A DNA stretch of 64,000 nucleotides from Salipiger pallidus. Its GTDB lineage: Bacteria; Pseudomonadota; Alphaproteobacteria; Rhodobacterales; Rhodobacteraceae. The first letter of the stretch is position 1. The number at the start of each line of letters is the position of its first letter. The position numbers and the translations under genes are program-made. Below are positions 1-64,000 of this stretch, piece by piece. The notes beneath the pieces are model-generated. The model was not told where the DNA came from. It saw only the letters and a list, made by a program, of their open reading frames with translations, and did no database searches. The stretch lies in assembly GCF_014643635.1 (NCBI RefSeq), contig NZ_BMJV01000004.1, positions 1-64,000 on the forward strand, written 5' to 3'.

Positions 1-20
1 ACAATGCTAACCTTCTCCAT
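1..20 (-). CDS. 5' end of a divergent gene, truncated by the window edge
   Basis: Reading leftward from position 20 there is an ATG followed by codons for MEKVSI, and then the window ends. A strong purine-rich ribosome binding site (GAGGAGGAAG) lies just upstream, at about 26-36 on the forward strand, which is why the start is believable. The opening resembles many family 2 glycosyltransferases, which would fit the glycosyltransferase on the other side, but six residues cannot establish this. The gene would be divergent from the membrane protein starting at 248. Confidence 0.4.
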
Positions 21-247
21 GGACGCTTCCTCCTCGTAGCGAATTTCGACACCGCTACCTTGGCACAGCGATGCCGTGAGGGGGCGTCCACACCATCAAG
101 AGGGCGCGCCTCGACCCGACTTTTGGCGTGATAGCCCGTCCAGCATTTGCGCTGTGCGGAAGGCTCGCGTCGCAAGCCATTGTCGGCACCCGCCCAGATC
201 GGCATATGTCTCGCAATTGCAGCGCGCTATGACGGAGCAACACCCGC

Positions 248-1294
248 ATGATGAAAGACAAAACAACCGGATCACCGGGAAGGGTACGGTTCGTCCTTGG
301 CGCGGCGGCCTTCCTTCTCCTGAGCGGTGCCGCGTTCTGGGCCATCGCCGCCTTCGTGGGAGACGGTATCCCCCGGTTCGATCCGCGGCTGGTCGCACCG
401 AGCTCCGTGGCGCTGATTACGCTGTTACTGCTGATTTATTTCCTGGCGGACGGGCTGCGGCTCTACTTCGTCCTGCGCGCCCTGGACGCGCCTGTGACCT
501 TGAGCCAGATCATGCCGCTCGTGTTCGTGAACTTGTTCTTCTCAAACATCACCCCGTTGGCGACCGGCGGCGGCTTTGCCCAGATCTGGTACCTGCAACG
601 CTGCGGTGTCGGGGTCGGGCTTTCGGCGGCGGCAACGACGATCCGGACGATCCTTGCGATGCTGGTGATCTTCGTTTCGGCGCCGCTGTTCCTCGTCTTG
701 GCGCCGGAGGTCGACGTCGCTGGCAGCTCCGGCGCGCTGGTGAACACGATCGCCGGGGTGATCGCGGTGTACATGGCGGGCTTTCTCGTGCTTCTTCTGC
801 GCCCGGCCTGGATGGTTGCCGCCTGCGAGTGGGGCTTGGCAGTGCTGCAGCGGATGCATCTGCTTGGGCAGGAGCGCCGCGCCGCATGGACACAGGCGTT
901 GCGCCGCGAAGCCCGGTCCTTTTCGGACGGCTTCGGCCGTTTCCTCTCAGGCGCGCCGCAGCTGTCGGTCGCGGCGGTGGTCGCGACACTGGCGTTCCTA
1001 CTTGCCCTCTTCGCAATGCCGGCGCTGCTCATGGCGCTGCTCGGGCTCGAGCCGGACTGGCTGACCGTGATCGGAACGCTTTCGGTGGTGACGTTCCTGA
1101 TGTATTTCGCACCCACGCCCGGAGGGGCCGGGTTCTCGGAGCTTGCCTTCGCAGGGCTCATGGCCGGGCAGGTGGGCGAGGGGCAGCTGCTTCTTGTCAT
1201 TTTCGCCTGGCGTCTCTTGACGATCTACCTGGGAATGGCGATCGGAGCGGTGGTGTCGCTCCGGGTCCTGCGGCCGGGAAGGATACGCACGTGA
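248..1294 (+). CDS. Flippase-like integral membrane protein (lysylphosphatidylglycerol synthase TM-domain family)
   Basis: A 348-residue hydrophobic protein with about eight membrane segments and no soluble domain. It fits the UPF0104 / COG0392 family, which is related to the flippase part of MprF. The sequence TPGGAGFSE near residue 295, just after a membrane segment, is the typical conserved P-G-G-x-G-xx-E motif of this family. Members are thought to move or present lipids across the inner membrane, but the substrate here is unknown. The stop overlaps the GTG start of the next gene (GTGA), so the two are translationally coupled. This suggests a joint role in making or exporting a glycolipid. 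The upstream 247 bases contain the probable promoter region, with no clear box visible. Confidence 0.75.
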   Translation: MMKDKTTGSPGRVRFVLGAAAFLLLSGAAFWAIAAFVGDGIPRFDPRLVAPSSVALITLLLLIYFLADGLRLYFVLRALDAPVTLSQIMPLVFVNLFFSNITPLATGGGFAQIWYLQRCGVGVGLSAAATTIRTILAMLVIFVSAPLFLVLAPEVDVAGSSGALVNTIAGVIAVYMAGFLVLLLRPAWMVAACEWGLAVLQRMHLLGQERRAAWTQALRREARSFSDGFGRFLSGAPQLSVAAVVATLAFLLALFAMPALLMALLGLEPDWLTVIGTLSVVTFLMYFAPTPGGAGFSELAFAGLMAGQVGEGQLLLVIFAWRLLTIYLGMAIGAVVSLRVLRPGRIRT

Positions 1295-3510
1295 AGCTCC
1301 GCAAGTTCCTCTCGCTGCTGCTTGTGATCAACGTCTCCGTGCTGCTCGCGGTGTTGGGGTACAAGATCTACCTCTACGTCAACGCGCCCACCGGGAGCGC
1401 GCTGCTGGTGTCGCAGATCGAAAGGATCGAGCAGGCGGACCGGGATCGTGAAACTCTGAGCCTTGCGGTGGTGGGGCAGGCCAATAATTCGATTGGTGTG
1501 TTCGAGAACGAGATCCTGCCTCGGATCAACGCGTCAGATGCTGATTTTATGGTTTCTGCGGGCAACATCGTCAGCGCCGGTGGCGAGGACAAGTACCGCG
1601 CTCTCCTCGGCACGCTGGGCCATCTGCGCAAACCCTACCTGCTGACCTTTGGCCAGAACGAGGTCGAGGAGTTCGGCGCAGGTCGGTTCTACCAGCGGTT
1701 CGGCCCCTATTTCTATTCCGTCAGCCTCAATGCCGCCCGATTGGTTTTTCTCGACGCCACCGGGCGCACCCCGACCGACTGGCAGGAGCGCTGGCTGCGC
1801 GACATTCTGGACGCGCGCGACGCGCGGCCGATCATCGTATTTCTCGGGCACCCATTGCTGGATCCGGTGCCCGACACTCTGTTCGAGCCCGACACCGGGG
1901 CTTGGTCCGAGCCTGAGGGCCGGGGGCGGCTTCTTGGCCTGTTGGACGAGCTGGGGGTCGACGTGGTGATCTCGGCCGGGGCCTCGACCTATTCCGACCA
2001 GACCGTCGACGGCACCCGTCATATCGTTACCGGCGGGGCAGGCGGGCTGGTGCTGAACGACGACACGAGTTTCTACCACTACCTCGAACTGGAGGTCGGG
2101 CCGGGCGGCGTCGATGTTGCCATGATACCGGTCGAGACCGCGCCGAGCCCGCTGGCCCGGCGGATCGAGGGAGTGTGGTTCTACATCTACTCACTTTTCT
2201 ACGTCGGAATCTGGAATTTCCTGCTGGGGTTCACGCTGCTCGTGGTGCTGGGGGTGTACCTCTACGACAAGCTGTTCCGTGACCGGAGCTATTATCCCAG
2301 CTACGACATGCCCGATCCGGTCGATCTCGGGCGTCCGATGCGCATCGCCATGTTCACGAACTCCTATCTGCCCTTCACGGGGGGCTTGCCGCTATCGGTC
2401 GAGCGTCTCAAGCGCGGGCTCGAGGCGCAGGGACACGAGGTGCTGGTGGTCTGCCCGTCCTATGGCACGAGCCTGACCGAGCCGAGCGTCTGGCGCGTGC
2501 CGGCGCTTGCGCGCGAGGGCTCCATGATCCGGCTGGCAAACCCGTTCCACCTGCGCACCTGGAGGCGCCTGAGGGAATTTGCCCCGGATGTGGTCCACCT
2601 GCACCATCCGTTCTGGCTGGGGACGCTTGGGCTGCGACTGGCGCGTCGGCTCAAGGTTCCGGCAGTCTTCACCTATCACACCCGGCTGGAGCATTTCGCC
2701 CATATCGTACCGTTGCCGGGCGCGCTTTTCCGCAATGTCGTGGCACACTGGATCATCAACCGTTTTGCCAATCGCTGCGATAGCGTCATCGTTCCTACCC
2801 CTGTCACCCGCGATTACATCCGTCTGATCGGCGTCGACGGGCCGGTGGATGTGCAGCCGACCGGGGTAGAGACCGAGCTTTACTGCAATCAGGTGCCCGA
2901 ACGGTTGAGGGACCTACGCCATGAGGTAAACCCCGACGGTCGCCTTCTGCTCGTGACGGCCGCGCGCCTGTCGCCGGAAAAGAACCTGTCCTTCATCCTC
3001 AGGGCGACGGCCGCCCTGAGGGATCGAGGCGCTCCCCGCTTTCGCCTGCTGGTGCTTGGAGAAGGGGATGAACGGGCCAGGCTGGAGGCGATGATAGAGG
3101 ATCTGGACCTGCGGGACTGCGTACGCCTCGTGGGGGCGGTGCCCTCGGACGAGGTACCGTCCTGGCTGACGATCTCGGACATTTTCGTCTTTGCGTCGGC
3201 TGCCGAAACGCAAGGTATGGTGGTGCTCGAGGCGATGGCGGCGGGCCTGCCTGTGGTTGCCGTGAACTCCAGCGGCATTGATGCCTTCGTCGAGAACCGG
3301 GAGACCGGCTACGCGACGCCCGAGGACCTCGAGATTTGGACCGAGACGCTGCACGGGTTGATGGTCTCGAACACGAAACGTGAGGTCATGGGCAGCGCTG
3401 CGCGGGAGGCTGCGATGAAGCACTCTGTCGAAGCTTTCTCGGCCGCTGTCCTGACGATCTACGAGGCCGCCGTATCCAGAAAGGCCGCCAGTCAGAAGAA
3501 GGACGTGTGA
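1291..3510 (+). CDS. Membrane-anchored fusion of a degenerate metallophosphoesterase-like domain and a GT4 glycosyltransferase
   Basis: The GTG start at 1291 overlaps the previous stop and gives 739 residues. Residues 6-24 form a membrane anchor. Residues about 56-285 follow the calcineurin-like phosphoesterase layout, but the metal-ligand motifs are altered: the GDxH position reads GQAN (62-65), GDxxD reads GNIVS, GNHE reads GQNE and the last GHxH reads GAST. One internal GHP motif is kept. A second membrane segment spans about 296-325. Residues 350-739 form a GT4 (GT-B) glycosyltransferase, starting MRIAMFTNSYLPFTGG and carrying the E-x7-E motif in AETQGMVVLEA. The GT part probably works with the preceding flippase-like protein on a lipid-linked sugar. 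A long upstream in-frame extension to position 76 is only a shadow reading. Confidence 0.8.
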   Translation: MKLRKFLSLLLVINVSVLLAVLGYKIYLYVNAPTGSALLVSQIERIEQADRDRETLSLAVVGQANNSIGVFENEILPRINASDADFMVSAGNIVSAGGEDKYRALLGTLGHLRKPYLLTFGQNEVEEFGAGRFYQRFGPYFYSVSLNAARLVFLDATGRTPTDWQERWLRDILDARDARPIIVFLGHPLLDPVPDTLFEPDTGAWSEPEGRGRLLGLLDELGVDVVISAGASTYSDQTVDGTRHIVTGGAGGLVLNDDTSFYHYLELEVGPGGVDVAMIPVETAPSPLARRIEGVWFYIYSLFYVGIWNFLLGFTLLVVLGVYLYDKLFRDRSYYPSYDMPDPVDLGRPMRIAMFTNSYLPFTGGLPLSVERLKRGLEAQGHEVLVVCPSYGTSLTEPSVWRVPALAREGSMIRLANPFHLRTWRRLREFAPDVVHLHHPFWLGTLGLRLARRLKVPAVFTYHTRLEHFAHIVPLPGALFRNVVAHWIINRFANRCDSVIVPTPVTRDYIRLIGVDGPVDVQPTGVETELYCNQVPERLRDLRHEVNPDGRLLLVTAARLSPEKNLSFILRATAALRDRGAPRFRLLVLGEGDERARLEAMIEDLDLRDCVRLVGAVPSDEVPSWLTISDIFVFASAAETQGMVVLEAMAAGLPVVAVNSSGIDAFVENRETGYATPEDLEIWTETLHGLMVSNTKREVMGSAAREAAMKHSVEAFSAAVLTIYEAAVSRKAASQKKDV

Positions 3511-3680
3511 TCGGGCCCTGTAGCGCACCGATCAGGCCCGCGCCCCGCGTTTTACCGAATGGATCAGGGTCCGAAGGCGTGGCACGCAAGATGTTGCGCA
3601 ACGCGGATCGGTGCCGTGGCGGCGATGCGGGGCAGGGCGACGCCGTCCCTTGACGGGGCGGCGACCCGGCCCGCTTGACC

Positions 3681-4319
3681 TCAGCCCGACGACATCTTCA
3701 TCCACATGCCGCCAAGGATCACCAGCCCAAGGAGGACATATCCCGCCGCGACAACCAACCCATCTCTGCCCAGGACGCCCAAGGCAAATACGGCGACAGG
3801 CAGGCCAAGAAGCGGCGTCATCACCGGTATCGCGCCGAGAACGAGAAGAGAGCCGCCCGCGATCATGAGCAGGATTGCCATGATCGAAAGAGAAACGCGG
3901 CCCTCCGCAAGCGCGCTCCAGCGTGGCCGAAGCCGCTTGCGCAGCCAGTCGGCAACAGGCCGGATGCGATCGGCGGCGCGGCACAATCGCTCCGCCGAAA
4001 GTGTTCTGCGACCGAACACGGCCGGAAGCCCGATGCCTTCCCGCCCCAGAAGCATCTGTAGTCCGATTAACGCGACAATGGCCCCGAGAGCGCCACCGAT
4101 CCCGGGGATCATGCCGATCGGGAGGATCATGAAAATTGAAACAACCATCAAAAGCGGTGCATGGCCCTGAGCCCCGATGGTCCTGTTGAGCTCTGCGAAG
4201 GACACAGTTTCGGCGCCGTCCGCGAGCTTATGCAGGCGCTCGACCAGCGCTGGCACCGCCTCAGGACCGGATCGAGGCTCATCCGAGCCATGTTCTGGGG
4301 TGTGCTGCCGGGTCGTCAT
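3681..4319 (-). CDS. exoD: ExoD family membrane protein
   Basis: A 212-residue protein with a soluble N-terminus and four or more hydrophobic segments, typical of ExoD (family length about 200). The motif MILPIGMIPGIGG, around residues 62-75, and the C-terminal glycine-rich helices are characteristic. In Sinorhizobium meliloti, ExoD affects exopolysaccharide production and alkali tolerance during nodule invasion, but its biochemical role is unknown. The start follows a purine-rich AAGGAAAAAG stretch. Its upstream region carries a GGAAC-N17-GGTT promoter. It is transcribed away from the SDR gene at 4563 and lies tail-to-tail with the glycosyltransferase fusion. Confidence 0.85.
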   Translation of the reverse strand: MTTRQHTPEHGSDEPRSGPEAVPALVERLHKLADGAETVSFAELNRTIGAQGHAPLLMVVSIFMILPIGMIPGIGGALGAIVALIGLQMLLGREGIGLPAVFGRRTLSAERLCRAADRIRPVADWLRKRLRPRWSALAEGRVSLSIMAILLMIAGGSLLVLGAIPVMTPLLGLPVAVFALGVLGRDGLVVAAGYVLLGLVILGGMWMKMSSG

Positions 4320-4357
4320 GGCTCACTTTTTCCTTCGTCGGCTGCTTGAGTGAGGAC

Positions 4358-4383
4358 AACCTCTGTTCCGATTAGAATGTTCC
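4358..4383 (-). promoter_or_regulatory. Candidate EcfG-type stress promoter for exoD
   Basis: On the reverse strand GGAAC (4379-4383) is followed after 17 bases by GGTT (4358-4361), so 19 bases separate GGAAC from TT. This matches the GGAAC-N18/19-TT form described for the alphaproteobacterial general stress sigma factor (RpoE2/EcfG). The predicted 5' leader of exoD is about 30 bases. Start-site mapping is lacking. Confidence 0.55.
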
Positions 4384-4495
4384 TGATGATGCGGGTGCCG
4401 CCGGGCACGGCGGCTCAGCCATCCCGCCGCTACCGGCGCCGGAACGCCTGCAGACAAGGCTCTGGGCAGTAGCTTGCCGACATCGCGCCGTGGCC

Positions 4496-4520
4496 GGAAC
4501 GTTCAGGGCGCTCGCCTGTT
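4496..4520 (+). promoter_or_regulatory. Candidate EcfG-type stress promoter for the SDR-P450 operon
   Basis: GGAAC at 4496-4500 is followed after 16 bases by TGTT at 4517-4520 (18 bases to TT). This is the same architecture as upstream of exoD on the opposite strand. It lies about 40 bases before the SDR start codon. TGTT is slightly off the usual CGTT/GGTT. Confidence 0.45.
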
Positions 4521-4562
4521 GGGCTGACAACACCCACGGAACAACCACCGGAGATCATCCCC

Positions 4563-5417
4563 ATGGACCATCCCCGCCCCCCGTTTCCCGAACAGTCGCA
4601 AGACCTGCCGGGTTATACCGAGCAAATGCAGCCCGTGCCGGACCACGGTGAGGACAGCTACCGTGGCTCGGGCCGCCTTGCCGGGCTGACGGCCCTTGTC
4701 ACGGGGGCCGACAGCGGCATCGGACGAGCCGTCGCACTGGCATATGCGCGTGAGGGGGCCGACGTGGCGGTGTCCTTCCTGTCCGAGAGCGCCGAAGCAG
4801 ATCGTACCCGACACCTCATCGAGGACGCTGGGCAGCGTGCCCTTCTGTTGCCTGGCGACATTCAGTCCGCGGAGCATTGCCGTGACATTGTCGCCCGTAC
4901 CGCCGACCAGTTCGGCCGCCTCGACGTCCTTGTGAACAATGCCGCGCACCAGATGCAGTACGATACGTTCGAGGATATCCCGGACGAGGAATGGGAACTC
5001 ACGTTCCGAATCAACATCTTTTCGATGTTCTACCTGTCCAAGGCTGCCGTGCCGCTGATGAAACAGGGCGGGTCGATCATCAACACAGCCTCGGTGAATG
5101 CCGACATGCCCAACCCGGGTCTCTTGGCCTATGCCAGCACCAAGGGCGCGATCCAGAACTTCTCCGCCGGTCTCGCACAGTCGCTGGGGCCGCGCGGGAT
5201 CCGGGTGAACTGCGTGGCACCGGGCCCGGTCTGGACCCCTCTGATCCCGGCAACCTTGCCGGCAGAGAGCGTGGCGAATTTTGGCGCGAACTACCCCATG
5301 GGGCGCCCGGCCCAGCCTGCGGAACTGGCCTCGGCCTATGTCATGCTGGCGGATCCGGCCTCGAGCTACACCTCGGGGGCGACGATCGCGGTGACCGGGG
5401 GGAAGCCCTTCATATGA
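4563..5417 (+). CDS. SDR family NAD(P)-dependent oxidoreductase (YghA/YhdF-like)
   Basis: A 284-residue classical short-chain dehydrogenase with an extended proline-rich N-terminus (EQSQDLPGYTEQMQPVPD) typical of the YghA/YhdF branch. The cofactor motif TGADSGIG lies near residue 48. The NNAA motif and the catalytic Ser, Tyr and Lys (YASTKG around residue 192) are all present. Such enzymes reduce aldehydes or ketones, the exact substrate is unknown, and homologues are often induced in the general stress response. The stop overlaps the next ATG (ATGA at 5414), so it is co-translated with the P450. An EcfG-like promoter lies upstream. Confidence 0.85.
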   Translation: MDHPRPPFPEQSQDLPGYTEQMQPVPDHGEDSYRGSGRLAGLTALVTGADSGIGRAVALAYAREGADVAVSFLSESAEADRTRHLIEDAGQRALLLPGDIQSAEHCRDIVARTADQFGRLDVLVNNAAHQMQYDTFEDIPDEEWELTFRINIFSMFYLSKAAVPLMKQGGSIINTASVNADMPNPGLLAYASTKGAIQNFSAGLAQSLGPRGIRVNCVAPGPVWTPLIPATLPAESVANFGANYPMGRPAQPAELASAYVMLADPASSYTSGATIAVTGGKPFI

Positions 5418-6649
5418 GACCCGGCGCGCTTCCTTCGGATGGCGCCCCTGATGCCACGCTCGCGCTCTTGCGAGAGGGCTATCGCTTTATCCCGGACCGC
5501 TGCATGCGGCTGGGGACAGACGCCTTTCGCACCCGGCTGATGGGGCGCAAGGCTGTTTGCCTGACAGGGGGGCGCGGTATCAGGCTACTTTACGGTGCCG
5601 ACGGGCTGACACGGCGAGGTGCGATGCCGCCGACGGTGCTGCGTTTGCTTCAGGACAAAGGCAGCGTGCAGCAACTCGATGGGGCCGCTCACAGGCACCG
5701 CAAGGCGTTGTTCATGGCGGTCTTGGTGGAGGAAGACGCCGCGGAACGCCTTGCCGAGGCGTTTGGCCGTGTCTGGACCGCTCGGCTTTGCGATGAAGGG
5801 GAAGCCAATGTCCTGGCCGAGGCCAGCGATACCCTCGCGCAAGTGGCGTGCGAGTGGGCAGGATTCGACCAGAGCATCAGCGGTGATGCGGCGCTTCGCA
5901 AGGCACTCGTCGAGATGAGCGCTCGTGCCGGGTCAGTCGGGCCCGGAACGATGGCCGCACTGCTACGACGACGGCGCGTCGAGAGGCAGCTGGCGCGGGC
6001 ACTGCCTGGCCTTCCCGAAGGGTGCCCGGCCCGCCGCGTCGCGACGTTTGAGGAAGATGGTGCTCCGCTTGCCACCAAAACAGCTGTGGTCGAGATCCTT
6101 AACCTGCTTCGACCGATTGTTGCAGTTGGTCGCTACATCGCCTTCCTTGCGCGCACCCTGGCAGTGGAGCCGGAATGGCAACAAACCCTTAGCTGCGCCG
6201 ATCGGGTAGACATCGAACAGTTCTGCGAAGAAGTGCGGCGTCAGTCCCCGTTCTTTCCGATGGTCGGTGCGATGACCACCCGGAAGGTGTCGCACGAAGG
6301 TCTGGACTTGCCGTCAGGTCAGTGGGTGCTGGCTGATCTTTGGGGCACGTTGCAATCACAAGAGGCTTTCCCGCTGCCAAATCAGTTTCATCCGGGTCGA
6401 CAGCTGAGTTGGCGGCATCCGAATGAGGACTTTGTGCCCCAGGGCGGAGGGGATGCCGCCACCACTCACCGATGTCCGGGGGAGCGTGTGACCCTGGCAC
6501 TGATGACGGCGGCGGTGCGCATCCTGTGCGGCAGGCTGAGTTGGGATCTGCCCGAACAGAACCTAGATGTGGCACTGAACCGTATGCCGGCGGCGCCTGA
6601 AAGCGGCGTCCTACTATCGGGCATCCGAAGGCTGGATGCGTTATCCTGA
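5414..6649 (+). CDS. Cytochrome P450, CYP152 type (fatty-acid peroxygenase)
   Basis: A 411-residue P450 of the peroxide-driven CYP152 group (P450-BSbeta, P450-SPalpha). The heme-thiolate loop FVPQGGGDAATTHRCPGE, with Cys354, keeps the distinctive QGGG.....HRCPGE form. The I-helix region LLRPIVAVGRYIAF has the Arg233-Pro234 pair in place of the acid-alcohol pair; in P450-BSbeta this Arg binds the fatty-acid carboxylate. Such enzymes use hydrogen peroxide directly to hydroxylate or decarboxylate fatty acids and need no ferredoxin, consistent with none being nearby. The ATG start overlaps the SDR stop, so a hydroxylated or aldehyde product may pass between the two activities. An alternative upstream start would lie inside the SDR gene and is rejected. 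Confidence 0.88.
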   Translation: MRPGALPSDGAPDATLALLREGYRFIPDRCMRLGTDAFRTRLMGRKAVCLTGGRGIRLLYGADGLTRRGAMPPTVLRLLQDKGSVQQLDGAAHRHRKALFMAVLVEEDAAERLAEAFGRVWTARLCDEGEANVLAEASDTLAQVACEWAGFDQSISGDAALRKALVEMSARAGSVGPGTMAALLRRRRVERQLARALPGLPEGCPARRVATFEEDGAPLATKTAVVEILNLLRPIVAVGRYIAFLARTLAVEPEWQQTLSCADRVDIEQFCEEVRRQSPFFPMVGAMTTRKVSHEGLDLPSGQWVLADLWGTLQSQEAFPLPNQFHPGRQLSWRHPNEDFVPQGGGDAATTHRCPGERVTLALMTAAVRILCGRLSWDLPEQNLDVALNRMPAAPESGVLLSGIRRLDALS

Positions 6650-6707
6650 AGCTGCCCCACGGCGCGATCACTGGCATCCCCTGCAATGCGGGTCAGCGAA
6701 TTGTGGG

Positions 6708-7823
6708 TCAGCTTTGGTAAGGCTGACAGTCTTGCCCGCGTATGTTTGCGTCGCCAGTAAGTGCGAAGCAGTCTTTTGGCAGCTTGGCCAGCCATGCCAA
6801 GCCATCCGGGTCGTAGCTCAGTTCCGGGGCGCTTCCTTCGCTTGCGAAGAAACCTGAAATCAGCGTTGTCCCGAGGCCCCGGCGCGTCGGAGCTTGTACC
6901 GGAGGGCCGCCGCTTTCGCGCCACGACAGGTCAAGCGTGGCACTGTCATTATCCAACAACCAACGAACCTCCACTAGTCCGTCGGGAACGCTGAGCGCGC
7001 CATACTTCGCCGCATTGGTGGCCAGCTCATGGATCACGAGCGCGAGGTCGAACGCCACGGATTCCGTAAGCCTGACTGCGGGGCCATCTATCGTGACCTG
7101 CCCGGGATCTGGCGCGTAGGGGGCGACGTGATCTTTCACCAGTGTCGCCAGTGTGTTCTCGCCACCTGCTTCGTTGGCGAGCCGGATGTGCGCGTCAGAG
7201 AGGGTGCGCAACCGTTCACCGAAGGTGACGGACAGCTCTTCAACGCTTTGGGAGGTGCGCGCTGTCATTTTGAACAGAGATCGCAGCACCGCAAGGCTGT
7301 TGCGGACGCGATGCCGCAACTCGCCGAGCAGGAAGGTGGTGCGTTTCTCTTCCTCTTCCAGCCGCCTAAGCAGATCACGCGTTTGGAACTGACGCTTGCG
7401 GGTTCCCGCCAGGGTTCCCAGAAGCCTGACCATAACCGCAGGCGGGGCGGGACGCTCCAGCAGCACGTAGGACGCAGACTCAATTTCTCGGTCGAGCACG
7501 GCGCAGGCTGGCGGCGGCCGGTTGGCGACACTCGCGAGGATCAGGATTGGCAGGCGCGACCATTCCGGCTCGGCATTCATCGTGTCGGCAAGGATGCGTC
7601 CGACGTCCGCGTCGGCGGCCTCATGGGTGAGCACCACCATTAGGGCCTCCGGCTCGTCCGGCGCAGCAAGACGCTTCGCGAGTTGCGTCGCGCTGGACAG
7701 GCAGCATGCTTGCAGCCCGCTCGACTCGATGCATTCGGCAAGGGCATTCGCGTCACCGCCCAGCGGGGCGAGGACAAGCACAGGGTGCGCATTGCGGGCT
7801 GCCTGGGGCTTACTATCCGCCAA
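6708..7823 (-). CDS. HWE-family sensor histidine kinase with degenerate N-terminal receiver-like domain
   Basis: 371 residues. Residues about 13-135 resemble a response-regulator fold, but the phospho-acceptor strand reads MVVLT where an Asp is expected, so it is probably a pseudo-receiver. A short coiled coil (RRLEEEEKRTT) leads to GELRHRVRNSL, with phospho-accepting His171, typical of the HWE/HisKA_2 class. The ATPase domain has an HELATNAAKYGAL N-box and a GLGTTLI G-box. Such kinases often feed the PhyR-NepR-EcfG stress pathway. Its start overlaps the end of the kaiC-like gene by 11 bases, so the two form one operon, and KaiC-kinase pairing suggests a KaiC-gated signal. Confidence 0.85.
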   Translation of the reverse strand: MADSKPQAARNAHPVLVLAPLGGDANALAECIESSGLQACCLSSATQLAKRLAAPDEPEALMVVLTHEAADADVGRILADTMNAEPEWSRLPILILASVANRPPPACAVLDREIESASYVLLERPAPPAVMVRLLGTLAGTRKRQFQTRDLLRRLEEEEKRTTFLLGELRHRVRNSLAVLRSLFKMTARTSQSVEELSVTFGERLRTLSDAHIRLANEAGGENTLATLVKDHVAPYAPDPGQVTIDGPAVRLTESVAFDLALVIHELATNAAKYGALSVPDGLVEVRWLLDNDSATLDLSWRESGGPPVQAPTRRGLGTTLISGFFASEGSAPELSYDPDGLAWLAKLPKDCFALTGDANIRGQDCQPYQS

Positions 7824-9264
7824 GTTGCCCCGCTGACTTCGTCCGCTTCTCTGTCTCCGCGGAAATTTTGCGAACCTCGACTGCGCCGGGGCGAATGACC
7901 AACTCCTCGATGTTGCGCTTATGGTTGCCGTGCCGTTTCTTGACCACTGCGATGGATCTGCGGATGTCCGCGCCGCTTTCGTATTGCCGCAGCAGGATCA
8001 CCGAGTCAGCAATGAAACTGCTGTCGACGTCGGTTCTCGGTTGCGCGCCAAGCAGGCCGTGCTGCGACAATGTCGCGATGACCAGCACCTGTCGCCGTGT
8101 CAGGTGTTGGATGAGGGTGTGCAGATGCGTGATCGCGTGCTTCTGGTCTGGCAGCGCCTCAAGATACCCGGTGATGCTGTCGATCACCACGACGCGCGCG
8201 CCGTCGTCGACCGATTGCAGAACCGCGTTGGAAAATTCGCCGGGTGACAGCTCGGCAGGATCGAAGTGCTTCAGAAGGATCCGGCCCGCCGCCTCCTGAT
8301 CCTCGATCTCCAGCCCGACACCGGCGGAGCGGCCGCGCAGCACCTCGGGACGTTCCTCGAACAGGAACAGCGCCGCCGTGAGCCCGCGGCTTGCCGCGTC
8401 CGCGCTCAGCACCGTCGCCATGGTCGACTTGCCGGTACCCGACTGCCCGGCAATCAAAAGCGAGGATCCAAATTCGATGCCGCCGCCGAGCAGGCTTGCC
8501 AGCGCCTTGTGGTGAGGGACAAGCCAATCCTCGAGCCGTACGGGCTTGGCCTGCTGCGGAATGACCCGCGGATAGACGATCAGACCGCCCGTCGCGATCT
8601 TGAAGTCATGGTACCCCTGCGTGTAGCGGGCGCCGCGCAACTTGGTGACGGACAAGCGCTGCTGCGGCACACCAATTTCCGGGGTCACCGTCTCAAGCTT
8701 GATCACGCCATGCACGATACCCTCGGCGTTCCGTTCGCCGCCAGCCGGTTCGAGGTGATCGACCAGCAGGGAGGTGGCTCCGACCTCGCGCAGCTCGCGG
8801 CGCAGCGAGAGAAGTTCCCGCCGGTAATGCGTTGGTGCATCTGACAGCAACCGCAGTTCCAGTAGCGAGTCGAACACGAACAGATCGGGTTTGGTCTCTT
8901 CCAGCGCAGCCGCGACCTGGTCCATTAGCTTCACCAGATCGGCTTGGTTGTTGTCCACCGAGAATACCCGTTCGTCGCCCGATGCGCCGAGCTCGGGGGT
9001 GTAAATCGAAATCTGATCGAGATCGAAGCCATGCGACCGGGCGATCATATCCAGTTCGGATCGGGACTGCGCGATGCTGAAGAACACCCCGCGTTTCCCC
9101 TGCCTGGCACCTTCGACCAGGAATTGCAGAGCCAAGGTCGTCTTGCCTGTTCCGGGTGCCCCCTCGACAAGCATGATGCGGCCCTGCGGATATCCCCCGT
9201 GCAGGACACGATCCAAGCCAGAGATCCCGGTTGCGACAGCTTCTCCGAAGGTGGCCTCTGGCAT
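7813..9264 (-). CDS. KaiC-like dual RecA ATPase
   Basis: 483 residues with two RecA-like domains. Walker A motifs are GAPGTGKT (35-42) and GQSGTGKS (273-280). The paired catalytic glutamates are lost in the first domain (A65-Q66) and kept in the second (E303-E304). In the second domain, by-eye alignment to cyanobacterial KaiC puts Thr411 at T426, Ser416 at the phosphosite S431 and Phe417 at T432, so only one of the two main phosphosites remains. No kaiB or kaiA is present nearby. Proteins of this kind in non-cyanobacteria act in stress or timing responses through partner kinases, and the downstream overlapping gene is such a kinase. The start is preceded by a GGGGGAT ribosome binding site. 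Confidence 0.85.
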   Translation of the reverse strand: MPEATFGEAVATGISGLDRVLHGGYPQGRIMLVEGAPGTGKTTLALQFLVEGARQGKRGVFFSIAQSRSELDMIARSHGFDLDQISIYTPELGASGDERVFSVDNNQADLVKLMDQVAAALEETKPDLFVFDSLLELRLLSDAPTHYRRELLSLRRELREVGATSLLVDHLEPAGGERNAEGIVHGVIKLETVTPEIGVPQQRLSVTKLRGARYTQGYHDFKIATGGLIVYPRVIPQQAKPVRLEDWLVPHHKALASLLGGGIEFGSSLLIAGQSGTGKSTMATVLSADAASRGLTAALFLFEERPEVLRGRSAGVGLEIEDQEAAGRILLKHFDPAELSPGEFSNAVLQSVDDGARVVVIDSITGYLEALPDQKHAITHLHTLIQHLTRRQVLVIATLSQHGLLGAQPRTDVDSSFIADSVILLRQYESGADIRRSIAVVKKRHGNHKRNIEELVIRPGAVEVRKISAETEKRTKSAGQLGG

Positions 9265-9726
9265 TCACTATCCCCCAATATTGACCTGACGAAAAATCTA
9301 CTCACGAACACAAGTGATTTGCGCGAAGTCTAGAAGAGAAGACTGGATAATTAAAGGCATACACTGTCAGGCCGAAGACAGGATGTGCCGGGCGCCGCGT
9401 GGAGAGGCCAGCTGGGTGCCGCACTGCGTGGAGTGAAAGCATCCGTCGAACGTGAACTCTTTCGTCCGGTCATCACAGCAGTCTGCGGGCGAAGTGAAGC
9501 CGTACACCGGTCGGGTCGCAGCGATGTCTGAGCCCCAGACGGCCATCGCGCGCGTTTCAGACCGCGCGACAATCTTCCGCAATAGTTTCGCTCTTTGCGG
9601 CTTCTTTTGCGGATCACGAGGCGCGCTTCAGAATTTTTTCGGAACACGATCGCTGAGTGGGCGGTTCTGGCTTTGGGAGCGCCGCGCGTTGTGCGGTTCG
9701 AAGCCACCTTCATAAAGGAGAGCCAT
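9265..9726. other. Intergenic region between the divergent kaiC and aldehyde oxidase operons
   Basis: A 462-base stretch with no convincing gene; reading frames across it lack family features and ribosome binding sites. The right end holds the EcfG-like promoter at 9641-9666 and a strong AAGGAGAG ribosome binding site before 9727. The left end must hold the promoter of the kaiC-kinase operon, but no clear box is visible. Confidence 0.6.
9641..9666 (+). promoter_or_regulatory. Candidate EcfG-type stress promoter for the aldehyde oxidase operon
   Basis: GGAAC (9641-9645) is followed by 17 bases and GGTT (9663-9666). This has the same spacing and the same GGTT box as the exoD promoter candidate. 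The leader to the ATG at 9727 would be about 55 bases. Confidence 0.55.
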
Positions 9727-10233
9727 ATGCGCACACGTTTCACAGTGAACGGTGAACCCCGCGAGGTCGAGCACGACACGCGCGCCACCCTTCTCGACAT
9801 CCTGAGGGACCAGCTGGGCCTGACCGGAACAAAGAAAGGCTGCGATCATGGTCAGTGTGGCGCCTGCACGGTTCTGGTCAACGGCAAGAGGGTGAATTCC
9901 TGCCTCTGCCTCGCCGCCATGCACGAAGACGATGAGATGACGACAATCGAAGGACTTGGCAGTCCCGAAGCCCTTAGCGCGCTGCAAAAGGCCTTCGTCT
10001 CGCAGGATGGCTACCAGTGCGGGTTCTGCACACCGGGCCAGATCGTATCGGCCACCGCGATGCTCGAAGAACTGCGCGCCGGCGATCCGTCCTTCGCCTC
10101 GGCGTCGCTTGAGGGAGAGATGCCGCTCGATGACTCCGAGATCGCCGAGCGCATGAGCGGGAATCTCTGCCGCTGCTCTGCCTACCCGCTGATCCGTGAA
10201 GCCATTGCCATGGCGGCCGAGGTGAAATCATGA
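9727..10233 (+). CDS. Aldehyde oxidase / xanthine dehydrogenase family, 2Fe-2S small subunit (PaoA-like)
   Basis: 168 residues. The N-terminal plant-type ferredoxin domain has Cys39, Cys44, Cys47 and Cys59, and the C-terminal helical domain has Cys98, Cys101, Cys148 and Cys150. Together they bind the two 2Fe-2S clusters that carry electrons from molybdenum to FAD. The chosen ATG follows AAGGAGAGCCAT, and a longer upstream reading has no such site. Unlike E. coli PaoA there is no twin-arginine signal peptide, so the complex should be cytoplasmic. The stop overlaps the next start (ATGA at 10230). Confidence 0.9.
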
Positions 10234-11252
10234 GGGAGTTCGATTACACACGCGCCGAGACCCTGTCCGGGGCTGCGGGCCAGCTTGGCGAGAACGCTAG
10301 CATCATCGCGGGCGGCACCAATCTGCTGGACCTGATGAAGATCCAGGTGATGACCCCATCGCGGCTGGTGGACATCACACGGATCGACGGTCTTAGGGAT
10401 GTATCCGAAGACGGTGAGGGCCTGCGCATCGGTGCGCTTGTCACCAATTCCGAATTGGCGGCAGATCCCCGCGTCCGCGAAGGGTGGCCGCTGTTGTCGC
10501 GGGCCATCCTTGCCGGGGCGTCCGGGCAGATCCGCAACAAGGCGACCACCGGCGGCAATCTCCTCCAGCGCACGCGGTGTCCTTATTTTTACGACACGGC
10601 CATGCCCTGCAACAAGCGCAACCCGGGCGAGGGCTGTTCGGCGAAAGAGGGCGATGGGCGGATGCTGGCGATCTTTGGCACCTCCGAGCATTGCCTCGCG
10701 GCGCACCCATCGGACATGGCAGTGGCGCTGGCGGCCTTGCGTGCCGAGGTTGAAATCTGCGCGCCGCACGGGGATGCACGCCGCGTTCCGATCAGTGAGC
10801 TTTACAAGCTGCCGGGCGATCGTCCCGATATCGAGACCGTGCTGGCCCCGGACGACATCATCACCGCTGTGCATCTCCCCGCGCCGCAGGCCGACACACG
10901 GCAGGTCTACAAGAAAGTGCGGGACCGTGCGTCCTATGCTTTCGCGCTGGTTTCCGTGGGCGTTGCCGTCGCGATGGACGGTGACCGTATCGCTTCGGTC
11001 TCTTGCGCGATCGGCGGTGTCGCTCCGAAGCCTTGGACTGACCCGGAGATCGAGAAGGCGCTTGCCGGCCAAACCCCCTCCGACGAGGTCTTCGGTCAGG
11101 CCGCCGACAAGGCTCTGACGCAGGCCCGCTGCCAGCCCGATACCGAGTTCAAGAAGCCGCTGTTGCGGCGCACCCTGATCGCCGCGCTGCGCGAGGCCAC
11201 CGGCCTTGCCGCATCAGCGCCCGGCGTCGAGACCGCGAGGATCCCGGCATGA
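10230..11252 (+). CDS. Aldehyde oxidase FAD-binding medium subunit (PaoB/YagS-like)
   Basis: 340 residues of the CO dehydrogenase / xanthine dehydrogenase medium-subunit family. The N-terminal FAD motif [13 protein letters not shown] and [15 protein letters not shown] are present. Cysteines in [13 protein letters not shown] and GEGCSA, with a fourth in [11 protein letters not shown], match the extra 4Fe-4S cluster of the PaoB/YagS subgroup. The product passes electrons from the small subunit to FAD and then to the acceptor. Overlapping start and stop codons on both sides show tight coupling with the other two subunits. Confidence 0.9.
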
Positions 11253-13444
11253 CCAAGACATTCCGTATGGACGAGGCGCAGCCGCGCCTTCTGGACGAAA
11301 CCGGGCAGGGGATCGTCGGCGCACCGCTCGACCGGCCCGAGGGCCCCAAGAAAGTGTCTGGCCGCGCCGCCTATGCCGCCGACGGGCTGCCCGAGAACGC
11401 CGCGCACGGCGTGCTGGTGCGCGCGACCATCCCGCAGGGGCGCGTCACCAGGATCGACGAGTCGTCGGTCTCGGAGGTGGCGGGCCTACTTGGGGTGTTT
11501 CATGGCCCGAAGATGACCCGCAATCCGGCGCAGGGCATGGCGGGCGCCGCGCCGGTTCAGCCGGGCAACGAGGTGCATTATCACGGCCAGCCGATTGCGC
11601 TTGTGGTGGCCGAGAGCTTTGAAGCCGCGCGTGACGCGGCGCAACGGCTTGTGGTCAGTTACGACGCTGACGCTGACGTGATCACCGATCCGTCCCGAAG
11701 CGAAACGCATGAACAGGACGACCCGGAAACCGCAGGTGATTTCGAGGCAGCCTTCGCGGCGTCCGAAGTGACGCTCGACCGCACCTACACAACCGCGCCC
11801 CATGCGGCCGCGGCCATGGAACCGCACGCGGCGGTCGCGGAATGGGAGGGCGATGCGCTCACCCTTCGCGGCGCACTCCAGATGCTGCGCTTCAACAAGA
11901 AGGAACTGGCGGACTCGCTGGGGATTGACCCCGAGCAGGTGCGCATTCTTTCACCCTACATCGGAGGCGGCTTCGGCTCGAAGCTGGGGATCGGCCCGGA
12001 GGCGGTGGCAGCAGCGCTTGCCGCGCGCGAACTGGGGCGGCCGGTGCGGGTGGTGATGAGCCGCCAGACGGTCTTTGACACTGTGCTGCGCCGCACCGAA
12101 ACCAGCCAGCGCCTGCGTCTTGGTGCCGATAAGGATGGCAGACTGCGCGCGCTCTCGCATGACGACCTCGTGTCGAATATCCGTGACGAGGGATTCGCCG
12201 AGCCGGTGAGCCAGGCCTCGCAGTTCCTCTACGGTGCCGAAGGCCTGAGCTTCACCCAGACGCTTGCAAGGGTTTGCCGCACGCCTACAGGCTCCGTCCG
12301 CGCGCCGGGCGAGGCTGTGGGGATGCTGGCGCTGGAACAGGCGATGGATGAGCTTGCGGAAGAGCTGGGCATCTGCCCGGTCGAGCTGCGCCTGAAGAAC
12401 CTGCCGGACAAGAACCCGATGACCGACCAGCCGTTCAGCGCCACACGTCTTGCCGACTGCCTGCGCGAAGGCGCTGAACAGTTCGGCTGGGCCGGGCGCA
12501 AGCCCATGGGCGAGCGCCGAGAGGGCGATTGGTATGTCGGCATGGGTGTGGCCTCTGCCGCCCGCTCGAACATGCTGATCAAGTCCGCCGCGCGGGTGCG
12601 CCTGACCGGCGACGGCGCAGTGGTCGAGACCGATATGACCGATATCGGCACCGGCAGCTATGCCATCCTTGGCCAGATCACGGCCGAGATGCTTGGCCTT
12701 CCCGTGGCCAAGGTCGAGGTGCGCCTTGGTGACACCAGCTTCCCCGGCGCATCGGGATCCGGTGGCTCCTTTGGGGCGAGTTCCGCCGGCTCGGCGACCT
12801 TCCTCGCCGCGAAGGCGATCCGGGAAACACTTGCCGAGCGCATGGGGTGCAGCCTGTCCGAACTTACCTTGCAGAACGGCATCGCGCGCGGCGGCAACCG
12901 GGAGATGCCGCTGTCGGAACTGGTCGACGAGGAGCTTGTAGAGGAAGCCAGCGTCGAGGCGGGGGACACCGCCGACAGCCATTTCTCGGCCGGTTTCGGG
13001 GCGCATTTTGCCGAAGTGGCGGTGCATGTCTACACCGGCGAGGTTCGGGTGCGACGGATGCTGGGCGTGATGGCGATGGGCCGTATCCTCAACGAGAAGA
13101 CAGCGCGCTCGCAGGCTCTTGGCGGGATGATCTGGGGTCTCGGTTCTGCGTTGACCGAGAAGCTCACGCATGATCCGCGCACCGGACATCTGGCGACGCG
13201 CGATCTTGCCAACTACCACGTGCCCGCTCATGCGGATGTGCCCGGTGACCTGAAAGTGGTGTTCCTCGAAGAACGCGACGACATGGCCAACCCGATCCAG
13301 ACCAAGGGGATCGGCGAACTGGGCATTTCCGGCGCCGGGGCGGCGATTTTGAATGCCGTGCGCAACGCGTGTGGCGCCAGGGTCTACGATATGCCTGCTA
13401 CTCCTGATCGGGTGATCGCCGCGATGGATGCTGCTGGCTTTTAA
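11249..13444 (+). CDS. Aldehyde oxidase molybdopterin-binding large subunit (PaoC-like)
   Basis: 731 residues, the usual size of PaoC/YagR-type large subunits (about 730). Hallmarks are [11 protein letters not shown] near residue 235, the glycine- and serine-rich cofactor loop [18 protein letters not shown] around residue 500, and [11 protein letters not shown] near the C-terminus, whose Glu is the expected catalytic base. The subunit holds the molybdenum cofactor (the cytosine dinucleotide form in PaoC) and oxidises aldehydes to acids. No PaoD/XdhC-type maturation gene follows, so cofactor insertion must rely on a gene elsewhere. The operon ends at a strong hairpin (13450-13479). Confidence 0.9.
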
Positions 13445-13747
13445 GACATCGTCTCCCGCCGCTTAGGCGGCGGGAGACGCAGGCGTTTAGTACGTGCCAG
13501 GGTGAAGCCAGAGGCTTTGCTGGGATGCGGCAAACTGAGCTGAACGTAGGATATCAACGAACGATGCATCGCCAAGGCAAATTCTGAGAGCGCGCGTTCT
13601 CATCCCTGCCGTGCCTTCACGAGCAACGATGGGGGCATTGGCCTAAAGCCGCCGTCTTGAGAGCGACTTAGGCACCACATCCGTCATTTCTTTCGTTTGA
13701 AACGCCCCCTACACGCGAGGACGCCACGTCCAAGCCGGGACCGGGTT
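13445..13747. other. Intergenic region after the aldehyde oxidase operon
   Basis: About 300 bases between convergent genes. It starts with the strong hairpin at 13450-13479. The rest holds no supported gene or known repeat. Confidence 0.5.
13450..13479 (+). terminator. Strong hairpin, probable terminator after the aldehyde oxidase operon
   Basis: A 12-13 bp perfect stem (CGTCTCCCGCCG paired with CGGCGGGAGACG) with a TTAG loop begins 6 bases after the large-subunit stop codon. No clear T-tract follows, so it may act by stabilising mRNA or as a Rho-assisted or bidirectional terminator facing the convergent DUF421 gene. Confidence 0.6.
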
Positions 13748-14257
13748 TTACATGCGCGTCGCCTGCGCGCCTTCCGTCGACGTGCCGATTACCGAGAACG
13801 ACCCATCAGACTCCAAGATCACGGCCGAGGCATCCATGAGGTCCGGGTGGCCTGCGGTGCGCACGACGGCCTCCAGCTCTTCATGGGTCACGCGAGCGCG
13901 GCGCATGGCGTCGGGCAACGGTTCGCCGTCGCGCAGCAGCAAGGCCGGTTCGGCCCGCACCACCCGGGCAAACTTGCGCGAATGCACCGACAAGGTTGTC
14001 ACTCCGTATTGCAGTGCGATCAGCAAAATGAGCGCCGTTACGCCCTCGGCCAGCGCCACGTCCTCGCTCAGAAGGATCGACGCGAGGGTCGAACCGAACG
14101 CCACCGTCACGACAAGGTCGAACGCATTCAGCTTGGCGAGCGTGCGCTTGCCCGAAACGCGCAGTGAGACCACCAAGAACGCATAGGCCAGCGTGCCCAC
14201 AACCAGCGTGCGAATGATCCCGTTCCATCCCTGAAAGAACATGTCGGACCAGTCCAT
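13748..14257 (-). CDS. DUF421 / YetF-like membrane protein
   Basis: 169 residues. Three hydrophobic segments (about 14-34, 45-63, 68-86) are followed by a soluble domain. The motif SGKRTLAKLNAFDLVVTVAFGS matches the YetF/YcaP (DUF421) family, which typically has R-x-x-G-K-R and FD motifs, and LLLRDGEPLPDAMRRARVT opens the conserved C-terminal domain. The function is unknown; homologues are often stress- or envelope-associated. The start follows GAAGGAGACGCAG, a good ribosome binding site. It is a single gene facing the aldehyde oxidase operon tail-to-tail. Confidence 0.75.
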   Translation of the reverse strand: MDWSDMFFQGWNGIIRTLVVGTLAYAFLVVSLRVSGKRTLAKLNAFDLVVTVAFGSTLASILLSEDVALAEGVTALILLIALQYGVTTLSVHSRKFARVVRAEPALLLRDGEPLPDAMRRARVTHEELEAVVRTAGHPDLMDASAVILESDGSFSVIGTSTEGAQATRM

Positions 14258-14485
14258 CTGCGTCTCCTTCGCGGTCTGAGCTGGGCACCTAGCGCGCTAT
14301 CCAAGTTCATCAACTTGCCCAAGCATCGGTCTGCCGCTTGGGCGTCGCAGAACAAAAGAGGTTATCCCGACAAACGCCCCACGCCTCCGATCTTCATTTA
14401 CTTCCCCGCCTCACGCGAGACATCATGCTGAGATCGCAGGTGTCATGGCGGGCCGCTTCATGACAGCGGCCCGCGACAGCGATGG

Positions 14486-15835
14486 TCAGCCGCCTTCTTC
14501 GGAGCGCATATCCGCAACGGCGCCTGCCTCGACAGTTCCAGATGCCTCGTTGTTCCAGGCGGTCCGCAGGAAGCTGGCGAGGGTAGCCACCTCGTCGTCG
14601 GAAAGACGGTCTGCAAAACCCGGCATGCGCAGGGCGTAGGGGCGCGCCTCGGTCGAGGGCAGGGCACCGCCGTGAAGGATCATCGAGATGAGGCCGGTGG
14701 GCTCTCCAGCTTGGACGATCGAGCTCCCGTCGAGCTCGGGAAAGACTTCGTCCGCCCCCTTGCCGTCGACGAAATGGCAAGCCCCGCAATTGTCCAGGTA
14801 GAGCCGCGCGCCCTCGGGCATGCCGGGATCCGCAGACGCAAGGATCCGTTCGGTCTGGGTTGCAGGATCGTCCAACAGACGTTCTGCAAGGCCGCCGGAA
14901 GGCGTTCCTTGCTCCTGCCCCCTATTCGCGCCGTTCCCGTCAAGGCCAACCAAGTACTGAGATACCGCCATGAGGTCATCGGCAGTCAGGTATTGCGTGC
15001 TGTCCTCGACCACCAGCGCCATCTCCCCGTTGATCGCCGCGTGGGCGTTGCGCCCGGTGCCGAGGATCTGCGCGACCTCTTCGGCGGTCCAGCCGGCGAT
15101 GGCGCTGTCCTCTCCGCGCAGGGCGGGGGCGGTCCAGCCCGCGATGACGCCACCGGTCAGGAAGCCGGCATCGCTGGCGGTATAGCCGTCCTGCACGAAG
15201 AGCGTGTTGCGCGGGCTGTGGCAAGCGCCGCAATGACCCGGACCTTCGACAAGATACGCACCGCGTTCGATCGGATCGTCCGAGGTTGCACCTGAAGCAA
15301 AGCCGACGTCGGGCATTGCAACCCATTTCCAGGCCCGCAGGCCCCAACGCTGGTCGAAGGGGAAGGGCAGGTCATTCGCGGGCACTTCGTTGCGCACCGG
15401 CTCGAGATCTTCGATGAAGTAGTGGTACAGCCCCGCAATGTCGGTTTCGGTCAGCCCGCGGTAATTGGTATAGGGCATCGCCGGATAGAGATGGTGCCCC
15501 TCCTCGTCGAGCCCGTCAATCAGCGCGCCGCGGAACTCGGCCAGGGTCCAGCCACCGATGCCGGTTTCGGGGTCCGGGGTGATGTTGGCCGAGTAGATGG
15601 TGCCCACCGGACTTTCGATGGGCCGCCCACCGGCGAAGGGCTCGCCCCCCTCGGCGGTATGGCAGGCCGCGCAATCGGCGAGGCGCATCGCGTATTCGCC
15701 GTGTTCCGCCGGTTCCGGAGCGTTGGCGGCCACCTGCGTCGGAGCGCTGCGTGACACCGGCCAGAAGATGAACACGAGAAGGGCGACGACGCCGACGATC
15801 ACCAGCGCGCCGAGAATGCGAAGGAAGGTCTTCAT
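14486..15835 (-). CDS. Triheme c-type cytochrome subunit of a membrane-bound dehydrogenase
   Basis: 449 residues with an N-terminal membrane segment (about 5-28) and three heme c motifs: CAACH near residue 57, CGACH near 204 and CGACH near 350. The layout matches cytochrome subunits of gluconate/sorbitol/alcohol dehydrogenases, which take electrons from the flavin subunit and pass them to ubiquinone in the cytoplasmic membrane on the periplasmic side. It is the last gene of a three-gene operon, 12 bases after the GMC subunit. Confidence 0.88.
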   Translation of the reverse strand: MKTFLRILGALVIVGVVALLVFIFWPVSRSAPTQVAANAPEPAEHGEYAMRLADCAACHTAEGGEPFAGGRPIESPVGTIYSANITPDPETGIGGWTLAEFRGALIDGLDEEGHHLYPAMPYTNYRGLTETDIAGLYHYFIEDLEPVRNEVPANDLPFPFDQRWGLRAWKWVAMPDVGFASGATSDDPIERGAYLVEGPGHCGACHSPRNTLFVQDGYTASDAGFLTGGVIAGWTAPALRGEDSAIAGWTAEEVAQILGTGRNAHAAINGEMALVVEDSTQYLTADDLMAVSQYLVGLDGNGANRGQEQGTPSGGLAERLLDDPATQTERILASADPGMPEGARLYLDNCGACHFVDGKGADEVFPELDGSSIVQAGEPTGLISMILHGGALPSTEARPYALRMPGFADRLSDDEVATLASFLRTAWNNEASGTVEAGAVADMRSEEGG

Positions 15836-15847
15836 GATGTCATCTCC

Positions 15848-17617
15848 TCAGACCAGGGGCCCTGGGTTCGGCAGGTATTGGTTCACGATGGCGTCGGTCG
15901 TCCAGTAGGCCAGTGCCCCCACCGCGCCGGTCGGGTTGTATTGGATGTTCTGCGGGAAGGAGGACGCGCCAAGCACGAAGACGTTGTGTTGCCCCCACGC
16001 CTGCTGGAAGCGGTTGATCGAAGAGGTCTGCGGGCTCTCCCCCATGATCGCGCCGCCGACGTTGTGGGTCGTCTGGTAGGGGCGCACGTCGTAGGTGGCA
16101 CCGTCTTCCTTGTAGCTCGACTGCCAGCTGTCGGGCTCCATGGCCTCGACGATCTCCTCGATGCGCTGGCGCATGAACTGGGTCATGCGGATGTCGTTGT
16201 CCTTCCAATCGAAGGTCAAGCGCAGCAGGGGACGGCCATGCGGGTCGGTATACGTCGGGTCGAGATCGAGATAGCAATCCCGGTACGACATGTTCGACCC
16301 GTGCGAGCCGAGCGATGTCGAATGGCCGTAGTGTTCGCCAACCGCCTGCTTCCAGTCCGCGCCCCAGTTCGGCGTGCCCTCGGGCACCGCGATGCCGCGA
16401 ATGGGCTGGCCGTTGGAATGGCCGCAGGTCATGTAGCTGCCGCCGATGAAGCCTTCTGCGGCGTAGTCGATCTGTTCCATGCCGAAATCGTTGATCGACA
16501 TGCCAGACGAGCCCGCCGCCACGAAGGGATTGAACTGGCGGTCGTTGAAGAACATCGTGGTGCCGCCGTTCATCTGGTAGCTGTAGTTCTTGCCCGTGGT
16601 GCCGGTACCGGTCTGCGGATTGTAGGGCTCGCCGATCCCCGACAGCAGCATCAGGTGGACGTTGTGGATCGAGTAGGCGGCGAGGATCACGATATCGGCG
16701 GGCTGGGTCACCTCTTCCTCGGCCTCGGCATCCCAATAGGTGACGCCGGTCGCGGTCTGACCGTCCTCGGCGAGGTTGACGCGCAGCACCTCGGAATTCA
16801 CCCGGTAGTTGAAGTTTTCATAGCGCTTCAGCGCGTCCAGGACGCAGGTCTGCGGCGAGGATTTCGAATAGTTCAGGCAGCCATAGCGCGCGCAGAACCC
16901 GCAGTAATTGCAGGGGCCCAGCTGCATCCCGTATTCGTTCACATGCGGGGCCGAGGCATTGGCGGCCGGGCGCGGGAAGGGGTGATACCCCATCTGCCGC
17001 GCTACGTCGGCGAAATGCAGGCTGTCGGGCTGCTGGGCCAGTGGCGGCAGCGGGTAGTCGCGGGACCGGTTCGGCTCAAAGGGGTTGCCGCCCTCGATCG
17101 TCTCGCCGTTCACCACGCCGGCCTGACCGGAAATCCCGGCCATGTATTCGAACCGGTCATAGTAGGGCTCCAGCTCCTCGGCGGTGACGCCCCAGTCCTG
17201 AATGGTCATGTCCTCGGGGATGGCATCGGCGCCGAAGGTCTCCTCGACATAGGTCCGCAGGCGGTACTCCTGCGCCTGCGGGCGCCAGGTCTGGCCGTTC
17301 CAGTGGATGCCTGCGCCTCCCACGCCATCACCGGGCAGGAAAGAGCCGAGCCGCCGGTAGGGCATGGCTTCTTCGTCTAGGCTGCGGCGGATGGTCAGCG
17401 TGGATTTCTTGGGGCGCTGCATATAGCCGTAGCGGATGCCGAAGCGCAGCTCGTCGATGACATCGGGATATTTGAAGTCGGGCACGGTGGACCGGTCCGG
17501 CCCGCGTTCCAGCGCGAGGATGTCGAGGCCTTCCTTGGCCAGTTCGATCCCAGCGATGGCACCGGTCCAGCCGAGGCCGACAATGACCACGTCGCGTTTC
17601 GTATCGGTTCTTGCCAT
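15848..17617 (-). CDS. GMC oxidoreductase, gluconate 2-dehydrogenase-type FAD subunit
   Basis: 589 residues. The FAD-binding motif VVIVGLGWTGAIAGIELA at the N-terminus (residues about 10-27) is the variant GxGxxG found in gluconate 2-dehydrogenase large subunits, and FGMEQIDYAAEGFIGG and the C-terminal YQTTHNVGGAIMG region are family-like. The Cys-rich stretch GPCNYCGFCARYGC is typical of this membrane-dehydrogenase subfamily. It has no signal peptide of its own and is probably exported together with the Tat-bearing third subunit. It oxidises a sugar acid or polyol in the periplasm; the substrate cannot be told from sequence. Spacing is 3 bases to the upstream subunit gene. Confidence 0.9.
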   Translation of the reverse strand: MARTDTKRDVVIVGLGWTGAIAGIELAKEGLDILALERGPDRSTVPDFKYPDVIDELRFGIRYGYMQRPKKSTLTIRRSLDEEAMPYRRLGSFLPGDGVGGAGIHWNGQTWRPQAQEYRLRTYVEETFGADAIPEDMTIQDWGVTAEELEPYYDRFEYMAGISGQAGVVNGETIEGGNPFEPNRSRDYPLPPLAQQPDSLHFADVARQMGYHPFPRPAANASAPHVNEYGMQLGPCNYCGFCARYGCLNYSKSSPQTCVLDALKRYENFNYRVNSEVLRVNLAEDGQTATGVTYWDAEAEEEVTQPADIVILAAYSIHNVHLMLLSGIGEPYNPQTGTGTTGKNYSYQMNGGTTMFFNDRQFNPFVAAGSSGMSINDFGMEQIDYAAEGFIGGSYMTCGHSNGQPIRGIAVPEGTPNWGADWKQAVGEHYGHSTSLGSHGSNMSYRDCYLDLDPTYTDPHGRPLLRLTFDWKDNDIRMTQFMRQRIEEIVEAMEPDSWQSSYKEDGATYDVRPYQTTHNVGGAIMGESPQTSSINRFQQAWGQHNVFVLGASSFPQNIQYNPTGAVGALAYWTTDAIVNQYLPNPGPLV

Positions 17618-17620
17618 GGC

Positions 17621-18385
17621 TTATGCCCTTTCGCCGGAGATGGAGACGGGGCCGAGCGGGTAGTCTTCCTCGCGTCCGACCCATTCGGCGTAGCTGCCCC
17701 GCGCACCGGGGAAGCCGATGTAGCTCCAAGCAGCCATGTCCGCGTTGCCGCCGTACATCGGGTCGGCGAAATAGCCTTCCTTGGTATTCTGCACGAGCAG
17801 CGAGAAGAACTCCTTGAGCTCGGGCGTGAGGCCGAAGGCGGTGCTGCCGTCCGTGTTGGGGGCGCCGCCGCCGGCATCCTCGGCCATGTCGGGGGTGTTG
17901 CCGCTGGTCGACGGGCCTTCCTCGAGGGCGCTCAGCACCTCGTCCTGCTGGGTGGGGTCAAGATCGGCAAAGACGTTGCCGTACTCATCGGTGCAGGCGG
18001 CATCGATGCGCTCAATGGCGCCGCGGTAGATCTCGGCGGGGGTCAGCGGGCTTTGCGGGCCGAGCGTGTCTGGGGCGTCCGGTTTGAACGGGCCTTCCAT
18101 GTATAGGTCGGCGGCATTGCCGAAATCCCCGGCCAGCTGCAGGTCGATGAAGACCGGCACCCGGGTCTCGATCGCGCCCGGCCCGGCGCCGTCCGAAGGG
18201 ATGATCCGCGCGGTGGCGGCCATGACAAAGGCCCATTCGGCCGCGCTCAGGTACTCTGGGGTGTACTCTTCCAGCGGAGGCGCGTCCTGTGCCTGGGCAC
18301 GGTCCCCGAGGGCAAGTGCCGATGCGGCGGCAGTGCCGCCGAGAAAGCCCCGGCGCGTGGTGTTCAGATAGGTTGGATGGCTCAT
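17621..18385 (-). CDS. Gluconate 2-dehydrogenase subunit 3 family protein, Tat-exported
   Basis: 254 residues from the ATG at 18385, chosen because a GGGAGAGG ribosome binding site precedes it and because it places the twin-arginine signal TTRRGFLGGTAAASALALG at residues 9-27. A start 33 bases upstream lacks these advantages. The mature part matches the small third subunit that accompanies the GMC flavoprotein and lets the pair use the Tat pathway. It is first in the operon subunit 3 - GMC - cytochrome c. Confidence 0.87.
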   Translation of the reverse strand: MSHPTYLNTTRRGFLGGTAAASALALGDRAQAQDAPPLEEYTPEYLSAAEWAFVMAATARIIPSDGAGPGAIETRVPVFIDLQLAGDFGNAADLYMEGPFKPDAPDTLGPQSPLTPAEIYRGAIERIDAACTDEYGNVFADLDPTQQDEVLSALEEGPSTSGNTPDMAEDAGGGAPNTDGSTAFGLTPELKEFFSLLVQNTKEGYFADPMYGGNADMAAWSYIGFPGARGSYAEWVGREEDYPLGPVSISGERA

Positions 18386-18562
18386 CGCGTCTGCCTCTCC
18401 CAAGGGGTTGGCAAGCACGGCGCGAGGGGTGCGTCACCCCGGGGCCGGCACTTGCAAGCGAATGCTCTCTTGCGTGCCTTTTGACCCTAGGGTGGCAAAG
18501 ATGATTATCAAATACATTCAGGGTTGCGAACCTGTTGCTTAGCCCGAGACGGGCGGGCTGGC

Positions 18563-18823
18563 TTAGTTGTGCGGGTCACGCCGGTCGACAAGAGCACGAA
18601 TTTCCCGGAATTCCTCGGCGATCCCAAGAGGCAGAGCCGCGACCTCGGTGGGCAGCGCCGCAGGGTCTTCTTGCCCGTCTCTCAGGACTTCGCGATCTTC
18701 GATCCAGGCGGTCAGCGCGTCCTTTTCCGCCGGCCCCAGCAAGTCCACGAGCCGGGCGAGCAGCTTGCGATGGGCGATCAGGCGGGCCTCGATGGTGGTA
18801 AGGCGTGTATCGACATCTGGCAT
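18563..18823 (-). CDS. Small hypothetical protein, helical
   Basis: 86 residues from an ATG with an ideal ribosome binding site (AGGAGG, 5 bases upstream). It begins MPDVDTRLTTIEARLIAHRK and has a heptad-like, charged helical pattern with no Cys or membrane segment. I do not recognise a family. It stands alone, upstream of the GMC dehydrogenase operon in the same direction. The strong translation start and the charged, non-repetitive composition argue that it is a real gene. Confidence 0.6.
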   Translation of the reverse strand: MPDVDTRLTTIEARLIAHRKLLARLVDLLGPAEKDALTAWIEDREVLRDGQEDPAALPTEVAALPLGIAEEFREIRALVDRRDPHN

Positions 18824-18973
18824 CAAATCCTCCTGTCGAGCCGGCATAGGGCCGGCCGGAATTTCGGGGTGCTGGGCTCTTCAGGCCCTTCTGGCATGAG
18901 CCCGGGCTGGTGTTTCGGCGGTGCTTCCGGGCCGGGTGGCAGCGGCAGCACTTCCCATGGTCGCACGGGCGGC

Positions 18974-19015
18974 ATTGTTGGCTGGCCGGGAGGTATTGTT
19001 GGCTGGCCGCGAGGT
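18974..19015 (+). repeat. Two tandem copies of a 21-bp unit
   Basis: The unit ATTGTTGGCTGGCCGGGAGG plus T occurs at 18974-18994 and again at 18995-19015 with one change (G to C in the GGGAGG part). It lies in the intergenic region and its role is unknown. Confidence 0.8.
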
Positions 19016-19094
19016 GACGCGGTGCGAGACCCCCTGTGTTAGGGCCTTAACGCGAGGAGCTGCCCAGCAGTTCCCGCATTGGCTGCGGCCGCTC

Positions 19095-19119
19095 GGAACG
19101 TCTGCCGCCGTTGTTGGTT
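19095..19119 (+). promoter_or_regulatory. Candidate EcfG-type stress promoter for the BON-domain gene
   Basis: GGAAC (19095-19099), 16 bases, then GGTT (19116-19119). The predicted leader to the ATG at 19171 is about 45 bases. It has the same GGAAC/GGTT pair as the exoD and aldehyde oxidase promoters. Confidence 0.55.
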
Positions 19120-19170
19120 GGCTTTCATAAGGGCACCGCCCGCAGCGACAAGATCTTCAACGGAGGACCC

Positions 19171-19521
19171 ATGTCAGAGCCTGAGAAAAACGAAGAGCGT
19201 ACGGTCTTTTCAGAACGCGCAGAGCCGGATCGCCCCGGCGGCTATCACGGGGTACGTCAGCCCATGGAGCCTGAGGCCGCCGTTCCCGTCCCCGGCGGAG
19301 AGCCTGCCACCGACGCCGGTCTTACCCACGAGGTTGAACAGGCACTTGCGGCAGATGGCAGACTCGAGGGCCAGCGGATTTCGATCCGCGTGTCTGGCAG
19401 TGTCGTGGAAATGGACGGGGCAGTGGCACTGGAATTTCAGCGCACGCTGGCAGCAGGTATCGCCCGTTCCGTGCCCGGAGTGCTCAGCGTACAGAACCGG
19501 CTCGCGGTAGGGGAGCAATAA
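19171..19521 (+). CDS. BON-domain protein
   Basis: 116 residues from an ATG preceded by CGGAGGA. The acidic, proline-rich first half looks disordered. Residues about 50-113 form one BON domain (LTHEVEQALAADGRLEGQRI, then VEMDGAV and GVLSVQNRL), a small alpha/beta fold found in OsmY-like stress proteins and thought to bind phospholipid. There is no signal peptide, unlike OsmY. The EcfG-like promoter upstream supports a stress role. The gene ends at a bidirectional hairpin. Confidence 0.75.
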   Translation: MSEPEKNEERTVFSERAEPDRPGGYHGVRQPMEPEAAVPVPGGEPATDAGLTHEVEQALAADGRLEGQRISIRVSGSVVEMDGAVALEFQRTLAAGIARSVPGVLSVQNRLAVGEQ

Positions 19522-19540
19522 GTCCCACGCGCCCGGTGTC

Positions 19541-19564
19541 GCGGGCCTGACCTAGCAGGCCCGC
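19541..19564. terminator. Bidirectional hairpin terminator between the BON gene and the glucosidase gene
   Basis: A perfect 9-bp stem GCGGGCCTG / CAGGCCCGC with a 6-base ACCTAG loop lies between two convergent genes (stops near 19521 and 19591). No T-run is present. Confidence 0.6.
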
Positions 19565-19590
19565 GGGGCAGGGCCTTGCGGCCCCAAGGC

Positions 19591-21273
19591 TCAGCCGATC
19601 AGCACTGCGAGGCTTTCATAGGGGGCCAGCTGCAGCTGCCGGGGGATGTGATGCCGCTCGCCGTGCGAGGCGACAAGGCAGGTCCCCGCTCCCTCGACAC
19701 CATCGGGCAGTTCGACCTCCTGCTCTTGACCGGTGAAGTTGCCCAGCACCACCAGCCTCTGAGCGCCAAGGCGGCGCTGGTAAGCCATGACCGCAGGACT
19801 GTTTGCAAGGAAGGGCTCGGTCTCACCGAAGGCCACGATGTCGCGCTCTCGGCGCAGGGCGACCAGCTTGCGATAGTGAGCAAGGATACCGTCCGGCTGC
19901 GCACTGTCCTGTTCGACATTGATTTCTGAGGCGTTGGGGTTCACCTCGATCCATGGCGTGCCGGTGGTAAACCCGGCGTGCGGCCCTGGGCTCCATTGCA
20001 TTGGAGTGCGGGAATTGTCGCGGCTGTTGCGCCGCGCCCCGGCGATAAACTCTTCAAGCGGCACGCCCGCCGCGATCTGTGCCTCGAAATGGTTCAGCGT
20101 CTCGAGATCGCGGTATTGGTCGATGCGCTCGAAGGGGGCATTCGTCATGCCGATCTCTTCGCCCTGGTAGATGAACGGGGTGCCCTTCAGCAGATGCAGC
20201 ACGGTCGCAAGCATTTTTGCGGCCTCGCGGCGGTAGGGGCCGTCGTCGGCGTAGAACGAGACTTGTCGCGGTAGGTCATGGTTGCTCAGGAACAGCGAAG
20301 TCCAGCCGTCATGCCGCGTCAGATCCTGCCAGGCGAACAGCTCGCGCTTGAACCCGCGCAAGTCGAATGGTCGGGGTGCGAACTTGCCGCGTTCAGGGTC
20401 CCAGCCTTCCCGGATGTGGCTGAACTCGAACACCATGTCGAGTTCCCTCCGGTCGCGACCGCAATAAAGCAAACCGGTTTCAGGAGACACCGACCAACTT
20501 TCGCCTATGGTCACGATATCCCGGCCCGCCAGCACCTCGCGGTGCATTTCCTGAAGATGGTCGTGCAGGGATGGGCCTTCTTCGTAGACGCGCGCATCGA
20601 CATCCTTGCCGATGAGACTGATGACATCCATCCGGAACCCCGCGATGCCGCGATCCAGCCACCAGCGCATCATGTCGTAGATTTCGGCTCGAAGCGCCGG
20701 GTTGGCCCAGTTCAGGTCAGGCTGTGCAGGGCTGAAATAGTGGAAGTAATACCGGCCCACCTCTTCGACCCAAGACCAGGCCGGCCCACCGAAGGCAGCC
20801 TGCTGATCATCGGGAGGGCCGCCGTCCGGAGCTGCGTCACGCCAGATATAATAATCGTGCTCGGGTGCCTCGCGGGAAGCGCGCGCCGCGCGGAACCAGT
20901 CATGCAACGATGAGCTGTGGTTGACGACGAGATCCATGACGATGCCGATGCCGCGCTCGCGGGCCTCGGCGATCAGGCGGTCCATATCCTCCAGCGTGCC
21001 ATACTCGGGGGCGATGGCACGGTAGTCGGCGATGTCATAGCCGTTGTCGACCATCGGCGAGGCGTAGACCGGCGAAAGCCAGATGAAGCCGATCCCGAGG
21101 TCTGCCAGATGCCCGAGCCGCGAGATGATGCCGGGAATGTCGCCGACACCGTCGCCATTGCTGTCGGCAAAGCTGCGTGGGTAGATCTGGTAGCCGGTGG
21201 CTCGGTGCCACCACATCTCACGCTGCTCTCGGGCGGCTGCCGGGGCGGAGATCGAGCGTTGGGGAAGGGGCAT
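19591..21273 (-). CDS. GH13 alpha-glucosidase (oligo-1,6-glucosidase type)
   Basis: 560 residues of glycoside hydrolase family 13. The start follows a good AAGGAGAGG. The TIM-barrel motifs are clear: WWHRATGYQIYPRSFADSNG at the N-terminus, MDLVVNHSS, GFRMDVISL (nucleophile Asp), TIGESW (acid-base Glu) and FLSNHDLPRQ (third catalytic Asp). No signal peptide, so it acts in the cytoplasm on malto- or isomalto-oligosaccharides or related alpha-glucosides. The GH13 paralogue lies 33 bases upstream in the same operon. No sugar transporter is adjacent, which leaves glycogen, trehalose or sucrose recycling as options. Confidence 0.88.
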   Translation of the reverse strand: MPLPQRSISAPAAAREQREMWWHRATGYQIYPRSFADSNGDGVGDIPGIISRLGHLADLGIGFIWLSPVYASPMVDNGYDIADYRAIAPEYGTLEDMDRLIAEARERGIGIVMDLVVNHSSSLHDWFRAARASREAPEHDYYIWRDAAPDGGPPDDQQAAFGGPAWSWVEEVGRYYFHYFSPAQPDLNWANPALRAEIYDMMRWWLDRGIAGFRMDVISLIGKDVDARVYEEGPSLHDHLQEMHREVLAGRDIVTIGESWSVSPETGLLYCGRDRRELDMVFEFSHIREGWDPERGKFAPRPFDLRGFKRELFAWQDLTRHDGWTSLFLSNHDLPRQVSFYADDGPYRREAAKMLATVLHLLKGTPFIYQGEEIGMTNAPFERIDQYRDLETLNHFEAQIAAGVPLEEFIAGARRNSRDNSRTPMQWSPGPHAGFTTGTPWIEVNPNASEINVEQDSAQPDGILAHYRKLVALRRERDIVAFGETEPFLANSPAVMAYQRRLGAQRLVVLGNFTGQEQEVELPDGVEGAGTCLVASHGERHHIPRQLQLAPYESLAVLIG

Positions 21274-21306
21274 GATGTCCTCTCCTTGTCTGTCGTCTTG
21301 GATGAG

Positions 21307-22995
21307 TCAGGCCAGCGCGACCGCGCCGAGGCCGCCGAGGGTGAGCTCGTCAGCCTCCACCGTCGCCGCACCGCTGGCAAACAGAGCGTTCAGCCCGGCT
21401 TGCGGAAGTGTGATCTTTTCGGAGCCTAGGCCGAAGTTAACGTAGCAATTGAGGTGCGTCTCGCCATGCTCGCGGCGATAGCCGATGACGTTCCCGGGCA
21501 GGTCATGCAAAGTGACCTCGCGTGCGATGCGCAGCATGGGGAGGCTGCGTCGCCAGGCCAGCAGGTCCCGGGTGCAGCGCAGGACCGACGCGGGGTCTGC
21601 CTCCTGCACATCGACCGCCATGGCGCGTTGCCCGTCGCGGGCCCGTTTCCAGGGCGTGTCCGCGTCGGAAAACCCGGCGGAGGCAGCGTCCTCCTCCCAC
21701 GGGATGGGGCATCGCACGCCGTCGCGTCCCTCGAAATCCGGCCAGAGGGCTTTCGCCCAAGGGTCGGTGATCTCGTCCAGCGAAAGGTCGGGCTGCTCGA
21801 GCCCCAACTCTTCCCCCTGGAACAGGATCATACCCCCCGAGAGCGTGGCTTGCAGGAACAAAAGCATCTTCGCCGCCTCGGCGCTGCGTCCGGCGGCGCA
21901 TGCCTCGGGCATCAGGTTCGAGACCGCGCGTGGGCTGTCATGGTTGGTGAAGACGTTCAGGCTTGCCCCCGGTACGAGGTAGCGCGAGCGGATGTCGAGC
22001 ATGCGCCTCCAGTCCCAGATCGTCTCGCCACGATTGATGAGGTCGAAATCGTAGACCGCATGCAGGCGATCGTCGCCCACGGTGTACTTCGGCGCCAGAC
22101 GTGAGCTGTCCACATCAGCGAGCTCGCCGATGAGCGCGCGCGGCGGGTCGTATTCGTCGGCCACACGGCGGATGTGATGCAGCAGGGGAAGTGCCTCGGG
22201 CACATCTCGATCAAAGAGGTGCATCTGTCCCTTGAAGGGGTTGTTCGGCCCGCCCCCGACCGAGGGGTTGTCGGCATCCCGCGCCGGTGGGTTCGACCGC
22301 AGCGCCGTGTCGAAGGAGAGGCACTGGATCGCGTCCAGTCGGAAGCCATCGATACCAAGGTCCAACCAGAAACGCATCACGTCCAGCATCTCGGCCATCA
22401 CCTGCTGGTTGGCGAGGTTGAGCGCAGGCTGGCTGCGCAGGAAGGGGCGGTAGCAATACTGCGCCCGGCGCGGCTCCCATCGCCAGGCGCGTCCGCCGAA
22501 AGAACTGATCCAGTTGTTGGGCGGCCCGCCATCGGGGGCGGGATCGGCCCAGACGTACCAGTCTGCCTTGTCCCCCTCGCGCGAGGCAGCGCTTTCCTCG
22601 AACCAGGGGTGCCGGTCCGAGCTGTGCCCCATGACGAGGTCGAGCAGGATGCGCAGCCCCCTGTCGTGGCAGGCGGCAATTAACGCCTTCATGTCATCCA
22701 TCGTGCCAAATGGCGGATGGATCGCCCGGAAATCCGACACGTCGTAGCCGTTGTCGTCCTGTGGCGAGGCATAGGGAGGCGTCAGCCAGATGCCGTCGAC
22801 ACCGAGTGAGGCGATGTAATCCATCCGCTCAGTCACGCCGCGAAGATCGCCCAGCCCGTCGCCGGACGCATCATTGAATGATCGCAGATAGACCTCGTAG
22901 AATGTTGCGCCGCGCCACCATTCCGGTGGGTCGGGCGGTTCCCTGAGATGGGTAATCGCGTAAACGAGATCCGCGTCGCCTTCCTGACCAGGCAT
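21307..22995 (-). CDS. GH13 alpha-amylase family protein (alpha-glucosidase / trehalose synthase-like)
   Basis: 562 residues from the ATG at 22995, which follows AAGGAGG with ideal spacing; the longer reading upstream has no such site. Catalytic GH13 motifs are GFRLDAIQC (nucleophile), ALIGELAD (acid-base) and VFTNHDSPRAV. The opening PEWWRGATFYEVYLRSFNDA matches cytoplasmic alpha-glucosidases. It is clearly paralogous to the next gene but divergent from it, suggesting two specificities within one pathway. The exact EC activity cannot be assigned by eye. Confidence 0.87.
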   Translation of the reverse strand: MPGQEGDADLVYAITHLREPPDPPEWWRGATFYEVYLRSFNDASGDGLGDLRGVTERMDYIASLGVDGIWLTPPYASPQDDNGYDVSDFRAIHPPFGTMDDMKALIAACHDRGLRILLDLVMGHSSDRHPWFEESAASREGDKADWYVWADPAPDGGPPNNWISSFGGRAWRWEPRRAQYCYRPFLRSQPALNLANQQVMAEMLDVMRFWLDLGIDGFRLDAIQCLSFDTALRSNPPARDADNPSVGGGPNNPFKGQMHLFDRDVPEALPLLHHIRRVADEYDPPRALIGELADVDSSRLAPKYTVGDDRLHAVYDFDLINRGETIWDWRRMLDIRSRYLVPGASLNVFTNHDSPRAVSNLMPEACAAGRSAEAAKMLLFLQATLSGGMILFQGEELGLEQPDLSLDEITDPWAKALWPDFEGRDGVRCPIPWEEDAASAGFSDADTPWKRARDGQRAMAVDVQEADPASVLRCTRDLLAWRRSLPMLRIAREVTLHDLPGNVIGYRREHGETHLNCYVNFGLGSEKITLPQAGLNALFASGAATVEADELTLGGLGAVALA

Positions 22996-23912
22996 ACAAG
23001 GCCTCCTTTGAATGAGTGTAAGATAAAGGGGAAGAGCAACGTTTGGATGAATTGGGTTCCGATCCGGGCATGAGCCAGCCAACGACTTGCATCGCAGGTT
23101 AACCCGCAAGACCGGATGCCTGGCTTACACGCATCTAAATACCCCGGACGCACCATCTGGCGAAAGTGGAGCGGATGGCATCGCCGAAGCCGCACCGAGC
23201 CTAAGATGAACTGCTTGAAGATGCCGGGGCATAGCTTGACCAGGCGCGACTTCGATCATCAGGTCGCCGAACTTCAGGTCGGTGTGAACGGCTGCAACGC
23301 GCTCGGCATACCTTCGAGCCAGTCAGCGGGATAAATGCGTCCAGGACTGGGATAGCCCGGGGTTCAAGCGCTTTGCGCAACATAGCCGTCTGAAATCCAC
23401 CGATATTGGACCCGTTGACGTGCTCCCCTGAAAAGTCCGCGGTTTGAAGTTAGCCTGTTCTCCAAATGAGGAGACTGTCCATGCGGAAAAACCTACGCCA
23501 TCCCCGGGAGCTCATCTCGGTCTGGCGCGACGCTACAATCATCGCCTGCCGACACGGGCTTGTCCCCATGGGAGTATTACCAACGGTCGTAGAGGACCAA
23601 AACCTGGACGGAGCGAACTATAAAACGCGGATACTATGGGGAGCAGGTCAGGTGGCCCCTTGGAGATAGCGACGCTCGGGCCGTGGACCGGCTCGACGAG
23701 AGAGGCCTCCCCCCGCCCGGTATTTCAAGATGCTTCGCCTCGTGGTCTGGCCGCGCATGTAAAGCTTCAGCTGAGATTTTACTCATTGCCACGCTACAGC
23801 GGAACCCCAAAGCAGTTGATCTGTTTGAAGTTGGCATCCGAATTCAAACAGAGGACTTTGAAACTATGAGCGCTTTCTACAGTCACGCTCCGCTAACGCG
23901 ATCCTGAGCGCC
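22996..23912. other. Long non-coding stretch with a possible insertion-sequence end remnant
   Basis: About 900 bases without a supported gene. Around 23417-23465 the sequence (TGACGTGCTCCCCTGAAAAG and onwards) has the look of an IS3-type terminus followed by a leader to a would-be orfA at 23481, but no transposase follows. GGAAC (23801) with TT 18 bases later is a weak EcfG-like promoter candidate for the antiporter gene. Confidence 0.35.
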
Positions 23913-25172
23913 ATGATTTTCGAACAGCTTTCGTCCTTCTTCGCCTTTGAGACCTACCACCTTCAACTCACCTTCTTGGGGATGGTCATCATCCTATGCT
24001 ACTGGCTGCCTCGGCTGGTGTCCCGGAAGGAGCCCGTCGCTGCGCCTCTCATCTTGATCTTCAGTGGCGGGGCCGCGTTTCTGTTTCCCGAGTTTGCACC
24101 ACTGTCGGATCCCATCAGCGCGCCGGCGATATGGGAACATATCAGCGAAATGGCGGTGATCGTTGCGCTTTTCGGTGCGGGGATGCGTATAGACGAAATT
24201 GGCTCGTGGCGGCTCTGGCGGCCTGCGACGAGATTGCTGATCATCGCGATGCCTCTTACCATCATCGCGGTTGCTATCTTAGGGGCAGGTCTTGTGGGTC
24301 TTTCTCTTGCAAGTGCGATCCTGCTTGGCGCCGTTCTGGCACCGACCGATCCTGTGCTGGCATCGGACGTTCAGGTGGGTCCACCGCATAAGGGGGGAGA
24401 ACGTCCGGTACGTTTCGCTTTGACGACAGAAGCGGGTTTGAACGATGGGCTCGCCTTCCCATTCGTTTATCTTGCTTTGTTCGTGGCGGCCGAAGGGATG
24501 GCACCGACGTCCTGGGGGCTGGAGTGGGTCGGCATCGATGTCGTCTACAAGGTCGTGGTCGGGGGGCTGGTTGGCTGGGCTGGTGGCCGGATGCTGGGCT
24601 TGGTTTTGTTCAACATTCCCAGAAATGCCGCCCTCGCTGAAACGGGCTCCGGCGTGATCGCCCTGGCGGGCGTGTTCCTGTGCTACGGTTCGAGTGAGCT
24701 TGTCGAAGGATACGGTTTCATCGCGGTCGCTGTCATGGGCTTCACCCTGCGCCGGATCGAGAAGGAACATGATTTTCACCGCAGGCTTCACGATTTTTCC
24801 GAGGCCATCGAACATGGCCTGACAGCGCTTCTTCTAGTTGCGTTCGGGAGTGTCCTGCCCCTGCTTCTGGCGGACCTGAGCTGGACCCATGTTGCCGTTG
24901 CTCTGGGACTGATCCTGGGGATCCGGCCGCTCGCAGGGTGGATCAGTCTATCGGGAACCGGCTTGTCGACAGGTGAGCGGCTGGTTGTCGCAGTGTACGG
25001 CGTGCGTGGCGTCGGATCCATCTACTACCTCGCCTACGCCGTCTCCCACGGAGAGATCGAGCAGCAAGCTGAGCTGTGGTCTGTCGTTGCCGTCGTTGTA
25101 CTGTTTTCGACGATGCTGCACGGTTTCACGGTGGGACACGCGATGGATCGGTTGCGTTCGGTCGGCCAATAA
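23913..25172 (+). CDS. Cation:proton antiporter, CPA1 (NhaP) family
   Basis: 419 residues with about 12 membrane segments. The core motifs GAVLAPTDPVLASDVQVG (about 130-147) and TTEAGLNDGLAFPFV (about 172-186, containing the ion-binding Asn-Asp pair) mark the CPA1 family. GVRGVGSIYYLAYA near the C-terminus is the third conserved element. It exchanges Na+ or K+ for H+ across the inner membrane in pH and salt homeostasis. No regulatory C-terminal domain is present. It stands alone between non-coding stretches. The ribosome binding site before the start is weak. Confidence 0.87.
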   Translation: MIFEQLSSFFAFETYHLQLTFLGMVIILCYWLPRLVSRKEPVAAPLILIFSGGAAFLFPEFAPLSDPISAPAIWEHISEMAVIVALFGAGMRIDEIGSWRLWRPATRLLIIAMPLTIIAVAILGAGLVGLSLASAILLGAVLAPTDPVLASDVQVGPPHKGGERPVRFALTTEAGLNDGLAFPFVYLALFVAAEGMAPTSWGLEWVGIDVVYKVVVGGLVGWAGGRMLGLVLFNIPRNAALAETGSGVIALAGVFLCYGSSELVEGYGFIAVAVMGFTLRRIEKEHDFHRRLHDFSEAIEHGLTALLLVAFGSVLPLLLADLSWTHVAVALGLILGIRPLAGWISLSGTGLSTGERLVVAVYGVRGVGSIYYLAYAVSHGEIEQQAELWSVVAVVVLFSTMLHGFTVGHAMDRLRSVGQ

Positions 25173-25834
25173 CACCTGTCTCCAAGTGCTGCTTGGCACG
25201 CGAAGCTGATCAACACGGCACAGTACGCGCATGTCGCGATCAAGACGATCCGCGGCACGGTCAGCCCCTTCGGGATGCTGGCGAAGCTGAAGTGCAGGGC
25301 CGCGAAAGGAAGTCCCGGATGATCAGGGGATGGGGTGGCCCAGTCCGGGTAGGGGATCGCCGACATCTTCCGTGACCATGATCCCGCCTGACGGCGGGCC
25401 AATGCTGGGCATGTCAGGCTGGCCCAGCTGAAGGTCTTGTAGGCGATCGAGACCTGCCGTACGGAGGTGCTCGGCGGTCATGTGGCAGCCTGCAACGGCT
25501 GCGGCCATGCGTGGGCTATCCGTGCCGAAGAGAAAAACTTGGTGAGGCACCAAGCCTTTTGAAGCGTCGATGGTCTTGAAGGTGATCGTCAGGTGTCAAT
25601 TCCTTTGCCGCAGGTGTGCATGTCGGGCTGAATAACCCTTCGCGTCCGGATGGCGTTTACTGGTGCAGGGAGACTGGCGAGCGGAATGCCGTACGCCAAT
25701 TCGGCGACATACCTTTGTTCTCAAGCGTGCAGTGTCCGCATGCGCGGGTCGTGCGCTTCAGAGCGTCGGCCCTGAGATTCCGGCTATCGCTCTCTATGCG
25801 GCGGAAAGTGGAGGCTTATGCTTTGCTGCGTTTG
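25173..25834. other. Non-coding stretch left of the IS3 element
   Basis: No supported gene. Short open readings exist (one near 25185-25322 encodes QYAHVAIKTIRGTVSPF in a frame without a start) and could be decayed coding sequence, but I recognise no family. The last three bases, TTG, are the target duplication of the IS3 element. Confidence 0.4.
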
Positions 25835-25860
25835 TGACCTGCTGCCGGTTTCGTGGACAC
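25835..25860 (+). repeat. Left terminal inverted repeat of the IS3 element
   Basis: Begins TGACCTGCTGCCGGTTTCGT and ends GGACAC. It matches the reverse complement of 27050-27075 at 23 of 26 positions. Confidence 0.9.
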
Positions 25861-25897
25861 GAAGATAAGATCGTGACCAAGGAACTGGAGAGTGGAA

Positions 25898-26188
25898 ATG
25901 AAGAGACGGAAGTTCAGCCGCGAGTTTAAAATTGAGGCGGTAAAGCTGGTGAGCGAGCGGGGCGTGTCGGTTTCTCAAGCTTGCCGGGATCTTGAGCTGG
26001 CAGAGAGTGTGCTGCGGCGTTGGATGCGTGAGGCGACGGTGGCGCCTGCGACTGCGTTCCCCGGCAACGGTCATCAACGCCCAGACCAGGCCGAGATCGC
26101 GGCCCTGAAGAAAGAGGTCGCCAAGCTCAAAGCGGAGCGTGACATCCTAAAAAAGGCCGCGGCCTACTTCGCGCGGGAAGCGACATGA
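25898..26188 (+). CDS. IS3 family transposase OrfA
   Basis: 96 residues from the ATG at 25898. The helix-turn-helix (FSREFKIEAVKLVSERGVSV, SQACRDLEL) binds the IS ends, and the C-terminal leucine zipper (EIAALKKEVAKLKAERDILKK) mediates oligomerisation. The A6G slippery sequence near its end allows a -1 shift to make the OrfAB transposase. Its stop overlaps the orfB ATG. Confidence 0.92.
   Translation: MKRRKFSREFKIEAVKLVSERGVSVSQACRDLELAESVLRRWMREATVAPATAFPGNGHQRPDQAEIAALKKEVAKLKAERDILKKAAAYFAREAT
26149..26155 (+). promoter_or_regulatory. Programmed -1 frameshift site (A AAA AAG)
   Basis: AAAAAAG is read in the orfA frame as A-AAA-AAG, exactly the slippery heptamer used by IS3 elements. Shifting by -1 enters the orfB frame, which is open from here to the orfB start. 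A GC-rich sequence (GGCCGCGGCC) immediately follows and can fold. Confidence 0.85.
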
Positions 26189-27045
26189 CATTCGCATTCG
26201 TTGCGAAGCATCGCCATATCTGGCCGGTCAGCTGGATGTGCGACGTGCTGGGCGTCTCCCGGTCTGGCTTCCATGCTTGGCTAAAGCGACCGATCAGCGC
26301 CCGTGCGAGCTACGACGCGAAGCTCGTCATGGAGATCGACAAGAGCTTCAAGGCCAGCGACCGCACCTATGGCGCTCGCCGGATCTGGCGTGACGTGCTC
26401 GAGGACGGGCTGTCCTGCGGGCTGCATCGGATCGAGCGCCTCATGCGACAGAACGCCATGAGGGCTCGACCGAAGCGGCGCGGAAAGCCGAAGGACGATG
26501 GCGAACGCTCGGTCATCGCCGACAACATTCTTGACCGGGACTTCCAGGCCGACCGGCCGAACCAGAAGTGGCTGGCTGACTTCACCTACATCTGGACCGC
26601 CGAGGGCTGGCTCTACGTCTCGGTCGTGCTCGACCTCTTCTCCCGGCGCGTCGTCGGCTGGTCGATGAAGGCGGACCGAGACACTTCGCTGGTCATGGAC
26701 GCGCTGATGATGGCCGTCTGGCGCCGTGGGAAAGCCGACGCGCTGTTGCATCATTCCGATCAGGGATCGCAATATACCAGCGAGCAGTTCCAACGGCTTC
26801 TGCACGACAACGGCATCACCTGTTCAATGAGCCGGACGGGCAATGTCTGGGACAACTCGGCGATGGAGAGCTTCTTCTCATCGCTGAAGACCGAGCGCAC
26901 CGCCAGAAAGGTCTACCGCACCCGCAATGCAGCACGAGCGGATGTCTTCGACTACATCGAGCGTTTCTACAATCCGAGACGACGCCACTCAAAATTGGGC
27001 TATCTCTGCCCTATGGCGTTCGAGGACCGCGCCGTGCAAACCTAA
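26185..27045 (+). CDS. IS3 family transposase OrfB (DDE integrase domain)
   Basis: 286 residues. Residues about 60-110 hold the HTH_21-type region (TYGARRIWRDV) and 120-280 the rve integrase core. The catalytic triad is Asp132 (WLADFTYI), Asp192 (HHSDQGSQY) and Glu228 (NSAMESFF), with exactly 35 residues between the last two. It is probably expressed mainly as the OrfAB fusion by frameshifting, though its ATG overlaps the orfA stop and independent initiation is possible. Confidence 0.93.
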   Translation: MTFAFVAKHRHIWPVSWMCDVLGVSRSGFHAWLKRPISARASYDAKLVMEIDKSFKASDRTYGARRIWRDVLEDGLSCGLHRIERLMRQNAMRARPKRRGKPKDDGERSVIADNILDRDFQADRPNQKWLADFTYIWTAEGWLYVSVVLDLFSRRVVGWSMKADRDTSLVMDALMMAVWRRGKADALLHHSDQGSQYTSEQFQRLLHDNGITCSMSRTGNVWDNSAMESFFSSLKTERTARKVYRTRNAARADVFDYIERFYNPRRRHSKLGYLCPMAFEDRAVQT

Positions 27046-27049
27046 CTCT

Positions 27050-27075
27050 GTGTCCACGGAACCAGCAGCAGGCCA
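27050..27075 (+). repeat. Right terminal inverted repeat of the IS3 element
   Basis: Reverse complement of the left end with three mismatches. The following TTG (27076-27078) repeats the bases before the left end. Confidence 0.9.
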
Positions 27076-27265
27076 TTGTCCGCACTTAGGGAACAAGCTT
27101 GCCGATCTCCGAACCGCTGTAACAGCGGCTCCCACTGACACGCCTCAAGCCGCCGACGTCTGGGCGTCGATGCGCAAGCGGCGACCCGTACCTCCTTTGC
27201 AGTTTCGGGTGTTTGATCCCACGGTTTGACGGTGTGATCCTTTCGAGGAAATGGAAGGATTCCCT

Positions 27266-28334
27266 ATGGGGCAGGTTCGTCACGGAAGCGCCACGTAGTG
27301 TTACCGGGCAGGCGATTTGCACCGCACATCTGCAGAGAGGGCACGCACGCCGTCAGAGCAGCAATACAGCAATCGCGAGCGTCGCTCGCGGCGTTGAGCC
27401 GGGAGTTCGGGATCAATCCCAAGACGGTTGCGAAGTGGCGTAAACGGCAGACGGTCGATGATCGTAAGACCGACCCAACAGAGCCTCATTCGACGGTCAT
27501 CACCGAGGCTCAGGAGACGGCCATCGTCGCGTTTCGACGCCACACGCTGCTGCCGCTTGATGACTGCCTCTATGCCCTTAAGCCGTCCATCCCGCAGCTG
27601 ACGCGCTCAGCGCTGCACCGGTGTCTACAGCGGCATGGTATCTCGCGCCTGCCTGACGTCGAGGGTTCCTCTCACACATGCAAGCATGTGTTGCCGGGCA
27701 GCGGACAAGCCGAAGCGGTCAAAGTTCAAAAGCTACCCGATTGGCATCTTCGACATCGCCGGAGTGCAGACTGCCGAAGGAAAGCTCTTCCTGTTCGTTA
27801 TCGACCGCACGAACAAGTTTGCCGTGACCCAGCTCGTCGAGAAGGCGGACAGAAGGACGGCTTGGGAGTTCCTGCAACACATGCTCGAAGCCGTGCCATA
27901 TCGGGTCCATACCGTCCTAACAGGCAACGGCATTCAGCTCGCCGAGCAGCCTCGGAACCGGAATACCGCGTATTCACGGCCGATGCGCTTTGACATGATC
28001 TGCGAGGGCGAGACCTTGTCCGCCATTGGTCCGAGGACAATGGTCGAGCGGGAGCGAGCACCGGCTGACCAAACCCAACCACCCTTGGACCAACGGACAA
28101 GACGAACGGATGAACCGCACGATTAAGGAGGCGACCGTCAAACGGTATCATTGCGACAGCCACGACCAGCTGCGCACGCAGCTCGCGGACTTCATGGCAG
28201 CTTTCAACTTCGCGCGCCGCCTCAAGACCATCAACGGGCTCACACCCTACGAATACATCTGCAAAACCTGGACTTCAGAGCCAGACAGATTCATCCTCGG
28301 TCCGATCCACCAGATGCCGGGACTGAACACCTAG
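27266..28334 (+). pseudogene. IS481 family transposase, broken by frameshifts and a small insertion
   Basis: Starts ATGGGGCAGGTTCG and runs through three frames. An N-terminal HTH (LAALSREFGINPKTVAKWRK) is in one frame, the core (IGIFDIAGVQTAEGKLFLFV, AVPYRVHTVLTGNGIQ) in a second, and the C-terminus (HPWTNGQDERMNRTIKEAT to IHQMPGLNT) in a third. A stop and about 45 extra bases interrupt the first 40 codons. The second catalytic Asp of TDNG is replaced by Gly. The element is dead unless supplied in trans. No clear inverted repeats were found. Confidence 0.85.
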
Positions 28335-28685
28335 GGCGGCCAAGACCAAATCAGCTGCTTGGGCTGATGGCCGCAGCTGGCGGGCGTCAGCCCAAGCGAC
28401 ATTTGTGCAAGGTGCAACTTTATGACAGGCGCCGACACGAAGGGCGGATGCCGGAGTTTAGTTGCGCCTAACACGAAGGTCCGCAGCGTGCAGGAAACCG
28501 CCACCGAGGACTTTGAAACCACTTCAGCTTAATTGGCCAGCAAATGCTCTGAGCTTTGTACGCGCCGTGGTTGCAGTTCTGGGCGGCCGATCCTGGCTTG
28601 CCCGCAAATCTCATCCTGAACGTCACCTGTGTCGCCGGCACCGGAACCAAGGAGGCTATCTGAGACGGGCGAAAGCCCTACGAAG
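28335..28685. other. Non-coding stretch between the IS481 remnant and the LacI gene
   Basis: About 350 bases with no supported gene; probably the rest of the decayed IS plus the 3' flank of the regulator. No recognised repeat or RNA. Confidence 0.4.
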
Positions 28686-29708
28686 CTATGTGAAGGAGCT
28701 CGTTGATTTCCTTGGAATCAGGCTAGGGGTAATCTTCCTGACGGTCGCCGTGTCGCCGTCATCGAACAGAAGCTGCAGGGCCACTTCGGCAACGCGATCG
28801 AATGGGACGCGGACCGTTGTCAGCGGCACGGGCAGGCGGCTGACGATTGGTATGTCGTTATAGCCGACCAACGAAATATCTTCAGGCACGGACAGCCCGG
28901 CGCGGGCGATGGCGGACATGCTGCCGATCGCCGTATTGTCGTTGATGGCAAAGATCGCGGTTGGTGGATGCGCCAGAGCCAGAAGGGTCTGCGCCGCGGT
29001 TTCACCGGATTCGATGCTGAAGCTCGAGGGTACGACAAGTTCGGGCGCGACGTCGATCCCGGCCTCGCACAGCGCCTGCCTGTACCCGGCGAGCCGCCCC
29101 AGGGAACTGGTGGCATAGTCCGGCCCGGCAATGATGCCGATGCGGCGGTGGCCAAGGTCGATCAGGTGCCGCGTCGCCAGATAGCCGCCCAGCTGGTCGT
29201 CTCCGACAGAGGCCGCGCTGGCCCCGTTATGGCGCAGAGCGTAGACGAAGGGCACACCGCGTCCGCGCAATTCATCCCCGAAGTGGTTGCCCTCGCGGGC
29301 GGTCGTCAGAATCAGACCGTCGACGCCCCGTCGGATCAGCGCCTCGGCGGCCTTGTGGCTGGCCTCGGGGTTGTCGTCGGTGGTCGCCACAATGGCAAAG
29401 CGACCCTGCTGGGCGGCGGCGGCACTGACCGCTTCGTAGAACATCGCCATGACGGTGTCCGTCAGGCGCGGCACGATCACCCCGATCGTCCCCGTCGATC
29501 CGCGCCGCAGGTTGGCCGCCGACAGGTCGCGGACATAGCCCAGCTTGCGGGCGATGTCCCGGACATGCCGCGCCTTGGGCGAGTCGCTGTTTGGAAGCCG
29601 TTCGTCCAGCATCCGGGAGACAGTTGACTTCGAAACGCCTGCTTCGCGCGCAACATCGTGAAGCGTCACCCGCGCCTTTGTTTTCATGGATGTTTCGCCG
29701 TCAGCCAT
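28686..29708 (-). CDS. LacI family transcriptional regulator
   Basis: 340 residues. The N-terminal helix-turn-helix VTLHDVAREAGVSKSTVSRM (about 14-33) with hinge helix (SAANLRRGSTG) is followed by a periplasmic-binding-protein-like sensor domain (IGVIVPRLTDTVMAMFYEAV onward). The start follows GAGGAGATCCC. It is divergent from the DapA-family/TAXI/PL22 operon, and the shared intergenic region carries a LacI-type CG-centred palindrome, so it is the likely repressor of that operon, released by a sugar acid or related metabolite. Confidence 0.9.
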   Translation of the reverse strand: MADGETSMKTKARVTLHDVAREAGVSKSTVSRMLDERLPNSDSPKARHVRDIARKLGYVRDLSAANLRRGSTGTIGVIVPRLTDTVMAMFYEAVSAAAAQQGRFAIVATTDDNPEASHKAAEALIRRGVDGLILTTAREGNHFGDELRGRGVPFVYALRHNGASAASVGDDQLGGYLATRHLIDLGHRRIGIIAGPDYATSSLGRLAGYRQALCEAGIDVAPELVVPSSFSIESGETAAQTLLALAHPPTAIFAINDNTAIGSMSAIARAGLSVPEDISLVGYNDIPIVSRLPVPLTTVRVPFDRVAEVALQLLFDDGDTATVRKITPSLIPRKSTSSFT

Positions 29709-29753
29709 GGGATCTCCTCAGGCGCGATCTGCGCCGATGCCCAAAACTATCAC

Positions 29754-29809
29754 TTGACAGGCGCTTCTGGCAATGCACTTTTGGGAACGTTCCCGCAATC
29801 GTTCCCAAA
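29754..29809 (+). promoter_or_regulatory. Promoter and LacI-type operator of the DapA/TAXI-TRAP/PL22 operon
   Basis: A perfect -35 hexamer TTGACA (29754-29759) is followed 17 bases later by a weak -10. Overlapping it is the 12-bp perfect palindrome GGGAACGTTCCC (29783-29794), with the central CG typical of LacI-family operators, then a second, looser inverted repeat (CGTTCCC...GGGA, about 29800-29814). The position just downstream of the -35 suits repression. Confidence 0.7.
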
Positions 29810-29866
29810 CGGGAGTTGCAACGCGGGTCAGACAGTTTCTTGAACGCATCTTGAGGAGTTTCCGAC

Positions 29867-30814
29867 ATGCAACCCATGGATATGCGCGGCCTGAACCCCG
29901 CACCCGTCACCGCCTTCAACAAAGACGGTTCGCTCGACATGGAGGCGAACATCCGCATCGCCAAATGGCTCGCCAGCTTCAATGAGGTCAAATCCCTGGT
30001 CATCCTCGGCCACGCTGGCGAAGGCACCTTCCTGACGACCGACGAGCGACTGGAGCTGATCCGCGCCTACAAGGACGCGGTCGACATTCCGATCATCGCG
30101 GGCATCACCGGCGAGGGCACCAAGGTTGCCGCCGAAGAGGCCAAGCGGTCCTTCGATGCCGGCGCGACCGGTGCGCTGGTCTATCCGAACCACGGCTGGC
30201 TGCGCTTCGGCTTCCAGAAGGGCGCGCCGCAGGATCGCTACAAGGCGATCTACGAAGAGGGCGGCCTGCAAACCATCCTGTTCCAGTACCCCGACGCGAC
30301 CAAGGCATCCTACGATCTGGACACCCAGCTGGACATCGCCGCACAGCCGGGCTGCGTCGCCACCAAGAACGGCGTGCGCAACATGAAGCGCTGGTACGTC
30401 GAGATCCCCGAACTGAAGAAGGCCCAGCCCGACCTGCAGGTGCTGTCCTGCCACGACGAATGGCTGCTGCCGACCATGTTCGACGTCGACGGCCTGCTGG
30501 TCGGATACGGCAACATCGCGCCGGAACTGCTGATCGAGTTGATCGCCGCAGGCAAAGCGCAGGATTATACCGCTGCCCGCAAGGCGTTCGAACAGCTTCT
30601 GCCCGTGACCCGAGCCGTCTATCACCGCGGTTCGCACATGGAAGGCACCGTGGCGCTCAAGATCGGCCTGCGCCATCGCGGCCTGCTGGACCACGCGACC
30701 ATCCGTGAGCCGCTCAAGGATCTGGGCGAGGCCGCCGAGCGCGAGATCGAAGCCGCCTTCGACGCCGCCGGCATCGGCCGTGTCGATCTGGCGATGGCCG
30801 CCGAACAAGAGTAA
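29867..30814 (+). CDS. DapA/NanA superfamily lyase or dehydratase (dihydrodipicolinate synthase family)
   Basis: 315 residues, a TIM barrel of the class I pyruvate aldolase superfamily. The Schiff-base lysine is in GCVATKNGV (about residue 168), and FQYPDA carries the conserved Tyr. LVILGHAGEGTFLTTDER replaces the usual GxxGE loop. The superfamily includes 2-keto-3-deoxy-sugar acid aldolases and dehydratases. The PL22-like lyase in the same operon makes a role in breaking down a 2-keto-3-deoxy uronate or aldarate intermediate plausible. The start follows TTGAGGAGTTT. A hairpin separates it from the transporter genes. Confidence 0.82.
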   Translation: MQPMDMRGLNPAPVTAFNKDGSLDMEANIRIAKWLASFNEVKSLVILGHAGEGTFLTTDERLELIRAYKDAVDIPIIAGITGEGTKVAAEEAKRSFDAGATGALVYPNHGWLRFGFQKGAPQDRYKAIYEEGGLQTILFQYPDATKASYDLDTQLDIAAQPGCVATKNGVRNMKRWYVEIPELKKAQPDLQVLSCHDEWLLPTMFDVDGLLVGYGNIAPELLIELIAAGKAQDYTAARKAFEQLLPVTRAVYHRGSHMEGTVALKIGLRHRGLLDHATIREPLKDLGEAAEREIEAAFDAAGIGRVDLAMAAEQE

Positions 30815-30820
30815 ACCGTT

Positions 30821-30845
30821 TGCCCCCGGTCCCGTGCCGGGGGCA
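30821..30845 (+). terminator. Intercistronic hairpin between the DapA-family gene and the TAXI receptor
   Basis: A perfect 9-bp stem TGCCCCCGG / CCGGGGGCA with a 7-base loop. There is no T-run and the next gene starts 24 bases later, so it probably attenuates or stabilises transcripts rather than ending the operon. Confidence 0.6.
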
Positions 30846-30868
30846 GATTGGCCATAAGGGAGGAAATC

Positions 30869-31870
30869 ATGTTCAACTTCAAATTCGAAGGCCTGCGCCT
30901 GGCGGCCACCGCCACTGTCGCTGCCGCGATCGTGGCGACGTCTGTCGCCGCACAGGACGTCCGCATCGGCGCGATGCGCGAAGGCTCGTCCTGGTATGTC
31001 TTTGCCGCGACGCTCGAACAGATCATCGAGCCTATCCTTGGCGACAACTCGGTCGAGGTCATTGCGCGGGGCGGCGGCGTTGCCAACCCGATGGTGGTGC
31101 AGGGTGGCAAGGCGGAAATCGCTCTGTCCAACGTCGCCTCGGCCGTCTGGGCCGCGAACGGCAATGACGTCTATCAGGGCATGAATGCCCCGGACATCCG
31201 CGCGCTCGTCGGCGGCCTTAACAACGTTTACGTCGGCGTGATGGCAAACAAGAGCTTTGTCGACCAGATGGGCACTTCGGACCTCGCGGCGATCATGTCC
31301 TCGGGCAAGCCGGTGCGCGTGCTGATGAAGCCGGTCGGCTCGTCGGCGGTTCCGGTGGCCGAGATGATCTTTGAGGGGCTTGGCAGTTCCGCAGAGAAGA
31401 TCAAGGCGGACGGCGGTGACATCATCCAGGTCGATACCGGCCAGATCGCCGACCAGATGCGCAACGGCAATGCCGACATCTACATCGACACGATGATCAA
31501 GGGGCATCCAACGATCACCGAGGTCGCGCTGACCACGGATGTTACCTTTCTCGACATCCCTGCATCGGCCATGGCTCTGTTGGAGAAGAACGGTCTGACG
31601 CCCGGCAGCTATGGCCCCGAGTGGTACAAAGGTCAGGCGGAGGCGACCTCTGGTGCGAACCTTGGTACCGTGCTGATCGCCAATGCCAACCTCGATGAAG
31701 AAACTGCCTATCAGATCACCAAGGCGATCATCGAGAATGCCGAGGCGCTGAAGGCGTCGCATGGCGCATGGTCCGGTTTCGATCCGGCCAAGGCGATGCT
31801 GCCCGAGAATGTCGGGATCGAACTGCATCCCGGTGCCGCGCGCTACTACCGCGAAGCCGGCCTGATGTGA
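30869..31870 (+). CDS. TAXI family TRAP transporter solute-binding receptor
   Basis: 333 residues from the ATG at 30869 (AAGGGAGGAAATC upstream). Residues 1-28 form a Sec signal peptide ending around SVAAQ. The mature protein has the TAXI-type opening DVRIGAMREGSSWYVFAA and a GGGVANPMVVQGG loop followed by IALSNVASAVWAAN. It captures the substrate in the periplasm and hands it to the fused permease encoded next. TAXI receptors often bind glutamate-like or other carboxylates. The neighbouring lyase suggests a uronate or oligouronide here, but this is inference. Confidence 0.87.
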   Translation: MFNFKFEGLRLAATATVAAAIVATSVAAQDVRIGAMREGSSWYVFAATLEQIIEPILGDNSVEVIARGGGVANPMVVQGGKAEIALSNVASAVWAANGNDVYQGMNAPDIRALVGGLNNVYVGVMANKSFVDQMGTSDLAAIMSSGKPVRVLMKPVGSSAVPVAEMIFEGLGSSAEKIKADGGDIIQVDTGQIADQMRNGNADIYIDTMIKGHPTITEVALTTDVTFLDIPASAMALLEKNGLTPGSYGPEWYKGQAEATSGANLGTVLIANANLDEETAYQITKAIIENAEALKASHGAWSGFDPAKAMLPENVGIELHPGAARYYREAGLM

Positions 31871-31936
31871 TCCACGGGCGCTGCCGCATCAAGGCTGCGC
31901 CCCCCCCCTGACGCGATGTGCCAACTGGAGGAGATC

Positions 31937-33835
31937 ATGCGCGCCATGCTGTCCCGCAACCCCACCCACGCCATCGCCTTTGCGATCGGCATCGCCTTTG
32001 TCGCCTTTCAGGTCTGGCTGTTGTTCGAGGCCCAGCAACCATTGCTGGAACGCCCGGTTCACCTGACTGCCGCGCTTGTCCTTTTGTTCCTTTACAAGCC
32101 GTTGAAGTCCGAAACCCTGCCACGCTGGCTCTGTGCCGCGATCGACGCCGCCCTGATCCTTGGCGCGCTTGCGGTGCTTGGCTACTACCTGACCGGGTTC
32201 GAGCGCCTGACCACACGGATGGAGAACGTTTCTCCGATCTTCACCACCGACATCGTCTTTGGCGGGCTGCTGGTCTTCCTGTTGCTCGAAGGATCGCGCC
32301 GCGCGGTGGGGATGATCCTCGTCTGGGTGCTGCTGGCCTTCATCGCCTATGCGTTCTGGGGCAATGTCCTGCCCGGCTGGCTGCAATTCCGCGGCTTTGG
32401 CATCGAAGCGGCGACAGAGATCACCACCATGACCACGGCCGGTGTGCTGGGCATCACCACTTCGACCTCGGTCAGCTTCATCTTCTATTTCATCCTGTTC
32501 GGCGCGTTTTACTCTGCGGTTGGTGGTGGGCAGCTGTTCATCGACCTCGCCATCCGCGCCGCAGGCCGCGCCACCGGCGGTACCGCCAAGGCCGCGATCA
32601 TCGGCTCGTCGCTGATGGGGTCTATTTCCGGTTCTGCCGTGGCCAATGTCGTGTCCACCGGCGTCTTCACCATTCCGCTGATGAAGAAAACCGGCGTGCC
32701 GGATCACCGCGCCGCCGGGATCGAGGCCATCGCCTCGACCGGGGGGCAGCTGATGCCGCCGATTATGGGGGTTGCCGCCTTCATCATGGCCGAACTTCTG
32801 GGCATGCCCTATGCGCAGGTGGCGCTGGCTGGCCTGATCCCGGCGGTTGCCTTCTATCTTGCGCTGCTGCTGGTCGTCGATCTTACCGCGCGCCGGGATG
32901 GAGTCCGCGCCATGACCGCCGCCGAGATCGCCGAGATCCCGGCGCTGTTGCCGCGCCTGCATCTGATCCTGCCGCCGCTGGTGCTGATCGGGCTTTTGGT
33001 CAGTGGCTACTCGGCCTCGTATTCGGCCGTGATCGCGTCGCTGACCTGTCTCGCAGCGCCGTTCCTGCGCCGTACCACCCGGATCGGCATGAAGGAGGTC
33101 ATCGAGGCGCTGCGCGATGCCCCCCGGCAAGCCGCGGAGGTCGCCGTGCCCATCGCCGCGATCGGTATCGTCATCGCCGTGGCCGTTCAGTCGAACCTTG
33201 CGCTGAAATTCGCCGGATCACTGCTGTCGCTTTCCGAAGGGTCGATCTACCTGTCGCTGATGCTGGCCATGGTCGGCTGCATCATCATGGGCATGGGCCT
33301 GCCGACGGTCGCCGCCTATATCATCGGTGCGGTGCTGTTCGTGCCCGCCATCCAGAAGCTGGGGATCGAGCCGCTGGCCGCGCATTTCTTCATCTTCTAC
33401 TATTGCGTGCTGTCGATGGTGACGCCGCCTGTGGCGCTGGCCTCGTTTGCGGCCGCAGCGGTGGGGCGGGCGTCTGCGGTCAAGACCTCGCTGTCTGCCT
33501 TTGGCCTGTCGCTGGTCGCCTTCTTCGTCCCCTTTGCCTTCGTCTTCGATCCCGGTGTTCTGGCCCAGGGGTCGCTGGCCCGCATCGGCTTCAGCGCCTT
33601 GTCGCTGCTGGTCTCGACCGCGCTTTGGGCCGTAGCCTTTGGCGGCTGGGCGGGCAGGCCGCTGGGCTGGGCCACGCGCTTGCCGATCGGACTGGCCGGG
33701 TTGGTCGCCGTGATTGCCCCCTCGGGGTCGCTGCCATGGCTGATCGCGCTGTGTGCGGGATGGCTTTTGACAATCTGTGTCGCCGTGCTGTCGCGACGCC
33801 ACAAATCAACCGCCCTGCCGAACCCCGCGGAGTAA
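31937..33835 (+). CDS. TRAP transporter fused small/large permease (DctQM type)
   Basis: 632 residues from the ATG at 31937 after GGAGGAGATC. The N-terminal four-helix part (about 1-110) is the DctQ-like domain and the rest is the 12-helix DctM domain. GSSLMGSISGSAVANVVSTG (about 225-244) is the conserved motif of the TRAP_4TM12TM family. It imports the solute delivered by the TAXI receptor using a Na+ or H+ gradient. The stop is 3 bases before the PL22-like gene start. Confidence 0.9.
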   Translation: MRAMLSRNPTHAIAFAIGIAFVAFQVWLLFEAQQPLLERPVHLTAALVLLFLYKPLKSETLPRWLCAAIDAALILGALAVLGYYLTGFERLTTRMENVSPIFTTDIVFGGLLVFLLLEGSRRAVGMILVWVLLAFIAYAFWGNVLPGWLQFRGFGIEAATEITTMTTAGVLGITTSTSVSFIFYFILFGAFYSAVGGGQLFIDLAIRAAGRATGGTAKAAIIGSSLMGSISGSAVANVVSTGVFTIPLMKKTGVPDHRAAGIEAIASTGGQLMPPIMGVAAFIMAELLGMPYAQVALAGLIPAVAFYLALLLVVDLTARRDGVRAMTAAEIAEIPALLPRLHLILPPLVLIGLLVSGYSASYSAVIASLTCLAAPFLRRTTRIGMKEVIEALRDAPRQAAEVAVPIAAIGIVIAVAVQSNLALKFAGSLLSLSEGSIYLSLMLAMVGCIIMGMGLPTVAAYIIGAVLFVPAIQKLGIEPLAAHFFIFYYCVLSMVTPPVALASFAAAAVGRASAVKTSLSAFGLSLVAFFVPFAFVFDPGVLAQGSLARIGFSALSLLVSTALWAVAFGGWAGRPLGWATRLPIGLAGLVAVIAPSGSLPWLIALCAGWLLTICVAVLSRRHKSTALPNPAE

Positions 33836-33838
33836 TCC

Positions 33839-34912
33839 ATGACCATCCTGCACCGGCCCGAAGGCCGCATCGTCAAGTCCTCTGACCGCGTGACCATCCG
33901 GCAGGTCACCGACCACCCGTCGATCCACCACCATCCCTTCTTTTTCGTGGATGCCTGGGATCAGGCGATGTCGTTTCTGCTGCTGATCTCGCACCGGACC
34001 GGCAAACCGCAGATCTGTATCGAGCCCGCGCCGGGCGAGGCTCTGGTGCAATTGACCGATGAGCCCGATCTTGCGGAATGGTCGGTGATCCCGTCCCGCG
34101 ATGGGCGCTGGGTCTATTATGTGGCCGGGCAGATGGGCAAACGCGTCAGCCCGCGCGACGGCACGGTCGAAACCCTCGTTCATTTCGGCAGCCAGCAGAT
34201 GCGCGAGGCCGGAATGGTGGGCGCCGCCATGGGCACCACGGCCCTCTCGGCCAGCGGACGCTTCTGGGCCGTTCCGGTGAAATCCGGTGCGGTCAGCCAG
34301 TTCTGGCTGGTCGACACGCAGGCACAAACCGCCGATGTCTTCCTTGAGGCCCCGACCATCGGTCACCCCCAGTTCTGTCCCGATGACGAGAACCTGATCC
34401 TCTACGCAGGCCCGATGACGGATCGTGTCTGGGTGACGAACCGGGCTGGAAAGGCGCGGCGGATCTTTCAGCGCGCTCATGATATGCAGTGGATCACACA
34501 TGAGGTCTGGCGTTCCGGGCACCGTTCGGTCCTGTTCGTCGACTGGCCCAACGGCATGGGCGAGATCGATGTCGACACGGGCGCAGTGCGAGACGTCACC
34601 AATTTTCCGGTCTGGCACGGCGCGCCCGATGCTACGGGCCAACGGCTTGTCTGCGATACGAATTTTCCCGACAGGGGCCTGCATGTTCTGGATCTGACAG
34701 GGCAGGGGGACGCGGTTTTCCTGACCGAGCCGAAGGCACGCTCGCAAGGTGCACATTGGGCGCATCCGTTCCCCTATAATGACGGGCCGGTCAAGGTACA
34801 CGCACCGCAGCATACGCACCCGCATCCCCGGTTTTCACCGGATGGGCGGCATGTGGTCTACACCTCTGACGCCAGCGGCCATGCGCAGGTGTTCGTTCTG
34901 ACGATCCATTGA
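33839..34912 (+). CDS. Oligogalacturonate lyase-like beta-propeller protein (PL22 family-like)
   Basis: 357 residues with repeated propeller-blade sequences (SRDGRWVYYVAGQ, SASGRFWAVPV, SPDGRHVVYTSDASG). The C-terminal QHTHPHPRFSPDG puts Gln324, His327 and His329 in the Q-x2-H-x-H spacing that, with an upstream His (His260 in FPVWHGAPDATG is a candidate), binds Mn2+ in PL22 oligogalacturonate lyases. There is no signal peptide, as expected for a cytoplasmic oligogalacturonate lyase splitting digalacturonate to 4-deoxy-5-keto-uronate. It is the last gene of the LacI-controlled operon. A generic TolB-like propeller remains possible. Confidence 0.72.
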   Translation: MTILHRPEGRIVKSSDRVTIRQVTDHPSIHHHPFFFVDAWDQAMSFLLLISHRTGKPQICIEPAPGEALVQLTDEPDLAEWSVIPSRDGRWVYYVAGQMGKRVSPRDGTVETLVHFGSQQMREAGMVGAAMGTTALSASGRFWAVPVKSGAVSQFWLVDTQAQTADVFLEAPTIGHPQFCPDDENLILYAGPMTDRVWVTNRAGKARRIFQRAHDMQWITHEVWRSGHRSVLFVDWPNGMGEIDVDTGAVRDVTNFPVWHGAPDATGQRLVCDTNFPDRGLHVLDLTGQGDAVFLTEPKARSQGAHWAHPFPYNDGPVKVHAPQHTHPHPRFSPDGRHVVYTSDASGHAQVFVLTIH

Positions 34913-35418
34913 GCGGTCCGGTTTGACGTTTGCGACATTGAGGAACGAGTTACCAAGGCCTGACCGGAGTACTTGCCGCTTGCACCGCTCCACCTTCCGT
35001 TGCGTAAAGCTCCAATTTTGGGTCGCTGGATCTGCGGCTCTCTCGGGCGGGCTTCGGACCTTCGCTCCGTACGACGTGAATCTCCGCTCTGGGCCGGGAG
35101 TGACTGTGCCTCACTTACGACGGCAAGGGCAGAGAGCTGACCTTCGCTGCGCCAGGCACGTAAGTCCGCAAAGGGCCGGGAGCGACGATGGCTGCGGCAC
35201 GTCAGTTGCTCGGCTCGCTGCGCCGCCGCATGACGGCTTCGAGCCCAAAACACCGGATGCTGCGGAGCATCCAAATGGCTGCTTCGGCAGAGGTACCCTT
35301 ACCGCAGCGGGGCCTTCCACTTAAACCTGAAGCCACACTGATTGCCGTTTCGTACCCTGCTGAGACGCCTGAAGTGTTCGCGCAGCCGTATCTGCGGACT
35401 GCATCCATCAGCACCGTT
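34913..35418. repeat. Non-coding stretch with degenerate copies of a dispersed intergenic repeat
   Basis: About 500 bases without a supported gene. GCTCTGGGCCGGGAG at 35086-35100 and GGGCCGGGAGCGACG at 35173-35187 match core elements of the repeat also seen near 37244, 39087 and 41428. The remainder has no recognised content. Confidence 0.5.
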
Positions 35419-35841
35419 TTAGTGCTCGCTCTCACAAGCCTGATGATCGGCCAAAGCGTGCAGCACTCGGCAGGGTTGCGCATCGGACTGACCGTCGCAG
35501 GCCTTCATGACGCGTTCCAATTCAGACTCCAGCCGCCGCAACCGAGCGATCCTATCACGGATTTCGACAATCCGATCTTTTGCGATGCGGTGCGCGTCGC
35601 CGTGGGCAGCATGGGGCGTCTCCTGCAACGTGATCAGTTCGGCAATGGCGTCGAGGTCAAAGCCCAACTGCCGGGCGTGGGCGATAAAAGACAGCCGGTC
35701 CAACTCGGCATCGCCGTAGCGGCGTTGCCCCCCATCCGTGCGGCCGGGATCAGGCAAAAGGCCCCGCCCCTCATAGTAGCGGATCGTCGTCACCTTAACG
35801 CCTGTGCGCTTGGACAGCGCACCGATGGAATGGCCCTGCAT
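35419..35841 (-). CDS. MerR family metal-responsive regulator
   Basis: 140 residues. The N-terminal winged helix-turn-helix (IGALSKRTGVKVTTIRYYEG) is typical of MerR, followed by a long coiled-coil dimerisation helix (VEIRDRIARLRRLESELERV). The C-terminal tail carries cysteines and histidines (KACDGQSDAQPC, HQACESEH) as in Zn/Cd/Pb-sensing members. It is divergent from the CDF exporter and overlooks a MerR-type promoter (35854-35884), so it most likely activates the exporter when metal is in excess. Confidence 0.87.
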   Translation of the reverse strand: MQGHSIGALSKRTGVKVTTIRYYEGRGLLPDPGRTDGGQRRYGDAELDRLSFIAHARQLGFDLDAIAELITLQETPHAAHGDAHRIAKDRIVEIRDRIARLRRLESELERVMKACDGQSDAQPCRVLHALADHQACESEH

Positions 35842-35853
35842 CGCGATTATCCC

Positions 35854-35884
35854 TTGAAGCTACAGTGGCTGTAGATTGTATCTA
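35854..35884 (+). promoter_or_regulatory. MerR-type promoter with 19-bp spacer and operator dyad
   Basis: -35 TTGAAG (35854-35859) and -10 TATCTA (35879-35884) are separated by 19 bases, the overlong spacing that needs MerR-type untwisting. The dyad CTACAGTGGCTGTAG (35860-35874) lies wholly within the spacer. It drives the forward genes at 35887 and 36081. Confidence 0.8.
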
Positions 35885-35886
35885 CC

Positions 35887-36081
35887 ATGGGGACGAAACG
35901 AATCAAGAGCACTGCAATGACCAACCAACACCTCCCCAGCCCTGACCTGCCGGTCTTCGATATCGCCACGATCTGTTCAGGAATAAACGCCCGAGTTGCT
36001 GACATCCGCCGTCGGCGCGTGCTCCCTAACCCCGGCGGCGGGCGCGCCGCTGACAAGGGTCTTTGGGCGGAGGAGCGGTGA
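35887..36081 (+). CDS. Small leader ORF translationally coupled to the CDF exporter
   Basis: 64 codons (or 54 from an ATG at 35917) between the MerR promoter and the exporter. The stop overlaps the exporter start as TGATG. It encodes one Cys in FDIATICSGINARV and an arginine-rich end. I recognise no family. The first ATG lies only 3 bases after the -10 box, so the second ATG, or no translation at all, is more likely. It may be a leader or a decayed gene. Confidence 0.35.
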   Translation: MGTKRIKSTAMTNQHLPSPDLPVFDIATICSGINARVADIRRRRVLPNPGGGRAADKGLWAEER

Positions 36082-37055
36082 TGGGACATGATCACAGTCA
36101 CGGGCACAATCATGCGCATGGGCATGGTCACAGCCACTCACATGGCCACGCGGGCCATTCGCACGGCCCAACCTTCTCGGCCAGTGACACGCCCGAGGCG
36201 CGCCGGTCCAAAGAGCGCGCCATCCTCATCGCTGCTGTCCTGACGGGCGGGTTTATGGGGGCTGAGGTCTTCGGAGGTCTCATTTCCGGATCTCTCGCGC
36301 TCCTGGCCGACGCGGGCCACATGCTGACCGACTTCGCCTCGCTGTTATTAGCCTGGTTCGCCTTCCGACTGGCGCGCCGTCCGGCGGACTGGAAACGGAC
36401 CTACGGCTTCGACCGCTTTTCTGTGCTGGCCGCCTTCGTCAATGGGTTGACGCTGTTCGTCATCGCGGCATGGATTGTCTTCGAGGCGGTCCAGCGCTTG
36501 CGCGATCCGCACGAGGTGATGGGCGGCATGATGCTTTGGGTCGCCGTGGGGGGACTCGTTGTGAACGTTCTGGCCTTCTGGGTGCTCAGCCGCGCGGAGG
36601 GCGACAATCTCAACGTCCGCGCCGCCGCACTGCACGTGATGGGGGACTTGCTGGGGTCCGTCGCGGCGATCGCGGCCTCGCTGATCATCATCTGGACAGG
36701 CTGGACCCCAATCGACCCGATCCTGTCAGTGTTGGTCGCGCTTCTCATCCTGCGCTCGGCCTGGACCGTTGTGCGCGAGAGCGGTCACATCCTGCTCGAA
36801 GGCGCGCCCGCCGGTTTCGATCCCCGCGCTGTCGCAGCCGACCTGGAAGCGACGCTGCCCGGTGTGGCCCGCGCCCATCACGTCCATGCCTGGTCGATCA
36901 CGCAAGAGCGTCCCATGGCCACCTTGGAGGTTGAGCTCGCGCCCGGCGCGGTGGCGGACGACGTGCGCCGTGCCGTGAAAGGCCGCGTGCGCGAGACGAC
37001 CGGGATGGAGCATGTGACCGTCGAGGTGACGGCAGACGTAGCGCAGGAAGGATGA
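36081..37055 (+). CDS. Cation diffusion facilitator (CDF) family metal exporter
   Basis: 324 residues from the ATG at 36081, preceded by GGCGGAGGAGC. The first 40 residues are a histidine-rich tail (repeated HGH/HSH) that can bind metal. Six membrane segments follow; the transport-site pairs are HMLTD in TM2 (preceded by ADAG) and HVMGD in TM5, the H-x3-D pattern usual for Zn2+ exporters. A C-terminal cytoplasmic domain (about 235-320) follows. It exports Zn2+ or a similar divalent metal in exchange for protons and is regulated by the divergent MerR protein. Confidence 0.9.
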   Translation: MGHDHSHGHNHAHGHGHSHSHGHAGHSHGPTFSASDTPEARRSKERAILIAAVLTGGFMGAEVFGGLISGSLALLADAGHMLTDFASLLLAWFAFRLARRPADWKRTYGFDRFSVLAAFVNGLTLFVIAAWIVFEAVQRLRDPHEVMGGMMLWVAVGGLVVNVLAFWVLSRAEGDNLNVRAAALHVMGDLLGSVAAIAASLIIIWTGWTPIDPILSVLVALLILRSAWTVVRESGHILLEGAPAGFDPRAVAADLEATLPGVARAHHVHAWSITQERPMATLEVELAPGAVADDVRRAVKGRVRETTGMEHVTVEVTADVAQEG

Positions 37056-37447
37056 CGTGCCATTCGTCCCCAGGCTGGACCGGGCTATGGATATCTCCCA
37101 ACAAATCAGACATTCGCGCGTAGCGTCGCGAAAGCCCGGTTTGTCCGCACTGCTGACCTTGGGGCCCTGGACCATGCTGCGCGGTACCATCAAGGTCCGC
37201 TATGGGAAAGCCGCGCTGCGGCAATGGTGATCTGGCCAATGACCGCTCTGGGCCGCGAGCTCCCGCAGGTCTTGCGCGCCAGGGCAAAGGGCCTGCCGCT
37301 CCGCCGCAGGTCTGCTTTGAGCTCTCACTACCAAATGCTGCGGGGTGTTTGAGCGACGTCTTCGTCCGTTCTCGGCTGTCCCTGTCGACCAGTCCAGATT
37401 GCATTGGCTTTGATTTAGGTCTTTGAGGCGCGTTCTGGCTGGAACGC
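37056..37447. repeat. Intergenic copy of a dispersed repeat
   Basis: About 390 bases without a gene. Bases about 37150-37265 align along their length with about 41330-41440: both carry a CTTGGGGCC element, then TATGGG(A/C)AA(G/A)CCGCGCTG, GGCCAATGA and a GGGCCG element at the same order and near-identical spacing. Its function is unknown. Confidence 0.65.
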
Positions 37448-37744
37448 TCAAACCCCCAGCCACCCTAATCCCGCGAAGGCGGCCATACCGAGGGCCATGG
37501 TTGCAATAACGTGGTTCGTCCCAATTGCAACGCCAAGCGCGACACCGGCTGCGATCCAGGTCGCCAAGGGTTGGCCGGCCAGCGACGACGCGACCAGGCT
37601 GACCACGATCAGCCCGGGCAAATCATCCAGCACCCAGGCGTGACGCGACGCACGGATGCGCCCACCTGCGATAAGCCCGGTCACACGGATCGCGAACGCC
37701 GCGATGGCCAACAGCCCGATCACCGCCCAGTATTGCCCACTCAT
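37448..37744 (-). CDS. azlD: AzlD family branched-chain amino acid transport protein
   Basis: 98 residues with three or four membrane segments and the typical opening YWAVIGLLAIAAFAIRVTG. It is the small partner of AzlC in the two-component exporter (YgaZH type) for branched-chain or related amino acids. The ATG overlaps the azlC stop by four bases (ATGA), so translation is coupled. Confidence 0.88.
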   Translation of the reverse strand: MSGQYWAVIGLLAIAAFAIRVTGLIAGGRIRASRHAWVLDDLPGLIVVSLVASSLAGQPLATWIAAGVALGVAIGTNHVIATMALGMAAFAGLGWLGV

Positions 37745-38433
37745 GCGACAGCTTCCTTCTTGCGGCGCATCAGAGCGCAGGCCGCCAGCCCGACAAGCGC
37801 CCCGATGACGATCCCGTATGCCTGCGGCACCCCGAGGGAGACTGTGGCCGCCGTCGCCCCCGCCGCAATGACCCAAGGCAGAGCCTGCGGCCGGCCCCGC
37901 CACAAGCCCCGCGCCATGGCAATGAAGGCGGCCGTGAACGCAAAGCCAAGGCCAAAGCGTTCGAGGTCGGGCAACACGGCTCCAATCGACGCACCCGCGA
38001 CTGTCGACGCGGTCCAAACAGAAATCATGACGAAACCCGACCCCAATAGAAACGACGCGCCGATATCCGGCGACTTCGCTCGCTCTGCCATGGTCAGGGC
38101 CCAGTTCTCGTCACCCGTGACGTGGATCGCTAGGATCTTCCACCGCCACGAAAGCCCGACCAAGACGTCCGAGAGCGAGGCGATCATGCCGACGTAGCGC
38201 AGGTTTAGCGCGGCTCCGGCCAGCACCGCTCCCAGGACCGTGCCCGTCGTGGCGAATTGCTCGACGGCTACAATCTGCGACGACCCGGCATGAACGGACG
38301 CGCTCATCAGGCCAACGCCCCACGACGGAAAGCCGACCTGCGCCGCCAGAAACCCAAATGCGAAGCCGTAGACCGCTGCGCCGAGGGCAAGGGGAAGGAT
38401 GGTAAGGGCACCGTGTTTCATGCCACTCAACAT
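37741..38433 (-). CDS. azlC: AzlC family branched-chain amino acid exporter large subunit
   Basis: 230 residues from the ATG at 38433 (a second ATG four codons later is equally possible; neither has a strong ribosome binding site). The motifs LPLALGAAVYGFAFGFLAAQ and SASVHAGSSQIVA (about 43-55) are typical of AzlC, followed by LNLRYVGMIASL. It works with AzlD to export amino acids. The divergent Lrp gene at 38524 is the likely regulator. Confidence 0.88.
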   Translation of the reverse strand: MLSGMKHGALTILPLALGAAVYGFAFGFLAAQVGFPSWGVGLMSASVHAGSSQIVAVEQFATTGTVLGAVLAGAALNLRYVGMIASLSDVLVGLSWRWKILAIHVTGDENWALTMAERAKSPDIGASFLLGSGFVMISVWTASTVAGASIGAVLPDLERFGLGFAFTAAFIAMARGLWRGRPQALPWVIAAGATAATVSLGVPQAYGIVIGALVGLAACALMRRKKEAVA

Positions 38434-38487
38434 AGGTGGATTAGCTGATGCGAAATATATCGATCTTGGCAACTTAGTGATCGGATC

Positions 38488-38510
38488 GCATCATGTATGA
38501 TGTGTGATGC
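38488..38510. promoter_or_regulatory. Candidate Lrp-type operator between azlC and its regulator
   Basis: An inverted repeat with outer arms GCATCA / TGATGC and an inner ATCAT / ATGAT pair lies just before the Lrp start and within the 90-base divergent region. Lrp/AsnC regulators commonly bind such imperfect AT-containing dyads and autoregulate. Confidence 0.5.
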
Positions 38511-38523
38511 AGGGGAGAAAGTC

Positions 38524-38976
38524 ATGGACGCGACGGACCGGAAGTTACTCGATCAGATGCAGCGGAACTCGAAGATATCGATTCAGACGCTTGCCGACAT
38601 GATTGGGGTCTCGACGGCATCCGTGCAGCGCAGGATGCGATCGCTCCGAGAGACCGGCGTAATTCAGCGCGAAGTGGCCATCCTCGATCCCAAACCCCTG
38701 GGCATTGGCATCACGGCCATAGTCGCGGTCGAGCTCGAGCGAGATCGTCTCGACCAGATCAACACCTTCAAGCGCAAGGCGCGGGAGGATCGGCAGGTGA
38801 TCAATTGTTACTGCATTGCCGGGGACGCGGACTTCATCCTTGTCGTGATGGCCGAGGATATGGCGGATTACGAGGCGTTCACGCATCGGTTTTTCTTTGC
38901 CGACAAGAATGTCCGTAAGTTCAGAACGTCCATCGTGGTGTCGACAGAGAAGGCCACGTCGGAGTTGCCGATCTGA
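38524..38976 (+). CDS. Lrp/AsnC family transcriptional regulator, partner of azlCD
   Basis: 150 residues from the ATG at 38524, after GGGGAGAAAGTC. The N-terminal helix-turn-helix (DRKLLDQMQRNSKISIQTLA, then IGVSTASVQRRMRSLRETGVI) and the C-terminal RAM ligand domain (CYCIAGDADFILVVMAEDM) are complete. It is divergent from azlCD, the classic arrangement for an amino-acid-responsive activator of an amino acid exporter. Confidence 0.9.
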   Translation: MDATDRKLLDQMQRNSKISIQTLADMIGVSTASVQRRMRSLRETGVIQREVAILDPKPLGIGITAIVAVELERDRLDQINTFKRKAREDRQVINCYCIAGDADFILVVMAEDMADYEAFTHRFFFADKNVRKFRTSIVVSTEKATSELPI

Positions 38977-39039
38977 CAGGTGGATATGATCTTTGTCGGC
39001 AATGATCACGTTCGAAATTTTCAGAATCTGTAGCGGCCA

Positions 39040-39130
39040 TTCGAGACTGCGCTTCGGCAACGGTGATCCTGGCCAAGGTCGGTATCGGGCCGGGAGCGAC
39101 GGCGGCCGCTGCCTGCCAAACCCACGATCC
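39040..39130 (+). repeat. Partial copy of the dispersed intergenic repeat
   Basis: GGCAACGGTGATCCTGGCCA at 39056-39075 and GGGCCGGGAGCGACG at 39087-39101 match the 3' part of the copy near 37220-37260. It lies between two Lrp genes. Confidence 0.55.
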
Positions 39131-39164
39131 GCCGCGTTGCCGCATGTCTGCTTCTAGAGATCGC

Positions 39165-39635
39165 TCAATCAGTTATGGGTACTCGAAGGCTTGCTTTCAC
39201 ACGATCGACGACCACTGATGTGGCAAACCTTCGGATGTTGGGATTTTCAACGAAAACCTGACGCGTAAGGCGATCATAGTCCTTCATGTCCTTTGCCAGC
39301 ACGATAAGAACGAAATCGGCCTGGCCGGTGACATAGTAGCATTGCTGAACTTCATCCAAAGCCATCATCGACCGCTTGAATTCGTCCAGCAGATCGACGC
39401 GCTCCCGTTCCAGTTCGACCTCGACCACGAAGGTCATCTGATCGTCGACCTGCTCCGGATCGATCTGCGCGACCTCTTTTGCGATGACGCCGGTTTCATT
39501 CAGTCGTTTCAAACGTCTCTGGATCGATGATCGGGACGCTCCGACCCGTTCCGCCAACGCGTCGGCGGACAGCCGAGCATCCTGCTGCAAGATCGTCAGG
39601 ATTCTGCGATCGGTCTGATCCAATGTCTTGGTCAA
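39165..39635 (-). CDS. Lrp/AsnC family transcriptional regulator, second copy
   Basis: 156 residues with helix-turn-helix (LSADALAERVGASRSSIQRR) and RAM domain (QQCYYVTGQADFVLIVLAKDM). It is paralogous to the regulator at 38524. It is divergent from the aminotransferase/deformylase-like pair at 39761, with a 125-base AT-rich region between, so it probably controls that pair in response to an amino acid. Confidence 0.9.
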   Translation of the reverse strand: MTKTLDQTDRRILTILQQDARLSADALAERVGASRSSIQRRLKRLNETGVIAKEVAQIDPEQVDDQMTFVVEVELERERVDLLDEFKRSMMALDEVQQCYYVTGQADFVLIVLAKDMKDYDRLTRQVFVENPNIRRFATSVVVDRVKASLRVPITD

Positions 39636-39760
39636 CTTGCCTCTCTGGAGCGGTTAATCTGAGACAGAATACTCGCACAAATGCGGTAATTCGAGCAATT
39701 ATAACCACATCTTTAAGCTAGCTTGCGTCCTGATCGAATAGCAAAGCGACGCGACCACAA

Positions 39761-40720
39761 ATGAGACTTACACCCGACCTCACGCCGGAATATTCAGACC
39801 CACACTCTTATCCCGCTGGCGTCGCCTGGCAGGACGGCCAGTACATCCCGGTATCGCAAGCGAAGATCTCGGTTCTCGACTATGGCTTCCTGCACTCGGA
39901 TGCGACGTATGACACTGTTCACGTCTGGGACGGCGCGTTCTTCCGTCTGGATGCCCATATCGAAAGGTTCCTGGCAGGTGTCGAGCGGCTTCGCATGACG
40001 CTGCCGGTGTCCGTTCCGGAAATTCGCGAGATCCTGCACAACTGTGTCTCGCTTTCCGGTTACCGGCGGGCCTATGTCGAGATGGTTTGCACGCGCGGGA
40101 CGGCGCGGGATTTCAGCCGCGATCCGAGAGCGGCCACCAACAGGTTCCTCGCCTTCGCCGTGCCTTACGGGTCGGTCGCTGATGACGCGCAGATGAAGCG
40201 CGGTTTGCACGTGACCATAACCAACACCACCCGTATCCCGCCAAGCAGTGTCGATCCGCGGGTGAAGAACTATCACTGGCTCGATCTGATCGGGGGGCTT
40301 TTCGACGCCTACGATCGGGGCGGCGAAACGGCCTTGCTGCTCGATAGCGACGGCAACATTGCCGAGGGGCCGGGGTTCAATGCCTTCTCGGTTCGCGATG
40401 GGGCCCTGATCACACCGGAGCATGGAGTCCTGCGGGGTATCACGCGCCGCACGGTCATGGAGATCGGGCACGAACAGGGCAGGACGGTTCGTGAAGGCAC
40501 CCTGACAAGGGACGCGCTACGCAGTTCGGACGAAGTCTTCATCACTTCGACCGCAGGCGGGGTCATGCCCGTCACCCGGATTGACGGAGCGCCCGTGAAC
40601 GATGGCGCGGTAGGGCCGGTCACCCGAGCCATCATGAGCACTTACTGGGCCTGGCACAAGGACAAGCGCTTCGTCGAGGACGTGGTTTACCCCAGCCAAG
40701 AGACGAAGGCGCCGAGTTGA
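39761..40720 (+). CDS. Class IV PLP-dependent aminotransferase
   Basis: 319 residues of the branched-chain/D-amino acid aminotransferase fold. The PLP lysine is in RVKNYHWLDL (about residue 170), and the cofactor phosphate region EGPGFNAFSV near 205 and the ITSTAGGVMPV motif near 265 are present. The opening ISVLDYGFLHSDATYD is typical. It transfers an amino group to or from 2-oxo acids; the substrate is unknown. The divergent Lrp regulator suggests an amino acid signal. The stop overlaps the next ATG (ATGA at 40717). Confidence 0.88.
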   Translation: MRLTPDLTPEYSDPHSYPAGVAWQDGQYIPVSQAKISVLDYGFLHSDATYDTVHVWDGAFFRLDAHIERFLAGVERLRMTLPVSVPEIREILHNCVSLSGYRRAYVEMVCTRGTARDFSRDPRAATNRFLAFAVPYGSVADDAQMKRGLHVTITNTTRIPPSSVDPRVKNYHWLDLIGGLFDAYDRGGETALLLDSDGNIAEGPGFNAFSVRDGALITPEHGVLRGITRRTVMEIGHEQGRTVREGTLTRDALRSSDEVFITSTAGGVMPVTRIDGAPVNDGAVGPVTRAIMSTYWAWHKDKRFVEDVVYPSQETKAPS

Positions 40721-41244
40721 TGCCTGTTCGTGACGTACTGCTATTCGGCGATCCACGCCTGACCGCAAAAGCAGAGACCGTAGACATCGAGAAGGATAGC
40801 TGGAGGACAGACGCAGACGACCTGCAGCAGACCCTGGCTCATTTGAAAAGAACCATGGGGTTCGGTCGGGCTCTGGCCGCACCGCAGATCGGTTCATGCT
40901 TTCGGATGGTCGCCTTCGACTGTGAGCTGGGAACGTTCGTGGCGCTCAATCCCCGGATCGTCTGGTCGTCCGATAAGCGCCAACCAGTCTGGGACGACTG
41001 CTTTAGCCTGCCCGGAACGAGTGTCGCGGTGACACGAAGTGCTTCGGTTACGATGGAGTACAGTGGACTTGATGGGCGTGTTCAAATCCTGGCACGGCTT
41101 TGTCCGTCGCATTCCGAACTTGTTGAGCATGAACTTGATCATCTCGATGGGGTCTTGATGACACACCGGATGATCTCGCCTGTCTCTATTGTCGCGAGTC
41201 AGATGACCAGTCGCGCCGTCCACCCAGCAGGATCATCGACGTAA
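40717..41244 (+). CDS. Peptide deformylase-like metalloprotein
   Basis: 175 residues. Deformylase motif 1 (GFGRALAAPQIG, 48-59) and motif 3 (EHELDHLDG, with His138, Glu139 and His142) are intact. Motif 2, normally EGCLS, reads DDCFS with the metal-binding Cys95 kept, so an active metal site is likely but the substrate pocket differs. It is co-translated with an aminotransferase rather than with fmt, so it may remove formyl groups from an amino acid derivative, not from nascent proteins. Housekeeping deformylase remains possible. Confidence 0.78.
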   Translation: MMPVRDVLLFGDPRLTAKAETVDIEKDSWRTDADDLQQTLAHLKRTMGFGRALAAPQIGSCFRMVAFDCELGTFVALNPRIVWSSDKRQPVWDDCFSLPGTSVAVTRSASVTMEYSGLDGRVQILARLCPSHSELVEHELDHLDGVLMTHRMISPVSIVASQMTSRAVHPAGSST

Positions 41245-41649
41245 CTAACCACTGAGTACGGACCCTTAAGCCTGAAGGCTGACAAGACATTGGGGAGCGG
41301 CGCAGCGAAGGGCAACTTCGGCCGCCATGCTGAGCTTGGGGCCTTGGGCTATGCCGCGCGACGACGTGAAGATCCGGTATGGGCAAACCGCGCTGCAGCA
41401 AAGCCTAAGCTGGCCAATGATCGGTGTGGGCCGGAAGTGCCGGACGACAGCAGATCCTTCATGGTAGCCATGTCCTCCATCAGTTGTGCTTGGTCTGTCC
41501 GGGTTGCGGTTTCCACACGCATTGCTCGCTGGCCCGCCGGGACCCGGGGAGCACGTGTGGCCACGCGAGCTCGGGGTGACGCTCTGCAATCTCTGCAATC
41601 TCTGCGCTCGAGGCTCTGGTAAACCGTCGCGCAAATGACGCGTTACGTG
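41245..41649. repeat. Intergenic stretch with a copy of the dispersed repeat
   Basis: About 400 bases between convergent genes. Bases about 41330-41440 align with about 37150-37265 (CTTGGGGCCTTGGGCTATGC, then GTATGGGCAAACCGCGCTGC and GGCCAATGATCGG). No gene is supported. Confidence 0.6.
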
Positions 41650-42936
41650 TTAAGCGAATGAGAGAATAACCCCGAGATCTTCCAGGCGCTTCCAATAGCT
41701 TGGAAAGGTCTTGTTGACGCATCCGGGGGCAAGAATGGATACGCCGGGGCAGCGCAGCCCTGCGAGAGCGAAGCTCATCGCCATTCGGTGATCCAAGTGG
41801 GGGTCTATCTCGCAGTCGAGCGCGTCGCGTCCTAGGGTTGGCCTGCCGTGAACAATCAGATCGTTCCCTGTAAGGGTTGCAAGGCCGGGTTGCATGCGGT
41901 TCAGTCCCTCGTGCAGGACTTGCAATCGATCGCATTCCTTGTGGCGTAGGTTTGAAATACCCGTGAAATGGACGTCTCCGTTCGAAAAGGCACTTAGAAC
42001 GGCGAGGGCGGGGACCGCATCCTGCATTTGCGCGCCGTTGATGTGGTCGGGCAGCTCGGGAAATCGCCGCATGATCGCACGCGCCATCACGTCCGGCTGC
42101 TCTGACTGGGCGATGCCGAGGTCCAGCTGGCCGCCGGTGAGCGCTTCAGCAGCCCAGAAATAGGTTGCCGCAGAGGCGTCCGCCTCCACTTTCAGGCGCG
42201 TGGCGCGATACCCGCTGTTTGTAATGCCGATGGTCTGTGCGTCACGGCGCGTGATCTTTGCGCCAAAGGCACGCATGACGGAGATGGTCACATCTAGATA
42301 CCCGCTGGCGTCGATCCGCGGTTCGGCGATGTGCAGCGTGGTGGGCCGCTCTGCCAAAGGTGCGATCATCATGAGAGCCGATATGTACTGGCTCGAAAGT
42401 GCCCCGCTGATCCGCAGGCCGCCGCCGGCGAAACGCCCGGAGCCGATGACGGTGCATGGCGGGCAGCCGGTCGGCGCTTCGATGGCAACGCCGGCTGCCT
42501 GGAGCGCAGACACGAGCGGTCCGATGGGGCGCTTGCGCATGTGACGATCCCCGTCCAGCTTGACCGGGCCGTTTGTAAGCACGGCAGCGGCGGCCAGAAA
42601 CCGCATGGCCGTTCCGGCGTTCCCGAGAAAGAGCGGTGCGCCCGACGCGGTCCATTGGGCTGGTGGTGAGATCTTGAGATCGTCACCTTCGGAGATGCTG
42701 ACCCCGAACGCACGCAGCGCGGTGATCATGTGCTGCGTATCGTCGCTGCGCAGGGCGCCGCAGATCCGCGACGTCCCGCGCGACAGCGCCGCAATCAGCA
42801 GGGCGCGATTGGTGATGGACTTGGACCCCGGAAGGCGGACGTGCCCGCGAAGGGCGCGCTCGGAGGGGTGGATGGTGACGCGCTGGGCCTGCTCGGCCAG
42901 TGCGCCAATCGGCGGGAGTGTCATGGTCTCGGGCAT
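41650..42936 (-). CDS. aroA: 3-phosphoshikimate 1-carboxyvinyltransferase (EPSP synthase)
   Basis: 428 residues, full length. It adds enolpyruvate from PEP to shikimate 3-phosphate in the shikimate pathway. Motifs are LPGSKSITNRALL (35-47), LFLGNAGTAMRFL (102-114), the SSQYISALMM loop, HKECDR (about 335) and DHRMAMSFALAG near the C-terminus. The residue matching E. coli Pro101 is Phe113. It is divergent from the LysR regulator of the phosphonate-type cluster, with only 78 bases between the two starts. A lone aroA away from other aromatic biosynthesis genes may be a second copy. Confidence 0.92.
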   Translation of the reverse strand: MPETMTLPPIGALAEQAQRVTIHPSERALRGHVRLPGSKSITNRALLIAALSRGTSRICGALRSDDTQHMITALRAFGVSISEGDDLKISPPAQWTASGAPLFLGNAGTAMRFLAAAAVLTNGPVKLDGDRHMRKRPIGPLVSALQAAGVAIEAPTGCPPCTVIGSGRFAGGGLRISGALSSQYISALMMIAPLAERPTTLHIAEPRIDASGYLDVTISVMRAFGAKITRRDAQTIGITNSGYRATRLKVEADASAATYFWAAEALTGGQLDLGIAQSEQPDVMARAIMRRFPELPDHINGAQMQDAVPALAVLSAFSNGDVHFTGISNLRHKECDRLQVLHEGLNRMQPGLATLTGNDLIVHGRPTLGRDALDCEIDPHLDHRMAMSFALAGLRCPGVSILAPGCVNKTFPSYWKRLEDLGVILSFA

Positions 42937-43014
42937 GATTGCTGACTAGCGGAACACGGCTTCCGGCCCTACGGTGTTCTTTGAACAAATGTGTTAGTTA
43001 AAGAGACCGATGAG

Positions 43015-43944
43015 ATGCGTCGACTGCCTCCGCTGAAAGCCCTTTACGCCTTCGAGGCCGCCGCGCGCCACGAGAGCGTGACCAGGGCCGCAACCGAACT
43101 GAACGTCAGCCACAGCGCAATAAGTCAGCAGATCAAGATACTTGAACAGTATTTCAATCAGAAGCTTTTCGAGAAAAAGGGGAACGGGGTCACGCTGACC
43201 CCGAAGGCGCGTACCTTTCTGAAGGATGTGACCGAGAGCCTCGATCAAATCGCCGTTGCTTCAGAAAATCTTTCGGTTTCGCATGTGGTCAACCGGATCA
43301 GCGTCAACGCGACTCCGACCTTCTCGGTGCAGTGGCTGGTGCCGCGCATCGCGGAGTTTCAGCGCCAGTACCCTAGGATCGAGGTCAGGACGGAAACCTC
43401 GACAACCGACCTGCTGAGTAAGGAGTACGACGCCAGCGACATCATCATCAGGCGATTTCCGATGAAACGCACTGGCATGGAATGCACCCGTATTCTCGAC
43501 GACATCACGGTGGCGGTCGCTTCACCGGAGCTGATCGAGCGTGATCCAGTGACGGAACCTGCGGATCTGCTGCGCTTCAAGCTGCTGCATATCAAAAGCA
43601 GGATCTCTGCCTGGCCCAACTGGTTTCGCAAGGCTGGCATCGAGACGAGCCAGACGCTGTCCGGGCAGATCTTCGACCACATCTTCCTGGGCCTCGCATC
43701 CGCCCGCAGTGGCGCCGGGATCTGCCTGTGCCCGCGCGTTCTGGTCGAGGACGAACTGGCTTCGGGCCGACTGGTGGCGCTGTTTCCTGAACATCAGGTG
43801 TCGGGCTCGGGATTCTATGCGCTCTATGACACCAAGAACCGGAACCTGCGCAACGTCGAGCGGCTCATTTCCTGGCTTAAAGACACATCGGACGACGAGG
43901 CGCAGGCGCCGAAGCAGGATGTGGAGTGGGAGCTCTATTCCTGA
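43015..43944 (+). CDS. LysR family transcriptional regulator (GcvA-like)
   Basis: 309 residues from the ATG at 43015; an in-frame start eight codons earlier is possible but would alter the conserved RRLPPLKALYAFEAAARHES opening of the GcvA group. The helix-turn-helix covers VTRAATELNVSHSAISQQIK, followed by the effector-binding domain. It precedes the ABC-aminotransferase-hydrolase operon and is divergent from aroA. A T-N11-A dyad at 44053-44079 is a candidate site. The effector is likely the transported phosphonate or amino acid. Confidence 0.88.
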   Translation: MRRLPPLKALYAFEAAARHESVTRAATELNVSHSAISQQIKILEQYFNQKLFEKKGNGVTLTPKARTFLKDVTESLDQIAVASENLSVSHVVNRISVNATPTFSVQWLVPRIAEFQRQYPRIEVRTETSTTDLLSKEYDASDIIIRRFPMKRTGMECTRILDDITVAVASPELIERDPVTEPADLLRFKLLHIKSRISAWPNWFRKAGIETSQTLSGQIFDHIFLGLASARSGAGICLCPRVLVEDELASGRLVALFPEHQVSGSGFYALYDTKNRNLRNVERLISWLKDTSDDEAQAPKQDVEWELYS

Positions 43945-44052
43945 CACCGGCGCAGATCGGACGCGCGGGCGAACTGCAAAGCTGGCGCGGCGTGCCTATT
44001 GTAACAAAAACTTATAATCTTAGTGAATTTTGCGCAAAATATGGGCGAAATA

Positions 44053-44079
44053 AAGTTAGTATGTAAGTAAAACTAACTT
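44053..44079. promoter_or_regulatory. LysR-type T-N11-A operator upstream of the ABC operon
   Basis: AAGTTAGT (44053-44060) and ACTAACTT (44072-44079) are perfect 8-base arms around an 11-base spacer, the classic LysR box. It sits in an AT-rich 240-base gap before the ABC ATPase start at 44186. A TATAAT sequence at 44013-44018 lies upstream. A matching half-site (GTTAGTTAA) occurs near 42993, just before the LysR start. Confidence 0.65.
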
Positions 44080-44185
44080 ATGGGTTAGCGGAACGCGCTG
44101 GGATTGCGCGCCGCGTCGCCATTAGGTTCGCCGAAAGAGGCGGGCCGATCATACCCCGCACACACACCACCAGCGGGGTAAATCG

Positions 44186-45268
44186 GTGACTGAACTTTCC
44201 TTGAAAGATGTAAGTAAATCCTACGGCGGCGTAGAGGTCCTCAAGGGTGTCCGCCGGAAAATATCTGACGGCACGTTCTTCACGCTCCTGGGGCCAAGCG
44301 GGTGCGGGAAGACGACCCTCTTGAGGATCGTCGCTGGGTTCGTGTCCCCGACATCCGGTCGGGTCCTGTTCGGCGGTGACGATATCACCGGGATTTCGCC
44401 GCACCGGCGCGGTGTGGGAATGGTGTTCCAAGACTATGCCCTTTTTCCGGACAAGACGGTTTTCGACAATGTCGCCTACGGGCTGAGGGCGCGGCGCATC
44501 CCGGCCCGGACGGTCCGCACGAAGGTGCATGACTATCTCGACAGGGTGGGGCTTGGCGGCCTGGGAGACCGGCTGCCAAGCGAGATGAGCGGCGGTCAGC
44601 GCCAGAGGGTCGCATTGGCGCGCGCGCTCGTGATCGAGCCCCGGGTGCTGCTCATGGATGAGCCGCTGTCCAATCTCGACGCTTCGCTGAGGGTACAGAT
44701 GCGGGACGTGATCCGCAGCCTGCAGCTTGAAACCAAAACCACAACCATCTTTGTGACCCACGATCAGGAAGAAGCGCTGGCGATGTCCGACGAGATCGCG
44801 GTGATGAAGAATGGTCGCATCGATCAGTGCGGCGCGCCGGTCGATGTCTACCGCAGCCCCGAGACGGCCTATGTGTCCGACTTCGTCGGCTCCGCCAACC
44901 TGCTGCCCGCGGAACTGCTGGGGGAAGTAGCCGGAGGGCTTCACCGCTTCCGCGTGATGGGAACCGAGGTTTCGGGGCGCATTACGCGGCAGTCGCAGAC
45001 GGGGCGTTATCTCATGGTCGCGAGGCCTGAGAATCTTGGGCTCCGTTCATCCCAAGGCGCCGATCCCGGCGAGGGGCAGCTTCAGGGACATGTCGTCTCA
45101 CTTCAGTTTCAGGGCTACCGCACGAGCTATCACGTCGCGCTTGCGGACGGTCGGGACATGCATGTCGAGACCTTCGGTGAGGATGGCGGCACCAGCATCG
45201 GACGCGGTGACGCGGTTGTCATCAGCCTTGGGAGCAAGTCGGTCTTCGTGCCGGAGGGGGACGCGTGA
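44186..45268 (+). CDS. ABC transporter ATP-binding protein (Fe3+/spermidine/2-aminoethylphosphonate type)
   Basis: 360 residues from a GTG start. Walker A GPSGCGKTT (about 36-44), Q-loop VFQDYALFP, signature MSGGQRQR, Walker B LLMDEPLSNLD and the switch His in VTHDQEEA are intact. A C-terminal TOBE-type domain (about 285-355) follows. It powers import through the fused permease encoded next, whose GTG start overlaps this stop. The class includes 2-aminoethylphosphonate importers, which fits the downstream enzymes. Confidence 0.92.
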   Translation: MTELSLKDVSKSYGGVEVLKGVRRKISDGTFFTLLGPSGCGKTTLLRIVAGFVSPTSGRVLFGGDDITGISPHRRGVGMVFQDYALFPDKTVFDNVAYGLRARRIPARTVRTKVHDYLDRVGLGGLGDRLPSEMSGGQRQRVALARALVIEPRVLLMDEPLSNLDASLRVQMRDVIRSLQLETKTTTIFVTHDQEEALAMSDEIAVMKNGRIDQCGAPVDVYRSPETAYVSDFVGSANLLPAELLGEVAGGLHRFRVMGTEVSGRITRQSQTGRYLMVARPENLGLRSSQGADPGEGQLQGHVVSLQFQGYRTSYHVALADGRDMHVETFGEDGGTSIGRGDAVVISLGSKSVFVPEGDA

Positions 45269-46905
45269 ACCGGTTCTTTCCCTGGGTGCTTCTGACGGTC
45301 CTTGCTCTCGTCTTCCTTCTCATTTTCGTCGGATATCCCATTCTTGGTGTCCTCGCCCGCAGCTTCATCGGGGAGGGCGGGGGGCTGTCTCTTGACGGGT
45401 TCGCTACCTTCATGACGCGTGGCCGCTACCTCGAAGCGCTGATGAACACGATGATCCTCGGGGTCGTTGTCACCTGTACCTGCACAATCGTCGGCGTGTT
45501 CCTTGCGTTCGTAGTGGCCCGCTACGAGGTTCCCTTCAGCAACGTCATCATGCTGCTCCCGCTGTCGGTGCTGATCATTCCCGAGCTGATCTCGGCTCAG
45601 TCCTGGGTCATGGTCTTCGGGAACAACGGACTTGTCACCAACCTGTTCGATGCGATCGGTCTGGAGTTTCCGCGCTTCTACGGCTGGTTCGGGCTAGTCT
45701 ATGTGATGACGCTGACCTTCTACGTCCACATCTTCCTTGCTGCTCTGGCAGCGCTGCGCGGCGTCGATCACAGTCTTGAAGAAGCCGGGCAGAGCCTCGG
45801 GACCGCGCCTTTGCCCACCTATCTGCGGGTGGTGTTTCCCACCATCATGCCGGCAGTACTGTCCTCGGGTCTGATCGTCTTCACGCTTGTGGTCGGGAAC
45901 TTCGCGATCTCGATTGCCCTGGCGCAGCGGGTCGCCCTGCTGTCGGTCATGACCTACCAGAGCTTCATCAGCGAACTCGGCGGAAACCCGACGATGCAAT
46001 CGACGCTGGCGACCGTCTCAATCCTGTTGGTCGCTGCCGTGCTGTTCATCCAGAAGCGTTACCTCGCCAAGCGTAACTACCAAATGGTGGCCGGTCGCAC
46101 GCCGCCCCGTATTCGGCTGCGCGGCTGGAAATCCATCGTCGTGTCGGGGCTGGCCGGGCTGATCATCCTGCTCTCGCTTCTTCCTGCGCTGGTGGTCTTG
46201 GTCGGATCCTTCACCGTTTCGCGGGGGCCGGTGCTCTATTGGGGGCAGTTCACGCTCGAGCATTACCAGCGCATCTGGACCTTCAACATGCCGGTGATCG
46301 TCAACTCGCTGAAGTTCGCGTCGCTTGCCACTGTACTTGGCGTCACCTTCGCAACGCTGGTGTCGTACCTGCTGATCAAGAAGCGCACGGCGCTCAGTCC
46401 AGCGGTGGACTACCTGCTGCTGCTTCCTCTGACCATTTCGGGGACTGTGCTGGGCATCGCGCTGGCCCAGGGCTTCAACAGTGGGCCGGTGGTGCTGACC
46501 GGAACGGCGATGCTCATGGTGCTTGCCATGATGGTGCGGCGGCTGCCCTTCGGTGTCCGCAATGCCTCGTCCAACCTGCACAACATCTCCAACTCGCTCG
46601 AGGAGGCGTCGGTCAGCCTTGGCGTGCCGCCGATGCGGTCGGTTCGCAACGTTGTGCTGCCGCTCATGGCACCGGGCATCGCGGCGGCCGCGATCCTGAC
46701 CTGGGTGACGACCGTGGCCGAGCTGAGCGCCAGCGTGGTCATCTACCAGGCCGGGCAGGAGACGCTGCCGATCCAGATCTTCCGCCTGATCTCTTCCGAT
46801 CTGATGGCCCGGGCCTCGGCCTTCGGCGTCATCAACATGATCATCATCCTCGTTCCGGTCTTTGTCGGGATCAAGGTGATGAAAGTCCGTCTCTTCTCAT
46901 CTTAA
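45265..46905 (+). CDS. ABC transporter permease, tandem-domain (FbpB type)
   Basis: 546 residues with about 12 membrane segments formed by two fused permease halves, each with an EAA loop (DHSLEEAGQSLGTAPLPTYL near residue 170; NSLEEASVSLGVPPMRS near 445). Such fused permeases serve Fe3+, thiamine or aminoethylphosphonate importers. It is translationally coupled to the ATPase gene and 17 bases from the binding-protein gene. Confidence 0.9.
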   Translation: MNRFFPWVLLTVLALVFLLIFVGYPILGVLARSFIGEGGGLSLDGFATFMTRGRYLEALMNTMILGVVVTCTCTIVGVFLAFVVARYEVPFSNVIMLLPLSVLIIPELISAQSWVMVFGNNGLVTNLFDAIGLEFPRFYGWFGLVYVMTLTFYVHIFLAALAALRGVDHSLEEAGQSLGTAPLPTYLRVVFPTIMPAVLSSGLIVFTLVVGNFAISIALAQRVALLSVMTYQSFISELGGNPTMQSTLATVSILLVAAVLFIQKRYLAKRNYQMVAGRTPPRIRLRGWKSIVVSGLAGLIILLSLLPALVVLVGSFTVSRGPVLYWGQFTLEHYQRIWTFNMPVIVNSLKFASLATVLGVTFATLVSYLLIKKRTALSPAVDYLLLLPLTISGTVLGIALAQGFNSGPVVLTGTAMLMVLAMMVRRLPFGVRNASSNLHNISNSLEEASVSLGVPPMRSVRNVVLPLMAPGIAAAAILTWVTTVAELSASVVIYQAGQETLPIQIFRLISSDLMARASAFGVINMIIILVPVFVGIKVMKVRLFSS

Positions 46906-46922
46906 CCAAAGGACCGAAGACC

Positions 46923-47906
46923 ATGACTTTCCCAAATGCTTTCACCCTTCTTGCCGTATCGGCGACACTTTCAGTGTCGTCTGCGTCAGCCACCCTGGCT
47001 GCAGACGTGAACCTCTACACCTCCAACAGCGAGGATGCCGTTGCGCTGGTGCTGGATGCGCTGAACGAGCAGGCGCCCGACATCCGGGTCAATGTTATCG
47101 GTGGCGGCTCGGGCTCGCTTCTGCGCCGGATCGACGCCGAGAAATCCGCCCCCGCGGCGGACCTCTTCTGGAGCAGCGGCTTCTCGACCCTTGCCGGGTT
47201 CTCCGAGCTTTTCAGTGGCTATGACACGCCACAGGCCGACAACCTGTTGCCGTCGCTTCAGGCGCTGGACGACCCTTGGACCGGCACGAACACCCACGTC
47301 ATGGTGCTCATGGTGAACGCCGATGTGCTCGATGGCAACGCCCCCGAGAGCTGGCAGGACCTGATGGATCCCGCATGGCAGGACAAGGTAACGATGGCAG
47401 ATCCGGCCAACTCCAGCTCGGCCTACGCGCAGCTCTACGGCATTTACCAGCTCTACGGCGAGGACGGGGTGCGCAAGCTGGCGGACGTGGTCGAGGTGCA
47501 GGGCAGCACAAGCGGCGTCTACAAGGCCGTCGCCCAGGGCGAATACCCGGTTGGCATGACCATGGAGTACGCCGCGCAGCGCTACGTCGCCGGCGGGCAG
47601 GACGAGATCTCTCTCACCTATCCCTCCGATGGGACCTTCCTGTCGCCCGAAGGCATGGCGCTGGTGAAGGACGGCCCGAACCCCGAGGACGCGAAGCGGG
47701 TCTACGACATCCTGCTGTCGCGCGACCTCCAGCAGCAGCTTTTCGAACTGACCTTCCGGCGGCCCTCGCGCGGGGATCTCGATGAGGCAATCGCGGCAAG
47801 CGGTCTGCCGCTGATGAAAGACGTGAGCATTGTCGAGATCGACCAGACCGCCGCCGGAGACGAGCGCGAGCGCCTGCTCGACCTCTGGGCCGAGGCACGC
47901 GGCTGA
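46923..47906 (+). CDS. ABC transporter periplasmic substrate-binding protein
   Basis: 327 residues from the ATG at 46923. A Sec signal peptide ends near ATLAAD (residue about 25). The mature start VNLYTSNSEDAVALVLDAL and the loop GGGSGSLLRRIDAEKSAPAA are typical of the Fe3+/2-aminoethylphosphonate-binding (type 2) family. Residues NSSSAYAQLYG and STSGVYKAVAQGE line the expected anion site. The Tyr pair that marks iron binders is not obvious. With the downstream hydrolase, phosphonoalanine is the inferred ligand. Confidence 0.87.
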   Translation: MTFPNAFTLLAVSATLSVSSASATLAADVNLYTSNSEDAVALVLDALNEQAPDIRVNVIGGGSGSLLRRIDAEKSAPAADLFWSSGFSTLAGFSELFSGYDTPQADNLLPSLQALDDPWTGTNTHVMVLMVNADVLDGNAPESWQDLMDPAWQDKVTMADPANSSSAYAQLYGIYQLYGEDGVRKLADVVEVQGSTSGVYKAVAQGEYPVGMTMEYAAQRYVAGGQDEISLTYPSDGTFLSPEGMALVKDGPNPEDAKRVYDILLSRDLQQQLFELTFRRPSRGDLDEAIAASGLPLMKDVSIVEIDQTAAGDERERLLDLWAEARG

Positions 47907-47916
47907 ACACTTTGGG

Positions 47917-47936
47917 GCGGCCCCCTCGGGGGCCGC
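47917..47936 (+). terminator. Intercistronic hairpin after the binding-protein gene
   Basis: A near-perfect GC palindrome (GCGGCCCC / GGGGCCGC, loop CTCG) lies 10 bases after the stop. No T-run follows. Such hairpins often protect binding-protein mRNA and lower expression of the genes after it. Confidence 0.6.
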
Positions 47937-47968
47937 TTCACCCAACTCCGAAAGGCAAAGACAAGACC

Positions 47969-49174
47969 ATGGGAATCCTATCCTCGAAGCTGGCGGCGGT
48001 GAAACCGTCGCAGACCAAAGCCATGACCGCCCTCGCGGCCAGCCTGCGGGCAGACGGCAAGTCCATCATCACGCTCAGCCAGGGCGAGCCCGATTTTGCG
48101 ACACCGCCCAACATCTGCAAGGCCGCAACCGATGCGATCGCCGCCGGGCACACCAAGTATACGGCGGTTGCCGGCATCACGCCGCTGCGCGAGGCCGTGG
48201 TTGAAAAGTTCAGCCGCGAGAACGGGCTGACCTTCTCGGTCGATCAGGTCACCGTCGGGTGTGGCGCCAAGCAGCTTCTGTTCAACGCGCTGGTGGCAAG
48301 CCTTGACGAGGGCGACGAGGTGGTGTTCCCGACGCCCTGCTGGGTGTCTTACCCCGAGATGATCAAACTGGCCGGCGGAACGCCAGTGGCCCTCGAGACC
48401 CGGGTCGAAAACGGGTTCATCCTCAGGCCCGAGGCGCTGCGGGCGGCGCTTGGTCCCCGCACCAAGTGGCTGATGCTCAACTCGCCCTCCAACCCGACCG
48501 GGGCCGTCTATTCACGTGACGATCTGCAGGCGCTGGCCGCCGTGCTGCGCGACTTTCCCGATGTCTGGGTTCTCGCAGACGACATCTACGAGCATCTTGT
48601 TTATGGCGATGCCGCCTTCGCCACCATGGCCGAGGTCGCGCCGGATCTTGCGGACCGCGTGCTGACGGTCAACGGGGTCTCCAAGTCCTATGCCATGACC
48701 GGCTGGCGCGTGGGCTATGCGGCTGGCCCGCTGGAGCTCATCAAGGCGATGAACACCGTACAGGGCCAGTCGACCTCCCACACCTGTTCGATTGCGCAAC
48801 ATGCTGCGCTCGAGGCGCTGACCGGCGATCAGAGCTTCCTGCCGGAGTTCCGCAAGGCCTTCCAGGCGCGCCGGGATCTCGTGGTGGGACTGCTGAACGA
48901 GGTCGATGGCCTGTCGTGCCGCACGCCTGACGGGGCCTTTTATGTCTTTGTCGCCTGCGACGCCCTGCTGGGCCGCACCGCGCCCTCCGGCAAGCGGATC
49001 GAAACGGACATGGATTTCGCCATGTACCTGATGGAGGAGGCAGGTGTCGCGGTGGTGCCCGGGTCGGGCTTCCTGGCCGACGGTTTCATTCGCATTTCCT
49101 ATGCCTCCTCGGAAGAGGAGCTGCGGCAGGCCTGCAGCGCCATTGCCGCCGCCGTCGCGGCCCTTGCTGCCTGA
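47969..49174 (+). CDS. Class I PLP aminotransferase, probable phosphonoalanine transaminase
   Basis: 401 residues from the ATG at 47969. It is of the aspartate aminotransferase Ib type: GEPDFATPP, the SPSNPTGAVYS motif, ADDIYEHLVY, and PLP-binding Lys239 in GVSKSYAMTGWRVGYAAGP; the C-terminal RISYASS carries the carboxylate-binding Arg. Aspartate aminotransferases can accept the aspartate analogue 2-amino-3-phosphonopropionate. With the phosphonopyruvate hydrolase-like gene 31 bases downstream, the inferred reaction is phosphonoalanine + 2-oxoglutarate to phosphonopyruvate + glutamate. A generic aspartate aminotransferase is the alternative. Confidence 0.85.
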   Translation: MGILSSKLAAVKPSQTKAMTALAASLRADGKSIITLSQGEPDFATPPNICKAATDAIAAGHTKYTAVAGITPLREAVVEKFSRENGLTFSVDQVTVGCGAKQLLFNALVASLDEGDEVVFPTPCWVSYPEMIKLAGGTPVALETRVENGFILRPEALRAALGPRTKWLMLNSPSNPTGAVYSRDDLQALAAVLRDFPDVWVLADDIYEHLVYGDAAFATMAEVAPDLADRVLTVNGVSKSYAMTGWRVGYAAGPLELIKAMNTVQGQSTSHTCSIAQHAALEALTGDQSFLPEFRKAFQARRDLVVGLLNEVDGLSCRTPDGAFYVFVACDALLGRTAPSGKRIETDMDFAMYLMEEAGVAVVPGSGFLADGFIRISYASSEEELRQACSAIAAAVAALAA

Positions 49175-49205
49175 CATTCATTCCACAAATCAAGGACACC
49201 CGACT

Positions 49206-50081
49206 ATGAGACCTACCAGCAAATGCCTTCGTGAGATCATTTCGTCTGGCGGCATGGCCCGCGTCATGGCGGCGCATGACCCGATGTCGGCCCGTCTGGT
49301 CGAGGAAGCGGGCTTCGACGCGATCTGGGCCAGCGGCTTCGAGTTTTCGGCCGCCATGGGGCTCGCGGACGTTTCGCTCGTGTCGATGACCCAGCATCTC
49401 GATAACATGCGGCGCATGGCCGACCGGTCGTCGCTGCCGATCGTGGCCGATGTGGATACGGGATATGGCAATGCGGTGAATGTCATACACACCGTGAAGC
49501 AGTTCGAGGCGGCAGGCGCCTCGGCGGTGGTGATCGAGGACAAGGCCTTTCCCAAGGTCACGTCTCTGATCGCTGGGGGCCGTCAGGATCTTTTGCCGAT
49601 CCCCGAGAACCAGGGAAAGATCGAGGCGGCGGTGAGCGCGCGGCAGGATCCCGACTTTCTCGTCATTGCCCGCGTCGAGGCCCTGATCGCCGGGCGTGGC
49701 GAGGCTGAGGCATTGGAGAGGGCGCGGGCGTATGAGGCCGCGGGCGCGGACATGATCCTGATCCACTCCAAGCAGAAGACCCCCGATGAGATCGAGAGCT
49801 TCATCAACGCCTGGAACGGGGCCGTTCCCATCGTGATCGTACCGACGGCCTATCCTCAGATGACTGAGGCTCGCGCGGCTGCGTTCGGCAAGGTCGGCAT
49901 GCTCATCTACGGCAACCATGCCATCCGCGCTGCCGTGACCGGGATGCAGAAGGTTTTCGCCCAAATCATCGCCGAAGGGGGAATCGAGACTGCGAACGAC
50001 GAGATCGTGCCGGTGTCGGAAATCTTCCGCCTTCAGGACATGGACGATGTGAAGCAGATCGAAAAGCGCTTCCTGCGCTGA
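49206..50081 (+). CDS. pphA: Phosphonopyruvate hydrolase (PEP mutase / isocitrate lyase superfamily)
   Basis: 291 residues, almost the length of the Variovorax Pal2 enzyme (290). The PEP-mutase branch is clear: WASGFEFSA (Trp41, Ser43), Mg2+-binding Asp82 and Asp84 in ADVDTGYGN, ARVEALIAG, LIHSK, IVIVPTAYP and a C-terminal EIFRLQ. The gating-loop signature reads EDKAFPKVTS, with Thr119 where PEP mutase has Asn122 of EDKxxxxxNS; the Thr form is, to my knowledge, that of phosphonopyruvate hydrolase. It would split phosphonopyruvate into pyruvate and phosphate. PEP mutase is less likely because no phosphonopyruvate decarboxylase or phosphonate biosynthesis gene is near. It follows the aminotransferase by 31 bases. 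Confidence 0.78.
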   Translation: MRPTSKCLREIISSGGMARVMAAHDPMSARLVEEAGFDAIWASGFEFSAAMGLADVSLVSMTQHLDNMRRMADRSSLPIVADVDTGYGNAVNVIHTVKQFEAAGASAVVIEDKAFPKVTSLIAGGRQDLLPIPENQGKIEAAVSARQDPDFLVIARVEALIAGRGEAEALERARAYEAAGADMILIHSKQKTPDEIESFINAWNGAVPIVIVPTAYPQMTEARAAAFGKVGMLIYGNHAIRAAVTGMQKVFAQIIAEGGIETANDEIVPVSEIFRLQDMDDVKQIEKRFLR

Positions 50082-50150
50082 ACAGAATTCAGGGGAGGGG
50101 GCAGTCTCTTCCTCCGCGACCTCCTGGCCATCGGGACACACGGAGCCATC

Positions 50151-51563
50151 ATGTCCAGCACCCAGTTTCTTGCCGACGTCGACGCCATGTTCGACGATGC
50201 CGTTGCCTGCCTGCAACTCGAAGAAGGGCTCGCCACGAAGATACGCGTTTGCAACGCAACCTATGTTACCCGGTTCGGAGTGCGTCTCGACGGGCGCATG
50301 CACACCTTCACCGGCTGGCGGTCGGTGCATTCGACGCACAACTCGCCAGCCAAGGGCGGCATCCGCTTCTCGCCCGGGGCCAACCAGGAAGAGGTCGAGG
50401 CGCTTGCCGCCCTGATGACCTATAAATGTGCCCTGATGCGGCTGCCGTTCGGTGGATCGAAAGGAGCGCTGGCCATCGACCCGTCCGACTGGAGCGAGGC
50501 GGCCCTAGAAAAGATCACGAGGCGCTTCGCGCAGGAGTTGGTAACGCACAACTTCCTGGGATCTGCCATGAACGTTCCCGCGCCGGACATGGGGACCAAC
50601 GAACGCCACATGATGTGGATTGCGGATGAGTACCGGCGGCACCGGCCACAAGACATCAACGCGATGGGCTGCGTAACCGGCAAACCGGTTGGCGGCAACG
50701 GGATCGAGGGGCGGACGGAGGCGACCGGGCGGGGCGTGCAGTATGCGCTGCACCAGTTCTTCCAGACCGAAACCGACTGGCGGCGGGCGGGGTTCGCGTC
50801 TGGAGAAATGGGCGCACTTCGCATCGTGGTGCAGGGTCTTGGCAATGTCGGGTATCACGCCGCCCGCTTCCTGAGCGAAGAGGATGGCTGCCGCATCGTA
50901 CGGGTGATCGAACGGACCGGCACCGTCACCTGCCCGGAAGGCATCGACATCGTGGCGTTGCGGGCGCATCTCGACAGGGCACGGACCGTAATTGGGTTTG
51001 AGGGTGGCGAGGTCGCGCCGCCCGATGCCTCTGATCTCGAGTACCCCTGCGACGTCCTGATCCCGGCGGCCATTGAGGGCGTGATCCACGAGGGCAATGC
51101 CGCGCGGCTGCAGGCCCGCCTGGTGGTGGAGGCCGCAAACGGGCCGACAACCTACGCCGCCGACCGGATCCTGAGAGATCGCGGTATCACTGTCATTCCA
51201 GATCTTTTCGCCAATGCCGGCGGCGTGGTGGTGAGCTACTTCGAATGGGTAAAGAACCTCACGCATATCCCGTTCGGCCTTATGGAGCGGCGGCGCACCG
51301 AGGTGGGCAATCACAGGTTGGCCCGAACCCTCGAGCTGATGACCGGAAATAGCTTTCCCGAAGAGCACGAGAGCACATTCCTGCGCGCCGGGGCCGAGAT
51401 TGATCTCGTGCGGTCGGGGCTTGAGGAGATGATGCGGTCTGCTTATGCGGCTATGTCGCGGCTGGTGAACGATCGGGGAACCTCGGTGCAGGATCTGCGC
51501 ACGGCAGCCTATGTCCTCGCAGTAGGAGAAATTGCGGCAGCCTATCGGGCCATCGGGCTTTGA
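50151..51563 (+). CDS. Glu/Leu/Phe/Val family dehydrogenase (probable glutamate dehydrogenase)
   Basis: 470 residues. The substrate-binding domain has HSTHNSPAKGGIRFSPG and LPFGGSKGAL (catalytic Lys in PAKGG), MNVPAPDMGTN and ATGRGVQYALHQF; the Rossmann domain has VVQGLGNVGYHAA (about 226-238). It interconverts glutamate and 2-oxoglutarate with NAD(P). Its place 69 bases after the hydrolase suggests that it recycles the glutamate formed by transamination and releases ammonium. The C-terminus is longer than usual in short bacterial GDHs (about 420) but within family range. Confidence 0.87.
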   Translation: MSSTQFLADVDAMFDDAVACLQLEEGLATKIRVCNATYVTRFGVRLDGRMHTFTGWRSVHSTHNSPAKGGIRFSPGANQEEVEALAALMTYKCALMRLPFGGSKGALAIDPSDWSEAALEKITRRFAQELVTHNFLGSAMNVPAPDMGTNERHMMWIADEYRRHRPQDINAMGCVTGKPVGGNGIEGRTEATGRGVQYALHQFFQTETDWRRAGFASGEMGALRIVVQGLGNVGYHAARFLSEEDGCRIVRVIERTGTVTCPEGIDIVALRAHLDRARTVIGFEGGEVAPPDASDLEYPCDVLIPAAIEGVIHEGNAARLQARLVVEAANGPTTYAADRILRDRGITVIPDLFANAGGVVVSYFEWVKNLTHIPFGLMERRRTEVGNHRLARTLELMTGNSFPEEHESTFLRAGAEIDLVRSGLEEMMRSAYAAMSRLVNDRGTSVQDLRTAAYVLAVGEIAAAYRAIGL

Positions 51564-51585
51564 GCCACTTTTCAGAAAGGACAAG

Positions 51586-52188
51586 ATGATGCGGATCCTT
51601 GCGTTTAGCGACCTTCACCGAGATCGCGAAACTGCCGCACAGATTGTGGCGGCCAGTGCTAATGCTGACGTGCTGGTGGGCGCAGGAGATTTCGCCATGC
51701 GCGGCCTTGGCTTGGCAGATACCCTTGATGTCCTGTCAGACGTGGCTGCGCCTCTGGTTGTCGTGTCTGGCAATCACGACAACTCCGCCGAATTGAGCGC
51801 TGCCTGCGAGGCGGCACCCATGCTTCACTATCTCGACGGGGATACTGTCTCGTTTGGTGGGGTAACCTTCTACGGTATTGGCCGCGAAATCCCCTTCCAG
51901 AAGGATGCGCCTTGGAGTGAAAGCCGTTCCGAAGACGCCGCACGCATGATGCTTCGGTCATGTCCGGAAGATGCCATTCTGGTTTCGCATGCGCCGCCGT
52001 ACGGTGTCCTCGACCATCAGGCTGACGGACGATGTGGGGGAAGTCAGGCCCTGCGCGAACTGCTGGGGGAAAGGCCGCCAAGGCTGCACCTCTGCGGGCA
52101 CATCCACCATTGCGCCGGGCAGAAGTCTCAGCTGGGCGCAACGCGGATCTTCAACCTTGGTCCGAGCCTGACCTGGATCGAATTTTGA
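51586..52188 (+). CDS. Calcineurin-like metallophosphoesterase
   Basis: 200 residues from the ATG at 51586 after GAAAGGACAAG. All metal motifs are intact: FSDLHRD (DxH), GAGDFA (GD), SGNHDN (GNHD), SHAPP and CGHIHH (GHxH). This is the YfcE/Icc-like compact fold. It follows the glutamate dehydrogenase by 22 bases and is probably the last gene of the phosphonate cluster. It may act on a phosphate ester or side product; the substrate is unknown. Confidence 0.82.
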   Translation: MMRILAFSDLHRDRETAAQIVAASANADVLVGAGDFAMRGLGLADTLDVLSDVAAPLVVVSGNHDNSAELSAACEAAPMLHYLDGDTVSFGGVTFYGIGREIPFQKDAPWSESRSEDAARMMLRSCPEDAILVSHAPPYGVLDHQADGRCGGSQALRELLGERPPRLHLCGHIHHCAGQKSQLGATRIFNLGPSLTWIEF

Positions 52189-52257
52189 CCGCTGCCACTG
52201 TTGGCGCTGCAATCAAGCCTGACCTAGGAGTTTGGGTCATCATGATAACGGTCGCAA

Positions 52258-52431
52258 TCACAACCGGATCGAGGCGATGTCGACACAGCCCAGGACGCTC
52301 TCAGTGGCTTTGTTGTGACGGGTCGCGATCCGCCGGGCATTCGTCAGCTTGTTGAAGCAGCGTTCTTCCAGGTTGCGTAGTCTGTAGAGCGACCGATCCA
52401 CGCCCACACGCCTCCTGCGGGACTTCCGCTT
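52258..52431 (-). pseudogene. IS5 family transposase, C-terminal remnant
   Basis: Reading leftward, about 57 codons ending at a stop encode LYRLRNLEERCFNKLTNARR and IATRHNKATESVLGCVDIAS, the characteristic Y-x2-R-x3-E region and C-terminus of IS5-group transposases. The rest of the gene is missing. Confidence 0.75.
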
Positions 52432-52447
52432 AGGTATGAGTAGTGAC

Positions 52448-52732
52448 CTACTCTCCGTGTCTTGGACAGCTTCCGAGATAGTTTAAGCCATTCTCTGGCT
52501 CTGCTGGTGGGTTGAAGTAGACCACGGCGGGCGGCTGTCTGCCATGGGCGGCGTGGCCCTCGTTTTGAATGTGGCAGGTCATCTGCTGGACGCAGTAGAA
52601 CGGGGTTTCCGGGAACTGCCGGTCGATTACCTGCACCAGTGCCAGGTTCATCTCGGTCTCGCCCAGCGGTGCACAGTAGAACGATAACCACGAGATCGAC
52701 AGCAGGAGGCCATTGGACCCAACGATGTGTGG
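52448..52732 (-). pseudogene. IS3 family OrfB remnant (internally deleted)
   Basis: Reading leftward, LLSISWLSFYCAPLGETEMN, then LALVQVIDRQFPETPFYCVQ and MTCHIQNEGHA match the N-terminal part of a common IS3 OrfB; this then runs directly into RQPPAVVYFNPPAE, which looks like the C-terminal tail. The whole integrase core is missing, consistent with an internal deletion. Confidence 0.65.
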
Positions 52733-53136
52733 GCGATGGACTTTCTCCACGACCAGCTCGCCTTGGGCAAAAAGCTGCGCATCCTGATCGTTGTCGACAG
52801 GCACTCACGCCTCTGCCCGGCAGCCGATCCACACTTCACCTACCGGGGCGAGGACGTCGTGCAGACGCTCGAACGGATCTGCGGGCAGATCGGGTATCCA
52901 AGAACGATCAGGGTCGACAACGGCAGCGAGTTCATCTCTCGCGACGTCGATCTCTGGGCCTATGCCAACGATGTCACGCTGGGCTTCTCACGACCGGGCA
53001 AACCGAGCGACAACGGATTCATCTTGCGTCGGGGCAAACACTCCCCCGGACTGTTTGCTGATCCCTCCTCACCTTCAACAGCAAACTCAGGGCTGAATGC
53101 CTGAACGCGCATTGGTTCATGAGCCTTGCGGATGCC
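52721..53136 (+). pseudogene. IS3 family (IS407-like) OrfB remnant
   Basis: NDVWAMDFLHDQLALGKKLR, RGEDVVQTLERICGQIGYP and TIRVDNGSEFISRDVDLWAY give the first two catalytic aspartates. After PGKPSDNGFI about 50 foreign bases interrupt the gene where the catalytic Glu should be; the match resumes in another frame as FNSKLRAECLNAHWFMSLAD and stops. No N-terminus is present. Confidence 0.8.
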
Positions 53137-53179
53137 ATCGGCAGCTTCCGCTTTGCCTTAATGTTCTCCTACTCCGGCG

Positions 53180-53431
53180 GTGCTGCTGCAGGAAAGATGG
53201 CTCGACATCATCCATGTGGCCGTGACGGCAGTGGTCGGCACCGACCTGCTGTCCCGCGCGGTGCAGGGATGGCTCTTCAGTCATGCCGGTGCGCTGCTTC
53301 GGACGGCGCTTGCCATCGGCGGACTAACCATGATCGTGGCTGGCTGGACCAACGCACGCCGTCATTCTGGCCGAGGCCCAGAGCAGCTGGTCGTGGTGGC
53401 GCGTGCAACCGGTGTGGCCCCTGTCGCCTAG
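53180..53431 (+). pseudogene. C-terminal remnant of a TRAP transporter fused permease
   Basis: About 83 codons with two hydrophobic segments (WLDIIHVAVTAVVGTDLL and ALLRTALAIGGLTMIVAGW) separated by SRAVQGWLF, matching the C-terminal domain of 4TM-12TM TRAP permeases. The remaining 550 or so residues are absent and the left side joins IS debris, so an IS-linked deletion probably removed a second TRAP system. Confidence 0.55.
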
Positions 53432-53496
53432 CGAAAGCTGAGAGTGAATATCGAGTGGGGCGTATTTCAGCATGCCCCATCCATCGGTTCAGGCGA

Positions 53497-54849
53497 TCAG
53501 GCGCGCGGCAGCACCAGCCTCACGGTCAGCCCGCCGGTCCCGCTGTCAAGGCGCACATTGCCGCCGTGCCGCTGCACTATCTGTTCAACGATGGCCAGCC
53601 CCAGACCCGATCCCTCACCGTTGCGCAACTGTGAGAAGCGCCGAAAGGCGGCGTCCGTCTGATCCTCGGGGATACCCTCGCCGTCGTCTTCGATCAGCAC
53701 GACGCATTTGTCGCCGTCTGGCAGTGTGCGGACCGCAATGCTGCGCAGGTCCGGTCCGCCGTGTATCAACGCGTTCTCCAACAGGTTCATGACAGCTTCG
53801 CCCAGAAGCATCGGGTTGCCCGCGACCACCAGCGGATCGGGTGCGGTGTCCATAACGAAGCCGAGATCCCGTGACAGCGCCTTGGGCGCGAAGTTGCGAC
53901 AGGTCTCCTCGACAACCGTGTTCAGATCAAGGGGGCCCATCACTGTCCCGGTATCGTAGCGCAGCCGTTCCAGTGACAGCAGCTGTTCCGACAGCCGGGC
54001 GGACCAGCGGGCCGCCTTGATCAGTTCGTGATGACGCGCGGTGCGCGCCGCCGGGTCGCGCACGTCGGGCAGGGTTTCGGCCAGGGCCAGCACAGCAGCG
54101 GCCGGATTGCGCAGCTGATGCGCTGCATCCGAGATGAAGGCCTGATGCGTTTCGATGCTGTATTGTACCTGTCCAAACAGGCGGTTGAGTGTAGAAACGA
54201 TGCCTGACACCTCTTTCGGGACAGCACGGCGGATTGGCCCCAGATCGTCCGGTGAGCGTTTGCGGATCGCCTCCTGCAGGTTGTTGAGCGGGCGCAGCCC
54301 GATCTGCACGCCGAACCAGATCACCAGCGCCAGCGCTGTCATCAGACCAGCGATGAGCGCCGCAGCGCGCAGGGCGAGTTCCCGCGCAAAGGCGCGACGT
54401 TCGCTGACGCGCTGCCAGACCGTGACGACAGTCTCGCCGGAGAGGTTGCCGATGGTGCGGCTTTCGATCAGGCGTAGCACGCGCATTTCTTCGCCCCGGT
54501 ATTGCGCGACGTAATAGAAGGGCACGTCGTGCTCGACCTTCGTTTCCGGGCGGGGAGGGTAGGCGTAGCCGGTGACGTAGATGCCGCCCGGCCCGGTGAC
54601 ATGGTAGAACAGCTCGCCGCCGCCCGCGTCCGAGATCACGCGGCGCGTGCCGGGCGACAGCGCATCGCCTTCAGAGATCGCCACATCGCGCGAAATCGCC
54701 AGTGCTGCGGACAGCAGGCTACGGTCAAAGAGCTCTTCAGAGGTGTGCTGTGCCACATAGAAGCGCCACCAGCCCAACATGATGGACACCACAAGCAGCG
54801 GCGGCAGGATTACGAGGACCAGCCGCATCCGCAGCGACAGCGCCTTCAT
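53497..54849 (-). CDS. tctE: TctE-like sensor histidine kinase
   Basis: 450 residues. An N-terminal membrane segment (about 8-29), a periplasmic 2CSK_N-type sensor domain (about 30-165) and a second membrane segment (ALIAGLMTALALVIWFGVQI) lead to HAMP, HisKA (FISDAAHQLRNPAAAV, phospho-His) and an ATPase domain ending GEGSGLGLAIVEQIVQRHGG. Members sense extracellular tri- or dicarboxylates and phosphorylate TctD. The start overlaps the end of tctD by four bases, and the pair is divergent from the tctC operon. Confidence 0.88.
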   Translation of the reverse strand: MKALSLRMRLVLVILPPLLVVSIMLGWWRFYVAQHTSEELFDRSLLSAALAISRDVAISEGDALSPGTRRVISDAGGGELFYHVTGPGGIYVTGYAYPPRPETKVEHDVPFYYVAQYRGEEMRVLRLIESRTIGNLSGETVVTVWQRVSERRAFARELALRAAALIAGLMTALALVIWFGVQIGLRPLNNLQEAIRKRSPDDLGPIRRAVPKEVSGIVSTLNRLFGQVQYSIETHQAFISDAAHQLRNPAAAVLALAETLPDVRDPAARTARHHELIKAARWSARLSEQLLSLERLRYDTGTVMGPLDLNTVVEETCRNFAPKALSRDLGFVMDTAPDPLVVAGNPMLLGEAVMNLLENALIHGGPDLRSIAVRTLPDGDKCVVLIEDDGEGIPEDQTDAAFRRFSQLRNGEGSGLGLAIVEQIVQRHGGNVRLDSGTGGLTVRLVLPRA

Positions 54850-55517
54850 GGGGCGACGATCTCGAGCATGTAGCCAAGTCCGCGGGCTGTCTTGATCTTG
54901 ATCCCGAAGGGGTCGAGCCTTTTACGCAGGCGCGAGACATGCGGCTCGATCACGCTGTCTTCGGCGTCCGATCCAGTGCCATAGACATGTGTGATCAGTT
55001 GCGCCTTGGATACGATCCGGCCGCGCCGTTCCAGCAGGCATTCCAGGGTGGCGATCTCCTTGCGGGGGATGTCCAGCGGCGACTCGTCCTGCAACAGCTG
55101 GCGGGATAATCGGTCAAAGATGAGTGGTCCAAGGGGGTCGCGCGCGCTGAATTCAAGCTCCTTGCGCCGCGCCATGGCGCGCAGCCGCGCCTCCAGTTCG
55201 TCCATCTCGAAGGGTTTCGTAAGGTAATCATCCGCCCCGGCGTCCAGCCCCGCCACACGCTCTGCGGTCTCGGATCGGGCGGTCAGCAAGATCACGGGCG
55301 TGCCGTCGCCCCTGCGGCGCAGTGCCCGCAAGACATCAATTCCATCCATGCCGGGCAGGTTCAGATCCAGGACTACAAGGTCTGCGCCCTCCCGCGACAG
55401 GAAAGCATCCGCCTCCGTTCCATCATGCAGAAGGTCCACCGCATGGCCCCGGTCCTTCAACCTGAAGGCGATGCCTTGGGCGAGGGCTTCGTTGTCTTCG
55501 ATGACGGCAATGCGCAT
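54846..55517 (-). CDS. tctD: TctD-like OmpR-family response regulator
   Basis: 223 residues from the ATG at 55517, which gives the standard MRIAVIEDNEALAQG receiver opening; the longer upstream reading has no family match. The phospho-acceptor Asp is in VVLDLNLPGMDG (about residue 51), and TARSE and the KPFEMDEL loop follow. A winged-helix C-terminus (VIEPHVSRLRKRLDPFGI) binds DNA. It probably activates the divergent tctC-tctA operon 146 bases away. Confidence 0.9.
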   Translation of the reverse strand: MRIAVIEDNEALAQGIAFRLKDRGHAVDLLHDGTEADAFLSREGADLVVLDLNLPGMDGIDVLRALRRRGDGTPVILLTARSETAERVAGLDAGADDYLTKPFEMDELEARLRAMARRKELEFSARDPLGPLIFDRLSRQLLQDESPLDIPRKEIATLECLLERRGRIVSKAQLITHVYGTGSDAEDSVIEPHVSRLRKRLDPFGIKIKTARGLGYMLEIVAP

Positions 55518-55663
55518 GGTTACTACTTCGTCATGTTGCGCAAGTTTCGCGCAAGGTTTGAACGGCAAGATAGCACCGCTGGAGGAGGGAATCATTCCCT
55601 TGAGATAAAAACAGAGTGTGCCGGCCCGTGGTCGGCATCCGCAAGGTCTATGGGAGGACACCA

Positions 55664-56740
55664 ATGACCATCAAGCAACTTGCAACCTCGGTTGCGGCAG
55701 CCACACTGATTGCAGCCCCGGCGCTGGCCGAAGTCGACATGTCCGGGAAGACGATCGAATGGGTGATCCCGTTCTCGGAAACCGGCGGATCTGCTAAATG
55801 GGGGAACTTCTTCGCGCCGCTTTTGTCCGAAGAACTGCCGGGCAACCCGACCGTCGTGGTGAAATTCATGCCGGGTGCAGGCTCGACCAAGGGGGCGAAC
55901 TGGTTCCAGGAGCAGGAATACGACGACGGCACGCTGCTGTTCGGCACCTCCGGCTCGACCCAGTTCCCCTACCTGCTGGGCGATCCGCGTGTGCGCTATG
56001 AATACAGCGACTGGGTGCCGGTCATGGCCTCGGGCACCGGCGGCGTGGCCTACCTGAACACCGAGGACGGCGAGAAATTCGACGGTTCGGCCAACAACCT
56101 TCAAGACATCGACTTCATCTACGGCTCGCAGGGCGCGACGCGCCTCGACTTGGTGCCGCTGCTGGCCTGGGAAATGCTGGGCATGAACGTGGAGCCGGTT
56201 TTCGGCATTAAGGGGCGTGGTGACGGCCGCCTGATGTTTGAACGCGGCGAGGCGACGATCGACTACCAGACGTCGTCGGGCTACCTCGGTGCCTCGGCGG
56301 ATCTGGCCGAGCAAGGCAAGGCTGTGCCGATGATGACCTGGGGCGCACTGGACGACGACGGCAACATCGTGCGCGACCCCACCTTCCCGGATATCCCCAC
56401 CTTCAAGGAAGTCTGCGAGGCCACCGATGGCTGCGAGACCTCCGGCGAGGCATGGGACGCGTGGAAAGCCTTTTTCGTGGCCGGGTTCCCGGTGCAGAAG
56501 ATCGCCTTCCTCCCCGCGGGCACCCCGGATGACGTCGCCGCGACCTTTGCAGAGGCCTTTGACGCGGTGCGCTCGCGCGACGACTTCGCCACCATCGCGG
56601 CAAAGCAGGTGGGCAAGTACGAGGTGTTCGTCGGCGAAGGCGCCAAGCGCGCCACCGAAACCGGCACTACCGTGTCGCCGGAGGCCAAGGCCTACGTCCA
56701 GAGTTGGCTGCAAGAAGCCTATGGCGTGACGCTGAAATAA
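55664..56740 (+). CDS. tctC: Tripartite tricarboxylate transporter substrate-binding protein (TctC/Bug family)
   Basis: 358 residues from the ATG at 55664 after GGGAGGACACC. The signal peptide ends at APALAE (residue 23). The Bug-family signature VKFMPGAGSTKGANWF (about 66-81) and SQGATRLDLVPLL are present. It binds a tri- or dicarboxylate in the periplasm for the TctAB permease. The strong hairpin after the gene (56751-56794) suggests it is expressed above the permease. Confidence 0.87.
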   Translation: MTIKQLATSVAAATLIAAPALAEVDMSGKTIEWVIPFSETGGSAKWGNFFAPLLSEELPGNPTVVVKFMPGAGSTKGANWFQEQEYDDGTLLFGTSGSTQFPYLLGDPRVRYEYSDWVPVMASGTGGVAYLNTEDGEKFDGSANNLQDIDFIYGSQGATRLDLVPLLAWEMLGMNVEPVFGIKGRGDGRLMFERGEATIDYQTSSGYLGASADLAEQGKAVPMMTWGALDDDGNIVRDPTFPDIPTFKEVCEATDGCETSGEAWDAWKAFFVAGFPVQKIAFLPAGTPDDVAATFAEAFDAVRSRDDFATIAAKQVGKYEVFVGEGAKRATETGTTVSPEAKAYVQSWLQEAYGVTLK

Positions 56741-56750
56741 GCGCCGTTTC

Positions 56751-56794
56751 GGACGGTCCCGCCGCGCGGCCTCTGGCCTGACGCGGGACCGTCC
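56751..56794 (+). terminator. Intercistronic hairpin between tctC and the permease
   Basis: A perfect 12-bp stem GGACGGTCCCGC / GCGGGACCGTCC encloses a 20-base loop and is followed by a pyrimidine-rich CTCCTCCTTTCTTC. It can act as a partial terminator that favours tctC mRNA. Confidence 0.7.
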
Positions 56795-56831
56795 TCCTCC
56801 TTTCTTCACAACTTAAACGAAAGCCGGTGTG

Positions 56832-58862
56832 ATGGACCTTTTCGTCACCGCCCTGCCTGCGCTTGGCCAGGCATGGGCCATGATCTTGCAACCTGCCGTC
56901 CTGGGCTACCTTGTCCTTGGCGTCGTCATGGGCCTTGCCGTAGGGGTCTTCCCCGGGCTTGGCGGCATCGCGGGCCTGTCGCTGCTTCTGCCGTTCATGT
57001 TCGGCATGGACCCGGTGCTGGGGCTGGCACTGATGGTGGGGATGGTGGCCGTCGTGCCGACCTCCGACACCTTTGCGTCGGTGCTGATGGGCATTCCCGG
57101 CAGTTCGGCGTCACAGGCGACGGTGCTGGACGGATTTCCGCTGGCGAAAAAGGGGCAGGCGGCGCGGGCGCTGTCGGCAGCCTTTACCTCGTCACTGTTC
57201 GGCGGGCTGGTCGGTGCGGCCTTCCTGACGCTGTTCATCGTGGTGGCGCGGCCGCTGGTGCTGGCCTTCGGACTGCCGGAAATGCTGATGATCTCGATCC
57301 TCGGCCTGTCCATGGTGGCGGTTCTGGCGGGGCGCGTTGCGCTCAAGGGCCTTGCGGCAGCCGGTCTGGGCATGCTGATCGGGACCATCGGCGAGGCCGA
57401 CGCGGGCGGCAGCCTGCGCATGGCCACCTATGACATTCCCTACCTGACCGACGGGCTGCAGCTGGTGATCGTGGGCCTTGGCGTCTTTGCCGTGCCGGAG
57501 ATCGTCAGCCTGCTGCGCCAGGATCGCGCTATTGCCAAGAACGCCGAACTCGGCGCCGGCTGGGGCGACGGTGTGCGCGACTGGGTCGCCAACAAGTGGC
57601 TGTCGCTGCGCTGCTCACTGATCGGCGTGGTCGTGGGTGTGATCCCCGGCCTCGGCGGGTCTGTCGTAGATTGGATCGCCTACGGCCACGCGGTGCAGAC
57701 CACCAAGGACAAGTCGAACTTCGGTAAGGGCGAGATCCGCGGCGTCGTCGGGCCGGAAAGCTCCAACAACGCCAAGGAAGGCGGCGGGCTGGTGCCGACG
57801 CTGCTGTTCGGCATCCCCGGTTCTGGGTCGATGGCGATCTTCATCGGGGCGATTGCCCTGCTAGGTTCGGGCGACATCGAAGTCGGCCCGTCGATGCTGC
57901 GTGACAATCTCGACATCACCTATTCCATCGTCTGGCTGCTGGCGCTGGCAAACGTGGTCGGCACATTGCTCTGCATCGCGGCCTCGGGCGGGATCGCACG
58001 TCTGACCACGATCCGCTTCACCTATCTCGCTCCGTTCCTGTTCATGTTGATCAGCTTCGCCGCGTTCCAGTCTGGCCAGAACTTCGAAGACATCCTCGCG
58101 CTGTTTGCTATCGGTCTGATCGGCATCTTCCTGCGACGCTTCGACTGGTCGCGTCCGGCCTTCCTGATCGGCTTCGTGCTGTCCAATCCGGTCGAGAAAT
58201 TCTCCAACCAGGCGTTCCAGATCGCGTCCTTCCGCTTTCGCGACTCGTTCGAGGCAGGGATGCAATACATCTTCTCGCCGATTGTCATCGTGCTGCTGAT
58301 CATCACGGTGGTGTCGGTGGTGCTGGGTCTGCGGCAGGCGAAATCCATCATGGCCGAGGGCGACGTCCAAGCCGGATCAAAGCGCGCGCCGCTGGTCTTC
58401 CTGATGGTTCTTCTGGCCTATGTCGTGGCCGCGCTGATCAATGCGAGCATGATCCCCGACTACAACATGACCGACAAGATCGTGCCATTGGTCGTGGGGG
58501 GCATCACGCTGGCTGCCGTGCTGATCGTGCTGGTGCAGATGCTGCTGCGCCCGGAGACCGACAGCATCTTCGCCGACAAGGAAATGGCCGGAGAGGACGC
58601 CGACGCGCCCTATGGGTTGTGGTCGACGCTGGCGTGGTTCGTGGGGCTGATCGCGGCAACCTATGTGCTTGGCTTCATTCTCGCGCTGCTGGGCTTCCTT
58701 GTGTCGTTCCTGCGGGTGCGCGCGCAGGCGGGCTGGCCGAAGACGCTGATCCTCACCGCCGCAGGCATCGCGCTGATGTGCGTGATGGCCGGGGCACTGA
58801 ACCGTGATTTCCCGCCGGGACTGCTGCAGGACGTGACCGACCTGCCGTGGCCGCTGAACTGA
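56832..58862 (+). CDS. tctA: Fused TctA-TctB tricarboxylate transporter permease
   Basis: 676 residues from the ATG at 56832 (a GTG three bases earlier is also possible). Residues about 1-500 are TctA: GVFPGLGGIAGLSLLLPFMF, PGSSASQATVLDG and the second repeat GVIPGLGGSVVDWIAYGHAV, EGGGLVPTLLFGIPGSGSMA. Residues about 515-670 add four membrane segments typical of the separate TctB subunit, so the two membrane subunits are fused. It imports citrate, tricarballylate, aconitate or similar with Na+ or H+. Confidence 0.9.
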   Translation: MDLFVTALPALGQAWAMILQPAVLGYLVLGVVMGLAVGVFPGLGGIAGLSLLLPFMFGMDPVLGLALMVGMVAVVPTSDTFASVLMGIPGSSASQATVLDGFPLAKKGQAARALSAAFTSSLFGGLVGAAFLTLFIVVARPLVLAFGLPEMLMISILGLSMVAVLAGRVALKGLAAAGLGMLIGTIGEADAGGSLRMATYDIPYLTDGLQLVIVGLGVFAVPEIVSLLRQDRAIAKNAELGAGWGDGVRDWVANKWLSLRCSLIGVVVGVIPGLGGSVVDWIAYGHAVQTTKDKSNFGKGEIRGVVGPESSNNAKEGGGLVPTLLFGIPGSGSMAIFIGAIALLGSGDIEVGPSMLRDNLDITYSIVWLLALANVVGTLLCIAASGGIARLTTIRFTYLAPFLFMLISFAAFQSGQNFEDILALFAIGLIGIFLRRFDWSRPAFLIGFVLSNPVEKFSNQAFQIASFRFRDSFEAGMQYIFSPIVIVLLIITVVSVVLGLRQAKSIMAEGDVQAGSKRAPLVFLMVLLAYVVAALINASMIPDYNMTDKIVPLVVGGITLAAVLIVLVQMLLRPETDSIFADKEMAGEDADAPYGLWSTLAWFVGLIAATYVLGFILALLGFLVSFLRVRAQAGWPKTLILTAAGIALMCVMAGALNRDFPPGLLQDVTDLPWPLN

Positions 58863-58871
58863 TCCAACAGG

Positions 58872-59969
58872 ATGACTGACATGACACAGACAGGGATTCC
58901 CTACGTCTTCATGCGCGGGGGCACCTCGCGCGGGCCTTACTTCAACCGCGCCGATCTGCCTCAGGACCGCGAGACGCTGTCCGAGGTGCTGCTGGCGGTC
59001 GTCGGATCGGGCCACGTGATCAACATCGACGGCATTGGCGGCGGTGTCGCCGTGACGACCAAGGTGGCGATGCTCTCGCCATCAGACGATGACTGGGCCG
59101 ACGTGGATTACTTCTTTGCCCAAGTCTCGGTCGAGGACCGGCTGGTGGACTACAAACCCACCTGTGGCAACATCCTGTCGGGCGTCGGGCCGGCAGCGGT
59201 AGAGATGGGGCTGGTCGCGCCCACGGGCGACGAGACAGAGGTCCGCATCCGCGCCGTCAACACCGACGCGCGCGTGCTGGCGCGGGTCCAGACGCCGGGC
59301 GGCGCGATGCGCTACGGCGGAGACGCGGCGATTGCCGGGGTGCCTGGCACGGCGGCGCCCATTGCGCTGAACTTCATGGGCGTGGTGGGATCGTCCACCG
59401 GCGCGTTCCTCCCCACAGGCAACCTGCGCGACAGCTTCGACGGGATTGAGGTCACCTGCATGGATGTGGCCATGCCCATGGTCATCGCCCGCGCAGCGGA
59501 TTTCGGCCTGACCGGCTATGAAAGCGTTCAGGAGCTGGACGACAACCGCGACTTCTTTGCCCGGATGGAGGCGGTGCGCCTGCAGGCAGGTGCCGCGATG
59601 GGTATGGGCGACGTGGCGCAATCGGTGACGCCAAAATTCGGCCTGCTGGCCCCGGCACGGGACGGCGGCACGATATGCACCCGCTACTTCATGCCGTGGA
59701 CAACGCATCCTTCGATGGCGGTGACCGGATCGCAATGCCTTGCCTCCTGCGCATTGACGCCGGGGACCGTTGCGGATGGTTTGCTGGACCGCCCGGTACA
59801 GAGCCCGGCCAATGTCGTGCTGGAACATGCCTCCGGCACCATCGAGGTGCTGGTGGATTTCGAACTGAACAATCAGTTCAAGCTCAACTCTGCGGGGCTG
59901 CTGCGGACCGCACGCAAGCTGGCGGATGGCCACGTCTATGTCCCCGCAACCGTCTGGGGAGGGCACTGA
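58872..59969 (+). CDS. PrpF-family isomerase (aconitate isomerase / 4-oxalomesaconate tautomerase)
   Basis: 365 residues from 58872 (362 from the second ATG at 58881, which has the better-spaced AGGATG). FMRGGTSRGPYFNRADLP and the catalytic Cys in YKPTCGNILSGVGPAAVE (about residue 96) with the partner loop THPSMAVTGSQCLA are diagnostic. PrpF members isomerise cis/trans double bonds in aconitate-like acids; GalD shifts 4-oxalomesaconate. With a tricarboxylate importer and a tricarballylate dehydrogenase-like gene nearby, aconitate isomerisation is the best guess. Confidence 0.85.
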   Translation: MTDMTQTGIPYVFMRGGTSRGPYFNRADLPQDRETLSEVLLAVVGSGHVINIDGIGGGVAVTTKVAMLSPSDDDWADVDYFFAQVSVEDRLVDYKPTCGNILSGVGPAAVEMGLVAPTGDETEVRIRAVNTDARVLARVQTPGGAMRYGGDAAIAGVPGTAAPIALNFMGVVGSSTGAFLPTGNLRDSFDGIEVTCMDVAMPMVIARAADFGLTGYESVQELDDNRDFFARMEAVRLQAGAAMGMGDVAQSVTPKFGLLAPARDGGTICTRYFMPWTTHPSMAVTGSQCLASCALTPGTVADGLLDRPVQSPANVVLEHASGTIEVLVDFELNNQFKLNSAGLLRTARKLADGHVYVPATVWGGH

Positions 59970-59970
59970 C

Positions 59971-60786
59971 ATGCCGGTGATGAACCTTCTGGTGGCCTTC
60001 AACGGGTCGGATGGGTCGGTGGCGGCCCTGCGCTATGCGGCGGCGCTCGCGAAACGCTTCGACGCCCATGTGACGGCCATGCTGGCGCATACGACACATG
60101 AGGTGATCGATAGCCGGTCCCGCTGGATCCCACGCGAGGCCCGCGCTCTGCTGGAGGCCGCCAGCACTGGCCTGCTGCAGGACATCGAGGCGCGCTTCGA
60201 AACCGAGCGCGCGGCGCTGGGGCTTGCCAATGCGCTCCAGCTCAAGGGGGTGACGGGGCGTGTCGATGCCGTGCTGTCGGAGGCCGCGCGGCATTACGAC
60301 ATGCTCGTTGTAGGCAACCATTCCGACACCGATGACGAGCACGTCACCTTGCATCCGGATCGCATCGCATTGCTGTCGGGGCGCCCGGTGATCGTCGTCC
60401 CGCGTGGCTATGACGCGGGCGCCGATCACGGCCATGCGGCGCTTGTGTGGGACGGCGGGCGTGCCGCGGCGCGTGCCCTGTCGGACAGCCTGCGCCTGCT
60501 TGAAGACGATGGCCAGGTCAGCGTTCTGACGGTCGGGCCGCGCCGGGACTGGCCGGTGGAGGATCTTCTGCGCCATCTCGAGCGGCACGGCGTCAGCGCC
60601 GTTCACGAAGACTGGCCGAGCACCCATCCCGTCGCCGAAACATTGCTGACGTGGTGTGGCAAGCACGACCCATCGCTGCTGGTGCTCGGAGCCTATGAGC
60701 ATTCCAAGTTCCGTGAGGATTTCCTGGGGGGCGTAACATCGGAGATCCTGTCGCACACCACGATCCCCGTCCTCCTCTCCCATTGA
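59971..60786 (+). CDS. Universal stress protein, two tandem UspA domains
   Basis: 271 residues from the ATG at 59971, preceded by GGGGAGGG and one base after the isomerase stop. Domain 1 is MNLLVAFNGSDGSVAALRYA to about residue 140; domain 2 ends LLVLGAYEHSKFREDF-x-GGVTSEIL, whose G-x2-G-x(9)-G(S/T)-like tail suggests ATP binding. Its place inside a transporter operon is known for other UspA proteins, such as TeaD, that adjust transporter activity, which may apply here. Confidence 0.82.
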   Translation: MPVMNLLVAFNGSDGSVAALRYAAALAKRFDAHVTAMLAHTTHEVIDSRSRWIPREARALLEAASTGLLQDIEARFETERAALGLANALQLKGVTGRVDAVLSEAARHYDMLVVGNHSDTDDEHVTLHPDRIALLSGRPVIVVPRGYDAGADHGHAALVWDGGRAAARALSDSLRLLEDDGQVSVLTVGPRRDWPVEDLLRHLERHGVSAVHEDWPSTHPVAETLLTWCGKHDPSLLVLGAYEHSKFREDFLGGVTSEILSHTTIPVLLSH

Positions 60787-60802
60787 CGTCAAGGAGCCAG
60801 AT

Positions 60803-60961
60803 ATGAACGATTTCGAACACATCAGCCGCATCCGTCAGGAGCTGGAAGCCCTGCGCAAGGATCTGTGTCACCGCATGGAGCAGGCGCAGGACCAGGGTGA
60901 TCTGAACCTCCTGCACGAGCGCGTCAGCCGGGCGATCAAGGCGCTTTCGGGACAAGGCTGA
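60803..60961 (+). CDS. Small helical protein, 52 residues
   Basis: ATG at 60803 follows AAGGAGCCAGAT, a strong ribosome binding site, 16 bases after the universal stress gene. The product (MNDFEHISRIRQELEALRKD, then a single Cys, and LLHERVSRAIKALSG) is charged with a leucine heptad pattern, suggesting a short coiled coil. No family is recognised. It lies 9 bases before the 2-hydroxyacid dehydrogenase, within the operon, and could be an accessory or regulatory peptide. Confidence 0.6.
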   Translation: MNDFEHISRIRQELEALRKDLCHRMEQAQDQGDLNLLHERVSRAIKALSGQG

Positions 60962-60970
60962 AGGCGTGCT

Positions 60971-61945
60971 ATGAAGGTCCATATCCTCGATGACTGGTTC
61001 GATACGCTGCGTGGTCTGCCGTGCTTTGACCTGCTGAAAGGCCATGACGTCACGGTCTGGACCGATCATGAGCCCGATCCGGTGAAGCTGGCGGAACGGC
61101 TGGCTCAGGCAGACTGCGTCGTGCTCTTCCGTGAGCGGACACAGGTTACCGGGGAACTGCTGCAACGGCTGCCCAGGCTGCGTCTGATCTCGCAGCGTGG
61201 GCAGTATCCGCATGTGGACGTGGAGGCCTGTACCGACCATGGCGTTTTGCTGTGTTCCAACAGGGGCGGCGAGGGCGCAAACCACGCAGCGGCCGAGCTG
61301 ACATTTGCCCTGATCCTGTCCGCCATGCGCCAGTTGCCACAGCAAATGGCTAGTGCGAAGGCGGGCGGCTGGCAGATGGGGGTGGGGCGCAGCCTGCGGG
61401 GACGCCGGTTGGGCCTCTATGGCTACGGACGCATCGGGCGAGCCCTGGCAGACTACGCCCGTGCCTTCGGAATGGAGGTGGTCTGGTGGTCGTCAGAGGC
61501 AGGCCGGGCGCGGGCAGAGGCGGATGGCCAGACGATTGCCACCTCGCGCAAGGCGTTCTTTGCAGACAGTGACGTGGTCTCCCTGCATCTGCGGCTGACG
61601 CCGGAGACGCGCGGCATCGTCACCGCACAGGATTTGGCGGCGATGGGGCCGCGCGCCGTGTTGGTAAACACCTCGCGGGCCGGCCTGATCGCGCCCGGCG
61701 CTCTGTTACAGACGCTGGATGCCGGGCGGCCGGGGATGGCGGCGGTGGATGTCTTCGACAGCGAACCGCTGACCGACGCGACTGATGCGCTGCTGTCCCA
61801 TCCCAACCTGATCGCCACGCCGCATATCGGTTTTGTCACTGAAGACGAGTTCGACAAGCAGTTTGCCGATATCTTCGAACAGGTGAACGCCTATGCGGCG
61901 GGCGCGCCGATCCACATGATCAACCCTTCCGTCGTCGCGCGATAA
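60971..61945 (+). CDS. D-isomer-specific 2-hydroxyacid dehydrogenase
   Basis: 324 residues. The NAD-binding domain carries GLYGYGRIGRALADYARAFG (about 149-168). The catalytic Arg is in NTSRAGLIA, the Glu in DVFDSEPL and the His in TPHIGFVTEDEFD. It reduces a 2-oxo acid or oxidises a D-2-hydroxyacid such as a phosphoglycerate-like or citramalate/malate analogue; the substrate is unknown. Its end overlaps the convergent AbrB-family gene by 26 bases. Confidence 0.87.
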   Translation: MKVHILDDWFDTLRGLPCFDLLKGHDVTVWTDHEPDPVKLAERLAQADCVVLFRERTQVTGELLQRLPRLRLISQRGQYPHVDVEACTDHGVLLCSNRGGEGANHAAAELTFALILSAMRQLPQQMASAKAGGWQMGVGRSLRGRRLGLYGYGRIGRALADYARAFGMEVVWWSSEAGRARAEADGQTIATSRKAFFADSDVVSLHLRLTPETRGIVTAQDLAAMGPRAVLVNTSRAGLIAPGALLQTLDAGRPGMAAVDVFDSEPLTDATDALLSHPNLIATPHIGFVTEDEFDKQFADIFEQVNAYAAGAPIHMINPSVVAR

Positions 61946-62972
61946 GCCCCGCCACCACGGGCGCGCCGACGATCACGATCACGATGCGCGTCAGGTGGTG
62001 CGTGATGACGAATCCCAAGTCTGCGCCGGTCACGATGGCCAGCACCGTCATCTCGGCCTGACCGCCGGGCGCAAAGGCAAGGAAGGCCGGCACCGGATCG
62101 CCGAGACCAAGGCCCGTGACCAAGGCGGTGAACCCCGCCGCGAGCAGCGCCAGCAGCAGCACATAGGCCATGCCCGCCGCGACCACGCGTGTCAGCTCGC
62201 GCCATGTCACGCCGAGGAAATGGATGCCAATACCGCAGCCGATAAAGAACTGCGCCGCGAGGATTGCCTCTGCCGGGGGACGGAAATGGACCACGCCGGT
62301 CAAGGACAGCATTGCCGTGACGATCATCGGACCGAGAATCGAGGCCCCGAAGAGGCCGATGCGCTCTCCTCCTTTCCAGCCGATCACCGCCGCCAGCCCC
62401 ATGATCGCCAGCTCGTGCCATGGCAGATCCGCCACCGGCGCACCGATTGGATTGCTCAGCTCAGCACCGTAAAAGTGCCCGAGGAAGAGCGGCGCGAGCG
62501 TCACGATCAGCAGCACACGGGTTGCGTGGATGAGTGACAGGGCGCGCGGATTGCCACCCGCTTCTGTGCCGAAGATGACCATGTCCTGCAGGCCGCCCGG
62601 CATCGCCGCGTAATAGGCGGTGGGCAGGTCAAAGCCCCAGATTCGCCGAAAGAACGGCACGCCCACCACTGCGATCACCGCAATGAAGATAGGCACCAGT
62701 GCCACCGACATTGCCATGCGCGGCAGCTCTGCAATCACCTCTGGCGTGATCGACGCACCCACGGCCACACCGAGGATCGTGCGGGCTGCGACGGACACCT
62801 GCCCGAAGCCTTTCAGCGGCAGATGCAGAAGCGCCCCGGCCAGGCAGAAGGCCATGGGCCCAAAGAGGAAGGGCAGGGGAAGGCCGAGCCACCAGAACAG
62901 CCCGGTGCCAAGGGCTGCTATCACGAAGGTCAGCGCGCGGCGCATGTGGGGCTGTGTGAGATGTTGGCGCAA
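61920..62972 (-). CDS. AbrB family integral membrane protein (duplicated domain)
   Basis: 350 residues from a TTG at 62972 that has an ideal GGAGG five bases upstream; the ATG at 62945 (nine codons later, MRRALTFVIA) lacks one. Nine or more membrane segments form two repeats, with YYAAMPGGLQDMVIFG (near 125) and FLAFAPGGQAEMTVLAI (near 310), the PGG-Q/x-M motif of the AbrB family. Transport or regulatory function is unproven; in several bacteria it neighbours tricarboxylate transporters. It is divergent from the GntR gene and probably controlled by it. Confidence 0.82.
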   Translation of the reverse strand: MRQHLTQPHMRRALTFVIAALGTGLFWWLGLPLPFLFGPMAFCLAGALLHLPLKGFGQVSVAARTILGVAVGASITPEVIAELPRMAMSVALVPIFIAVIAVVGVPFFRRIWGFDLPTAYYAAMPGGLQDMVIFGTEAGGNPRALSLIHATRVLLIVTLAPLFLGHFYGAELSNPIGAPVADLPWHELAIMGLAAVIGWKGGERIGLFGASILGPMIVTAMLSLTGVVHFRPPAEAILAAQFFIGCGIGIHFLGVTWRELTRVVAAGMAYVLLLALLAAGFTALVTGLGLGDPVPAFLAFAPGGQAEMTVLAIVTGADLGFVITHHLTRIVIVIVGAPVVAGLIARRRKG

Positions 62973-63010
62973 AACGTCCTCCGAATGGCTTGACGTGAAA
63001 ATGAATACGC

Positions 63011-63030
63011 TTGTATCCAGTTGGATACAA
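63011..63030. promoter_or_regulatory. GntR-type operator between the AbrB-family and GntR genes
   Basis: TTGTATCC (63011-63018) and GGATACAA (63023-63030) are perfect 8-base arms around a 4-base AGTT centre, a palindrome typical of FCD-type GntR regulators. It sits in the 87-base divergent region, 30 bases before the GntR start. Confidence 0.75.
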
Positions 63031-63059
63031 GAATCGATTTGAGCGAATGGAGGGTGACC

Positions 63060-63740
63060 ATGACAGCCGACGACGGCACGCCACAGGGCAACAGCGCCTA
63101 TGCGCGCCTGCTCATGGAGCTGCGCGAGGGACGCCTGAACCCGGGTGACCGTCTGCGCGAAACTGAATTGGCAGAGCGTCTGGGCATGTCGCGCACCCCG
63201 GTGCGCGAGGCCATCCGTCAGCTCGAGGCGGACGGGATCGTCACCCATTTGCCCCGGCAGGGCGCGAGCATCCGCAGCCTCGACTACGCAGAGGTCATGG
63301 AGCTTTACGAGATGCGCGCCGTGCTCGAAGGCACCGCCGCTCGGCTGGCCACGCGGGCGGCCTCGGATATCGAGATCGAGGAGCTTTTTGACATGAACCG
63401 ACAGATGAAATCGCTTGGCAGCGCGCCAGAGGCTTTCATCCTGAACCGACAGTTTCATGCCGCGCTGCTGGATGCCTCCAAGAACCGATTTCTCACGCGG
63501 TCGATCCACGCGCTGCAACGCGCGTTGATGATCCTCGGCCCGACGACCCTTACCGAACCGGACCGGGCCGAGAAGGCGGTGGAAGAGCATTTCGGTGTGC
63601 TCGATGCGATCAAGGCGCGCGACGGCAGCCTGGCCGAGGCCGCCATGCGCGCCCACATCGAGGCAGCCCAGCGCGTCCGCGTTCGGGCCCTGCGCGCCCG
63701 TCCTGATCAAACGCCCAGCTATGATGGAGACCTGCTGTGA
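63060..63740 (+). CDS. GntR family transcriptional regulator (FCD subfamily)
   Basis: 226 residues from the ATG at 63060 (GGAGGGTGACC upstream); a longer TTG start at 63021 would lie inside the operator. The winged helix (GDRLRETELAERLGMSRTPV, REAIRQLEADGIV) is followed by an all-helical FCD domain with a metal-type site (NRQFHAALLDAS; EEHFGVLDAI; AAMRAHIEAA). It likely senses a tricarboxylate or related acid and controls the AbrB-family gene and the tcuA-like gene whose GTG overlaps its stop. Confidence 0.9.
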   Translation: MTADDGTPQGNSAYARLLMELREGRLNPGDRLRETELAERLGMSRTPVREAIRQLEADGIVTHLPRQGASIRSLDYAEVMELYEMRAVLEGTAARLATRAASDIEIEELFDMNRQMKSLGSAPEAFILNRQFHAALLDASKNRFLTRSIHALQRALMILGPTTLTEPDRAEKAVEEHFGVLDAIKARDGSLAEAAMRAHIEAAQRVRVRALRARPDQTPSYDGDLL

Positions 63741-64000
63741 CCTCTGACAGTCCAGACATCACTATCATCGGCGGCGGCAATGCGGCCCTCTGTGCAGCCA
63801 TCACCGCAGCCGAGGCCGGTGCGCGCGTGCTGATCCTCGAAACCGCGCCAAAACCCTATCGCGGCGGAAACTCCCGCCACACCCGCAATTTTCGCTGCAT
63901 GCACCACGGCCCGCTCGGGCCGCTGGTAGATAGCTACACCGAAGAAGAATACCTCGCCGATCTGATGAAGGTCACCGGGGGCAAGACCGACGAAGGCCTC
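63737..64000 (+). CDS. tcuA: FAD-dependent tricarballylate dehydrogenase-like protein, 5' part
   Basis: GTG start overlapping the GntR stop (GTGA). The 88 visible residues give the FAD motif ITIIGGGNAALCAAITAAEA, then RGGNSRHTRNFRCMHHGPLG and a YTEEEYLADLMKVTGGKTDE segment, matching the N-terminus of TcuA, which oxidises tricarballylate to cis-aconitate. The rest lies beyond the window. It fits the tricarboxylate importer and PrpF-family isomerase upstream. Confidence 0.8.
   Translation, partial: MTSDSPDITIIGGGNAALCAAITAAEAGARVLILETAPKPYRGGNSRHTRNFRCMHHGPLGPLVDSYTEEEYLADLMKVTGGKTDEGL

Follow-up and report, generated by a model that had tools for sequence, protein, structure and literature searches.

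Among the closest described systems to the locus analysed here is the pal cluster of Variovorax (palR, palA, palB, palCDE). In the pal pathway, uptake of phosphonoalanine is followed by transamination to phosphonopyruvate, which is then split into pyruvate and phosphate (PMC10574752). According to the same review, the Variovorax pal operon is induced by PalR together with phosphonoalanine or phosphonopyruvate, and the part of the review available to us names no aroA in its account of this cluster (PMC10574752). Two biosynthetic clusters are also relevant. The flavophos cluster contains a duplicated lumazine synthase, that is, a spare housekeeping enzyme inside a phosphonate cluster, which gives resistance, as does the expression of ordinary lumazine synthases (PMC12871164). 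In the arsenic biosynthetic (bsn) cluster of Streptomyces, the EPSP synthase homologue BsnM is encoded with a phosphonopyruvate-decarboxylase-like gene and is needed for the organoarsenical bisenarsan; in the reaction proposed for BsnM, arsenate accepts the pyruvate group of EPSP (PMC12159101).

We analysed a 64,000-nucleotide stretch of the Salipiger pallidus genome (contig NZ_BMJV01000004.1, positions 1 to 64,000; hereafter, the window), in which a LysR-type regulator, a transporter, an aminotransferase and a phosphonopyruvate hydrolase are encoded side by side, as in Variovorax (Table 1). Unlike the Variovorax cluster, that of the window additionally includes a divergent aroA gene (aroA2), a glutamate dehydrogenase-like gene and a metallophosphoesterase gene, none of which is annotated beside the pal cluster on the V. 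paradoxus VAI-C plasmid. Whereas the flavophos cluster is biosynthetic and its inhibitor has been tested, the cluster in the window is catabolic and its inhibitor is putative. The bsn cluster resembles the window in that an EPSP synthase homologue lies beside enzymes of phosphonopyruvate-like chemistry; however, the genes in question in the window encode a hydrolase, a transporter and a LysR regulator, and BsnM is likened to AroA2 by its published description.

Table 1. Coordinates of aroA2, the adjoining pal-type cluster and the predicted regulatory sites in the window.
Feature	Coordinates	Strand	Evidence or remark
aroA2, second EPSP synthase, E. coli (class I)-like	41650..42936	-	428 aa; TIGR01356, AlphaFold2 model
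Divergent aroA2-lysR gap, 78 bp	42937..43014	.	
Weak LysR operator-like site, contains GTTAGTTAA (42993-43001)	42990..43010	+	matrix score
LysR-type regulator, GcvA-like, probable PalR	43015..43944	+	relatives 85, 70 and 64% identical in three other clusters
Predicted LysR operator GTAAGTAAAACTAAC, upstream of transporter operon	44063..44077	+	matrix from three other clusters
ABC transporter ATPase, PhnT2-like	44186..45268	+	score below PhnT2 family cut-off
ABC transporter permease, PhnU2-like	45265..46905	+	score below PhnU2 family cut-off
Extracellular solute-binding protein	46923..47906	+	
Class I/II aminotransferase, PalB-like	47969..49174	+	start set by homology to the Thalassospira locus (L005)
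Phosphonopyruvate hydrolase (PalA)	49206..50081	+	TIGR02321; PDB match
Glu/Leu/Phe/Val dehydrogenase, glutamate dehydrogenase-like	50151..51563	+	77% identical gene in S. meliloti LMB1 cluster
Calcineurin-like metallophosphoesterase	51586..52188	+	present too in Thalassospira and Pseudosulfitobacter clusters

The start codon of lysR was placed at 43015 by homology (protein start MRRLPPLKAL), so that the gap separating it from aroA2 (ORF 41650-42936) measures 78 bp, and the divergent arrangement given in the preliminary description is borne out. On its other side, aroA2 is tail-to-tail with a class IV aminotransferase gene and a peptide-deformylase-like gene that overlap by 4 bases (39761-41244); an Lrp-type regulator gene (39165-39635) adjoins this pair.

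For the transporter ATPase and permease, the top NCBIfam matches are 2-aminoethylphosphonate families, both under the respective cut-offs. The hydrolase scores 376.7 bits against TIGR02321 (cut-off, 374.4), and its best PDB match is phosphonopyruvate hydrolase (2dua/2hjp). Its motif FPKVTSL is as in the phosphonopyruvate hydrolase chain, whereas the PEP mutase compared has NSF at the same place, a position that we take to separate the two enzymes. The aminotransferase, transporter and lysR genes lie in the same gene run as the hydrolase gene. Given the transporter, the aminotransferase and a phosphonopyruvate hydrolase with the TSL motif, the stretch from lysR to the phosphoesterase gene is, as judged from gene content, a pal-type phosphonoalanine catabolic cluster, and by homology we assign it to the pal pathway. 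The PalB-like aminotransferase would convert phosphonoalanine to phosphonopyruvate, and the glutamate dehydrogenase-like enzyme probably recycles glutamate. The earlier view of the lysR neighbourhood as a phosphonate-type cluster can thus be made more specific, with profile scores and the PDB match indicating that both formation and hydrolysis of phosphonopyruvate are encoded.

The source genome (G000; 4.44 Mb, 99.94% complete) contains three PF00275 genes, namely, MurA (TIGR01072, 563 bits), a 447-aa AroA (TIGR01356, 395 bits) that adjoins cmk (TIGR00017, 172 bits), and aroA2, which exceeds the TIGR01356 cut-off (325.7 versus 287.25 bits). The search for another aroA in this genome, suggested in the preliminary description, therefore found one beside cmk, and the gene in the window is the second; a second copy of the putative target lies inside the gene cluster, one mark of target duplication. 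The 447-aa AroA matches the CP4 (class II) EPSP synthase of Agrobacterium, which catalyses the same reaction, and is about 26% identical to AroA2. It has Gly at the CP4 Ala100 site, and its best PDB match is 2ggd, the A100G mutant. Because the A100G substitution restores glyphosate sensitivity in CP4 (PMC8983318), this housekeeping enzyme is probably of the glyphosate-sensitive type.

AroA2 is instead similar to the class I enzyme of E. coli, with which it shares 34% identity, the fold and the checked active-site residues. The AlphaFold2 model of AroA2 (mean pLDDT 94) adopts the EPSP synthase fold and superposes on S3P-bound E. coli EPSP synthase with a TM score of 0.88-0.89 and an rmsd of 1.8 Å. 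In the alignment to E. coli AroA, residues K22, S23, R27, N94, G96, R100, R124, S169-Q171, D313, N336, K340, E341, R344, R386 and K411 are kept. Among the residues checked, which we take to be those of the active site, Ser197 is the only one changed. The differences from the E. coli enzyme are Phe for Pro101, Ala for Ser197, Gly for Pro199, His for Val339, Cys for Thr342, and a gap of 16 residues at 284-299.

AroA2 belongs to a clade with 100/100 support in trees that included 16 or 5 outgroup rows picked from 77 distant loci. Clade members were detected in 9 of 385 genomes of the class (E 1e-70) and in 7 of 374 genomes of the family (E 1e-60), the source genome being counted each time; a search of viral contigs gave no match. 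We compiled 18 genomes (the source genome, 8 from the class scan, 3 behind loci L005-L007 and 6 from the family scan). In 13 of these, a clade member was the sole EPSP synthase detected, standing in for class II AroA (loci L128-L130, L132, L134, L135, L214-L218, L006 and L007). The other five (G000, G675, G277, G355 and G464) carry a class II gene too, called in G355 at 41% identity. The count takes in G099 (84% complete) and G675-G677 (completeness not given). It leaves unclassified the weak PF00275 fragments of G271 and G175, together with another PF00275 gene in G355, and treats the MurA-like genes of G1175 and G1343 (30-32% identity) as MurA. Because clade members are the sole EPSP synthase detected in 13 of the 18 genomes, the clade very probably consists of true EPSP synthases that catalyse the normal reaction.

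Clade members also occur on plasmids. On plasmid NZ_CP146503 of Erwinia persicina (L085, 3927-13502), a relative with 52% identity to AroA2 forms part of a class 1 integron platform: its gene has the class 1 integrase gene with the attI leader (RF02912) on one side and tniQ, tniB and transposase genes, which we read as being of the Tn402 type, on the other. Solitary clade aroA genes, whose flanks lack pal genes, are present on two Pseudomonas plasmids (L086, L087) and a Moraxella plasmid (L088), which measure 60-109 kb; on the Moraxella plasmid, the gene is flanked by transposase genes.

Several substitutions are clade-wide. In all 16 clade rows, Ser197 is replaced by Ala or Gly, Pro199 by Gly and Thr342 by Cys, and E. 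coli residues 284-299 are absent, whereas all 16 outgroup rows have Ser at position 197 and 15 of the 16 have no gap at 280-305, the remaining one being without 4 residues. AroA2 itself has diverged further, with changes at 9 of the 110 positions that are otherwise invariant in the other 15 clade rows; three of these changes, V339H, I387M and P241A, lie beside active-site residues. By the same count, 1 of 102 positions is changed in the AroA of a Thalassospira MAG (L005) and 9 of 110 in the long-branched Moraxella copy. The divergence of AroA2 may reflect adaptation or relaxed constraint, and we give no weight to it or to the closeness of the changes to the active site.

These changes, together with the long branch of AroA2 (1.42, exceeded in the clade only by Moraxella, 1.99, and G464, 1.86), could point to an altered enolpyruvyl transferase that uses another acceptor or works from EPSP in the direction of phosphate, arsenate or a phosphonate-like product. 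BsnM would be a precedent (PMC12159101), and the nearest free-standing relative of aroA2 in the tree, from a genome of the same family as the window in which no other EPSP synthase was detected (G1071; L214, 6421-10107), is divergent from genes for ArsJ and an ArsJ-associated GAPDH. However, the Ser197 change and the gap are common to members that are the sole EPSP synthase of their genomes, which lowers the probability of a new substrate. Moreover, the other checked substrate-site residues of AroA2 are kept, its Thalassospira sister is hardly altered, the pal cluster is a degradative one, and the window genes that we named include none for arsenic. We therefore consider a changed reaction improbable.

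The linkage between aroA and the pal cluster was examined across hydrolase loci. In the Thalassospira MAG, lysR (70% identity) is again divergent from aroA (54%) in an orthologous cluster, in which the pair is followed by the phosphoesterase, hydrolase (82%), aminotransferase, binding protein, permease (82%) and ATPase genes. Thus, the coupling of aroA and lysR proposed for the window is conserved in one other genome. The pair precedes the transporter genes in the window and is located at the other operon end, beyond the phosphoesterase gene, in Thalassospira, so it has stayed together while the operon arrangement differed. The two AroAs are sisters, with support of 97/80 and in 98% of 200 bootstrap trees when more clade rows were included, and of 88/49 in the tree with fewer clade rows. 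Because the divergent pair recurs and its aroA genes are sisters, the pair has probably been passed on as one unit, and we regard the linkage of aroA to the pal cluster as fairly well supported by these comparisons.

The aroA gene is absent within the 12-kb flanks of two other orthologous clusters, that of Pseudosulfitobacter plasmid P3 (L190), which is the closest to the cluster in the window (LysR, 85%; hydrolase, 92%), and that of S. meliloti LMB1 pB (L191; LysR, 64%). As two of the four orthologous clusters lack an adjacent aroA, the gene is not required at such a pal cluster. On the Pseudosulfitobacter plasmid, two mutually divergent genes, one for RidA and one for another LysR regulator, lie upstream of lysR (4156-6730). 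In S. meliloti, the pal cluster is followed by genes for D-amino-acid transaminase, glutamate dehydrogenase and pyruvate carboxylase (12001-18810), the last of which is a possible PEP bypass. Overall, aroA is found beside the hydrolase gene in 2 of 17 hydrolase loci, the window included; these comprise the window, the Thalassospira locus, 8 of 36 plasmid records, the Variovorax plasmid reached via the permease and six stretches from 5 of 16 other genomes, with the EPSP synthase search covering 16 loci, the Variovorax stretch judged by annotation alone, and some stretches, L194 and L199 among them, cut by contig or record ends. The 13 more distant loci have no aroA within the flanks read and have a different regulator or transporter, or none in these flanks. 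Around the other clade members (14 + 6 loci), there were no matches to the hydrolase, aminotransferase, permease or binding protein. A scan of the taxonomic order of the source genome with the permease returned only the source genome (1 of 390), scans of the genus Thalassospira only the one MAG (1 of 29), and a hydrolase scan of the family of the source genome gave 1 of 295 over the cut-off. These scans thus added no further lysR-aroA pair.

Comparison of intergenic regions identified a dyad, GTTAG-N5-CTAAC, ahead of the transporter genes in all four orthologous clusters, with no mismatch in the Thalassospira, Pseudosulfitobacter and S. meliloti clusters and one in the window (GTAAGTAAAACTAAC). 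With a matrix built from the three other clusters, the site in the window ranks first among 63,980 positions and was equalled in 0 of 2000 shuffles, in which, as in all the operator shuffles here, only single-base composition was kept. Dyads with at most one mismatch occur at only three places in the 4.44-Mb genome, this site among them, versus 78 per strand for the backward control pattern, and such dyad-like words are therefore scarce in this genome whatever their role. Further one-mismatch dyads are present at position 15077 of the Thalassospira locus and 13767 of the S. meliloti locus; looser matches over the whole stretches are at chance level.

In the gap between aroA2 and lysR, the best match to the same matrix (42990-43010) reaches a score attained at 6 of the 63,980 window positions, itself counted, and in 80 of 2000 gap shuffles, and is not within two mismatches of the dyad. 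It includes GTTAGTTAA, the LysR half-site-like word pointed out in the preliminary description, which is indeed present at 42993-43001 and by itself is weak evidence. The corresponding gap in Thalassospira contains a one-mismatch copy, GTTAATTCTTCTAAC (70 of 2000 shuffles), and no operator-like site was found upstream of lysR in the aroA-less Pseudosulfitobacter cluster, where 1629 of 2000 shuffles were as good. The earlier suggestion of LysR-linked control is thus upheld in part, in that both aroA-lysR gaps contain operator-like sites, but these are weak; that aroA2 is under the same LysR regulator as the pal operon is moderately supported by these predicted sites. A perfect dyad in the gap of the window, TGTTCTTTGAACA (TGTTC-TTT-GAACA, 42975-42987), fits what we take to be the general T-N11-A form of LysR sites. 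We set it aside, as by our estimate short dyads often arise by chance and, by eye, neither the Thalassospira nor the Pseudosulfitobacter cluster keeps it. The 78-bp gap showed no sigma-70-like promoter.

A rival account is that aroA2 is a passenger or a case of ongoing replacement, a member of a mobile EPSP synthase clade that landed beside lysR and serves the shikimate pathway in the usual way, unconnected with phosphonates. The clade spreads among Alphaproteobacteria and often replaces class II AroA; five of the 13 genomes in which it provides the sole EPSP synthase found are from the family of the window. It also occurs alone on the Pseudomonas, Erwinia and Moraxella plasmids, and in G277, G355 and G464 the clade aroA, whose flanks contain no pal genes, coexists with a class II gene. 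However, such a chance insertion would not readily account for a lysR-aroA pair that is present in two taxonomic orders despite different operon arrangements, for the sister relationship of the window and Thalassospira AroAs, or for the operator-like sites, weak as they are, in both gaps, and we regard it as rather unlikely.

Glyphosate offers another conceivable link between aroA and phosphonates, AroA2 being in this case a tolerant enzyme that withstands glyphosate or another phosphonate inhibitor entering by the same transporter. The alignment to E. coli AroA agrees with the preliminary description that Phe113 is the equivalent of Pro101. As a mark of tolerance, which that description had raised with caution, this residue is not supported, and we set it aside. 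Phe is the ordinary state at the site, being present in all 16 clade rows and in 14 of the 16 outgroup rows (the other two have Met and Pro), and Gly96 and Thr97 are as in E. coli in all 16 clade rows. The natural glyphosate-tolerant class I enzyme AM79 has Phe at the corresponding Pro site, numbered 106 by its authors, who name several candidate residues for tolerance (PMC3371024). In addition to this parallel, the probable sensitivity of the housekeeping class II AroA, with Gly at the CP4 Ala100 site (PMC8983318), and the presence of an aroA2 relative in a class 1 integron platform would suit a resistance gene. Nevertheless, AroA2 retains G96 and T97 of the E. coli enzyme, Phe is widespread at 101, and the cluster indicates phosphonoalanine rather than glyphosate, so that resistance of this kind appears to be a poor candidate.

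The explanation we favour, tentatively and at a little below an even chance, is that aroA2 is a regulator-linked spare EPSP synthase of the pal cluster that protects chorismate synthesis from phosphonopyruvate. We infer both this protective role and the induction of aroA2 with the pal operon. Once imported, phosphonoalanine would be transaminated to the PEP analogue phosphonopyruvate, and LysR, sensing either compound, would switch on the pal operon and, via the shared 78-bp gap, raise the level of AroA2. Phosphonopyruvate and PEP would compete for the housekeeping class II enzyme, and AroA2 would keep chorismate synthesis running by virtue of a different active site, a higher dose, or both. 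Given that ordinary lumazine synthases also protect in the flavophos case (PMC12871164), AroA2 need not be intrinsically tolerant. Our literature searches found no report of inhibition of EPSP synthase by phosphonopyruvate and none linking aroA with pal terms; the available part of PMC13302981 contains no inhibition data.

More broadly, phosphonopyruvate might inhibit EPSP synthase in nature, and some phosphonoalanine degraders might keep a spare EPSP synthase under regulator control as an antidote to their own intermediate, a generalization that we find possible but doubtful. Such an antidote could be the counterpart, in a catabolic pathway, of the duplicated targets of antibiotic producers, and the pyruvate carboxylase of S. 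meliloti could be a second such PEP bypass. If this is the case, eating a phosphonate would poison the PEP enzyme of the eater itself, EPSP synthase would be a natural phosphonate target outside glyphosate chemistry, and the second, mobile EPSP synthases of bacteria would have a natural explanation.
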